A stretch of DNA of 37,777 nucleotides from a virus. The notes under the pieces are model-generated. The model had not been told where the DNA came from, ran no database searches, and was given only the letters and a program-made list of their open reading frames with translations. The stretch spans positions 1 to 37,777 of the IMG/VR virus record IMGVR_UViG_3300015202_000026, one strand, 5' to 3'. This document shows, piece after piece, positions 1-37,777 of the stretch. Made by a program: the position numbers and the translations under genes. Position 1 is the first letter of the stretch. Each line of letters begins with the position of its first letter.

Positions 1-1
1 T

Positions 2-67
2 ATTGCGCCTCAACTACACGCCGTATCCGCTCTTGCGGCACTCTTAAAAGCACTGTCAGGTATGTAG
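2..67 (+). CDS. C-terminal end of an unidentified protein (partial)
   Basis: A reading frame enters from the left edge and stops at TAG 65-67. It encodes about 21 residues ending in an Ala/Leu-rich segment (ALAALLKALSGM). The piece is too short to assign. A hairpin follows at 77-116, which fits a 3' gene end. The other forward frames in this stretch also close early, so the assignment rests mainly on composition. Confidence 0.4.
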   Translation: MAPQLHAVSALAALLKALSGM

Positions 68-76
68 GAAAACCCC

Positions 77-116
77 GCCCGTAATTCGTTTTCTGAAAGC
101 ATAGCGAGTTACGGGC
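77..116. terminator. inverted repeat, possible terminator
   Basis: Perfect 8-bp arms GCCCGTAA (77-84) and TTACGGGC (109-116) enclose a 24-nt loop. It lies between the end of the partial gene and the next start. There is no T-run after the right arm, so rho-independent termination is not certain; an operator role is possible. Confidence 0.4.
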
Positions 117-143
117 ATGTGGCATATAGGAGAAAAACCGAAG

Positions 144-404
144 ATGATAAACCTGGATATTATACTTGACGGAGAAGGGTGTTGGCCGGACCTACCAGCT
201 ATAAATGAGGCTGGAAATATGGCGATGGGCGGTAGTCTTAAAATTGCCGCACTCCCCGGAGGAATGCAGTCGGGCAAACCGTCCGTCATGATAAGGGTTG
301 ATCTGCCGGGCGGTAAAGTCGCGTTAGTGGAAACAAGTCTGCTACTATTTCAGTCTGCCGCCCGTGCGTTCACGGCAAAGTATGGCGACTTAACACAGGA
401 GTAA
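144..404 (+). CDS. small hypothetical phage protein
   Basis: The product is 86 residues when started at ATG 144, which has an AGGAGA ribosome binding site at 128-133. An in-frame ATG at 117 would add nine residues but has no ribosome binding site, so 144 is preferred. The protein begins MINLDIILDGEGCW and has a mixed beta-like, non-membrane composition with a short glycine-containing stretch (PGGKVALVETS). No family was recognised. It is followed after three bases by the zinc-motif gene at 408, whose ribosome binding site lies in the end of this gene, so the two are probably co-transcribed. Confidence 0.7.
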   Translation: MINLDIILDGEGCWPDLPAINEAGNMAMGGSLKIAALPGGMQSGKPSVMIRVDLPGGKVALVETSLLLFQSAARAFTAKYGDLTQE

Positions 405-407
405 TCA

Positions 408-731
408 ATGAGTACGACTACAGACAGAAATAGCCCTTGCATCAAAGAAGTAAGACCGGATGGGCAACAGGAATGTTATCTGATACTTTCTGATGAGGAG
501 CGAGCAAAGGGTTTTGTGCGACCCGTGAGGAAGGAATACATCCATATCAAGTGCGGCGGCAGAACACACATGGGCGTTTCGATTGCAGAAACCTATGCCA
601 GAGACAATAATTTCTACAACGCAACCTACTGCGTAAAATGCGGAAAGCATTTCCCGTTGCGTAATGAACTCGGCGTTTATGCGTTTCAGTGGGTGGGCGT
701 GGGGGATGAGACAAAGTTCGTCGGAAGCTAA
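408..731 (+). CDS. small zinc-binding-type phage protein
   Basis: The product is 107 residues. A C-x2-C knuckle (YCVKCGKHFPL, about residues 73-83) is preceded by an isolated Cys-Gly-Gly (CGGRTHMG) and an IAETYARD helix. This arrangement resembles small conserved phage proteins of unknown function that seem to bind one zinc ion. It starts at ATG 408, with an ACAGGAG ribosome binding site overlapping the end of the previous gene. The stop codon is immediately followed by the palindrome at 732-753, which marks the operon end. No enzymatic function can be assigned. The metal-binding reading is inferred from the cysteine spacing. Confidence 0.7.
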   Translation: MSTTTDRNSPCIKEVRPDGQQECYLILSDEERAKGFVRPVRKEYIHIKCGGRTHMGVSIAETYARDNNFYNATYCVKCGKHFPLRNELGVYAFQWVGVGDETKFVGS

Positions 732-753
732 GAACTTTCCGTGCGGAAAGTTC
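732..753. repeat. dispersed palindrome TTTCCGTGCGGAAA, copy 1
   Basis: This copy has 10-bp perfect arms, GAACTTTCCG and CGGAAAGTTC, around a TG centre. The 14-bp core at 736-749 recurs at 3509, 10461, 13278, 17132, 18912, 20063, 20777, 24266, 27628 and 32655. It follows a stop codon directly and precedes promoter 807-836. It could be an operator, a partition-type site or a transcript-end hairpin; here no T-run follows. Confidence 0.85.
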
Positions 754-806
754 AGTCCTGAATACCCTGTAGGTGGAAACACTTGCGGGGTATTTTGCCG
801 TTTGGC

Positions 807-836
807 TTGACAAAAACCTAACCGATAGGGTACTCT
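807..836 (+). promoter_or_regulatory. early promoter P1 with operator CCTAACCGATAGG
   Basis: The -35 box TTGACA is at 807-812. An 18-nt spacer leads to TACTCT (831-836), a weak -10 box. The spacer contains CCTAACCGATAGG (817-829), an imperfect dyad repeated inside promoters P2 and P3. The position between the boxes fits binding by a regulator that blocks RNA polymerase. P1 would drive the operon beginning at 880. Confidence 0.7.
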
Positions 837-879
837 ATTTTCAGTATATGAAAGTAGGCTTGAGGAGGGGTCAGGCAAA

Positions 880-1281
880 ATGAGAACGTACGGCGTGATT
901 GGTTCACGGACTTGGGATAATGAGGCGGTAGTATTTAGCATTCTTGACGGCGGATACGCCAAGGGTAAGATTGCTAAGATCGTATCGGGCGGGGCAAAAG
1001 GCGCGGATACGATAGCAGAGAAGTGGGCAAAAACCCGCAAAATTCCCTGCGAGGTTTTCCATATACGCGCTGAGGATGTAAAGACAAAAGGGCAGCGGGG
1101 CGCGCCTCACGTTCGCAATCAACGCATAGTCGATGCCTGCGACATTTTGCTTGCTTTTTGGGATGGGGAAAGCGCGGGAACGCAAAGCACAATCAAGAAG
1201 GCGTTCAAGGCAGGTAAGCCAGTTTTTGCTGTGTACCCTGACGGTTTGACGCGAAGACTGAGAGAAAATGGGGGTGAGTAA
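880..1281 (+). CDS. SLOG-family (DUF2493/YspA-like) nucleotide-binding protein
   Basis: The product is 133 residues. The N-terminus YGVIGSRTW, the central glycine motif IVSGGAKGADTIAEKWA (about residues 36-52) and RNQRIVDACDILLAFWDG followed by GTQSTIKKA match the Rossmann-like DUF2493/SLOG family. That family is thought to bind nucleotides or nucleotide-derived signals, and phages often carry it. The start at ATG 880 follows GAGGAGGGG at 862-870. It is the first gene behind promoter P1, and the next gene starts directly after its stop. The ligand and role (for example sensing a defence signal) are not known; only the family is clear. Confidence 0.8.
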   Translation: MRTYGVIGSRTWDNEAVVFSILDGGYAKGKIAKIVSGGAKGADTIAEKWAKTRKIPCEVFHIRAEDVKTKGQRGAPHVRNQRIVDACDILLAFWDGESAGTQSTIKKAFKAGKPVFAVYPDGLTRRLRENGGE

Positions 1282-1608
1282 ATGCCGGGAGCAGGGCAGG
1301 ATATTTTCAACATCATAGGCGGTTCACGCTTCCGTAAAGCGGTGCAGGCGGTATGGATGAAACCCCTGCCAACTGGAGTGGAGTTCCCCCATAAGCAGGG
1401 CCGTCAGGGTATGAATCATTGCCGAATCACCCTGGATAAAAACGGAACTTATTACATGGAATTTTTCAAAATGCAGGAAAGATTTCCTACCCTTGTGCTG
1501 ACAAAAGAGGCGATACCGGGCACGGAACTGGCGAAGCACTTTAAGCGTGCGACTGGTATCAACCCTATTCCGCGAGTTGCCAAAGCAGATAAAAAGGAGG
1601 CTGAATGA
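1282..1608 (+). CDS. hypothetical phage protein
   Basis: The product is 108 residues and basic. Its ATG follows the stop of the SLOG gene with no gap, and its stop overlaps the next ATG (ATGA), so translation is probably coupled. The middle segment (TLDKNGTYYMEFFKMQERFPTLVL) looks beta-rich, and the C-terminus (about residues 95-108) is rich in lysine and glutamate. No family was recognised. Its place in the P1 operon suggests an early-expressed accessory role. Confidence 0.7.
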   Translation: MPGAGQDIFNIIGGSRFRKAVQAVWMKPLPTGVEFPHKQGRQGMNHCRITLDKNGTYYMEFFKMQERFPTLVLTKEAIPGTELAKHFKRATGINPIPRVAKADKKEAE

Positions 1609-1859
1609 TCGAACTGACCGTAACCAGACCGACACAAGGGGTGAACACTACCACAAAACACGCGACTATGGGGGATTTCATTTACGGTATCGTGCAGAAT
1701 TACGTAGAACCTGGTGAGATGACTATTGATGACGCTTGCAGGCTCATAGACTGCGGACAGTACAGGAGCGACTGTGATGGTCTGCACCTATCATGGACGT
1801 GTGAGCAGTACGCGGGGCAGACAGCCAGACTGACGGCGAAGGAGTACGAATTACTATGA
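1605..1859 (+). CDS. hypothetical phage protein
   Basis: The product is 84 residues. The start overlaps the previous stop and its own stop overlaps the start of the macro-domain gene, both through ATGA junctions. A segment TIDDACRLIDCGQYRSDC resembles a short alpha-helical pair. Three cysteines (in LIDCG, RSDCD and WTCEQ) are not spaced like a classical zinc finger. No family was recognised. Tight coupling to the macro-domain gene makes shared function possible but unproven. Confidence 0.65.
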   Translation: MIELTVTRPTQGVNTTTKHATMGDFIYGIVQNYVEPGEMTIDDACRLIDCGQYRSDCDGLHLSWTCEQYAGQTARLTAKEYELL

Positions 1860-2338
1860 TCGAATTGGTACGGGGCAATATCTTTGAGGCGGACTGTGAG
1901 GCGCTTGTAAACCCTGTCAACTGCGTCGGCGTCATGGGCGCAGGATTAGCACTTGAGGTGAAGCGCAGGTATCCACATATGTTTGCGGCGTATCAGGGCG
2001 TTTGTAAACGGCACGGAATCTCTGCGGGGCGGGGGTGCGTCCTGCCCACGATGCAGAAGCCATACCCGCACTACATTATCAATCTTGCCACTAAAAATCA
2101 CTTCTCAGATAAAAGCACACTCGCTATCGTTTCGGACTGTGTCCGCGCCCTTGCTGATTTCTGCATAGACTGCCCCATAGAATCAGTCGCGGTTCCGGCA
2201 CTAGGGTGCGGACTCGGCGGGTTAGACTGGGAAGACGTGAGGCCGATTCTACTCAAACGGCTTGCGTCTGTGCCAGATGTGCATTTCAAGGTGTACGAAC
2301 CGGAATCGAAGCGGTATTTCTTAAAAAGAGGGCTATAA
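1856..2338 (+). CDS. macro-domain protein, probable ADP-ribose hydrolase
   Basis: The product is 160 residues, a single macro domain. Diagnostic segments are the N-terminal GNIFEADCEALVNPVNCVGVMGAGLALEVK pattern (the A-L-V-N-x-V-N and G-x-M-G-A-G-L-A motifs, residues 7-35) and the ligand-loop VAVPALGCGLGGLDW (about residues 112-126). The layout resembles the ALC1/TARG1/DarG type, which removes ADP-ribose from proteins or DNA. In phages such enzymes can counter DarT-like ADP-ribosyltransferases. The gene sits last in the ATGA-coupled part of the P1 operon. The domain is certain; the substrate and the anti-defence role are inferred. Confidence 0.88.
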   Translation: MIELVRGNIFEADCEALVNPVNCVGVMGAGLALEVKRRYPHMFAAYQGVCKRHGISAGRGCVLPTMQKPYPHYIINLATKNHFSDKSTLAIVSDCVRALADFCIDCPIESVAVPALGCGLGGLDWEDVRPILLKRLASVPDVHFKVYEPESKRYFLKRGL

Positions 2339-2377
2339 TCTGCACTGGCAGGAAATATTGAGGAGAGAGTAAAAGCA

Positions 2378-2590
2378 ATGACGGATGAATTAAAGCAGGC
2401 GATAGAGCGGCGGCAGGTTTCGGAAGCAAACTCCGCACTGGGAAGCGTCAAAAGCGCACTCAAAGCGAAAACATCGGCGGAGAACGGTAAGAAGGGTGGT
2501 AGGCCGCGTAAGAACCCGCTTACTGTCGAAGAAGTGAAACCGGGCGCTACAAACATGATTCAGAGAGGGGAACCAGGAAAGGAGTACTGA
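2378..2590 (+). CDS. small basic hypothetical protein
   Basis: The product is 70 residues. A helical N-terminus (MTDELKQAIERRQVSEANSA) is followed by a Lys/Ala helix and a GKKGGRPRKNP stretch around residues 37-47 that resembles an AT-hook-like or nucleic-acid-contact tail. It is preceded by GGAGAGAG about ten bases before ATG 2378. The same GGRP/GAGRKP style tail occurs in the protein at 13350-13592. No family assignment is made; nucleic-acid binding is inferred from charge only. Confidence 0.6.
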   Translation: MTDELKQAIERRQVSEANSALGSVKSALKAKTSAENGKKGGRPRKNPLTVEEVKPGATNMIQRGEPGKEY

Positions 2591-2785
2591 GTGATTCAAA
2601 AAGAAATAACAGTATTCTGCGACGGCGCGGACTGCAACGCATTCGACTATGCGGACGGGAATAAATTGGCAGCAGGGGCGCGAAGGTTCCTGCGGCGTTT
2701 CGGTTGGACTCGCGTGATCTACCCTGACGGTAAAGTGCGCGACTACTGTCCCACCTGCTCAAAGAAGCAAAAGGAAACCTCATGA
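2591..2785 (+). CDS. small zinc-ribbon-like protein
   Basis: The product is 64 residues from GTG 2591, with a GGAG site a few bases upstream and no gap to the preceding gene. Two cysteine pairs, C-D-G-A-D-C near residues 10-15 and C-P-T-C near residues 53-56, flank a basic middle (ARRFLRRFGW). This arrangement fits a single zinc ribbon, common in small phage regulators. The stop overlaps the next ATG. Function is unknown. Confidence 0.65.
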   Translation: MIQKEITVFCDGADCNAFDYADGNKLAAGARRFLRRFGWTRVIYPDGKVRDYCPTCSKKQKETS

Positions 2786-3141
2786 GTGAAAAACAAATAG
2801 CAGGACCAAGTGTCAGTCCCGGACAGAAATTCCAGTCGATAGCTTGGAGACATGAAGACGGCGCCCTGTATGTTAGTGAGGATGGGCAAGGGAGCGAACA
2901 GGACGCTGGCCGAGTGTTGCGTGCGGCCTGGGAACGATACGAACGTGCCCGTACTGATTTGGAAAACCCTCCTAGATATCGCACCCCTGAAATCCAGCGG
3001 CAAAGACAAGAGGAAAAACGTGCAGCGCTTACATCGGCTGATAACGACATCGCGGCGGCTGTTGACTTTTTTGATATGTTCTGCCCTGATAGCGTGTGGA
3101 AAGAGTACGCGCTTGATGGTTACACGGAGGATAAACCATGA
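2782..3141 (+). CDS. hypothetical phage protein
   Basis: The product is 119 residues, starting at an ATGA overlap with the zinc-ribbon gene and ending with another ATGA overlap into the next small gene. The middle (AAWERYERARTDLENP, then EIQRQRQEEKRAA) is strongly charged and probably helical. The C-terminus is acidic. No domain was recognised. It belongs to the same operon as its neighbours. Confidence 0.65.
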   Translation: MSEKQIAGPSVSPGQKFQSIAWRHEDGALYVSEDGQGSEQDAGRVLRAAWERYERARTDLENPPRYRTPEIQRQRQEEKRAALTSADNDIAAAVDFFDMFCPDSVWKEYALDGYTEDKP

Positions 3142-3251
3142 ATATTTACCTGATTTCCCGATACAGCAGGCGTGATGAAATGGTGCGCCGGGAACGGTTG
3201 ACAGGAATCAGCATTCCTTACACTCCCGCCGGATGGGGAGGCGGAGAATAA
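3138..3251 (+). CDS. very small hypothetical protein (37 aa)
   Basis: ATG 3138 overlaps the previous TGA and the frame runs to TAA 3249-3251. The product is 37 residues, begins MNIYLISRYSRRDEM and ends in a glycine-rich tail. An operon position with an ATGA junction is the main support. A hydrophobic start followed by basic residues could be a weak membrane or nucleic-acid contact, but the peptide is too short to classify. Confidence 0.5.
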   Translation: MNIYLISRYSRRDEMVRRERLTGISIPYTPAGWGGGE

Positions 3252-3253
3252 CT

Positions 3254-3497
3254 ATGGCTATGATTTCAAACATTCGCATTAACGGAACCGACTTACTTAA
3301 TGTGCAGGAAGTGATTACGTACCTCCTTGCAAAACCGGATACGATGTATTTGCAAGGATCAACTTGACGACTCTTTTATCCTGGTTTCTTCTTTCCTGGC
3401 GGACCTGGCGTACAACTCAGAAGGATGGGGCAGGGAGTTCCGAACCTTCACGGAGACTGAGTTTGACACCTGGGAGGGTGAGCGCAACGCGGTTTGA
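3254..3497 (+). pseudogene. small gene split by a +1 frame change at a TGAC stop
   Basis: ATG 3254 opens a 37-codon frame ending at TGA 3365-3367. The next forward frame continues without a stop from about 3340 to TGA 3495-3497 and encodes coherent protein (DDSFILVSSFLADLAYN, then a Trp/Glu-rich tail). Joined, they give an ~80-residue protein like its neighbours. The junction reads AAGGA-TCA-ACT-TGA-C. Its SD-like element, spacing and TGAC context resemble the bacterial RF2 +1 shift site, although the P-site codon ACT would re-pair poorly. A one-base indel or sequencing error is equally possible. Confidence 0.55.
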
Positions 3498-3508
3498 CGG
3501 ACGCAAAC

Positions 3509-3529
3509 TTTCCGTGCGAAAACTTTTTT
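3509..3529 (+). terminator. dispersed palindrome copy 2 (imperfect) with T-run
   Basis: TTTCCGTGCGAAAA (3509-3522) has one mismatch to the dispersed 14-bp palindrome and is followed by C and six T (3524-3529). In this position it looks like a rho-independent terminator closing the P1 operon. Promoter P2 starts ten bases later, the same palindrome-then-promoter order as at 10461-10520. Confidence 0.6.
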
Positions 3530-3538
3530 GATTACCTA

Positions 3539-3567
3539 TTGACAAAACCTAACCGATAGGGTAATAT
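3539..3567 (+). promoter_or_regulatory. early promoter P2 with operator CCTAACCGATAGG
   Basis: TTGACA (3539-3544), a 17-nt spacer and TAATAT (3562-3567) form a good sigma-70-like promoter. The operator CCTAACCGATAGG (3548-3560) fills most of the spacer. The sequence from the -35 box through the -10 box is nearly identical to P3 at 10492. P2 should drive the genes at 3604, 3915 and 4316. Confidence 0.8.
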
Positions 3568-3603
3568 ATAGTCAGAGATTGATCGAACGGAGGAGGTGGC
3601 AGA

Positions 3604-3918
3604 ATGATCGGAAAAGGTTTCCATGTGGACGGGCGCGTTATCAAGTCCGTCCTGCATTTAGAGAAGGTTCTCAAAGAGCATAAGACACACATGCTTCGGT
3701 ATGTTCACCCGGAGGAACCCAACAGGATAGACGTATCTCAGCCCAATATCACCACGGCGGAAGGACTGGTTCACCTGGCGCAATCAGAGCAGCCGTACAT
3801 CGTGGTCAAAGACTACTGGGTTGGTTACACCGAAGATGAGTGGAAGCGGCTTCTGGCGCTACAGAAGGCCGCGAGTGACGCCGAATACCGCGTCAGAATG
3901 GAAAACGCATCACGATGA
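3604..3918 (+). CDS. hypothetical phage protein
   Basis: The product is 104 residues from ATG 3604, with a strong GGAGGAGG site about seven bases upstream. It is the first gene behind P2. The sequence shows alternating helical and strand-like segments (KSVLHLEKVLKEHKTHMLRY; DEWKRLLALQKAASDAEYRV). No family was recognised. Its stop overlaps the next start (ATGA), so it is co-expressed with 3915-4319. Confidence 0.7.
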   Translation: MIGKGFHVDGRVIKSVLHLEKVLKEHKTHMLRYVHPEEPNRIDVSQPNITTAEGLVHLAQSEQPYIVVKDYWVGYTEDEWKRLLALQKAASDAEYRVRMENASR

Positions 3919-4319
3919 ACGAAGAACAAAAACCTGTCCGTATCACCCTGCAATTTCAGTATTCGGACGCATTCAAGAAAGAATACTTTGTGCAGAAGGG
4001 CCGCATTATCACGGAACTCCCTACGATTACTTTCGATCCTGCCGAACTGGAGTGGGGGTACAGAGAAACCCTAGTAGAGGCGCAGCGCAAGGGAATCCTC
4101 ACGGAGTTTCAGCCGATTAGTTCCGGCGGAACGAAAGAGCAGTATCAGAACTTCACGGTATACGCCGTGCATGATAAGTGGCAGGCAAGCGAGGGGTATT
4201 CCTTCTTTCGGACGGGAGAGGCAGGTATCAAGATGCTCCTTATTGACTTGCAGGAGTTTATGAACAAGCGGGATATTGGGCTTCGCGGCGAAGAAGCACA
4301 GGTGGACATAAAGGCGTGA
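3915..4319 (+). CDS. hypothetical phage protein
   Basis: The product is 134 residues, coupled to the upstream gene by ATGA. The N-terminal half looks beta-rich (VRITLQFQYSDAFKKEYFVQ) and the C-terminal half helical. No cysteines, membrane segments or catalytic motifs stand out. The stop overlaps a GTG start (GTGA) for the 58-aa gene that follows. Function unknown. Confidence 0.7.
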   Translation: MNEEQKPVRITLQFQYSDAFKKEYFVQKGRIITELPTITFDPAELEWGYRETLVEAQRKGILTEFQPISSGGTKEQYQNFTVYAVHDKWQASEGYSFFRTGEAGIKMLLIDLQEFMNKRDIGLRGEEAQVDIKA

Positions 4320-4492
4320 TTTACTCAGGGCAGGCTGTAGTTATCCTCCCATCAAACGAAGAACTGGCGGGACAGACTGGAAAAGTATATCGGCAGCACG
4401 GCGTAAATAGAGATACGTGGCGTGTTTGGGTAGACAACCTTGCTTCATTCTACTGGGTGCGCGAAGTTGACATGCGGGTAAGAGTGAGGTAG
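4316..4492 (+). CDS. small hypothetical protein (58 aa), possible SH3/KOW-like barrel
   Basis: GTG 4316 overlaps the preceding TGA and the frame closes at TAG 4490-4492. The sequence MIYSGQAVVILPSNEELAGQ followed by TGKVYRQHG, WRVWVDN and FYWVREVDMRV resembles the strand pattern of a small SH3- or KOW-like barrel (turn-rich, G-x-A-V-V-I... G-x-V). That fold call is inference from pattern. It is the last gene of the P2 operon and is followed by a very strong terminator. Confidence 0.6.
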   Translation: MIYSGQAVVILPSNEELAGQTGKVYRQHGVNRDTWRVWVDNLASFYWVREVDMRVRVR

Positions 4493-4511
4493 AATGAAGG
4501 CGGCATGGCGC

Positions 4512-4562
4512 AAAACACAAGCCGGGGACGAGTCTCAAAAACTGGTCCCCGGCTTGTGTTTT
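4512..4562. terminator. strong bidirectional rho-independent terminator
   Basis: Perfect 18-bp arms (4512-4529 and 4545-4562) begin with AAAA on the left and end with TTTT on the right, with a 15-nt loop. The stem core is CAAGCCGGGGAC. A-run and T-run ends make it work in both directions. It sits between the plus-strand P2 operon and the convergent minus-strand gene ending at 4575. Confidence 0.95.
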
Positions 4563-4574
4563 TCTGTTTCGGTA

Positions 4575-6422
4575 TTATTCCTCCGTTCCGAAGATAAACC
4601 CCGAAACGGTTCCGGTAGCGGTAGCATCGAGGTTGAGTATATTGTTAAGGAGCGCGGAGGAATACCCGTTGTCCATATTGGGAGGGCTGTTAAACGGGGT
4701 GGCAGCGATAAGAAGGGGAGTCCTGATCCACTCCGCCGCCGCGTCTTTTAGAATGATTGACCCGGCCACCGAAAGCGAAAGCGCAAACCCCATGACACGG
4801 AAGCGCTTACCTCCTGTGGGCGTCCAAACCGCCACAGGTGTTCCGGCAGTAATCGCCACAGCCGCGACCGTTTTCCATACCCCTGGAGTTCTTGCCCGGT
4901 CAAACGTATTCCCGTTCCACTCCACGGAGGATTCCGCGACTATATTTGCGCCCGGCATCCCGTCCTGAGTTGCAGCGCGTTCCCCGTAATACAACCCGTC
5001 AATAGGATTAAAAAGCGCCTCTTCGCTGATAGTAATGCCGGTCGGTGTAAAACCATTTAATCCCGGCCCACCGGCCGCAAAATCATCCCACTCCGCAATT
5101 TCCGTGTTAGCATGGGCGTTTACCGTGGAGGAGGAAAATCCAACCGTAAGCGTGCCTGCTACATAGGTGGCAAGTACATAAACGGCCTCCAGGTTTGCCG
5201 TCCCTCTCCCGATTGTGATCTGTTCTCCTGGTTGAAGTCCGACTACGGCAGACAGTAGGATAGATGATACCCCGGCCGCAACGGCCCCGTTTAACAACCC
5301 GGAATTGCGCAGTTTTCCTTGCAAGCTACGGGATCGGTCATAGTTCCCACCACCCGGCCCGCCACCGTTGTAAACCTGTTCGACTGCCGTAGCCGCGCCC
5401 GCACCGGACGCGCCGTCAAGTTCTCCGTTGGCAGAGCGCTCGCGCTCCCACCCTCCGACTCCGCCGTTTAGTGTCTGATTGAACAGGTATGTGCCCGCCG
5501 CCGCGAACCCGATACCGGGGGAACCGTCTGCCACTGTTGCGTCGCGGGACTGGTTGTAGACAAATCCCTGGATATTGAAAGGGCCGGTATGCGCTTTCAA
5601 TACGGCGGCGGCTGTAAACGTCGTTGCCGTGACTGAAAGAACGTAAACCGCCTCATACCCCGCAGGCACCGGCCCATTGGTAGGTGTAGGCTCCAGCAAG
5701 ACGGTGCTGCCTGGCTGGATAGACCACGGTGCGCCGGAACTGTAACCTGACATAGCAGAGGGTGTCAACACTTTGTTGAGTCCGGTTGTTACACTCGCTG
5801 CATGGGAAACAATGAACGGCTGTGCGTTTTGGGATGAACCTGTTGCGATGCCAGCGGCGGCTATACCGTCTATGCTGGTTTCTCGCTGGCGGTCAAGTGC
5901 GCCGTCAGCCGTTAGCATCTGCGCTACACCTCCGGTATTTAACCCAAAACTGTTGGCCGGTAGGCTCTGGTGATCTGTGTTGTGGAATGCGGCAACGGTA
6001 GCCTTGTTGGCGGCTACCACGCCGTCAGCAATGGAGACGTTTGCCGCTACCCCCGCTCCTGCGCCGGGTGCTGCCATTGTCCCCACGGAAAGGCCGACTA
6101 TTTCCCGGAACGTGACGTTGATCGCCCCTGACGTATACGCTGAAATGCGCGCACGAAGCTGGCTAAATCCCAAGACGGAAACAAGATAAATTCCGTCTGT
6201 CGTGGCAACGGGCGCTTCTGTGTTCGTGGCGATATTCAAGGCTTCAACTGGAACCCAGTTCGCACCGTCAACGTTCCCTTCAAATGAGATTGTGGCGACT
6301 GATATTCCTACGATTTGTACGGCCATGGCGGAAACGCCGTTACAGCTTGCCGGAACGCCGGAACCGACCGCAACGGCTGCTGTTTGCAGCTTGCCTGTGT
6401 AATCGCTTAAAAGTGTAGGCAT
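4575..6422 (-). CDS. large virion-type structural protein with WnG..wdR.R repeats
   Basis: The product is 615 residues, rich in Ala, Gly, Thr, Val and Ser, with few charges, as in phage virion surface proteins. Segments such as FEGNVDGANWVPVEAL near residue 48 resemble phage structural proteins. Four short motifs of the type W-N-G-x-x-W/F-D/E-R-x-R recur (GGWERERSANGEL, GGNYDRSRSLQGKL, EWNGNTFDRARTPG and a weaker ALDRQRE). Two copies of a segment around EAVYVLS/EAVYVLA are also visible. It starts at ATG 6420-6422 behind an AGGAG site. It is transcribed opposite to and far from the late block. It is probably a tail- or capsid-associated decoration or adhesion protein; the exact role is inferred. 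Confidence 0.7.
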   Translation of the reverse strand: MPTLLSDYTGKLQTAAVAVGSGVPASCNGVSAMAVQIVGISVATISFEGNVDGANWVPVEALNIATNTEAPVATTDGIYLVSVLGFSQLRARISAYTSGAINVTFREIVGLSVGTMAAPGAGAGVAANVSIADGVVAANKATVAAFHNTDHQSLPANSFGLNTGGVAQMLTADGALDRQRETSIDGIAAAGIATGSSQNAQPFIVSHAASVTTGLNKVLTPSAMSGYSSGAPWSIQPGSTVLLEPTPTNGPVPAGYEAVYVLSVTATTFTAAAVLKAHTGPFNIQGFVYNQSRDATVADGSPGIGFAAAGTYLFNQTLNGGVGGWERERSANGELDGASGAGAATAVEQVYNGGGPGGGNYDRSRSLQGKLRNSGLLNGAVAAGVSSILLSAVVGLQPGEQITIGRGTANLEAVYVLATYVAGTLTVGFSSSTVNAHANTEIAEWDDFAAGGPGLNGFTPTGITISEEALFNPIDGLYYGERAATQDGMPGANIVAESSVEWNGNTFDRARTPGVWKTVAAVAITAGTPVAVWTPTGGKRFRVMGFALSLSVAGSIILKDAAAEWIRTPLLIAATPFNSPPNMDNGYSSALLNNILNLDATATGTVSGFIFGTEE

Positions 6423-6423
6423 T

Positions 6424-6482
6424 GGTATAATCTCCTATAAAAACAGTGATAAAGGAGATTATACCCCGCTTCACAGTGAAGC
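6424..6482 (-). promoter_or_regulatory. promoter/leader with 13-bp inverted repeat and GCTTCAC-A-GTGAAGC dyad
   Basis: On the minus strand, a 7-bp-arm dyad (6468-6482) precedes GGTATAATCTCCT (6465 down to 6453), which holds a TATAAT -10 box. Sixteen bases later the exact inverted copy AGGAGATTATACC (6436 paired with 6453) supplies the ribosome binding site, one base before ATG 6422. A CACTGT half of the dyad recurs in the loop. No good -35 box is visible. The dyad near -35 suggests a specific regulator for the 615-aa gene. If transcription starts upstream of the first arm, the site would be sequestered in a hairpin. Confidence 0.65.
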
Positions 6483-6502
6483 AATCCAATACCTACACTT
6501 TC

Positions 6503-6749
6503 CTACTGCTGCATTATCTTTACCGGGACTAGTTTTCTCATTTCTTTTCTGCGTGCGTTTTTCGCCTCTGCGTGCTTTGCATAAGATGCCCTGGATACGG
6601 CGCGAAACTGCTCCCTGTTTGCGTCTCTCCACCTTTCCGTGATTGCCGCAACGCATTCACGGCAGTAAATCGGTAAACACTTGATCCGCCTGGATGCCTA
6701 GAGCCTCCAGTATCTCTTCCCGCGTTGCAATCATTTTAGTCGTTGTCAT
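6503..6749 (-). CDS. small zinc-knuckle gene in two overlapping frames
   Basis: ATG 6749, with an AGGAG site at 6758-6762, opens a 30-codon frame (MTTTKMIATREEILEALGIQ...) ending at TGA 6657-6659. A second frame, +1 relative to it, runs from about 6690 to TAG 6503-6505. It encodes KCLPIYCRECVAAITERW and a highly charged helix ending RRKEMRKLVPVKIMQQ. The C-x5-C-x2-C pattern and charge look genuinely coding. The second frame lacks an obvious start codon, so either frameshifting, a non-standard start or an indel joins them. It lies between the VRR-NUC gene and the 615-aa gene, on the same strand. Confidence 0.4.
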
Positions 6750-6798
6750 TGGTGTTTCTCCTGTTGGCATAATCTCAAACAGTTCGATTAAAAATGTC

Positions 6799-6834
6799 AA
6801 GGGGATACCGGAAAATAGTTTTGCGTATCCCCTT
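6799..6834 (-). terminator. terminator after VRR-NUC gene
   Basis: On the minus strand the perfect 10-bp arms AAGGGGATAC and GTATCCCCTT enclose a 16-nt loop. After GACA comes a run of five T. It begins five bases after the nuclease stop codon. The sequence TTGACA immediately after the right arm could also serve as a -35 box for the small gene at 6749. Confidence 0.8.
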
Positions 6835-6838
6835 GTGC

Positions 6839-7489
6839 CTATCGGCTAGGCTTCCTGGTAGGTCTATGTGAGGTGTAGGCGCGGGGGCGTTCTAAATTGT
6901 AGTACCACACAATTGCCGCCCATGCGTCCTCCGCGCCCCGGCAGCACTCCCAGTAATAGCCTGCCGCTTGAAGCTTGACGCCCCATTCGCGCTGGTTGGG
7001 TTTTAGCCCGCCCTGAGTCAGTCTCTTTAGCTCTATAAACATGCCGTGGTAGCCTTCGCGCGCTACTGCAAAGATGTAATCTGGGTATCCTGCGGTCATC
7101 CCCTGCGCCTTCAAGGAAGCACCTGTGACAACACTCCTGCGGCCCTCATTGGGGATATGGGTAATCAGATCAAGTTCCGGGTACTTGGCTACGTTTTCCC
7201 TGATTTTCTTCCATAATGCCTTTGCCTCCGCCTCCTCTAGCGGTTCGGCGGGGGTCGATCTTGTGGGGGTAGGGTTCTTTGAGGAGGGTGCCTTTTGGAG
7301 TGAGGATTTCTTCGGCGGCAGCATTTGCCCATGTGAGCAGGCTCCTGCGGGACAGACAAGCATACGCCCTTTCCAGTTAGGCAGGCTTGATTGTACAAGG
7401 GCTATTTTATGTAGTGGGCAGATAGGCAGGGCAGGCTGTTTCACTTCGTCTACGGGCGCGGTGCGGCCCCTGGGTGGCGTTTTTAGCAT
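6839..7489 (-). CDS. VRR-NUC domain nuclease
   Basis: The product is 216 residues from ATG 7489, with a GGGAGG site eight bases upstream; longer in-frame starts lack such a site. The C-terminal half carries the VRR-NUC signature: IPNEGRR, then AGYPDYIFA, GMFIELKR, and QREWGVKLQAAGYYW. The PD...E-x-K residues are the expected metal-binding catalytic set. An N-terminal Cys/His cluster (CPLHK ... CPAGACSHG) may bind zinc. VRR-NUC enzymes act as Holliday-junction or flap nucleases and are common in phage replication and packaging modules. The gene is monocistronic or leads to the small gene at 6749. Confidence 0.88.
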   Translation of the reverse strand: MLKTPPRGRTAPVDEVKQPALPICPLHKIALVQSSLPNWKGRMLVCPAGACSHGQMLPPKKSSLQKAPSSKNPTPTRSTPAEPLEEAEAKALWKKIRENVAKYPELDLITHIPNEGRRSVVTGASLKAQGMTAGYPDYIFAVAREGYHGMFIELKRLTQGGLKPNQREWGVKLQAAGYYWECCRGAEDAWAAIVWYYNLERPRAYTSHRPTRKPSR

Positions 7490-7520
7490 GGTGGCAACCT
7501 CCCTCAAGTTCGTTAGGGCT

Positions 7521-7549
7521 ATTATGACGCAGGGCAGGGATTGACGCAA
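7521..7549 (-). promoter_or_regulatory. promoter for VRR-NUC gene
   Basis: On the minus strand TTGCGT (7549-7544), a 17-nt spacer and CATAAT (7526-7521) form a plausible sigma-70 promoter about 30 bases upstream of ATG 7489. The CATAAT box is shared with the minus-strand promoters at 17078 and 18168. No CCTAACCGATAGG operator is seen here. Confidence 0.6.
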
Positions 7550-7617
7550 TAGCCGGACGGGATTCGGTTTCAAAACACCTCGCAAGGTTAGGTACAATAG
7601 CATAGGAGGGCAGAGTT

Positions 7618-7896
7618 ATGAAGATATGTATACAGGTGCGTGCGGACATACAGGCAGACGGAGATTCGTGCGCTACGCGCTACGTCATAGGCAGTTCGGC
7701 GCAATCGGACGGCGGGCCAAAAGAGGTTGACAGGGAAGTGGAACTCGCGCTGATTTCAGACAACGCGCAGGTTTGGGCCGCGCTATCGATGATAGAGCAA
7801 CACAAGGACTATACTATTACGATAGAGGATAGGCAGTACCCCGGCGAGTCGGGTGAGGTTGTGGAAATCGTCACGGTCCCTGGTAAGAGCGAGTAG
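7618..7896 (+). CDS. hypothetical phage protein
   Basis: The product is 92 residues. It starts at ATG 7618 behind AGGAGGG. A TACAAT box about 25 bases upstream could be its -10 element. The sequence is acidic, with a predicted strand-helix pattern (REVELALISDNAQVWAALSM; YTITIEDRQYPG). No family was recognised. It lies 31 bases upstream of the ParB-like gene and is probably co-transcribed with it. Confidence 0.65.
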   Translation: MKICIQVRADIQADGDSCATRYVIGSSAQSDGGPKEVDREVELALISDNAQVWAALSMIEQHKDYTITIEDRQYPGESGEVVEIVTVPGKSE

Positions 7897-7927
7897 AACG
7901 GACACCTGCGGAGGAGGCAGGCAGAAA

Positions 7928-8575
7928 ATGAGTACAAATAAGACAGAGACGGTCGGGATTGAATCTTTGACGCCGGATTCAAAAAATGCAAATATCGGTA
8001 GCGTGCGCGGAGCGGCGCTCATAGAGCATTCTCTAAGGCAGTACGGCGCAGGGCGATCCTTGCTCCTTGACAAGAATTTGAACGTTATAAGCGGCAATCA
8101 AACCCTCGACGGCGCGGCAAGCATCGGTATTGAGGATATTGTCTTAGTTCACACGCGGGGCGAACAGCTTGTAGGCGTGGTGCGCGATGACCTGGATATT
8201 GATGACCCCAAAACAAGAGAACTCGCCATTGCAGACAACAGGGCAAGTGAACTTTCCCTCACCTGGGACGGTGCGCAAATCCTCGAACTTGCCAATGAGG
8301 GCGCAGACCTATCCTACATGTTCACGGAAGCAGAGCAGGCGATACTGTTTGAGGAAGCGCCACCCCTGAACCTGGATATAGGCGATAAACCCCTCGCTGA
8401 AGCTACCCCTAGAGGTGACGCCGTGCTGCGTTATGACCTTATCTTTGAGGATCATGAGCAGCAGGAGAGGTTTCACGCGTTCCTGAGAGAGTTGAATGCA
8501 CGCTTCCCCGAAGCCGAAACCATAGCCGCCCGACTGGATATGTTCATATCCGCTACGCTTTATGAGGGGAAATGA
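7928..8575 (+). CDS. ParB/sulfiredoxin-fold nuclease-like protein paired with methyltransferase
   Basis: The product is 215 residues from ATG 7928, chosen because GGAGGAGG lies 10 bases upstream; a longer in-frame start at 7853 has no such site. Residues 10-110 show the ParB N-terminal pattern: IESLTPDSKNAN, HSLRQYGAGRSLLLDKN, the GNQTLDGA box (56-63) and IADNRASELS. The C-terminal third is acidic and helical. Its stop overlaps the methyltransferase start. Phages commonly pair such ParB-like proteins with DNA methyltransferases, where they may recognise or process DNA. The family is clear, the activity is inferred. Confidence 0.82.
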   Translation: MSTNKTETVGIESLTPDSKNANIGSVRGAALIEHSLRQYGAGRSLLLDKNLNVISGNQTLDGAASIGIEDIVLVHTRGEQLVGVVRDDLDIDDPKTRELAIADNRASELSLTWDGAQILELANEGADLSYMFTEAEQAILFEEAPPLNLDIGDKPLAEATPRGDAVLRYDLIFEDHEQQERFHAFLRELNARFPEAETIAARLDMFISATLYEGK

Positions 8576-9273
8576 TGCAGATAGTTACCGGCAACGGCCC
8601 CCTCTTCCCTGATACCCTCGCTCTAGGTGACTGCCTGGAAGTCATGCGCCGAATTCCTGACGGCTCAGTTGATATGATCCTGACTGACCCTCCATTTGGT
8701 ACTACTGCCGCGCCATGGGATTCGGTGATACCTTTTGGCGCGATGTGGCGGGAATTCAACAGGATAATAAAACCGGGCAGGGCTATCGTGCTGTTCTGTA
8801 CGCAGCCATTCACAACGACCTTGATAGCGTCTAACCTGCGCAACTACAAATACTCCTGGGTGTGGGTCAAGAACCGCACGACTGGATTTAACAACGTGAA
8901 GAATAGACCCTTAAAGGCGACGGAGGATATAGCGGTATTCAACGCGACCACCTATAACCCGCAGGATGTAATACCTTTTGGTATGGCTGTACATAACTCC
9001 ATAGGTAAACTGACACACATGCGGTGCCCGACCGCGCAAAACGGAGGGGCATACAAGAATCTTTCGTACGTCAGAGAGTTCACAAACTACCCTAATAACC
9101 TGCTTTACTTCAACTGCGTATCGAAACCAATACATAATACTCAAAAGCCGGTTGCCCTGTGTGAGTATCTAATCAAGACCTACACTAATCCCGGCGAGTT
9201 AGTGCTTGACATAACGGCGGGTAGCATGACCACGGCGGCGGCGGCTACCCGGTGCGGCAGGCGCACCGGGTAG
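8572..9273 (+). CDS. DNA adenine/cytosine-N4 methyltransferase, C-terminus interrupted
   Basis: The product is 233 residues to TAG 9271-9273. It has the D12-unrelated beta-class layout: catalytic TDPPF at residues 38-42, a central target region, HNTQKPVALCEYLIKTYTN and the SAM-loop variant LDITAGSMTTAAAA near residue 215. The usual last motif, CGRR-x-I-G-I-E-x-D-x-x-Y-F, is broken: after CGRRTG comes the TAG, but the same frame continues as PEKDITYFMKGADRVRAAERERQ to TAA 9361-9363. The stop is created inside a perfect 14-bp inverted repeat (9243-9275). The enzyme may still be active, since only the final helix is lost. Start ATG 8572 overlaps the ParB stop. Confidence 0.85.
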   Translation: MMQIVTGNGPLFPDTLALGDCLEVMRRIPDGSVDMILTDPPFGTTAAPWDSVIPFGAMWREFNRIIKPGRAIVLFCTQPFTTTLIASNLRNYKYSWVWVKNRTTGFNNVKNRPLKATEDIAVFNATTYNPQDVIPFGMAVHNSIGKLTHMRCPTAQNGGAYKNLSYVREFTNYPNNLLYFNCVSKPIHNTQKPVALCEYLIKTYTNPGELVLDITAGSMTTAAAATRCGRRTG

Positions 9274-9275
9274 CC
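9243..9275. repeat. perfect 14-bp inverted repeat inside the methyltransferase 3' end
   Basis: GGCTACCCGGTGCG (9243-9256), loop GCAGG, CGCACCGGGTAGCC (9262-9275). The right arm replaces codons expected to spell the conserved G-I-E stretch and introduces TAG 9271-9273. This is the footprint expected from quasipalindrome template switching, or from a fold-back artefact in sequencing or amplification. Confidence 0.9.
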
Positions 9276-9346
9276 CGAAAAGGACATTACGTATTTCATG
9301 AAGGGCGCTGACCGTGTGCGGGCGGCAGAGCGCGAAAGGCAGGTAA

Positions 9347-10420
9347 GTGGTGGCGCGGTTTAAGCAAATACTCGATATTGACTGCCTGGAAGCGGCACGG
9401 CAGCGCGTATCGTATGTGTGCGATCAGTTCGACTCAGTGGTGTGCATGTTCTCAGGCGGGAAGGATTCCCTTGTGACACTTCACCTTGTTGCGGATGAGT
9501 TGATAAAGCGCGGGAAAAGCCAGATCAATGCGGTTTTTCGGGATGAGGAGATCATACCTAACTGCGTGATTGATTTCGTAGACTCCTACCGACGCGCGGA
9601 CTGGGTTCAGATGGACTGGTACGCGGTGCCCATGCGTTCCACCAAGTTCGTTCTAGGGCGCGTATTCGATTACGTTCAGTGGGACGACTCGCGGGCGTGC
9701 GTGCGACCTAAACCGGAATGGGCGATAACCCTGCCGCAGGGTGACAGTCGCGTGTTCGATCAGTTCAGCATGGACGCCTTTTGTGCTGCCCGCTTTAAGG
9801 GCAAAGTCGCGTTCGTGACCGGCATTCGCGCTTCCGAATCCCTCGTGCGGTACCGTTCCTGTGTTGAAAAGCTAAACGACAACTACATCAATGCGTCCAG
9901 TGATAAGCGCGTATCCCTCGTGAAGCCTATTTATGACTGGCAGGAAAAGGACGTATTTAAGTTCCTGTATGACAGTCGCATTCCTCACTGTCCGCTGTAT
10001 GACGTGCAAAACCTGGCCGGGGAAGATTTTCGGGTGGCAACGCCCCTGCACACCGAAAGCGCCAAAGACTTTGAACGTTGGCGGGCGCTTGATCCTGATT
10101 ACTACGCCCGTGTCACAAAGATATTCCCCGAAATGAGACTGCAAGAGCGTTACTGGAAGGAACTGGACAGGGCAGGACTAAAGGAGCGTTACGGGCAGTC
10201 CTACGCAGGCATACGCGCATATATAGAGGAACAGATAACAGACGAAAATCAAAAGCGGGTGGCACTGCAGCAGTTTCAGGAGGTGGCAAGGCGGGAGGCA
10301 TTAGACCCCGGCGCGTATCCGCCGGAAAACCTGTACAGGCACATCCTTTCCGGTGCGTACAAACGGGAACTGATGCCCCTTAGACGCGCGGAGAGGAAGC
10401 AAATTGCAAAGATCGGGTGA
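9347..10420 (+). CDS. IbrA-like PAPS-reductase-family (PP-loop) protein
   Basis: The product is 357 residues from GTG 9347. The PP-loop ATP-binding motif SGGKDS is at residues 36-41 and is followed by AVFRDEEIIP. KPIYDWQEKDVFKFLYDSRIPHCPLYD matches the PAPS-reductase/IbrA-type domain. IbrA-like proteins are found with ParB-like IbrB partners in phages and in E. coli, where the pair activates eib genes. An IbrB-like protein is encoded at 11589. The start lies inside the read-through frame of the methyltransferase, so the two genes were coupled. A 3' domain of about 100 residues is helical and basic. The family is clear; the substrate (sulfur or nucleotide chemistry on DNA or tRNA) is unknown. 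Confidence 0.85.
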   Translation: MVARFKQILDIDCLEAARQRVSYVCDQFDSVVCMFSGGKDSLVTLHLVADELIKRGKSQINAVFRDEEIIPNCVIDFVDSYRRADWVQMDWYAVPMRSTKFVLGRVFDYVQWDDSRACVRPKPEWAITLPQGDSRVFDQFSMDAFCAARFKGKVAFVTGIRASESLVRYRSCVEKLNDNYINASSDKRVSLVKPIYDWQEKDVFKFLYDSRIPHCPLYDVQNLAGEDFRVATPLHTESAKDFERWRALDPDYYARVTKIFPEMRLQERYWKELDRAGLKERYGQSYAGIRAYIEEQITDENQKRVALQQFQEVARREALDPGAYPPENLYRHILSGAYKRELMPLRRAERKQIAKIG

Positions 10421-10460
10421 CAACTCCCTACGGCGCAGCAAGCGTGAGGAGTGGCCTGAC

Positions 10461-10481
10461 TTTCCGTGCGGAAACTTTTTT
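10461..10481 (+). terminator. dispersed palindrome copy 3 with T-run
   Basis: TTTCCGTGCGGAAA (10461-10474) is followed by C and six T (10476-10481), giving a short terminator-like hairpin after the IbrA-like gene. Promoter P3 follows eleven bases later. The same arrangement occurs at 3509-3567. Confidence 0.7.
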
Positions 10482-10491
10482 GATCTTTCTA

Positions 10492-10520
10492 TTGACATAA
10501 CCTAACCGATAGGGTAATAT
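10492..10520 (+). promoter_or_regulatory. early promoter P3 with operator CCTAACCGATAGG
   Basis: TTGACA (10492-10497), 17-nt spacer, TAATAT (10515-10520). The operator occupies 10501-10513. The core is almost identical to P2. It should transcribe the operon of small genes from 10562 through the GNAT gene ending at 12621. Confidence 0.85.
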
Positions 10521-10561
10521 ATAGCCAGTTCGATTAAATGACGCGGCGGGAGGGTTGACCA

Positions 10562-10822
10562 ATGGCAAAAGCACGCAGAAAAACGGTTCAATGCTGCAAG
10601 TGTCTCACTATGATATGGACTATAGATGAACACATGGGGCAGGAATATGACGCGGTAGCGTGGTGCGCCAACTGCGAATACAAAGAATCCAGCGGTGAGA
10701 CAACCTACGCGGAATACTTAAAAAAGGTGGCAAGCCAGAGCAAGTACCAATCTACAAAGTATTGGAGAGGAGGTATCCTAGCTGAAATTGTGAAAACCCC
10801 TGTTGCGAAGGTGCTTCGATGA
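10562..10822 (+). CDS. small zinc-finger-like protein
   Basis: The product is 86 residues from ATG 10562 with a GGGAGGG site upstream; it is the first gene after P3. Two C-x2-C pairs (CCKC at residues 11-14 and WCANCEYK near 35-38) frame IWTIDEHMGQEYD, a zinc-ribbon layout. The C-terminal half is basic. This resembles small phage transcription or nucleic-acid-binding factors. No specific family is claimed. Its stop overlaps the next start. Confidence 0.68.
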   Translation: MAKARRKTVQCCKCLTMIWTIDEHMGQEYDAVAWCANCEYKESSGETTYAEYLKKVASQSKYQSTKYWRGGILAEIVKTPVAKVLR

Positions 10823-10953
10823 CTCAAGCGGAAATGTGGATAGTTCGCACGCTGGCACAGGGGCGTAACGATCTAACCTGCATCGCTTATGAAGACGCTT
10901 CTAACCCAGGCGTATTTGAGGTTAGGCTGCGCGAAACGGAGGTTTCCCTATGA
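10819..10953 (+). CDS. very small hypothetical protein (44 aa)
   Basis: ATG 10819 overlaps the previous TGA and the frame ends at TGA 10951-10953, which overlaps the next ATG. The product (MTQAEMWIVRTLAQGRNDLT, then a short acidic stretch and a basic tail) is 44 residues. It starts and ends in ATGA junctions like every neighbour, which is the main support. No function can be assigned. Confidence 0.55.
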   Translation: MTQAEMWIVRTLAQGRNDLTCIAYEDASNPGVFEVRLRETEVSL

Positions 10954-11156
10954 TTACCACGTATGACGCGTATGTAAAGGCGGTCGGTTACTTGCAGAAG
11001 CGCCAAACGGTAGCGATGGGGGAGCGAAACGCGCTCCTGGCAGTCGGAGTCTGCCAGCGTATAGCGGGTGAACTGCTGGAAGTCACTATGCAGGAAGAGG
11101 CGAGGTTATCTGAGGATGTAGGCGCATACATAAGAAAGCAAGCGGGGAGCAGCTAA
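10950..11156 (+). CDS. small helical protein, paralog 1 of 3
   Basis: The product is 68 residues, probably all alpha-helical. It begins MITTYDAYVKAVGYLQKRQ. It shares length, the MI-x3-Y/F-x2-V N-terminal pattern and the overall helix layout with the two genes immediately downstream, so a tandem duplication is likely, although this member is the most divergent. It starts at an ATGA overlap and ends one base into the next start. Function unknown. Confidence 0.65.
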   Translation: MITTYDAYVKAVGYLQKRQTVAMGERNALLAVGVCQRIAGELLEVTMQEEARLSEDVGAYIRKQAGSS

Positions 11157-11377
11157 TGATAAAAGACAACTATGAGTACGTCAGGGCGGGCGCGATCCTT
11201 AATGAAATGGCGAAAAACTGCTGCACGGAAGCAGCCCAAATGCAGCGATCCGGCATTGACGCCAAACTTGCCCTTGACGTGGTGGACGCTGCAAGTCAAA
11301 AGTATGCGCAACTGTTTGACGATTGGAATGACTACAGGTGGCGGCAGATAGGGGGCGGTCATGATAACCAACGATGA
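11156..11377 (+). CDS. small helical protein, paralog 2 of 3
   Basis: The product is 73 residues. The core QMQRSGIDAKLALDVVDAA aligns with AFRTSGIDMPITFYLLDNP of the next gene (shared R-x-SGID), followed in both by a helix ending in a Y-rich segment (LFDDWNDY / LFEEFIAY). The start shares a base with the previous stop and the end overlaps the next gene by 17 bases. No function is known. Confidence 0.68.
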   Translation: MIKDNYEYVRAGAILNEMAKNCCTEAAQMQRSGIDAKLALDVVDAASQKYAQLFDDWNDYRWRQIGGGHDNQR

Positions 11378-11570
11378 GCAGTTTGATAAGGTTAGTGAAA
11401 CCCTCACTGCGCTAAATGAGTTTATAAGGCTTGAAGCGATAGCATTTCGCACGTCAGGTATTGACATGCCTATAACATTTTACTTACTAGATAACCCCAT
11501 AAAGCAGAGCAATGCGCTGTTTGAGGAGTTTATAGCATACGCGCGGGTGAAGGCCGAAGAGTCCGACTAA
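11361..11570 (+). CDS. small helical protein, paralog 3 of 3
   Basis: The product is 69 residues, beginning MITNDEQFDKVSETLTALNE. It overlaps the preceding gene by 17 bases and shares the SGID motif and the LFEEFIAY helix with it. The three consecutive homologous small genes form a tandem array of early-expressed proteins. Their small size and early position are typical of host-takeover or inhibitor proteins, but that role is inference only. Confidence 0.68.
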   Translation: MITNDEQFDKVSETLTALNEFIRLEAIAFRTSGIDMPITFYLLDNPIKQSNALFEEFIAYARVKAEESD

Positions 11571-11588
11571 TTTACAGAGGGAGAGGGA

Positions 11589-12227
11589 ATGAATACTGCG
11601 TCAGCGCCCTTCGTGGTGCCAAACGATCCTATTTCACAGATTGTATGGAGGCACGTTTCCAGTCTCAAGATGAACGCTTATAATCCAAACATTGTTCAGG
11701 AACCGGAACTAAAACTACTCGAATACTCAATCATCAAGAGCGGGTGGACGCAAGCGATTTTGATTGCCTCGGAGTCCGGTCTGATAATTGACGGGTTTCA
11801 CCGCTACATGCTGTCAAAGGAAAGCTCGGCCTTAAAAAAGAAGTATCAGGGATACGTACCTTGCGTGCTTATGAATATAACGGAAGCTGACGCAATGATG
11901 CTGACTGTGCGTATGAACCGAGCGAAGGGCACTCACGCGGCGATACGTATGTCAAGCCTGGTGAAATCGCTCATAGATCAATTCCACGTAAGTCGGGATG
12001 AAATTTGCGTTCAGACGGGCGCAGATTTAGCGGAGGTGGAACTACTTTATCAGGACTCCATCTTTCATAGTCGCGGGCTAAAGAATTACAGGTACTCAGC
12101 CGCGTGGGTTCCTGGTGAATCCGGGGCGCGGGGCGCGACTTTCAACAAGGGCTATCACAACGCAGGTACGGCGGTTACGGGAAAGCGGTCGGTTATGAAG
12201 GAGGATAAGCCACGCCATGAAGGTTAA
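11589..12227 (+). CDS. IbrB-like ParB-domain protein
   Basis: The product is 212 residues from ATG 11589, with GAGGGAGAGGG just upstream. The ParB/Srx N-terminal domain shows SSLKMNAYNPN, LLEYSIIKSGWTQAILIA and the IIDGFHRYMLSKE box (residues 66-78). NRAKGTHAAIRM and a predicted helix-turn-helix (SRDEICVQTGADLAEVELL) follow. This is the layout of IbrB-type proteins that partner IbrA PAPS-reductase-family proteins, one of which lies at 9347. Its end overlaps the GNAT start by 11 bases. A joint function with the IbrA-like protein is likely but its chemistry is unknown. Confidence 0.82.
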   Translation: MNTASAPFVVPNDPISQIVWRHVSSLKMNAYNPNIVQEPELKLLEYSIIKSGWTQAILIASESGLIIDGFHRYMLSKESSALKKKYQGYVPCVLMNITEADAMMLTVRMNRAKGTHAAIRMSSLVKSLIDQFHVSRDEICVQTGADLAEVELLYQDSIFHSRGLKNYRYSAAWVPGESGARGATFNKGYHNAGTAVTGKRSVMKEDKPRHEG

Positions 12228-12621
12228 ACACGTATCGTATAAAGACATTGTAAAGTGGAGGGCGGCGGCGGCTAAAGAACATGTATCTTTGCAGGAGAGC
12301 ATCGGCGCCCACTGGTTCACCGTTGATGGTGTCGGGTGCGGGGCCGTCGCTATTTCGCGCATCGGGCCGATAGCACGTGGGCGGATAAAGGGCATCTGGC
12401 TTGACCCGGCGTTTCGGGGACAGGGGTTAGGCACGGAGTTCACATCCTGGCTGATAGATTGGGCATGGACGCAGGAGTGCAAAACCCTCGATGTATTCGC
12501 CGTAAATGAACGGTTCTACTTGGCGCGGGGGTGGCAACTGGTAGGCAGGAACGCCCACGGTTACGCCCACCTGACTATCACTCGCCCGGCTCAGTTTCAG
12601 AAGGTAGCTGCGAATAGGTGA
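12217..12621 (+). CDS. GNAT-family N-acetyltransferase
   Basis: The product is 134 residues. The acetyl-CoA-binding motif A, IKGIWLDPAFRGQGLGTEF (R/Q-x2-G-x-G/A form at residues 67-72), and the closing motif NERFYLARGWQLVGR are typical of GNAT enzymes. An AGGAGG site lies about 14 bases upstream of ATG 12217. The gene is the last of the P3 operon. Its 3' end overlaps the convergent HNH gene by 44 bases. The acceptor (protein, tRNA or modified base) is unknown. IbrB/ParB-GNAT neighbourhoods are seen in other phages. Confidence 0.82.
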   Translation: MKVKHVSYKDIVKWRAAAAKEHVSLQESIGAHWFTVDGVGCGAVAISRIGPIARGRIKGIWLDPAFRGQGLGTEFTSWLIDWAWTQECKTLDVFAVNERFYLARGWQLVGRNAHGYAHLTITRPAQFQKVAANR

Positions 12622-13327
12622 CCCCGGCCCTGATTGCGGCAACAAGTTCGCGGCCCCTGGATGACAAAAAAGATACCCCTGCCGATACCCTTTTGGCGGG
12701 GTATTCCTCTATCTGAGATATTGAAAGATTGCCGGAAAATGGAAATGAGATTCCGTTTTCCAAATCCTCCACGAGTTTTTCAAAGGTCAATCTGCGGGCG
12801 CGCGTGCGGGTGTGCGTACCCGTGGGCGGGCAGGCGGGCGCGTGACGTGCGGGCGCGGGCGCTGGCGCATCCGTGAGTCCTTCAACTACTGCGGTAAACT
12901 TCGCCGGCTCACTTACTTCGTTCGATATTTCCTGGTTACGGAAACGCCCGTGCAATAGCATGTGACATCGGAAGCATAGCGAAAAGTAACCTATATGCAG
13001 GCCAAAAGGTATCCGGTAGTCCTCCGAATGTGCATCAATACGGACTCCGTCCCGGTACTGGTTGACCGAACATAGGTCACAGGTAACGGGCGGAGTCCTT
13101 TCCCCCGTCCGGTATTGTTCCTTTAGCCAATTAAATGCCCGCTGACGTTGATTCGCTGAAAACCCGTTATAACTGCGCATGACGCGGTTCCTTTCGTGTG
13201 CGTGGCGATTAGACGGCAGGAAACGGTATTCCCGTGTATGGCGAACGGAGAAATTTACACTCCACCGTTCGCCATACTTTCCGTGCGGAAACATTTCCCG
13301 TAAACGGGTCCCAATCCCGCGTGCCAT
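12578..13327 (-). CDS. HNH endonuclease-like protein
   Basis: The product is 249 residues if started at ATG 13327; a TTG further upstream is possible and no strong ribosome binding site decides. The middle holds the HNH/zinc layout: TCDLCSVNQYRDGVRIDAHSED, then GLHIGYFSLCFRCHMLLHGRF, with C-x2-C pairs bracketing the His cluster. It is followed by a Pro/Ala/Arg-Thr low-complexity linker encoded by very GC-rich DNA near 12790-12870, and a C-terminal helical region. It ends the minus-strand amidoligase operon. It may be a packaging-associated or mobile nuclease. Confidence 0.75.
   Translation of the reverse strand: MARGIGTRLREMFPHGKYGERWSVNFSVRHTREYRFLPSNRHAHERNRVMRSYNGFSANQRQRAFNWLKEQYRTGERTPPVTCDLCSVNQYRDGVRIDAHSEDYRIPFGLHIGYFSLCFRCHMLLHGRFRNQEISNEVSEPAKFTAVVEGLTDAPAPAPARHAPACPPTGTHTRTRARRLTFEKLVEDLENGISFPFSGNLSISQIEEYPAKRVSAGVSFLSSRGRELVAAIRAGVTYSQLPSETEPGE
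13278..13291. repeat. dispersed palindrome copy 4 (inside HNH coding sequence)
   Basis: TTTCCGTGCGGAAA at 13278-13291 lies within the HNH gene, where the minus strand reads F-P-H-G-K. It is one of two copies inside a coding region, the other being at 17132. Its retention in coding sequence argues for a DNA-level role rather than only a transcript hairpin. Confidence 0.85.
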
Positions 13328-13349
13328 GATCCATCGCAACGCACGTACG

Positions 13350-13592
13350 TCATTTTTTGTCTGCCTGTAACCCCGAATCGATGCACGCTTGCACGAATTT
13401 ACGTACAAATTCCTGCACCGTTGATTCGTTGTCAAGTACAAATTCGTAATGAGAACGCGGCAAATAGATTGTGCATTGTAGCATTTCTTCCCCTGGAAAT
13501 TCCGGTTTCCGCCCTGCGCCGGGGCGAAAACCGCCCCGGTTTTCCTTTTTACGGCCCTTTTTGGCCGTTCCTACGGTAGTTTTACCATTCAA
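13350..13592 (-). CDS. small basic protein, possible ribbon-helix-helix regulator
   Basis: The product is 80 residues. The N-terminus is very basic with a GGFRPGAGRKPEF stretch like those of small phage DNA-binding proteins. The C-terminus (QCTIYLPRSHYEFVLDN, then VQEFVRKFVQAC) has the strand-helix-helix pattern of ribbon-helix-helix repressors. ATG 13592 lies inside the last codons of the cyclotransferase gene, so translation is coupled. It is a candidate autoregulator of the minus-strand block; whether it binds the CCTAACCGATAGG sites is a guess. Confidence 0.6.
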   Translation of the reverse strand: MNGKTTVGTAKKGRKKENRGGFRPGAGRKPEFPGEEMLQCTIYLPRSHYEFVLDNESTVQEFVRKFVQACIDSGLQADKK

Positions 13593-14358
13593 CGGTATAT
13601 GTCCTTACTTTCCCCGGATTCGTGTCTGTCCGGTCATCGTAGGGCGATTCGCCTGAGTCAATAAACGGGTCCGGTTCGTCATTATAGAAGGAGTCCGGCT
13701 CCGCAGGGTCATCAAACAGCCGGATGTATTCCTCTTCCGTCAACGCGGGCAGGATAACAGGTTTCTTCGCCGCTTTCGGGTACCAGTATGACTCCTCTTT
13801 ATGGCGTGTATAGGACTGGCGTATAGCGGATTCCCGTGCGGCAATAAGGCATTCCACCGGGAGTCCGAAGTCCTGGTATCCCTCCATGATTCCGCCGTAA
13901 TAGGTATCGGAAGGGGTACTAATACCTGCACCGTTCATTACATAGAGCATAACACGGTTAATGCTACCGTCCGGGAATGTCACGTCTATGTATTCTTTAC
14001 GATACATTCCGCGTAATTGGTCACCTTCACGGTATCCTTCGTACCTGTCAAGTGTGAATTCACATTCCGCCGTTATGCGCCATATACCCGCCTGCAAGCT
14101 ATCCCCAGGGGATGGGACTACGTTCGCCACTCCACGGAATTCTAGTACCCAGTCCGGTACCTCTACTGCGCAAACGGGAGTCGCGGCAGGACAGCGATAG
14201 GACATCTGATACTTGCTCAAATTTGACCCATACGCAAGGTAATAGGCGCACGTAGGGTCTAGCACCGCCTTAGACCGTTTCCCGCACGTGCGTGCCTCAT
14301 ATCGGGCAACAAAAGCGTTTAGTGTTGACTGAGAAACGGTCTTTTTATTCTTCTTCAT
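13582..14358 (-). CDS. gamma-glutamylcyclotransferase/AIG2-like protein
   Basis: The product is 258 residues from ATG 14358 (AAAGGA 11 bases upstream); a longer upstream frame lacks a good start. The family signature YLAYGSNLSKYQM is at residues 40-52, with YGSNL forming the substrate-binding loop. GVANVVPSPGDSLQAGIWRIT follows, then FTLDRYEGYREG with Glu107 in the position of the catalytic acid. The C-terminal ~70 residues are acidic. Such enzymes cyclise gamma-glutamyl amides and release 5-oxoproline. It lies directly downstream of the amidoligase, so it probably edits or removes gamma-linked groups that the ligase adds. The chemistry is known for the family; the pairing here is inference. 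Confidence 0.85.
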   Translation of the reverse strand: MKKNKKTVSQSTLNAFVARYEARTCGKRSKAVLDPTCAYYLAYGSNLSKYQMSYRCPAATPVCAVEVPDWVLEFRGVANVVPSPGDSLQAGIWRITAECEFTLDRYEGYREGDQLRGMYRKEYIDVTFPDGSINRVMLYVMNGAGISTPSDTYYGGIMEGYQDFGLPVECLIAARESAIRQSYTRHKEESYWYPKAAKKPVILPALTEEEYIRLFDDPAEPDSFYNDEPDPFIDSGESPYDDRTDTNPGKVRTYTVEW

Positions 14359-14405
14359 GTTCGGTATATTCCTTTGTCTAAAAAGTCTGATTCGTACAGG
14401 CGTGC

Positions 14406-14442
14406 ATACCTCCGCCGTGCCATAAAAACACGGCGGAGGTAT
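14406..14442 (-). other. 14-bp intercistronic hairpin between amidoligase and cyclotransferase
   Basis: Perfect arms ATACCTCCGCCGTG (14406-14419) and CACGGCGGAGGTAT (14429-14442) enclose a 9-nt loop rich in A (T on the minus strand). It lies 16 bases past the amidoligase stop and about 50 bases before the cyclotransferase start. There is no T-run after the stem on the minus strand. It could attenuate or protect the transcript and set the ratio of the two enzymes. Confidence 0.8.
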
Positions 14443-14458
14443 TAAGAGTCCCCTTTCG

Positions 14459-16993
14459 TTACGGGAGAAGTTCGGCCAATTCCCGCGCCGTTTCTTCCGT
14501 TTGATTCCGGTCACGTTCGCGGAAATACCCTTCTAAAAGGTTATTGGCGTATACGGCGCCTGCGGATGTTGCATACATGGAAAAGTAGGGAGATGTTGCG
14601 AAAAATTCCCGGTATTGTTCCGGTGTATACCCCGGATGACTTGCCGTGAAGGTATCTTGCCTACGTTGGAATAAATTCTCCGTAGCAGAAACATCCTGGT
14701 CTAATTCCTGCCATGCAATCACTCCACCTGCGTACCTTGCGGCGTGATTCACTAATAAATCCCCGTGAATTTCCCGGTATCGATTCCATTCCCCGTCCGT
14801 GCGTTCTACTCCGTCATAATCGCCATGTCCGGCATTATAGGCAGTATACTGGTACGTGTAGGGAAGATCAACGGTGGAAAGTTCGGGTAGTTCCGGTTCC
14901 CCTTGCAAGTCTGTGTTTACAGTTCCGTTAATACCTACATATCCGTAAAGTACGTTTATACTGTGTGTTTGCGCGAATACGGGTAGACCTAATCCCCTGC
15001 ACATGTCATCCGCGTGCATAGATCCATTTGTATTTACGTTTATACGTGCATCAGACCGTTGCCTATCGGTCATTCGATTCCATATTTGCAAGCGCCGTTC
15101 CAGTTCTTCTGCTGGTAACCGTCCAATTTCGTTCGCAGGTAACGGTGCGATGCAAGCCGGAACGGTGGACTCTACTGTTTCCTCCACCAAAGACTCCGTA
15201 ACCGTAGTCCGCAAATTAAGCCGGTATTGTTCGTCAGGCGCATTGTTGGTTCCGTAAAAATAGGCGCGAAATAGTTCATTATGCTGAAATAGTCCGGTGT
15301 AAAATTCGTCAGAACGATTCGCCAATGCGGAATGTATACTTCTCCTGCGCATGTAAAAAAGATCTTCCGTACGTTGGGCGCGAATCAATATTTCCTGCGA
15401 ATTATTTGTTGGATGTGACGCGGATTCTGTTCGCAAGAGCATACGGAAGCGGGCGTGTTCCGTAGCGGTGCGCGCCACTCCGTCCGGCGATTGTTCGTCA
15501 GCGTAGGTTACTGGCAGAATATAATTCTCTTCCCCTAATGGGTACGCATAAGGGTTATTATCCGGGAGCGTACCTTCCGCGTATGCTACCTGATAGGATG
15601 TCATACCAAGCGTAGAGAGTCCCAGCCGTGTACAAAAATCGATTGACATTATGGCATAATCCCAGTTCCAATTATCAATTAGGGATACCCGTATGGCAAA
15701 ACGGGCGTCATCGTCCATAGCGTACCATTGTGCACGCCGTTGGATTCGCATTTCCTCTGTAAGTTGATCCCGTTGTATGGGCGTCAAATAGCCGATTCCC
15801 GTAAGTGGATTCCGGGGAATTTCCCCGCTTGCAGTGATTACCTGCACTTCAGTCATTCCCGTAGTGGAAAGTCCCAGATATGTGCAAAGTTCCGTTATGG
15901 ATACTGCCCGTCCCTCTAAAAAATCGGTGACTTCATTTACTGCGCGAATTCGCGATTCTTGTGTCATCAGGTACCAGGAGTTGCGCCGTGCAACCGCTTG
16001 CAGTTCCGTTATGGATTCGCGTTGACCGGGAGTCAATAGGCCTATAACCGTTACGCTAATTTCCTGCGTTTCCGGGACAGCAGGTACGGGAGTCGTTACC
16101 GGCGCGTTTCGGTTGACTCTACGGCGAACGGGACGGGCAGGAACCAATTGGCTGCGAGTCTCTTCTGCATTCGCGGAATCGGTTGACGCGTTGACTTCTT
16201 TTTCCCGCTTAATCAGGTATTTACGCGTATCCGTGTCAAGGCCAATTCGCATTAGAAGCTTCGAAAATTTAAGTGTGACTCCTTCTTGCCAGGGTTTAAT
16301 GTCCGGGGATTCGCAGGCGTCACGGATTAGAGCATCCAGGAACTTAATCCAGGAGGTAATTTTAAGGCCGTCCGTAGAACCGGAATGCTGACGGAATTCA
16401 AACGTTCCGTGCGTATCGAATGCCGCACGGGCATTGATTTTATGATATCGTTCGGATGCGCCGGTAGTGCCGTCATATAATCCCCGGCAAAATTCATAGT
16501 GATTCTCTTCCGTGCGGATACGGTCTAGACACTGAGTACCCGTTTCTCCTACGCAAACAAGGGAACGGGCGTAATAGGCATTATTCCCCCTGCGTGACTC
16601 CGGCATAATCCTATCAATTAGCGTTTCGGAACGTGCGTATGCCGCGCAAACATTGCGCCGTTGACGGATAGTAGTATCGCGCATTCCGAAATGAACGTGG
16701 ATTCCACATTTCGAATTCACCTTTGCGCCTAATCGATTCAGGACTTCGCACGCCGTCAAAATTTGCTTGATTCCGTCTTCCCCGGAAAAGATCGGAGAAA
16801 CCAATTCGAATGAATGATAATTCCCGTCTAAGGAAGAATCCGTTACTACTTTCCAGTGTGGAGTCGTCCGGTGCGTATATCCTTCGTATTTGCAAGCGAT
16901 ACCAGGGGTATTATTCAATTCCCGTGCTAGTTCGTGCGAATCGATGTTATAAGCTTCAATTTCCACGCCGAAAGTACGTCCCGAAAGTGCCAT
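14459..16993 (-). CDS. amidoligase (Amidoligase_2 family) with repeat-containing C-terminal half
   Basis: The product is 844 residues from ATG 16993, preceded by AGGAG at 17004-17008; a TTG at 17020 is weaker. Residues 1-230 match the COOH-NH2 ligase fold related to glutamine synthetase: FGVEIEAYN (8-16), TDSSL (51-55), SFELVSP (61-67), CGIHVHFG (96-103) and GTFEFRQHSGS (196-206). After a low-complexity linker (to ~310), unit A (318-393) and unit B (402-477) are clear repeats, and a third weaker unit C lies at 624-684. A second repeat pair lies at 494-580 and 712-810. Amidoligases ligate amines to carboxylates using ATP. The target, protein or small molecule, is unknown. The C-terminal half has no recognised family. 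Confidence 0.85.
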   Translation of the reverse strand: MALSGRTFGVEIEAYNIDSHELARELNNTPGIACKYEGYTHRTTPHWKVVTDSSLDGNYHSFELVSPIFSGEDGIKQILTACEVLNRLGAKVNSKCGIHVHFGMRDTTIRQRRNVCAAYARSETLIDRIMPESRRGNNAYYARSLVCVGETGTQCLDRIRTEENHYEFCRGLYDGTTGASERYHKINARAAFDTHGTFEFRQHSGSTDGLKITSWIKFLDALIRDACESPDIKPWQEGVTLKFSKLLMRIGLDTDTRKYLIKREKEVNASTDSANAEETRSQLVPARPVRRRVNRNAPVTTPVPAVPETQEISVTVIGLLTPGQRESITELQAVARRNSWYLMTQESRIRAVNEVTDFLEGRAVSITELCTYLGLSTTGMTEVQVITASGEIPRNPLTGIGYLTPIQRDQLTEEMRIQRRAQWYAMDDDARFAIRVSLIDNWNWDYAIMSIDFCTRLGLSTLGMTSYQVAYAEGTLPDNNPYAYPLGEENYILPVTYADEQSPDGVARTATEHARFRMLLRTESASHPTNNSQEILIRAQRTEDLFYMRRRSIHSALANRSDEFYTGLFQHNELFRAYFYGTNNAPDEQYRLNLRTTVTESLVEETVESTVPACIAPLPANEIGRLPAEELERRLQIWNRMTDRQRSDARINVNTNGSMHADDMCRGLGLPVFAQTHSINVLYGYVGINGTVNTDLQGEPELPELSTVDLPYTYQYTAYNAGHGDYDGVERTDGEWNRYREIHGDLLVNHAARYAGGVIAWQELDQDVSATENLFQRRQDTFTASHPGYTPEQYREFFATSPYFSMYATSAGAVYANNLLEGYFRERDRNQTEETARELAELLP

Positions 16994-17062
16994 TACAATC
17001 ATTCTCCTTTTCTCAGTCAAACGGTAGAGTGTAGAACCGATAGGGGATATATTCAGTCAACC

Positions 17063-17106
17063 CCTATCGGCTAGGTTATTATGGGGGATAGAACCGATAA
17101 AGGCAA
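17063..17106 (-). promoter_or_regulatory. amidoligase promoter with operator at the start point
   Basis: On the minus strand TTGCCT (17106-17101), a 17-nt spacer and CATAAT (17083-17078) form a promoter. The operator-like CCTAGCCGATAGG (17075-17063) covers the expected start point. An ACCGATA half-site lies in the spacer (17093-17099) and another downstream at 17036-17042. This would place the amidoligase operon under the same regulator as P1-P3. Confidence 0.7.
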
Positions 17107-17125
17107 GGCTATCCCGGAATCTTTT

Positions 17126-17770
17126 TTAGACTTTCCGTGCGGAAACTTCTTCCTGCTCAAATTTCCCGCGAAGGGAATCGGTAACGGAGGAGTCCACACG
17201 GCGCGGGAAAGCATACCGGATACGGTTTCTTATAATCCATTCTTCTGATGTATCCTTGTGCAATTGCGCCTTGATTCTATCGTTTTCACTTGCAGGCGGA
17301 TTCGCAAGGATAGACTCCATTTTGGCAATTGTCATCGCGTGGCATTTTTCATAATCGGCCAATTCGCCGCGCGTAGGACGGGGATAGGAGAGAACCTGCT
17401 TAATGCGCGAGTCTGCTTTTTTCTGTTTGCGAAGTTCAACGCGCACGGCATGGGCAGACCACCTTGCACGCTCTCCATGCAAACGCTCTTGCCAATATTG
17501 CGCCTCTACTGTATCGCCAGAATCGCGGGCAGCAAGGTACCGTTCCCCTATGTCAATGTAATTGTAGTGTCCGGTCAGAACCGTGTCACTACTGCGTATC
17601 ATTCGTTTGAATTCCTCTATCGGAATAAATGGCCCGTCTGTGTCATCGTCAAACATGCGGAAGAAGCCTGCAATACACTCCTGGAAATCCAACATGCGGA
17701 CATAGGAAAGAGCTGCTTCTTCCCTTGACATATCGCCTGATTCATAGATGCAAAGTTTACTGATTGACAT
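17126..17770 (-). CDS. hypothetical phage protein
   Basis: The product is 214 residues from ATG 17770 with AAAGGA eight bases upstream. It is highly charged and mostly helical: MSREEAALSYVRMLDFQECI near the N-terminus, YWQERLHGERARWSAHAVRVELRK in the middle. No cysteine motif, membrane segment or known domain is visible. Its last codons contain dispersed palindrome copy 5 (encoding S-A-R-K-V). A half-operator ACCGATA lies 20 bases upstream at 17791. Function unknown; regulation is probably shared with the amidoligase. Confidence 0.7.
   Translation of the reverse strand: MSISKLCIYESGDMSREEAALSYVRMLDFQECIAGFFRMFDDDTDGPFIPIEEFKRMIRSSDTVLTGHYNYIDIGERYLAARDSGDTVEAQYWQERLHGERARWSAHAVRVELRKQKKADSRIKQVLSYPRPTRGELADYEKCHAMTIAKMESILANPPASENDRIKAQLHKDTSEEWIIRNRIRYAFPRRVDSSVTDSLRGKFEQEEVSARKV
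17132..17145. repeat. dispersed palindrome copy 5
   Basis: TTTCCGTGCGGAAA at the extreme 3' end of the 214-aa gene, overlapping its last five codons. A TTTTTT run lies on the plus strand just before it, which would be an A-run for the minus transcript. Terminator function in the minus direction is therefore unlikely here. Confidence 0.85.
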
Positions 17771-17790
17771 AATGGAATTCCTTTCCTAGA

Positions 17791-17825
17791 ACCGATAAAG
17801 TTACGCGTTGACTACGCGCGTTGAC
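17791..17825. promoter_or_regulatory. half-operator ACCGATA plus CGCGTTGAC direct repeat
   Basis: ACCGATAAAG (17791-17800) matches the half-site of the promoter operators. Next to it CGCGTTGAC occurs twice (17804-17812 and 17817-17825), 13 bases apart. The block lies upstream of the 214-aa gene. No convincing -35/-10 pair was found, so this is listed as a probable regulator-binding region. Confidence 0.4.
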
Positions 17826-17882
17826 ATGGCGCACAATACCCCTGCAAGGCGATAGGACAGGCATACACGAACATTCCTGCCG

Positions 17883-18098
17883 TTACTGGTATACTGCGCG
17901 TGCATTCTTCTCCGTACGTTCGCCTAATAGCGGAAACGGGAGTCCACCTAGGAATTGCACCGTTACCACAAATTCAGTGGCGCGCAAACGTGCGTAACGT
18001 TTGAGTCCCTGGCAAAACATCATACGGGACCGGAAACATTTTCCATTACAGTACACTTTTCCTGCATTCGCCATACCGCAGTTAAGGCAACGTTTCAT
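17883..18098 (-). CDS. small zinc-knuckle protein
   Basis: The product is 71 residues from ATG 18098, chosen because AAAGGAG lies eight bases upstream; a longer frame to 18179 has no such site and would overlap the promoter. The N-terminus MKRCLNCGMANAGKVYCNGKC carries C-x2-C and C-x3-C pairs, a treble-clef or zinc-knuckle pattern like that in small rRNA/HNH-related phage proteins. The rest is basic then hydrophobic (VVTVQFLGGLPFPLLG). It is transcribed from the divergent promoter opposite terS. A regulatory role is possible. Confidence 0.65.
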   Translation of the reverse strand: MKRCLNCGMANAGKVYCNGKCFRSRMMFCQGLKRYARLRATEFVVTVQFLGGLPFPLLGERTEKNARAVYQ

Positions 18099-18146
18099 AG
18101 TGGATTCTCCTTTAAAACAGTAGAAAATGGTATACTTCCCGCATAT

Positions 18147-18217
18147 CCTATCGGATAGGGTACTGACATTATGGGGCATATCGGTTTGATTGTCAAGGTA
18201 CTAATCAAACCGATATG
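18147..18217 (-). promoter_or_regulatory. minus-strand promoter, operator and 15-bp inverted repeat opposite terS
   Basis: On the minus strand TTGACA (18196-18191), 17-nt spacer and CATAAT (18173-18168) form a strong promoter for the zinc-knuckle gene. CCTATCCGATAGG (18159-18147) is the most symmetric operator copy, just after the start point. The promoter is embedded in a perfect inverted repeat, CATATCGGTTTGATT (18177-18191) and AATCAAACCGATATG (18203-18217). Each arm holds an ACCGATA half-site. The repeat also abuts the terS ribosome binding site (GCGGAGG, 18217-18223), so one regulator could control both directions. Confidence 0.8.
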
Positions 18218-18232
18218 CGGAGGATTCTAGCC

Positions 18233-18892
18233 GTGCCGAACTTAGAAAATATCATAATAGACGAAAATGGGAGTCCGATTCCATTAGGCAAAATTGCCAC
18301 CATGGGGAACCCGAATCTCTGTACATTAGACAGGGTAAACAAAATAATCGCCTGCTTGCGAAATGGTAATACCAGAGTCGTAGCAGCCAAGTGGACTGGT
18401 ATTACAGATGCTTGCCTGTCCCAATGGGTGAACCATGGACTACCTATTAATGCTGAAATTAGTCACAAAGATTTTTTACAAAGAGTTAACATAGCGGAGT
18501 CAGAAGCTGAAATGGAAATGGTGTCCGCACTACGAAAAGCGGCAAACGGTTTTACTGTACGTAAGAGCATGACGAAGAGCAGAACTATATTTAAGAACCG
18601 TGTTGAGGTTATGCCTAATGGAGTTCGTGTAATAGAACCGATTGCACTACAGGAAATTACAAAAGAGGAATCAGAAGAAACTGTTTTTGATTATCGGGCA
18701 GCAGTGGAGTATCTGAAACGGCGCAAACCTGATTCTTGGTCTGATAGGAATAAGATAGAATTGACTGGGCCGGACGGGGGACCATTGCAAATTGACGCCG
18801 CTGCGCGTATTGAGGCATCGAAGGAATTGGAACAGTGGAGGAATGAACAAAATACGAATCTGCTTACGATTCTGGTACCTCCGGAAGAATAA
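18233..18892 (+). CDS. terS: terminase small subunit
   Basis: The product is 219 residues from GTG 18233, preceded by GCGGAGG with nine-base spacing; an in-frame ATG at 18215 lies inside that site and is rejected. Residues 25-70 contain a helix-turn-helix-like segment (VVAAKWTGITDACLSQWVNHG). The C-terminal part has DYRAAVEYLKRRKPDSWSDR followed by KIELTGPDGGPL, the hallmark tail of many small terminases. TerS binds the packaging site and recruits TerL. Here terL is unusually far away, separated by a 1.9-kb non-coding region. Assignment rests on tail motif, HTH and position. Confidence 0.85.
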   Translation: MPNLENIIIDENGSPIPLGKIATMGNPNLCTLDRVNKIIACLRNGNTRVVAAKWTGITDACLSQWVNHGLPINAEISHKDFLQRVNIAESEAEMEMVSALRKAANGFTVRKSMTKSRTIFKNRVEVMPNGVRVIEPIALQEITKEESEETVFDYRAAVEYLKRRKPDSWSDRNKIELTGPDGGPLQIDAAARIEASKELEQWRNEQNTNLLTILVPPEE

Positions 18893-18911
18893 GAATTGCA
18901 TCCGCAATTAG

Positions 18912-18925
18912 TTTCCGCACGGAAA
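18912..18925. repeat. dispersed palindrome copy 6
   Basis: TTTCCGCACGGAAA lies 20 bases after the terS stop, in the opposite orientation (CA centre) to most copies. No T-run follows. Confidence 0.85.
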
Positions 18926-18936
18926 GTCTACGATAC

Positions 18937-18967
18937 CTCTGTATGGCCGTAGGAGCCACATACAGAG
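18937..18967 (+). other. hairpin after terS
   Basis: Arms CTCTGTATG (18937-18945) and CATACAGAG (18959-18967) are perfect, and inner GGC/GCC bases can extend the stem. It is followed by GTTTAT, so it could be a weak terminator for terS. A further repeat, TTTAACGCA (18978-18986) with TGCGTTAAA (19019-19027), comes next. Confidence 0.6.
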
Positions 18968-19111
18968 AGTTTATCCGTTTAACGCATGAATACACATATT
19001 AGGCCCGTTTACTTCGTGTGCGTTAAATTTGATCTTAAATCTGCGTCATTTGTCTACGTGTTTTAGCACCATTTTAGCGCGTTTGTAATGAATGAACTTT
19101 ATCTGATTTCA

Positions 19112-19148
19112 GGGATTACGTAGACTCCGGTGTACGTAATCCCTTTTT
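19112..19148 (+). terminator. rho-independent terminator
   Basis: GGGATTACGTA (19112-19122), loop of ten, TACGTAATCCC (19133-19143), then TTTTT. This is a strong plus-strand terminator about 220 bases beyond terS. It implies that whatever lies downstream needs its own promoter. Confidence 0.9.
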
Positions 19149-19403
19149 CGTGAGTCATTCAGGTAGACCGACCTATACACTTTAGCCAGCAATGCCTTTA
19201 CTTCTGTTAAGGGAAAATGCCTAAAAACGGGGACGGAGGTATCGATTCCGGCGAATCTTTTTAGACGGTGGATTCGGGTATGGGCGGAATAGGTACAATT
19301 TTGCCTACCTATTTTCCGGGTATCTGGCAGACGGTCATTTTAGCAGTTCTGTTATACCGTTTAACACTTTAATTATGGTCACACCGTAGGAACATACACA
19401 GGA

Positions 19404-19477
19404 TTGACGAAAACATATCATTTTTTGATATATTTGCCTTGTCTACTTGACATGTCTACTAGAAAATATGCTAAAAA
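19404..19477 (+). promoter_or_regulatory. AT-rich segment with two possible promoters
   Basis: TTGACG at 19404 has TATATT at 19429 (19-nt spacing), and TTGACA at 19447 has weak -10 candidates at 19470-19477. ATATCA-TTTTTT-TGATAT forms a small dyad between them. The stretch 19390-19495 is clearly AT-rich compared with its surroundings. It could be a promoter for the structured region downstream, or an easily melted element of a replication origin. Confidence 0.35.
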
Positions 19478-19489
19478 ATAAGCGTCTTT

Positions 19490-20700
19490 AAAATTACCGG
19501 CAAGTCCTAATTACTATACAGCTTTGTTCTTAACTAAGAAACAAACTGTATAGGCCGGAACTATACAAAACTTCTGCCGTGGAGATGTTGCAAGTATAGG
19601 GGGGTCAAACTTCCACTTCGTTCCGTTCTTCCCCCTATACGTATGGGCACCGTTTGCAACGTTGTTTCCCCGTGCGAACTACAAACTTTTTTCATCCCCC
19701 TTACTGATTCATTAGCTGTATTGTGCGGCTGGGTTCTTTGCAGTACATTGTAGATTGTTAAGTGATTCCTACTTACGCATGTGCGTGCGCGAGTCGGCAG
19801 GCCTAGTGCCGATGGCCGTGTAACGTTGGACTCCACCTTGCACACTCCTGCAAAGAACCTCCCCTATCAATACCGTATATGTCTATATCGATTCGGATAG
19901 TCCCCGGTTGCTCACCTTGATTCACTAGCATGATTTTTATTTAACGTGCTTTCGCACGGGACCGGGTTCCTACCTATTGGTTACTGATTCACGCGTATAC
20001 GTGCGCGCGCGTGCCATACACGGCCATACATCAGGATACCTTCATACCAGACGGCAGAAAAGTTTCCGTGCGGAAAGACCAACTTTAGTACCAATATTCT
20101 AATCCACCTTCACTATTGGTACTAACCGTCTACGATGACCGTACACGAAGCGAACAGCGACCAAACCCGTAATCATCTATCAATTCCCGTTTACTGCGCA
20201 GGAACGCCTCGTGGTGCCGGGAAAGGGTATTCAGTACGAATAGCAGGGCAAGGTTCCCGCGTCTGGTAGCATGATACTTCCCCGGTATCCTGGCACTATT
20301 CACCGTTCCCGCGTGTCCGCTAATTCCCTTCCCGCATACCTTCCATTAGACACCGTAACCGACCTTCCAACACGTCCGGCATTTCGCCGTACTGTTACAC
20401 GTTTACACACGTCTACTTGCACCATATCAGTTAACCGTATACCTGTTGGACCTCTGGCAGAAACTTCACCGCAACGCTATACTCGCTCTGACTCTGTGTG
20501 GTTACTGCCAGTCAATTTACAGTAGTAAAGAGATGTGTTAGTCTTACTGGTTGTGCCTGCCACTGGTATGACCGCCCGTCCAATAAGTCGATGTTTTGGC
20601 GGTTGTGTGGGGGATCAACTGATTTATACTGCGAGGATATTTGAAGGACCGCCAAAACTATTCCCTCCGATTCACACTCCGACTAAATTCTAAGGGGTGA
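19490..20700 (+). ncRNA. candidate large structured non-coding RNA between terS and terL
   Basis: No reading frame here has both a ribosome binding site and protein-like composition. Instead there is a chain of long perfect inverted repeats: 19514-19553 (8 bp, extended by TTTGTT/AAACAA), 19594-19603 with 19631-19640 (10 bp) nested in 19587-19593 with 19654-19660, 19732-19743 with 19848-19859 (12 bp) enclosing 19794-19799/19807-19812, a CGTGC-TTTC-GCACG hairpin at 19945-19958, 20085-20096 with 20114-20125 (12 bp) inside AGACGG 20049-20054/CCGTCT 20126-20131, 20218-20259 (nested), 20454-20511 and 20593-20603 with 20648-20658 (11 bp). Nested stems and multi-branch layout suggest RNA. The strand and the ends are tentative. 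Confidence 0.5.
20063..20076. repeat. dispersed palindrome copy 7 (within the structured region)
   Basis: TTTCCGTGCGGAAA lies inside the AGACGG...CCGTCT enclosing stem, beside the 12-bp stem 20085-20125. In an RNA it would form one arm of a three-way junction. Confidence 0.85.
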
Positions 20701-20731
20701 TTAAACTTTCTCCACCGTTTCACACTCCGAC
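20671..20731. repeat. 13-bp direct repeat upstream of terL
   Basis: TTCACACTCCGAC occurs at 20671-20683 and 20719-20731, 48 bases apart, in the last 160 bases before terL. Direct repeats near terminase genes are often terminase recognition sites. No other function is apparent. Confidence 0.6.
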
Positions 20732-20776
20732 CGTTTTTCAGTACAACTCAAAACTTTTAATGTCTGTTCGCTTATC

Positions 20777-20809
20777 TTTCCGCACGGAAACTTAGGTTTG
20801 TGGTATTCT
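20777..20809 (+). promoter_or_regulatory. palindrome copy 8 overlapping a possible terL promoter
   Basis: TTTCCGCACGGAAA (20777-20790) is followed at 20801 by TG-G-TATTCT, an extended -10 box (20804-20809). The palindrome covers the region where a -35 box would lie, with no TTGACA present. This placement suggests an operator or activator site controlling late transcription. The terL start follows 18 bases downstream of the box. Confidence 0.5.
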
Positions 20810-20827
20810 GTAATACGGAGGGTGGAT

Positions 20828-22384
20828 ATGTCCGTAACGATGCAGAGTTCTGCGGTTCCTGAAAAAGTAGATTTGGCTGCCATTGCATTATCCGAACTAA
20901 AACGGCAAACTGAAATAGCTAAGTGTTTACTTGATCCGGTTTACTTCTGTCATCATTACTGTGTTATTGATGATGCGCAGGGGCATGGAGGTGGTAGCGG
21001 CCAAATGCCGTTCAAGCTGTGGCCTGCTCAGAAGGCTGTTATGTGGGGGTTCATGAAGGACCGCCTGACAATCATACTAAAAGCGCGGCAGTTAGGTATA
21101 TCCTGGATGTGCTGCGTGTATGCGGTGTGGCATTGTATATATTCTCCTGGTAAAAAAGTGCTTGTATATTCGCAGGGGCAAATAGAGTCAAACGAACTTA
21201 TCCGGCGCATGGATGCGATTTATACCCGTCTGCCTGACTGGATGAAGGCAGACTTGCCGAAGCTGACAAAATCCAATACGGAAGTGCTGGAGTTCAGTAA
21301 CGGTTCGAGTATTCAATCCCTCCCCTCCACAAAGAAAGCGGGGCGGTCATTTACCGCCTCACTTATCATCATGGATGAAGCTGCGCACTTGCAGTGGGCG
21401 CGGGACTTGTACAAGGCTATGTCACCTACCATTGACGCTGGCGGGCAGCTCATTATGCTTTCCTCTGCAAACGGTATAGGCAATCTGTTTCATGAGATAT
21501 GGTCTAAAGCTGTTAATAAGCTAAATGACTTCCGCACGGTATTCCTTCCCTGGTATGCCCGCCCTGAGCGTACGAAAGCCTGGTACGAAAAACTCCACAC
21601 TACCTACCCGGACCCGATGGACGTTTTTCAAGAGTACCCCGCGAACCCGAATGAGGCATTCGTATCGTCAGGGCGTGTGCGCTTCAAGCCGGACTGGATT
21701 CTTGCGAACGCGCATAATGTGGCGAAACCTCATGAACTGATACCGGAATCGGAATGGCCGGACGCTTTATACGCTATTGAAGGACTCGTGCTGTATAAGA
21801 AGCCGGAACCGGGCCGTCAGTACGTTATCGGGGCGGATGTTGCGGAAGGACTGGTAACGGGGGACTTCTCTACATTTATCGTGCTAGATAAGGTTTCGTG
21901 GGAAGAAGTTGCAAATTATCACGGTCATTGCGAACCCGACACTTTTGCCGGTTTTCTTATGATTGGATCGCAGGTATTTAACCGTTCAGGTATTATGGTA
22001 GAACGTAATAACCACGGACACGCTGTACTTACCGCATTTAAGGTGGCAAACTTCGTGCGTAATGTAATGTTGGGGCCGGACGGAAAACAGGGCTTTCATA
22101 CGAACGTGAAGACGAAGCCGACGATGATTAGCCTGATTGCTGAAAGCCTGCGAGACAATCTGATTACTATACGAACTGGCGGCACGCTTGATGAATGCCA
22201 GATTTACAAAATCAACGATGACGGCACTACTTCCGCGCCTGCTGGTAATCATGATGATAGGGTAATGGCGCTAGGGCTTGCGCTTGAGGCCGCGCGTTCG
22301 GTAGTGGAACACGATAAACCTGCGCTTACCCCTGCGGACCTTTTGGCTGGGGTGAGTATGATACACAGAAACAGGGCCGCGTAG
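20828..22384 (+). CDS. terL: terminase large subunit
   Basis: The product is 518 residues from ATG 20828 (GGAGGG just upstream). The ATPase part shows Walker A KARQLGIS (85-92) and Walker B LIIMDEAAH (179-187) followed by the coupling motif SSANG (212-216). The nuclease part has VIGADVAEG with Asp346 (residues 333-346), VERNNHG with Glu392 and HDDRVMALGLAL (475-486), the expected metal-binding acids. It is the packaging motor and genome-cutting enzyme, acting at the portal with TerS. Length is typical. The upstream frame from 20798 contains no better start. Confidence 0.96.
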   Translation: MSVTMQSSAVPEKVDLAAIALSELKRQTEIAKCLLDPVYFCHHYCVIDDAQGHGGGSGQMPFKLWPAQKAVMWGFMKDRLTIILKARQLGISWMCCVYAVWHCIYSPGKKVLVYSQGQIESNELIRRMDAIYTRLPDWMKADLPKLTKSNTEVLEFSNGSSIQSLPSTKKAGRSFTASLIIMDEAAHLQWARDLYKAMSPTIDAGGQLIMLSSANGIGNLFHEIWSKAVNKLNDFRTVFLPWYARPERTKAWYEKLHTTYPDPMDVFQEYPANPNEAFVSSGRVRFKPDWILANAHNVAKPHELIPESEWPDALYAIEGLVLYKKPEPGRQYVIGADVAEGLVTGDFSTFIVLDKVSWEEVANYHGHCEPDTFAGFLMIGSQVFNRSGIMVERNNHGHAVLTAFKVANFVRNVMLGPDGKQGFHTNVKTKPTMISLIAESLRDNLITIRTGGTLDECQIYKINDDGTTSAPAGNHDDRVMALGLALEAARSVVEHDKPALTPADLLAGVSMIHRNRAA

Positions 22385-22436
22385 CGGTATAATGCCTGCA
22401 TACAATTGTAACGCAAGTAGAGGAAATAACCCGGAT

Positions 22437-23978
22437 ATGGCAGATCAAAGAAGTAGCTCAGGGAGTAAGCCTGCAAGTAATCCTACACCTCTGCCTATCG
22501 GGCCGGTAGGAAAGAGGCAGTCTCAGCCCGGCGTCTGGACTCCGTATGCGGAGGGCGGTATTGGTATTATTCCGCGCCGTAATATCGCGGCGCCCTCACT
22601 TTTGCGCACCTCTGCTGCCTTGCAGTCCATGGCGTCCACTTCACCCCTACGACTGCTTTCTATGCTGATAGACTCGGATGTGGACGCCTCTCTTGCCGCC
22701 GATAACATCCTCACCCTTACTACAGGGGACCTGAAAATTATCGGGATGGAGTATAGTCACACTATATCCGAAGGCGCGCCGGACGCGGGCGCTACGGCAC
22801 TCCTTGACAAGTTCTTTGCCGATTTACCCCCTGAAATCGGCGGGCTAGAGGGCTTACAATCCATCCTTACCCTGATGATCCTGCTTACCGGAATGGCCGC
22901 ACTTGAAGCAGTTCCAGGCGAACCCCTTACAGGACTTACCCGCGCATGGCCGGTTGACCCTCTGTCGCTTTTGCTTACGCGGCCTGACAAATCCGCAGAT
23001 GTGGAAGTACGCCAAAAGCAAGTGAACTTTTTGGGCGGGGAGAAAGATGACCCGCTATACCCCGGCTACATCCTACTGAACCCGGAGCGGTTCTTCTGGA
23101 AACCCTACCAGCCCATCGTAGATGATCCGTACGGTAGGCCGTCATTTGGTCCCGCAATCAGTGAAATACTTTGCATGATACATATGCTTCAAGCGTTGCG
23201 TGATTGTATAGATCATACGGCATGGCCGCGCGGTGTTGTAGAGGTGGACACTGAAGGGCTTTATAACATAGCCGTGCAGCAGATGGGTTTTATAGACACA
23301 CCGACAGACCCCGCCGCGACAAACTGGGTACTGACACAGTTTGCAAACTTTACAAGCACGATGAAGCAGGTAAAATCTGATGACTGGATTGTGATGGGGG
23401 CCGGCAGTAAAACAGTTATGATGCAGGGTGGCACCTTTGCCGGGCTTGACGCGATGATAAAGAATCTTCAATCGCGGATTGTGCGTGGCCTGAAACAGAT
23501 GCCTGTTATGATGGGGAGTTCGGAGGGTTCGACAGAGGGGCATACGTCTGTTCAGTGGCAGGTGTATGCCCGACGGCTTGAAATGGTCCGTGCCGCCGCA
23601 CTTGTTCCGATCCTGAAAGCTGCGAACCTGCATTTTAGACTCCTGGGCCTTCCGTTCGTTGCGGTTGCGAAATTCCAGCCTATCCGCACTACGGACGCGC
23701 TTGTAGAAGCGCAAACCGAAGCAATGCGCCTGAAAAACGAAGCGATTAAAATGCTTCTGCGCTGGAGTAATAACGATAGTTCCTGCCTGGCGATTACAGG
23801 CAACGCGCCTGCCACAGCCGCGCCGGACCTGCCGACTCTTACTGCTGAGGAAGCCAAAGAGGTGCTTATGCTTGTGGCGGGTATGCCTCCTCCGCTCACC
23901 GGTAACGCGGGAGGAGGAGCGCCGATAGGTGGCGGAGACAACACGGCGCAGGATAACGCGGAGGCGAAAGCTACGTAG
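22437..23978 (+). CDS. portal protein
   Basis: The product is 513 residues from ATG 22437, with AGAGGA about a dozen bases upstream; an in-frame ATG at 22392, eight bases after terL, is possible. The N-terminus is Ser/Pro-rich. The core shows alternating helices and strands, and a segment PRGVVEVDTEGLY and VMMGSSEGSTEGHTSVQWQVYARRLEMVRAA typical of dodecameric portals of siphoviruses. A Gly/Ala-rich low-complexity tail ends the protein. It lies directly after terL and before the protease, the standard portal position. It forms the ring through which DNA enters. Confidence 0.88.
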   Translation: MADQRSSSGSKPASNPTPLPIGPVGKRQSQPGVWTPYAEGGIGIIPRRNIAAPSLLRTSAALQSMASTSPLRLLSMLIDSDVDASLAADNILTLTTGDLKIIGMEYSHTISEGAPDAGATALLDKFFADLPPEIGGLEGLQSILTLMILLTGMAALEAVPGEPLTGLTRAWPVDPLSLLLTRPDKSADVEVRQKQVNFLGGEKDDPLYPGYILLNPERFFWKPYQPIVDDPYGRPSFGPAISEILCMIHMLQALRDCIDHTAWPRGVVEVDTEGLYNIAVQQMGFIDTPTDPAATNWVLTQFANFTSTMKQVKSDDWIVMGAGSKTVMMQGGTFAGLDAMIKNLQSRIVRGLKQMPVMMGSSEGSTEGHTSVQWQVYARRLEMVRAAALVPILKAANLHFRLLGLPFVAVAKFQPIRTTDALVEAQTEAMRLKNEAIKMLLRWSNNDSSCLAITGNAPATAAPDLPTLTAEEAKEVLMLVAGMPPPLTGNAGGGAPIGGGDNTAQDNAEAKAT

Positions 23979-24036
23979 TGGATTATTAGGGGTAGCGGGT
24001 AGCTACTGCAAGTATCGAAACGAGGGGTAAAAACAC

Positions 24037-24252
24037 ATGCTGAAACCATTCGCCTACCATAAGCCGACATTGAAAACAAGCCAGAAGGTGACAAAACTCA
24101 GAGAGGCGTTCAGCGCACTCTCTGAGACAATTGCCGACAACTGCCCTGCGTCACGCGAAACATCTACGGCGCTTACAAACCTGGAAACCGCCGCCATGTG
24201 GGCTATAAAATCCGCAGTTTTCAATGACCCGGATAGTGAAATAGTAGAATAG
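24037..24252 (+). CDS. probable Acb2/Tad1-type hairpin protein (cyclic-nucleotide sponge)
   Basis: The product is 71 residues from ATG 24037, with GAGGGG 8-13 bases upstream. FAYHKPTLKTSQKVTKLREA, then ETIADNCPASRE and STALTNLETAAMWAI match my recollection of the F-x-Y-H-x-P ... L-R-x-A ... CP-x-S-R-E-x-x-x-A-L-x-x-L-E-x-A-x-M-W-A helical-hairpin family shared by Acb2 and Tad1. Those proteins bind signalling nucleotides of CBASS or Thoeris defences and block abortive infection. It sits as a stand-alone insert between portal and KTSC genes. No search was run, so the family is a recognised pattern; ligand and activity are unknown. Confidence 0.72.
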   Translation: MLKPFAYHKPTLKTSQKVTKLREAFSALSETIADNCPASRETSTALTNLETAAMWAIKSAVFNDPDSEIVE

Positions 24253-24265
24253 TTATGCCAATTTC

Positions 24266-24285
24266 TTTCCGCACGGAAACTTTTT
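24266..24285 (+). terminator. dispersed palindrome copy 9 with T-run
   Basis: TTTCCGCACGGAAA (24266-24279) is followed by C and five T. It lies 13 bases after the stop of the Acb2/Tad1-type gene and could terminate or attenuate part of the late transcript. Confidence 0.65.
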
Positions 24286-24324
24286 AGAGGTGAAACGCGC
24301 AAACAAAAGGAGAGCTGTGTTACA

Positions 24325-24570
24325 ATGAGAGTAGATAACCCGAACGGAACATTCGTTTCCATTACTGCCGAACCTGTAGATTCGTCAAGAATTGCGGCAA
24401 TCGGTCACTCAATCCTTACGAATACCATGATGGTTGAGTTTATAAAGGGCGGCTCCTACGCCTACTTCGATGTGCCGGAACCGATTTTTAAGGAATTCAA
24501 GGCAGCCGGTTCAATCGGTCGCTACTTTGAAGACAATATCAAGGAAAAGTACATCTACAGGAAGGTTTGA
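24325..24570 (+). CDS. KTSC-domain protein
   Basis: The product is 81 residues from ATG 24325, with AGGAGAG upstream. EPVDSSRIAAIGHSILTNTM is followed by MVEFIKGGSYAYFDVPEPIFKEFKAAGSIGRYF, the single-domain KTSC pattern of strands then a helix. KTSC domains are found alone in phages and fused to nucleases or lysyl-tRNA synthetases, with presumed nucleic-acid binding. It precedes the head protease gene by two bases after the stop. Function in this phage is unknown; the family match is clear. Confidence 0.82.
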   Translation: MRVDNPNGTFVSITAEPVDSSRIAAIGHSILTNTMMVEFIKGGSYAYFDVPEPIFKEFKAAGSIGRYFEDNIKEKYIYRKV

Positions 24571-24572
24571 TT

Positions 24573-26048
24573 ATGCCTGCAATTCTCGGCCTTGATGAAC
24601 AGAAGTGCCAGCGCAGGAACATTCTGGCGGCGAAGCGTGATAACGTCGAAGCATTCCCGATGCAGTTTTTGCGCGGCCCCGTGAAAAAGGGCGCGGGAAC
24701 GACGCATAGTATCGGCACACTTCCAGAAACCGACGAAGCGGCAATGGCTATTATCAACGCTCGCTTGCCTGGAGAAACAATCCTCACGATCAATAACGTG
24801 TGGATTCATCATATGGAAGCGGCGTCAGGTGTGTTCATCCCTGACCGACACGGATTTTTGTCTACTAAAACACTGAAAAATATCCAGAAGGACGCGGACG
24901 CCGGATTTTCGTTCATGAACGGGCACAGGACAGGCGGATTTTCTCACCAATCCGAACTACCGTACGGTAAAGCGTTCGCCGGAAGGTACGAAAAAGACGA
25001 AAACGGCAATGAGCGAACCCTGATAAGCGCCTACTTCCTCAAAGATCACTACCCGAACGGCAGAACCGGACCTTCCACCGACGATTTACATAAAGGCATT
25101 GAAGGTGGTACAATCACCGACGTAAGCGTCGGGCTGCATGGCGGAAACGTTATTTGCAGCGTTTGCGGCGGTGATATGGACGATTGGGAAGAATGCCCCC
25201 ACGTCCCCGGTAGTGATTACGGCATGTCAGATGAAGACAAGGAGGCGGCAGTAGCACGCGGAGTGCCAGACGCCTGCGCTTCTTATATCTTAGATAATGC
25301 CAACTGTCACGAAACTAGCGCGGTCTATTCCGGCGCTATCCCTGGCGCGGGGTTCCGTAAGGGACTTGCCGCTATCAAGGAAAATAAGTTATCTCAAACC
25401 CAAAAGCTGCAATTCAATAGAAATTACAGCAACCTTTTACCAGGGAGTAATGAAGCTATGGACGAAGACAAGACGCTGTTGGACGCTTTCAAGCAATTCA
25501 TGGCGCAGCACGGGTTTAGTTTCGGTAAGAATATCGCCCCTGCCGCCCTTCCGAACGCCCTGCCTGCCCTTCCGGCACCCGACAATACGATCAATACCGC
25601 ACATACTGAAATTGTGGCGGCGGCGAACAAGGCGGGCATCACGAACGCCGCTCAGTTTGCGGACCTACTGGCACACGCTGACACGGGAAAAGCATTCCTG
25701 GCAACCCACCAAAAGGAAGCCAAAATGTACGCCGTTATCGCCTTTGGCTTGGAGAGCGAAGAGGCGCGCAAGCATGTTGCGGAGGCTAATGCGCTGATTG
25801 ACGCGGCCCCTCTCTCCGTCCTGTCTGCGATCATGACGAACTTTAAGTCCATCGCCGTCTCTAAGGGCTACCAGACCGAAACCGGCGCGGCCCCTCCGCG
25901 ACAGACGGCAGGCGGGCAGCTTCCCAACCATGCGGCGGATTCCACCCCTCCTGCTCCGGCCGATCCAAAGATTGCGGAACCCCGGCCCGCAGGGGACATC
26001 TATGCGTTTCGCGCGCAGCAGTCTTTGCTTGCTGCAAAAACGCAGTAA
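24573..26048 (+). CDS. prohead maturation protease fused to scaffold region
   Basis: The product is 491 residues from ATG 24573 with GGAAGG upstream. Residues 1-215 resemble phage capsid maturation proteases: FMNGHRTGGFSHQ (His118), GTITDVSVGLHGG (candidate serine in SVG, 185-187) and a zinc-type CSVCGGDMDDWEECPHVPG loop. After about residue 230 the chain becomes Ala/Pro/Gly-rich with helical segments, as expected of an internal scaffolding protein. Protease and scaffold in one chain is common. It sits just before the decoration protein and capsid genes. The catalytic residues are inferred from pattern, not alignment. Confidence 0.82.
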   Translation: MPAILGLDEQKCQRRNILAAKRDNVEAFPMQFLRGPVKKGAGTTHSIGTLPETDEAAMAIINARLPGETILTINNVWIHHMEAASGVFIPDRHGFLSTKTLKNIQKDADAGFSFMNGHRTGGFSHQSELPYGKAFAGRYEKDENGNERTLISAYFLKDHYPNGRTGPSTDDLHKGIEGGTITDVSVGLHGGNVICSVCGGDMDDWEECPHVPGSDYGMSDEDKEAAVARGVPDACASYILDNANCHETSAVYSGAIPGAGFRKGLAAIKENKLSQTQKLQFNRNYSNLLPGSNEAMDEDKTLLDAFKQFMAQHGFSFGKNIAPAALPNALPALPAPDNTINTAHTEIVAAANKAGITNAAQFADLLAHADTGKAFLATHQKEAKMYAVIAFGLESEEARKHVAEANALIDAAPLSVLSAIMTNFKSIAVSKGYQTETGAAPPRQTAGGQLPNHAADSTPPAPADPKIAEPRPAGDIYAFRAQQSLLAAKTQ

Positions 26049-26087
26049 TGGCGGTTTGCAGCCGTTTCTACGAAGGTAAAGTTAGCA

Positions 26088-26114
26088 AGGCGGGCTTTAT
26101 TAGCCGTCCCGCCT
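26088..26114 (+). other. hairpin between protease-scaffold and decoration genes
   Basis: AGGCGGG (26088-26094) and CCCGCCT (26108-26114) form a 7-bp GC-rich stem with a 13-nt loop. No T-run follows, only ATTCAT. It may stabilise the downstream decoration and capsid mRNA or mark processing. Confidence 0.55.
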
Positions 26115-26141
26115 ATTCATCCGTCTTGAGAGGAAATCAAA

Positions 26142-26522
26142 ATGCCACAGAACAAGTCAGACATACGTTATTCGGGGGAAGGAATCGTTTCTCTTGCGAA
26201 CGGTTCTCAATCCCTGGATAACGTTACACTTCTCACATCCGGCACCGTTTACAACGCGATGGATATTTTAGGCATCGTGACCGCTACCGGCAAGTACGCG
26301 CTACTGGCTCCGGGGGCGGGGGACGGAACGCAAAACGCGGCTGCGATCAATTACAACCGCGTGGATGCCACTGCGGGGGACGTGTTGAAATGCGCGGTTG
26401 TAAGCCGTTATGCGGAAGTTAATGCGAGAGAACTAAACTACTACGCGTACACCGGCCCGCAGATCATCACGCTTACCAGTCAGCTAAAAGCGCTCGGCAT
26501 CCTTATCCGCCCTGCCGTTTAG
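26142..26522 (+). CDS. head decoration protein (lambda gpD-like)
   Basis: The product is 126 residues from ATG 26142, with GAGAGG eight to nine bases upstream. It is beta-rich and neutral: GEGIVSLANGSQSLDNVTLL, YNAMDILGIVTATGKYALLAPGAGDGTQ and VLKCAVVSRYAEVNA match the gpD/HDPD style in which trimers cap the expanded capsid. Position between protease-scaffold and the gpE-type capsid gene is that of lambda D. It should stabilise the head after expansion. No extra domain is present. Confidence 0.85.
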   Translation: MPQNKSDIRYSGEGIVSLANGSQSLDNVTLLTSGTVYNAMDILGIVTATGKYALLAPGAGDGTQNAAAINYNRVDATAGDVLKCAVVSRYAEVNARELNYYAYTGPQIITLTSQLKALGILIRPAV

Positions 26523-26598
26523 GTCACTCTTTCGCCACTCTGACTTTAGAGGGCATTTACCCCGGCGCGTAAGTCAAACGCGAATGGAGTTTTACGTT

Positions 26599-27627
26599 AT
26601 GGCAACTATGGATGTATTTTTGGCTGATGCTTTTACGATGAGTTCTCTCGTTGCAAAAGTGGATCAGGTGCCCTTTACGCCGGGGGCGGCGGGTAAGCTG
26701 AATATCTTCAAAGAGACGGGTATTTACACAACCTCCTTTGAGATTGAGGAGAGGGCGGGAACGCTTGCGCTCATCCCGAATACTCCGCGCGGCGGCGTTC
26801 CGACTCAGAACTCCCGTGACCAGCGGAAGGTCCGACTGTTCAAGCCCGCCCACCTGCCGATACGCGATCATATTCAGGCGGATGAGTTCCAAAACAAAAG
26901 GGCGTTCGGCTCTCAGACTGACCTGCAAATGGCCGAAGTCGAAGTCAATACGCGAATGGTTCGGATGTCGCGTATTATGGATACAACGCTTGAGTTTCAG
27001 CGTATCAGCGCGCTGCAAGGCATCATCCTAGACTCTGACGGATCGACGGTTATCTACAACCTGTTCAATGAATTTGGTGTCACGCAAACCATCGTTGACT
27101 TCCTGCTTGGGACTTCCACTACGGATGTTTTGTCTACCTGCGAGAACGTCCGTGCGGCCATTCAGGACACGTTAGGTGCGGACGGTTCCGAAGACATTGA
27201 CGTGGTGGCGTTTGTCGGAAAAACGTTCTTTCAGCGCTTTATTTCTCACCCAAACGTGAAGCTGACCTACCAGTATTACCAGACGATTCAGCAGAATCTT
27301 AACCCTCTGCAGCAAGACCTCCGCTACACCGGGTTCAAGTTCGGCGGAATCACCTTCAAGGTATACCGGTCAAGCGTGCTAACCACTCCCTTTGTCCCGG
27401 TTAGTCAGGGAACAGCATTCCCTGTGAACGTGGAGGATATTTACGAAACCTTCTACGCGCCTGCTGACTACATGGAGACGGCGAACACGGAAGGGCGACC
27501 GCGGTACGTAAAAATGGTCCCGGACCCGTCCGGCTATAATCGGTTCTGGGAAATTGAGATGCAGTCAAACCCGCTTTCGATGTGCAAGCGGCCCGCCGTT
27601 CTAATATCTCTTATCACATCCAACTAG
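26599..27627 (+). CDS. major capsid protein (lambda gpE family)
   Basis: The product is 342 residues from ATG 26599; GGAG at 26586-26589 supports this over ATG 26584. MDVFLADAFTMSSLVAKVDQ, IFKETGIYTTSFEIEERAGTL, the RKVRLFKPAHLPIRDHIQADE stretch and DVVAFVGKTFFQRFISHPNV match the phage capsid E family. The C-terminus YVKMVPDPSGYNRFWEIEMQSNPL is also characteristic. Its length is typical of the family. It forms the HK97-fold shell with the decoration protein encoded just upstream. Confidence 0.93.
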   Translation: MATMDVFLADAFTMSSLVAKVDQVPFTPGAAGKLNIFKETGIYTTSFEIEERAGTLALIPNTPRGGVPTQNSRDQRKVRLFKPAHLPIRDHIQADEFQNKRAFGSQTDLQMAEVEVNTRMVRMSRIMDTTLEFQRISALQGIILDSDGSTVIYNLFNEFGVTQTIVDFLLGTSTTDVLSTCENVRAAIQDTLGADGSEDIDVVAFVGKTFFQRFISHPNVKLTYQYYQTIQQNLNPLQQDLRYTGFKFGGITFKVYRSSVLTTPFVPVSQGTAFPVNVEDIYETFYAPADYMETANTEGRPRYVKMVPDPSGYNRFWEIEMQSNPLSMCKRPAVLISLITSN

Positions 27628-27675
27628 TTTCCGTACGGAAACTGCAACCCTGCCGTAAATCAATTACGGCAGGGT
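27628..27675. terminator. dispersed palindrome copy 10 followed by 12-bp hairpin
   Basis: TTTCCGTACGGAAA (27628-27641), a fully symmetric copy with TA centre, starts right after the capsid stop codon. It is followed by ACCCTGCCGTAA (27647-27658), loop ATCAA and TTACGGCAGGGT (27664-27675). No T-run follows. Two hairpins directly after the capsid gene probably protect or reduce read-through of the most abundant late mRNA. Confidence 0.75.
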
Positions 27676-27701
27676 AGATATGTTCACGAAGGGGAGTAGT
27701 T

Positions 27702-28253
27702 ATGGCACGAATTAACTATACATCAGAAGATTATGACGGTTGGGTACTGACGCTGGAAGCAGGCAATGTGGTGCATGTGAACGGCAGGCGCGTAAGTGAT
27801 ATTACCGGCCTTGAAATGGCCCTCAACGCAGGGGTTGCGCCTATCGGGCATGACGTGACACAGGAGGGCTTTCCGGCTATCTTGTCCCTTGCGGAAAGCA
27901 ATCTTTCGGGCGCTAAATCACAGCTTCAAGTGGTACAGAACAATCTTGACGCGGAGCGGGCGCGACATGAGGAACTTGCCCGGCAGGCCGAAGATGCGAT
28001 AGTGGCGAAAGCGGCGGCGGAATCACGGGCGGCGGATGCGGACGCAAGAGCGCAAGGCCGAACCGACTCCGAAAACGAACTCAAATCGCAAATTTCTACG
28101 ATCACAGGTGAGCGAGACTCCGCCCGTGCGGACCTACAGTTTCGGACGGCGGAACTTGCGCAGGTGAACGATAAAATCGAAGAATTGCAGCTTGCTTTGA
28201 CCGCCGCGACAGAATCTGCAAACCAGGCGGCGAACGCGAAGGCTGTTAAGTAG
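27702..28253 (+). CDS. coiled-coil protein after the capsid gene
   Basis: The product is 183 residues from ATG 27702 with GGGGAG upstream. A small N-terminal domain (YTSEDYDGWVLTLEAGNVVHVNGRRVSD) is followed from about residue 60 to the end by an Ala/Glu/Arg-rich heptad-like coiled coil. Its position between capsid and connector genes suggests a head-tail joining or scaffold-assisting role, but no family was recognised. Confidence 0.7.
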   Translation: MARINYTSEDYDGWVLTLEAGNVVHVNGRRVSDITGLEMALNAGVAPIGHDVTQEGFPAILSLAESNLSGAKSQLQVVQNNLDAERARHEELARQAEDAIVAKAAAESRAADADARAQGRTDSENELKSQISTITGERDSARADLQFRTAELAQVNDKIEELQLALTAATESANQAANAKAVK

Positions 28254-28264
28254 GATAATCCGCT

Positions 28265-28840
28265 ATGGCTGATCCTCTATGGCAAGCAAGAGCCGTATCT
28301 ACAGTACGGCTCTGTTTGCAACTAAAGACAATCCCGAACGCAGACTTGATTGATGAACTCAAGTCTGTTTCTCGTGTGCTTTCTGCAAATGTGCGGGAGG
28401 TGGCCGCAAGCGCGGTGGCAGACGCCTTAACGGGTGATGATGCCTCATTTTGGGGTGAAGCAGTGGGGTTTCTGTTCTCTGCTGGCGTACGAATAATCCT
28501 TCCGAAGCAGGTGCCTAGAGGCGAAATTATCGCCCTGAAAACCGATCAAGGCGAAGCGGAGTTTTCTGCACCTGCCGCAACAGAAGGGGGCAGGCCGATT
28601 GAAAAGGTGTGGGTGGACGCTGCTTATGACCGCATTGTCTGCATGTCCGCAGTTCAGGCAAACCTTACGGTTTATCGCGCCTTCTCATTTTGCCAAGCGG
28701 CAGGCAGGCGTTCGGATAATGAGGCGCAAGGTCGTTATCTCACCAGCAACCTGCTATTTAATCAGGTGATGGATTTAGTGCAGCAGGAACATCTTTACAT
28801 CAATAATAACCTGCTTTGGTCTTATTATGCGATAATGTAG
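28265..28840 (+). CDS. probable head-tail connector protein
   Basis: The product is 191 residues. The N-terminal half is helical (STVRLCLQLKTIPNADLIDELKSVSRVL) and later segments are strand-rich around ILPKQVPRGEIIALKTDQGE. No family is recognised with certainty. Its place, second after the capsid gene and before two small connector-like genes, is that of head-completion or adaptor proteins. The ribosome binding site (AGGA) is weak. Confidence 0.6.
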   Translation: MADPLWQARAVSTVRLCLQLKTIPNADLIDELKSVSRVLSANVREVAASAVADALTGDDASFWGEAVGFLFSAGVRIILPKQVPRGEIIALKTDQGEAEFSAPAATEGGRPIEKVWVDAAYDRIVCMSAVQANLTVYRAFSFCQAAGRRSDNEAQGRYLTSNLLFNQVMDLVQQEHLYINNNLLWSYYAIM

Positions 28841-28846
28841 GGAGAT

Positions 28847-29212
28847 ATGTTCAAACCAAACGCGGCGTTAGGCGCTTATCTGGCGTCAATATTCTCCTAC
28901 AGCCTTGACCTTGTTGGGGACTCTATCCAGATCAACGGGGTGGAATTCCCTGGAGGCGCAACCTGGATAGAGTCGACACCCGCCAAAATTCAGACTTTTG
29001 TAAAAGATGACGGAGAATGGGGAAACCCTATATATGACGTTACCGTAAACGCGAACGCTCTTAACGCGCCGTGGAATGCCGCGAACGGTGCTGAGATAAT
29101 CCGCGATAAGTTCGGCTGGCGCGGTTCTGTGAGACGAATTGACCCGGCAGGCGCGGGAGACGCAGCCCTTTTCGTAGTGTTGCTTGTAGTAATCTCCCCG
29201 CAGGACGGATGA
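28847..29212 (+). CDS. probable head-closure or tail-completion protein
   Basis: The product is 121 residues from ATG 28847, six bases after the previous stop, with GGGAG very close to the start. It is strand-rich (DLVGDSIQINGVEFPGGATW; DDGEWGNPIYDVTVNANALN) and has a hydrophobic C-terminus (ALFVVLLVVISP) that is more likely a buried strand than a membrane segment. Synteny supports a connector role; there is no family match. Confidence 0.6.
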   Translation: MFKPNAALGAYLASIFSYSLDLVGDSIQINGVEFPGGATWIESTPAKIQTFVKDDGEWGNPIYDVTVNANALNAPWNAANGAEIIRDKFGWRGSVRRIDPAGAGDAALFVVLLVVISPQDG

Positions 29213-29213
29213 T

Positions 29214-29789
29214 ATGCTTTTCGCTATTAAAAACCATGTTCTTGCACTTCTGCAAAACGATAAACGGCTTGTGGCTGGCGGGGATGATTACGCGGCGGGC
29301 TGGCCTGGGTTTAAGAGGCCGTCTAAGGTGGGTACAGACCCTACGCAGGCACCTCTTGCGGGCTGGATAAATCTATTTGAGGAGGCGTATGCGGATGATG
29401 GAAAGAAACATCGGCCTGCGATTTACTGCGGGAATAGGGCGATTTCTTCGTCTGACAGAGACTCAGGGGTTGACCTTTCGGGCGGCACGGGTTACAAATT
29501 GCGTGAGTTTGTGCTGCCTCTTGTTATATGTGCGATGGCGACGACGGAGGCGCAGGCGAACATGCAGGTATCCCAGCTTAAATACAATGTTTCCTCTATA
29601 CTGCTCACACACGCGATAGAGTCGGGGTATTGGTACAGCCTTTTACTGCCTGGAGTGGTGGGGACGGGGATAGATGAACGTATCAAGGTGTCAGGCGAAG
29701 GGCAGGGCGCGACAGCTATAACAGAGGCAATCTGCACCCTGCCTGTTCTGATAAAATATGTGTTCACTCCTCGCGCTGCAATACCGTAA
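29214..29789 (+). CDS. probable tail terminator / head-tail joining protein
   Basis: The product is 191 residues, starting one base after the previous stop. It opens MLFAIKNHVLALLQNDKRLV, like phage tail-completion proteins that begin with a short helix. The middle (YKLREFVLPLVICAMATTEAQANMQVSQLKYNVSSIL) is an alternating strand-helix fold like gpU-type tail terminators. It lies two genes upstream of the tail tube. Assignment is by position and pattern. Confidence 0.6.
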   Translation: MLFAIKNHVLALLQNDKRLVAGGDDYAAGWPGFKRPSKVGTDPTQAPLAGWINLFEEAYADDGKKHRPAIYCGNRAISSSDRDSGVDLSGGTGYKLREFVLPLVICAMATTEAQANMQVSQLKYNVSSILLTHAIESGYWYSLLLPGVVGTGIDERIKVSGEGQGATAITEAICTLPVLIKYVFTPRAAIP

Positions 29790-29796
29790 ATAATTT

Positions 29797-30714
29797 ATGA
29801 AAAATGTAAAAGTGGGCGTAATCATTTGTGAGGCGAAAAACTACTTTCGACCTTACCTTTTGCCTGTTTTGCGGTCTTTGCAGGGCGTATCCGGATTCGT
29901 CTTTGTATATGATGACTGTGATGAGTGGGAGGAGTTGCGCAGCCTCCCAGACAGCGTAGTTGCAGATAGGCACGTAAACCCCATTAATGAGGCTTCAGAT
30001 GGCGCTAAGATGCCTCCGTGGAGGATTTCGCATTATCGGCAGATTATGCGTTCACAGTTCCTTGCAGGGGCAGGGGATTACCTTCTTAACCTGGATTGTG
30101 ATACTATCCCACCCGCAGACGCGATACCGCGACTGATTGCGCGAAACGCAGCCCTATCATCGGCGTTCGTATGCCAAAGAGGGGACAGGGAAGTAGTTTC
30201 GCTCCCCTCCTACAAAGACCCCTCTCCAGGGCGTACGCCTCCTTCTCCTGACGGCCTGTTAGGGTATGAGGAAGCGGATGACGGGAATTATTGGGCCGGT
30301 CATTTCGGAATGGGCTGCCTGCTTATGCGCCGTGATGTGTTGGAGGCTACCCCCTGGAGAGACCCCGATTACCTGTACTCTGTTGACGGATGCGAAGACG
30401 TGCAATTCTGCGCGGATGCGAACAAGAACGGTTTCGGCAAGGTTTACCTTGATCTATCCATTTCCTGCTGGCACGCGGACAAGGACGGATTTTCTAACCA
30501 TATCATAGTCGGCGCGAAAGACTTTGTAGTACAATGGACTGGGCAGCCGTTTTACGTCTACAATAAATTCGGAAGTTTTGCCAGAAATTCCCCTGTGTGG
30601 GATTTGCCTGAAGAAGTTCGCAACGTTCTCCCGGAAGAATTTTCCAGGGGGTTTTACCCGCGTTTGACGTTAGAGGTTAAACGCACAGAGGAGTTAGGGA
30701 TATGCCCGCTGTAG
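29797..30714 (+). CDS. GT-A-fold glycosyltransferase embedded in the tail module
   Basis: The product is 305 residues from ATG 29797; no clear ribosome binding site precedes it. VGVIICEAKNYFRPYLLPVLRSL, the DxD-type LLNLDCDT (Asp100, Asp102), HFGMGCLLMRRDV, DGCEDVQFC (198-206) and CWH (224-226) fit a family-2-like GT-A glycosyltransferase using a nucleotide sugar and a divalent metal. It lies between a tail-terminator-like gene and the tail tube, and overlaps the tube gene by 13 bases. Glycosylation of a virion protein or of a host surface target is the natural inference. There are no membrane segments, so it is cytoplasmic. Confidence 0.82.
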   Translation: MKNVKVGVIICEAKNYFRPYLLPVLRSLQGVSGFVFVYDDCDEWEELRSLPDSVVADRHVNPINEASDGAKMPPWRISHYRQIMRSQFLAGAGDYLLNLDCDTIPPADAIPRLIARNAALSSAFVCQRGDREVVSLPSYKDPSPGRTPPSPDGLLGYEEADDGNYWAGHFGMGCLLMRRDVLEATPWRDPDYLYSVDGCEDVQFCADANKNGFGKVYLDLSISCWHADKDGFSNHIIVGAKDFVVQWTGQPFYVYNKFGSFARNSPVWDLPEEVRNVLPEEFSRGFYPRLTLEVKRTEELGICPL

Positions 30715-31934
30715 TTTTATCAGGTATTGGAACTGCCATAGGTACGGCTATTGAGGGAGTTTGGGGTAATCCTCCTCTCTCTACTACCGGAGTCCCGCGT
30801 CAGATTGGAAACGCCACGAATCCGCACCGTTTTTGCGTGGTGCAGCCTACTGGCGGCATCCCCCAAAAGGCTACGATCAATGTCCCGCACAATGAGCTTG
30901 ACGGAACAAACCAGCCGGTACGTTCTCAGATCGTTGAGAAAGTGTACCAGGGTGATTTTTCCCTACTTGCGGACTCTGAGAACCTTTACAACTTCATGCT
31001 TTCACTTCTAGGGCGTGACGTGCAGACGATTCTTGTAGCGTCTGGATCGAATGCGGGAACTCCTGTAATCAAGCATGTCATGAAGGTCGGAACGCGCGCA
31101 CCGTCATTGACGGTGGAGGAGCAGTTCAATGACGGTTCCGGGCGGCTAGCTACGGGCTGTAACGTATCGCGCGGGGAATTCACGTTCGGGCCGGAAGTGA
31201 CCGCTAAGTTTACCATGCAGGGCAGGCGGTCAATCCCTAATGACTACCTGAACGCTACGAACGTTAAGACGTTTTACCCATTTACGGCGACGGGGGCGGT
31301 ACTGCCTGCACAGATGGGCGGGGATGGAACCATACAGCTTGCCTCTACCGCCGTGCCTACGTACGTGGACGTGCAGCAGGGTAACTCCGGCAACGGGCCG
31401 TTCGTGTGGGCTGGACTCAGGTTTGGAAACGTCGCCGCATTTGCATCTACATTTCTAACCATAGACGGAGTCGCCGCGCCCGCCGCGCAGCCTATTAAGG
31501 GTTCGACACTCAGTATTGACCGTCAGGTTACGTATGAAATGCTGGCGGGTTCTGAGTATGACATTGGTTCGGTGTGTTCCCACGAAGTCACCATGGGCGG
31601 AAAACTCAACTTCCTGTATACCGACGCAACCCTTTCCGCGAAACATTTACAGCACTCAACGTTCGGCTTGAACTTCTCCTTCCAAGGAATTCAAATCGGA
31701 ACGTCAGGTGTGAACTACAGCCTAGAGGTTTACATTCCGGCGTTCAGCCTGATTAACGCGCCAATCCAGCTAACGGACAAGGAGCTGATGATTACCTGCG
31801 ATCTTGACGCAATCCTTAACCGCGCGATCGGTTCCCTTGCGGTCATCACTCTGGTAAATACGTTCGATAACACCGCATTAGGTGGTACTGTCGCTTCCGC
31901 GCCAGGTGGCCTGGGCGGTTGGTTGGCGGGATAG
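30702..31934 (+). CDS. major tail tube protein
   Basis: The product is 410 residues from ATG 30702, with GAGGAG upstream inside the glycosyltransferase end. It is Gly/Thr/Val-rich with repeated beta segments (QIVEKVYQGDFSLLADSEN, EFTFGPEVTAKFTMQGRRSI) that resemble phage tail tube proteins. The C-terminal ~20 residues are glycine-rich (PGGLGGWLAG). It is larger than minimal tube proteins and may contain an added domain. Position before the tail-assembly chaperones and tape measure is diagnostic. It is polymerised around the tape measure. Confidence 0.85.
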   Translation: MPAVVLSGIGTAIGTAIEGVWGNPPLSTTGVPRQIGNATNPHRFCVVQPTGGIPQKATINVPHNELDGTNQPVRSQIVEKVYQGDFSLLADSENLYNFMLSLLGRDVQTILVASGSNAGTPVIKHVMKVGTRAPSLTVEEQFNDGSGRLATGCNVSRGEFTFGPEVTAKFTMQGRRSIPNDYLNATNVKTFYPFTATGAVLPAQMGGDGTIQLASTAVPTYVDVQQGNSGNGPFVWAGLRFGNVAAFASTFLTIDGVAAPAAQPIKGSTLSIDRQVTYEMLAGSEYDIGSVCSHEVTMGGKLNFLYTDATLSAKHLQHSTFGLNFSFQGIQIGTSGVNYSLEVYIPAFSLINAPIQLTDKELMITCDLDAILNRAIGSLAVITLVNTFDNTALGGTVASAPGGLGGWLAG

Positions 31935-31947
31935 CATAAACTGTAGT

Positions 31948-32023
31948 AAAGTGAATACAGGGTTAGTTAGTATCATGATCTTAGGACCTCCTTAATTATG
32001 CGCTGATAAACCTTGTATTCACT
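31948..32023. repeat. 10-bp inverted repeat at the homing-endonuclease junction
   Basis: AGTGAATACA (31948-31957) and TGTATTCACT (32014-32023) are perfect inverted copies. The first lies in the gap between the tail-tube stop and the end of the HNH gene, and the second within the HNH 3' end. It may be a terminator for the convergent transcripts or a footprint of the insertion. Confidence 0.6.
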
Positions 32024-32557
32024 GGCTATCGTGGATATGTGTAATCCATCCTCTTTGAACTTGCGTTTTATCTCTGACTTCTGAAATTCACTGAGGTTCG
32101 ATGCCGATATTTGCGATTCTACTTGATAGTGTTGACCGCACCGACTGCGACCCTTTGCAGATGCGTCCTTATTGTTATCGTCCGAAGTACCTGCAAAAAG
32201 ATGTTTCGGGTTGACGCAGCCGGGGGTATCGCAGGTGTGAAGTATTTGCATGTTTTCGGGGATAGGGCCGTTGTAATGCTGGTAGGACCATCTATGAGCG
32301 CGGATATATTTCTTGTCTGCGTAAAACTTGCCGTAGCCGTCCTTATCCACGGATGCAGTCCATATCCAGCATTCGCCTTGCGCCTTGATATTGGCCCAAA
32401 AGCGTTCAAATGGAGGTTTGTAGACGGATAGCACGTTACATTCCTTTGAACAGAACCGGCCCCAACCTTTGTCAATGTCCGCCTGTGATGTGAGGAACGG
32501 TTTGAGGCAGGACTTTCTTTCACAATTTCTTTTTACGTTAATGCTATACTTACCCAT
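31973..32557 (-). CDS. HNH homing endonuclease, free-standing
   Basis: The product is 194 residues from ATG 32557 with GGAGAG upstream and a TATAAT box at 32600-32595 on the minus strand. An N-terminal zinc pair (CERKSCLKPF ... RFCSKEC) is followed by the HNH_3-type segment HRWSYQHYNGPIPENMQILHTCDTPGCVNPKHLFAGT, with its His and Asn residues. The C-terminus, TIASEYKVYQRIIKEVL, is a helix-turn-helix of the DNA-contact type. It is transcribed against the late genes, between tail tube and chaperones, as expected of an invading mobile gene. Confidence 0.88.
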   Translation of the reverse strand: MGKYSINVKRNCERKSCLKPFLTSQADIDKGWGRFCSKECNVLSVYKPPFERFWANIKAQGECWIWTASVDKDGYGKFYADKKYIRAHRWSYQHYNGPIPENMQILHTCDTPGCVNPKHLFAGTSDDNNKDASAKGRSRCGQHYQVESQISASNLSEFQKSEIKRKFKEDGLHISTIASEYKVYQRIIKEVLRS

Positions 32558-32654
32558 AGTCTGAACTCTCCTTCGCGCCGGTATTGGTATGATTATTATA
32601 CCCTAATTTCGCGGAGGTTTTGGTGGTAAAACTTTCAATCTAGCATATAATTAG

Positions 32655-32668
32655 TTTCCGTGCGGAAA
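32655..32668. repeat. dispersed palindrome copy 11
   Basis: TTTCCGTGCGGAAA at 32655-32668, upstream of the tail chaperone operon and downstream of the start of the divergent HNH gene. CTCCGTGCGGAG, a related 12-bp dyad, follows at 32701. No T-run follows. Confidence 0.85.
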
Positions 32669-32755
32669 CTTCACTGACTTGCCCCGGTTATTCCTATCTC
32701 CTCCGTGCGGAGTGGCCGGGGCAGGAACCGTTTTCTATCGGAGGAAGAAAACACC

Positions 32756-33430
32756 ATGTCCAACCCCAATTTACCCGTAACGTCAGCCGCCCTCTTCCCC
32801 TTAACAGGGGGCGCAAATGTCTGGATACAAACCCTTTCTAAGCCGTGGCGCGATGAGGCGCTCTCCTGTGCGGCCCGGTATGCAGCCGAACAATGCGTTT
32901 CCATGAGGATAGGGCAGTATCATTCCGCGATAATGGCTGAGATAAGGTCAATGTCTCCTGAAATGCAGGCTGCATTGATTGCGGGATCAGAGCAATACAC
33001 GTACGTAAAGACGGCCCATGAGTTACACCCTTTCCCGAATGAGCCTGAGTTAGAGGAAAAAGACCCCGGTGTATTCACTGACGAACTGGAGAAGTATAAG
33101 CAAGACTGTGAGATTATCCGCCGCGCCCGTGAAAATGAGGTGGAGAAACTCTATACCCAGGAGGTGATTCGTGCGCTTGAGATGCCTCAAAAGGCGCGGA
33201 TGAAGTCTGCCTTTGACGCCCAATATCGGCAGGCTTTTGAGGCCGCTTTTAATAGCCGTCTCAAATGGGAATACCTCTACAGGGCCGTACGAAGCCCGGA
33301 CGCGCACGAAACCCGTTACTTTCGGTCAGTAGAGCATCTTATTGACGAAGAAGGGCTGCACGAAGAGTTGACAGAAAGTTACGAGTCTCTACAAATCAAG
33401 CCTGAGATGGTCCCTACCTCGCCCGATTAA
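32756..33430 (+). CDS. tail assembly chaperone, first frame
   Basis: The product is 224 residues from ATG 32756, preceded by GGAGGAAG; an in-frame ATG at 32705 lacks one. The N-terminal third is a small domain (LPVTSAALFPLTGGANVWIQ). The rest is helical and acidic. It lies between tail tube and tape measure, with a second overlapping frame starting in the last 25 bases, so it fits a gpG-like chaperone. It ends in a 9-bp stem-loop that overlaps the stop codon. It binds the tape measure during tail assembly, by family role. Confidence 0.8.
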   Translation: MSNPNLPVTSAALFPLTGGANVWIQTLSKPWRDEALSCAARYAAEQCVSMRIGQYHSAIMAEIRSMSPEMQAALIAGSEQYTYVKTAHELHPFPNEPELEEKDPGVFTDELEKYKQDCEIIRRARENEVEKLYTQEVIRALEMPQKARMKSAFDAQYRQAFEAAFNSRLKWEYLYRAVRSPDAHETRYFRSVEHLIDEEGLHEELTESYESLQIKPEMVPTSPD

Positions 33431-33450
33431 TTGCCAGACACTTAATCGGG
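33409..33450 (+). promoter_or_regulatory. candidate -1 frameshift signal in tail chaperone genes
   Basis: Frame -1 is open only from 33406, and the first frame ends at 33430, leaving a 25-base window. Within it lies G-GTC-CCT (33409-33415), six bases before a perfect stem CCCGATTAA (33422-33430) / TTAATCGGG (33442-33450) with an 11-nt loop. The geometry fits a stimulatory stem-loop. The P-site re-pairing of GTC to GGT is poor, so the exact slip site is uncertain. Confidence 0.5.
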
Positions 33451-33456
33451 CTATCC

Positions 33457-33729
33457 ATGATGTTCCCAAGGCGTTATACATCCCCTGTAGATGAACGGCT
33501 GACAAGCATCCGGGTAAATCAGTCAGATGATCCGTGGTGGATTTTCTCAATCCTGTGCTGGCTGGGAAGCTATAAAGGAATCGTGGAGTCTCAATGGGAC
33601 GGGGCAGACGTGTACCGCCAGCTTTTAGAGGATAGACTGGAAAAAGACTCGCCTGAATTCCTGTACAAGTTTTACAAGGACTTCACCACGTTCTTAAAGG
33701 CAGACATCTCCTCAAAGAAAAACAGGTAA
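33457..33729 (+). CDS. tail assembly chaperone, second frame
   Basis: The frame runs from 33406 with no stop to TAA 33727-33729, and gives 90 residues if counted from ATG 33457. That ATG has no convincing ribosome binding site. The translation before it (PYLARLIARHLIGLS) is coherent with what follows (MMFPRRYTSPVDERLTSIRV). This suggests that the region is mainly made as a gpGT-like fusion by -1 frameshifting from the upstream gene. A helical, Trp-containing body (DDPWWIFSILCWLGSYKG) follows, as in T domains. Confidence 0.72.
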   Translation: MMFPRRYTSPVDERLTSIRVNQSDDPWWIFSILCWLGSYKGIVESQWDGADVYRQLLEDRLEKDSPEFLYKFYKDFTTFLKADISSKKNR

Positions 33730-33731
33730 CA

Positions 33732-34202
33732 GTGGCAAAGTATATTACAATCAAGATAAAGAACTTTCCTACCCCTATGCCTGATATGGCGGAAAATCTC
33801 CGGTCCCGCATCCTAGCCGAAGCGGGACCGATTTACGTAAAGTGGATACAGATGCTTTTGGGGCAGTCCGCCCTGTACAGGCTCAGTCCTGATTATAAAT
33901 ACAGAAAACTAAGCGGTCTTACCAGACCAAGAATGATAAGGAAGGCGGGCAAGGATATAGAGCAGCCCTTGATATTGACAGGGGCGCATATCTATGACAC
34001 TATCACATGCAATACGGATACCGGAGAATTAGTCGTAGGAATTCCTGACAGCGAAGGGTTTTCCGATGAAGGGTTTGACATTGCAGGGTACTGGGAAGAT
34101 AAAACGCGGTATATTGAACTAGGGATCGAAGCGGCGGAACCTGACATTGAAAAACTGGTTGACCGCATTCTAAAAGAAGAACTTGACAAGATGTTCGCCT
34201 GA
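33732..34202 (+). CDS. minor tail protein, HK97 gp10-like in position
   Basis: The product is 156 residues from GTG 33732, two bases after the previous stop. EAGPIYVKWIQMLLGQSALYR near the N-terminus and KDIEQPLILTGAHIYDTI in the middle resemble small tail-joining proteins. The acidic C-terminus ends in an amphipathic helix (DIEKLVDRILKEELDKM). It lies between the chaperones and the tape measure. The assignment is tentative. Confidence 0.55.
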   Translation: MAKYITIKIKNFPTPMPDMAENLRSRILAEAGPIYVKWIQMLLGQSALYRLSPDYKYRKLSGLTRPRMIRKAGKDIEQPLILTGAHIYDTITCNTDTGELVVGIPDSEGFSDEGFDIAGYWEDKTRYIELGIEAAEPDIEKLVDRILKEELDKMFA

Positions 34203-34214
34203 GCAGGAGTTGGT

Positions 34215-37200
34215 ATGCCTACCAGAAATATAACTATAGAAGTAATCGGCCTTGATAAGATACAACTTCTTAATGCCGTCATTGAAAGCAACGCGCAAAA
34301 GATTGCTGAGTTAGAGGCGGCGTTTGCCAAAGCGGCTGTGTCCGCCTCTGCGTTTGCCTCTGCCGTAGGCGCTACGAATCCGGTCGTTAAGGCGCAAACA
34401 TCGGCTGTTTCATCCGCTACGCAGGCGGTAAATCAGCACGCGGCGGCAATGAATCAACTGAGTCAGGCAACGAACAAGTCAAGTGCGTCCATGCTTGGCA
34501 GTATCGGCACGATGCTTAAATACCGGGCCGTTTCATTCGTGTTTGCGGAAGTGACGCAGGCTGTTGGTAACACAATCCAGGCGTACGCGGACCTTGAAAG
34601 GCAGACGGCAAGAATTTCGCGCGTGCTTTCCTCTCCTACCGAAAAGCCTGTGATTCGTGCGAGTATAGGGGAGGAAATAACCCGTACCGGCGCGCCTATC
34701 AAGGAGGTAGGAGAGGCTTTCTATCAGGCGGGAACGATCTTTAGCGATACGGCTACCAGGCTGCAAACAGTCAAGACGGCTATGGATTTAGTCATAGGTA
34801 CGGAAGGTGACGCGCGAACGATCACCCGAACTATGATACAGATTTATGAGCAGTTCGGCGGGCAGTTAGATAAGACAGCTTCCCAGGCTGAGAATATGCG
34901 CCGAATAGGGGAGGTGATGGCTGTCACCTTTAAGACCTCCGCCGCTGAGACAAGTGAACTGGCAAATGCCTTAAAGTATGTCGGCCCTATCGCAGAATCC
35001 GCTAAAATCCCCCTGGAACAGATCACAGGAGTCGTATCGGCGCTCTCTGCCGCAGGTGTTCGCGGAAGAATGGCCGGTTCTGAGATCGGGCAGTTTATCG
35101 CGGGGATAGCCAAAAGTTACGATGAGAAACTAGGAGGAATAGCAAGGGGTGGTAAATTATACTCTTTTGAAATGGCTAAGATTTTAGAAGGGCCAAACAA
35201 GGGGGGTATTGATCTTTACAAGACTATCGAAAACATCGTAGCTGTCGCGAATACGCTTCCTACTTCTAAGGCAAGAGAGTTCCTGGAGCAGTTGACTGGT
35301 ACGCAGCAATCCTTTCGGTTCATCGGTGCGCAGGGCAAAGAAAGCCTAGAAATGATCCGTTCTAGCATTGAAAAAGTGCAGGCGGCATTGAAGGGGCAAA
35401 CCAACGAAGCAGAAAAGATGAAAGATCAGATGATGACCACGGCGCAGGAGTTCCAGCGCGTGTGGAGTGGCGCTATGACGGCTCTTGAAGGCGCTTCGCA
35501 GCACAGCGGGCTACGGGACTTCCTGCACGGTATAGCGCAGGATTACCAGGCGATAGCGCAAGCGGCGGTAGACGCGGCAGAGGCAAGCCAGAGGGTAGGG
35601 CACGCGCTCACTAGCGGGCCGGAAATGATGCAACTGACAACGCAGCGGCAGATTGTAAATACCATACTCAGCACTAAAAAGGAGGCTTCTGCTGACGGCA
35701 TAAACATTACCGATTGGCGCGAACTTCGCGAAAAGACAGGCTTGACCGATTCGGAACGCAACTGGTTCCTGAAAACCTTCAATCTACAAAACACGGGTTC
35801 TATCTTCAACCGCTTCCAGCAGGGCGCGGGAGACATTCCCGAAGATCAGATGAAGGCGTTTATTTCTGCCACGGATGCAAGAATCATTGCCTTGCGAACT
35901 GAGCATGCCGTTGCAAGGTCAATGACAGGTGGGGCGTCTCTAGGTTCGGTACTGTTTTCTCACCCGGAGGATATAAAGCATGTCAATCAAGATTTGCTAA
36001 AGACTATTCATGAGGTGGCGAAAGAGATAGGTGTCACGGTAAAGATTGGAACCGCGATTACAGGGCACGCGAAACATGTTAAGGGTAAGAATGTAGACAG
36101 CAGGCATGTAGGCGGGAACGCCTTTGACATTACGGAGTTCAACGGTTTGCCAGCCCTGGCAGGTACGGCAGGTGGCGCGCTCGCTGATAAGTTCGTAGAG
36201 CGACTCGCAGCTAGAGATTTTAAGTTTGGGGAAGGAAGTAACACGCATTCCTATTTATGGAAAACAATGCTCGGAGGGAATCATTTTAACCATGTGCATA
36301 TTTCCCAGTTGCCGATAGGAGGTAATCCGCACGGAGGAGTCAAGGATGATGCTACCGGCAAGGGCGCGGAGCGGGATGCACGTAAAGCGGCGACGGCAAA
36401 AGCAAGGGCAGAGGCGCTGGCGCGTAAGATCGAAGCAAAAATACAAGAAGGGTTAGCCCACCAGGAGCGTGCAGCCGAAATACTCGTGCAGCGTGACAAA
36501 AAGGCGCTTGACGCGGCCATACAGGACTTGCGTGATACCCCCACTACGAAGGAGGCTGGCGACAGAATGCTTGCCCCCTTGCAGGCGAAGTACAATGCCG
36601 ACTTGAAGGCGCAGGGAGGTATCGCCGTCCGGTTAGCCGCCCACAAGGGTGAGAAAATCAGTCTTTCAGATTGGCTGGAAAGCAGGAGTATGAGCGATCA
36701 TAGCGCCGACTCTGCCGTAGACTCCTCTGATGATACGTTCCTAAAGCGTGCGGCGGAAATTGATGCTTATACTCTAGAAAGGGCTATCAAAAAGCATGGT
36801 GTGAATTCAGCGGAGGCACGCTTTAACGCGACGATAGCGCAGCGATCCGCAATACGCGCAGCCGCCAAAAATGAGAGTACAGACCCGGTAACGATTGCGA
36901 AACTACGTGCGGGAGAAACCGGGCCGCTTGCAGACCTTGCGCAGCAGAGGAAAGATGACAGGATAACTGTAAACCCTGACGATGAACAGTCAAAGCAAGT
37001 CGGTTTCATTCGTGACAGACTGCAATACGCGCTTGATAACATAAAGCTGCAAGGCAATCCAAAAGGCATGTTTGCGCTAGAGAATATCCCCGGTCAAATT
37101 GCGGATGCTACTGCAAAGAAAGCCGCTGTTCAAAAACAGATAGACAATTTTGATATACCGGAAGTCTTTAGAACAGACGAAACGCAAAAGGAGTTCGACG

Positions 37201-37777
37201 GGCTTATACTCCAGGTGAAGGGGTTCTCAGATACAATACAGTCTCTAAACAACCGCATGAAGCTTTCGGAGTATGAGAAGTCTTTCAATCGGGCGCAGAA
37301 GTCCTTTGACGATCAATCAAAAGCCGTCAACGATGCTCACGCTTCTGTATGGAATGTGGATGACGCCGCCGCTTACAGAGACGATATAGTGCGCCTCCAA
37401 CAGTTGCGGGCAGTTGCGGCGAAAAGGCTGGAGTATGTCACAAATAAAACGATCGGAGACCCTGACAGCCAGAGCAAAATTGACGCGGCCCAACGTTCTT
37501 ATGACGATTCAGGGGAAGCGATAACGGGGGCGCAAACCTCTTATGCGTTTGGGCGCAAGCGTGCGTTTCAGGGAACGATCAATAACGGCGTCATGGGATT
37601 TTTGCGGCAGGGGCAATCACCTCTCACGGCTCTAAAAGGCGTTGGGGATCAGATCGTCGATCAGATATTGCAGTCTCAGATCAAAGCCTTTACCGATCCT
37701 ATGGCGACTGGCTTGACAAAAGCCTCTCTGTCACTTGAGAAGAACACGTCCGCTTTAGACTCGCTGAACACATCACT
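34215..37777 (+). CDS. tape measure protein with embedded LAS/M15-like peptidase (3' end missing)
   Basis: The frame opens at ATG 34215 (AGGAG at 34205-34209) and is still open at the window edge, giving at least 1,187 residues. It starts Ala/Gln-rich with a KYRAVSFVFAEVTQAVGNTIQAYADLERQTARI segment typical of tape measures. Residues about 605-700 hold an insert with S-R-H631-VGGNAF-D638 and HFNHVHIS (His693, His695), the zinc-ligand pattern of LAS-type (VanY/M15-like) peptidoglycan peptidases. Long coiled coil follows to the end. It sets tail length, and the insert probably cuts the host wall during DNA entry. Confidence 0.88.
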   Translation, partial: MPTRNITIEVIGLDKIQLLNAVIESNAQKIAELEAAFAKAAVSASAFASAVGATNPVVKAQTSAVSSATQAVNQHAAAMNQLSQATNKSSASMLGSIGTMLKYRAVSFVFAEVTQAVGNTIQAYADLERQTARISRVLSSPTEKPVIRASIGEEITRTGAPIKEVGEAFYQAGTIFSDTATRLQTVKTAMDLVIGTEGDARTITRTMIQIYEQFGGQLDKTASQAENMRRIGEVMAVTFKTSAAETSELANALKYVGPIAESAKIPLEQITGVVSALSAAGVRGRMAGSEIGQFIAGIAKSYDEKLGGIARGGKLYSFEMAKILEGPNKGGIDLYKTIENIVAVANTLPTSKAREFLEQLTGTQQSFRFIGAQGKESLEMIRSSIEKVQAALKGQTNEAEKMKDQMMTTAQEFQRVWSGAMTALEGASQHSGLRDFLHGIAQDYQAIAQAAVDAAEASQRVGHALTSGPEMMQLTTQRQIVNTILSTKKEASADGINITDWRELREKTGLTDSERNWFLKTFNLQNTGSIFNRFQQGAGDIPEDQMKAFISATDARIIALRTEHAVARSMTGGASLGSVLFSHPEDIKHVNQDLLKTIHEVAKEIGVTVKIGTAITGHAKHVKGKNVDSRHVGGNAFDITEFNGLPALAGTAGGALADKFVERLAARDFKFGEGSNTHSYLWKTMLGGNHFNHVHISQLPIGGNPHGGVKDDATGKGAERDARKAATAKARAEALARKIEAKIQEGLAHQERAAEILVQRDKKALDAAIQDLRDTPTTKEAGDRMLAPLQAKYNADLKAQGGIAVRLAAHKGEKISLSDWLESRSMSDHSADSAVDSSDDTFLKRAAEIDAYTLERAIKKHGVNSAEARFNATIAQRSAIRAAAKNESTDPVTIAKLRAGETGPLADLAQQRKDDRITVNPDDEQSKQVGFIRDRLQYALDNIKLQGNPKGMFALENIPGQIADATAKKAAVQKQIDNFDIPEVFRTDETQKEFDGLILQVKGFSDTIQSLNNRMKLSEYEKSFNRAQKSFDDQSKAVNDAHASVWNVDDAAAYRDDIVRLQQLRAVAAKRLEYVTNKTIGDPDSQSKIDAAQRSYDDSGEAITGAQTSYAFGRKRAFQGTINNGVMGFLRQGQSPLTALKGVGDQIVDQILQSQIKAFTDPMATGLTKASLSLEKNTSALDSLNTS

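Follow-up and report, generated by a model that had tools for sequence, protein, structure and literature searches.

The terminase locus

IMG/VR record IMGVR_UViG_3300015202_000026 is a linear contig of 37,777 bases whose last reading frame exits the right end; it is called the window here. Its + strand carries a small terminase gene, terS (18215-18892), and a large terminase gene, terL (open reading frame 20798-22384, likely coding part 20828-22384), beyond which lie the genes for the portal (22392-23978), a head-decoration protein (26142-26522) and the major capsid protein (MCP, 26584-27627). The most likely start of terL is the ATG at 20828, with the ribosome-binding site GGAGGG upstream at 20817-20822. 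The two terminase genes of phages usually adjoin or overlap, and are presumably co-expressed. Here 1.9 kb lies between them (18893-20827, referred to below as the block), and both codon usage and comparison with Pfam and PHROG agree with an earlier note on this DNA that it holds no credible protein gene, nor is there a pseudogene. The three open reading frames of at least 60 aa in the gap have codon-usage scores of -0.107, -0.019 and +0.037, as against +0.086 to +0.261 for confident genes, and a six-frame read-through searched against Pfam and PHROG gave no trace better than E 0.02. A pseudogene was rejected because the gap has neither codon bias nor protein-family homology, a homing-endonuclease remnant because it has no protein trace, and an intron because there is no split gene and no Rfam match. 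The tetranucleotide correlation of the block with the rest of the window is 0.458, the lowest among all 1.6-kb stretches.

Several gene groups elsewhere in the window are worth recording. A SLOG-family (YspA-like) protein and a macro-domain protein are encoded close together (880-1281 and 1856-2338), a pair with a possible role in nucleotide signalling or counter-defence. Genes for a ParB-like protein, a DNA methyltransferase and a PAPS-reductase-like protein stand in a row at 7853-10420, with a second ParB-like gene downstream at 11589-12227; in Arthrobacter phages a PAPS reductase gene is likewise found beside a ParB-like gene. On the minus strand, within 13582-17020, an amidoligase-like gene adjoins a gamma-glutamylcyclotransferase-like gene.

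Relatives of the phage and of the block

Scanning IMG/VR with one protein at a time (terL, MCP or portal) brought up no close relative. Alignment-based scans gave eight closest TerL relatives at 46-56% identity, namely L390, L391/L211, L392/L212, L393, L394, an Isosphaeraceae MAG (L291) and two prophages of Herpetosiphon aurantiacus DSM 785 (L292 and L293). In all eight the terS-terL distance is between -96 and +39 nt, so that the genes overlap or lie within 39 nt of each other. Across 159 TerL relatives the largest gap, taken as the distance to the nearest upstream + strand open reading frame of at least 60 aa, is 443 nt and the median is 8. Because no TerL relative seen has such a gap, the spacer is specific to this phage within the sample. 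The Herpetosiphon prophages and the Isosphaeraceae MAG JARLIH010000150 share the TerL family (51-54% identity) and the TerS C-terminal motif with the record, but their terS and terL overlap, without a spacer. That motif, ELEQWRNEQ, is the one carried by the TerS proteins whose genes overlap terL in relatives; compared with these, the TerS of the record stops short of the last tail residues, and its TerL is extended at the N-terminus. A side observation from one Herpetosiphon prophage region is a set of CRISPR direct repeats (CRISPR-DR30, L293:723-984), about 4.4 kb upstream of terS.

The TerL family is that of Herpetosiphon-type prophages, whereas the portal-to-MCP segment resembles L013 (71% MCP), whose terL differs and which shows no sign of the block. 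The L013 set and the Herpetosiphon-type prophage set do not carry each other's genes. The record is therefore a mosaic, its capsid genes coming from another lineage than its terL; a mosaic junction is seen at about 22390, between terL and the portal-to-MCP segment.

Searches with the block itself gave no homologue. Its DNA has no similarity beyond chance in INPHARED or PLSDB, there were just chance matches of 24-56 nt in 400 genomes sampled from the Herpetosiphon phylum, and nhmmer over 466 fetched loci found no homologue. With a covariance model of the domain around a 13-bp helix described below (R1), the window alone scored meaningfully in 86 sources, and nothing did in 158 genomes; the collections searched may omit records very near the window, and near relatives of the block could exist.

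The mosaic record, the lack of a block homologue in the searched collections and the lowest tetranucleotide correlation all speak for a decaying insert of little function, left by mosaic exchange or by a dead mobile element. We regard this as improbable. There is no protein remnant, phage genomes seldom keep 5% useless DNA, and the excess of perfect inverted repeats together with the recurrent motifs (both described below) argues that the block is maintained.

The terminator and the AT-rich segment

A terminator previously proposed at 19112-19148 is indeed present on the + strand, as an intrinsic terminator of terS at 19111-19150: a 12-bp stem AGGGATTACGTA/TACGTAATCCCT (19111-19122/19133-19144) is followed by TTTTT. 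The segment at 19390-19495, put forward as AT-rich and as a possible source of a promoter, is 72% AT and contains two GTCTAC copies 13 nt apart, but a strong consensus promoter was not found in it; either a promoter or an unwinding region is possible there. Apart from the terS terminator, scans of the block for promoters and 3' terminators gave only chance-level results, and this counts against a discrete RNA.

Inverted repeats

The inverted repeats named in the earlier note, at 19514-19553, 19594-19640, 19732-19859, 20085-20125, 20454-20511 and 20593-20658, were all recovered. For perfect repeats of 10 bp or more whose loops do not exceed 110 nt the count is five, compared with 0.15 in shuffled sequences (0/100), and without the terS terminator four, compared with 0.14 (0/200 dinucleotide shuffles). 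With loops of 111-600 nt, repeats of 9 bp or more number six, where dinucleotide shuffles give 1.87 (0/200), and for 7-bp repeats the enrichment is just about twofold. The shuffle test overstates the rarity of these repeats, since comparison with 2637 real phage segments of equal length (1.6 kb) puts the block in the top 0.8% for inverted repeats, high but not unique. Among them is a perfect 12-bp stem on the + strand, TTAGTACCAATA/TATTGGTACTAA, at 20085-20125, with a loop of 17. The loops of the excess repeats measure 17-104 nt, most of them longer than ordinary dimer-binding sites allow.

Predicted RNA fold

The + strand of 19490-20062 has a predicted folding energy of -175.1 kcal/mol and a z of -3.70, with 0/80 shuffles as stable, and the minus strand has a z of -1.79; folding beyond composition, with a strand preference, is a feature of large structured non-coding RNAs. 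The same test was applied to Herpetosiphon RNase P RNA, with approximate bounds (z -2.5 sense and -0.7 on the other strand), and to three 573-nt windows of Herpetosiphon 16S rRNA (sense z -2.6, -1.4 and +0.1), the 5' third giving -2.6 sense and -1.0 on the other strand. By this yardstick the folding energy of the block is on a level with that of real RNAs, and the contrast between its strands is similar too.

The single-sequence prediction has a composite hairpin of 5+8+5+4 bp at 19497-19558, with pair probabilities of 0.84-1.0, and next to it a folded domain at 19572-20059, both on the + strand. The domain is closed by a 9-bp helix TTCTGCCGT/ACGGCAGAA (19572-19580/20051-20059), and within it are a 10+11-bp hairpin (19584-19663), a 10-bp helix (19669-19678/19951-19960) and a 13-bp helix enclosing three hairpins (19731-19743/19848-19860). 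The nested predicted helices of 9-13 bp have mean pair probabilities of 0.88-0.98, and in this model a pseudoknot could arise through an 11-bp complement, 19812-19822/20017-20027. The repeats of a three-way junction that had been proposed around AGACGG/CCGTCT are there, but their bases are shared with the competing 9-bp helix 19572-19580/20051-20059. A second and weaker + strand fold is predicted at 20444-20658, with an 8-bp closing helix (20444-20451/20578-20585) and the stems CTGGCAG/CTGCCAG and a 12-bp stem (20593-20604/20647-20658). The C-rich stretch at 20140-20440 on the + strand has no folding signal (z +0.2 on + and +1.3 on - for 20150-20450).

The suggestion of a large structured RNA thus gains from a fold that prefers the + strand, but not from long-range pairing. 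The long-range helices of high probability seemed compelling until shuffles gave similar numbers: high-probability pairs spanning more than 100 nt are not above the shuffled sequences, 18/80 of which reach the value, and this argues against a discrete RNA. Three further points go against the RNA reading. Other intergenic spots fold with a lower z than the block, 13201-13600 on the minus strand reaching -7.0; the perfect 10-13-bp helices of the block are longer than those in the 16S and RNase P controls; and its + strand is pyrimidine-rich, unlike the + strand genes of the record.

The minus-strand signal at 13201-13600 is the strongest in the part scanned, with a long hairpin near 13250 inside it, and the region of about 4401-4800 comes next with a z of -6.7. 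At 4512-4562 a 22-bp inverted repeat has the look of a terminator that works in both directions.

Comparison with known RNA families

Large phage-borne RNAs of the ROOL and GOLLD kind are the obvious comparison, and ROOL is often encoded near tRNA islands. The proposal that the block might be kin to either is not supported, since no covariance-model match was found at E values up to 10 and there is no tRNA nearby, nor any in the window. The ROOL model (RF03087, 574 positions) gave no match on either strand of the window, and 14 control genomes were also without a true positive; the GOLLD model (RF02032), which covers the conserved 3' region, gave none either, its control matches being weak and none over the cut-off. 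With no true positive in the control genomes, these absences rest on the Rfam models as such; the same tool, cmscan, picked up CRISPR repeats and a tRNA in relatives. For the other Rfam families, OLE and group I and II introns among them, the window had no match that reached the gathering threshold, and the sub-threshold matches were just RAGATH-30 and isrA, at chance level (E 3.8-9.7).

ROOL RNAs are found in phages and prophages, have no protein partner gene, and are several hundred nt long with long-range helices and a possible pseudoknot (PMC12286853). The block is like them in its phage setting, the absence of a protein partner gene, its size, its predicted long-range helices and its possible pseudoknot; it differs in having no match to the model, no tRNA and no homologues, and in that its fold comes from a single sequence. 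GOLLD is a large phage-borne RNA of unknown function (PMC12286853), and the predicted RNA of the block would likewise be large and phage-borne, although it matches no GOLLD model and has no tRNA nearby. The block may encode a new class of large structured phage RNA, at least about 560 nt long and related to neither GOLLD nor ROOL, acquired as a module and expressed apart from terS and terL; with a fold modelled on one sequence, this is possible but less likely than not.

Short motifs and a dispersed palindrome

Some short sequences recur in the block far more often than expected. GTCTAC/GTAGAC occurs in 8 copies, where the rest of the window predicts 0.67 and shuffles give 0.95; CTATAC/GTATAG occurs in 7, five of them inside 19514-19640 and in both orientations. 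Six hexamers occur at least 7 times, compared with 0.58 in shuffles (0/200), and the 72% AT segment sits between the hexamer clusters. Recurrent short motifs beside an AT-rich segment are a feature of an origin or iteron array. Judged by sequence, the hexamers look like DNA-binding sites; they go against a discrete RNA and keep alive an explanation at the level of DNA. There are also two + strand copies of TTCACACTCC, a sequence not found elsewhere in the window, at 20671 and 20719 (span 20671-20731), 48 nt apart and each followed by GAC.

A 14-bp palindrome, TTTCCGYRCGGAAA, is dispersed over the whole record, with 10 exact copies and one with a single mismatch; these 11 sites, at 736, 3509, 10461, 13278, 17132, 18912, 20063, 20777, 24266, 27628 and 32655, compare with 0.69 expected at up to 2 mismatches. 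Most of the 11 stand just past gene ends or in intergenic DNA; eight are outside the block, on gene boundaries or close to them. The three inside it are exact copies: TTTCCGCACGGAAA at 18912-18925, 20 nt past the terS stop; TTTCCGTGCGGAAA at 20063-20076, 4 nt past the predicted folded domain; and TTTCCGCACGGAAA again at 20777-20790, 37 nt upstream of terL. The form TTTCCGNNCGGAAA is absent from L013, L211, L212 and the Herpetosiphon records, and a scan of IMG/VR for the 18-bp form gave no match. The 14-bp core is scattered in IMG/VR, and among the matches listed it is single save in one contig, which has two copies 43 nt apart.

Such a distribution suggests a phage-wide regulator. Mycobacteriophage stoperators are repressor sites of asymmetric motif dispersed over the genome (PMC9283540), and the sites described here resemble them as a short intergenic motif repeated across the record, with three copies in the block, but differ in being a 14-bp palindrome. 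No repressor was identified in the window. A second operator-like motif, CCTAACCGATAGGGTA, is found at 817, 3548 and 10501, at each of which it stands between TTGACA and a -10-like hexamer; a variant, CCTATCGGATAGGGTA, is at 18147.

The palindrome also bears on the origin of the block. An assembly chimera would be a natural concern for a single metagenomic record with no near record seen and a stretch of atypical composition. We consider it very improbable: the terS and terL that flank the block carry motifs that adjoin in relatives, and because its three exact palindrome copies recur in the rest of the contig the block is probably native.

These motifs could also be the substance of a cis-acting DNA region, such as a replication origin, a packaging-recognition site or a multi-site regulatory array, in which the motifs, the palindromes and the AT-rich segment would bind proteins or unwind, and the inverted repeats would act as DNA. 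The eight GTCTAC and seven CTATAC copies, the hexamer excess and the three palindromes all speak for it, and an AT-rich segment between motif clusters is the anatomy of an origin or regulatory array. Yet 10-12-bp arms around loops of 27-104 nt are atypical for protein dyads, folding differs between the strands, and the relatives package their DNA with no such region separating terS from terL. Among the proteins scanned, which were part of the open reading frames of an incomplete record, none was recognised as a replication initiator, helicase or polymerase. We take this explanation to be slightly less likely than a folded-RNA module, though nearly as likely.

Proposed organization of the terS-terL region

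Our tentative preference, to which we give a probability of roughly 0.4, is that the block acts as a non-coding module confined to this lineage, one that uncouples terS and terL and would give a folded RNA of about 560 nt if transcribed from the + strand. The sequence shows an intrinsic terminator behind terS, no protein gene in the remainder of the block and no such spacer in the relatives. Because the terminator should end the terS transcript, a + strand late operon led by terL would need its own promoter, most simply placed inside the block. Transcription of the + strand would then produce a folded RNA with its main domain at about 19497-20059 and a weaker one at 20444-20658, and this could be a non-coding RNA in its own right, or else the structured leader of a transcript of the terL operon. 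A putative phage regulator would bind the palindromes at 18912, 20063 and 20777 as well as its other sites in the genome, and would control the terS-terL unit together with the rest of the genome.

What is new here, as far as sequence comparison goes, is a spacer at a junction where the eight closest TerL relatives have overlapping or abutting genes. Terminase genes kept apart by a terminator and by 1.9 kb of non-coding DNA rich in repeats would mean either an unusual regulation of packaging or a large RNA encoded there. If the RNA is real, it would be one more among the very few large ornate RNAs of phages, whose functions are unknown.
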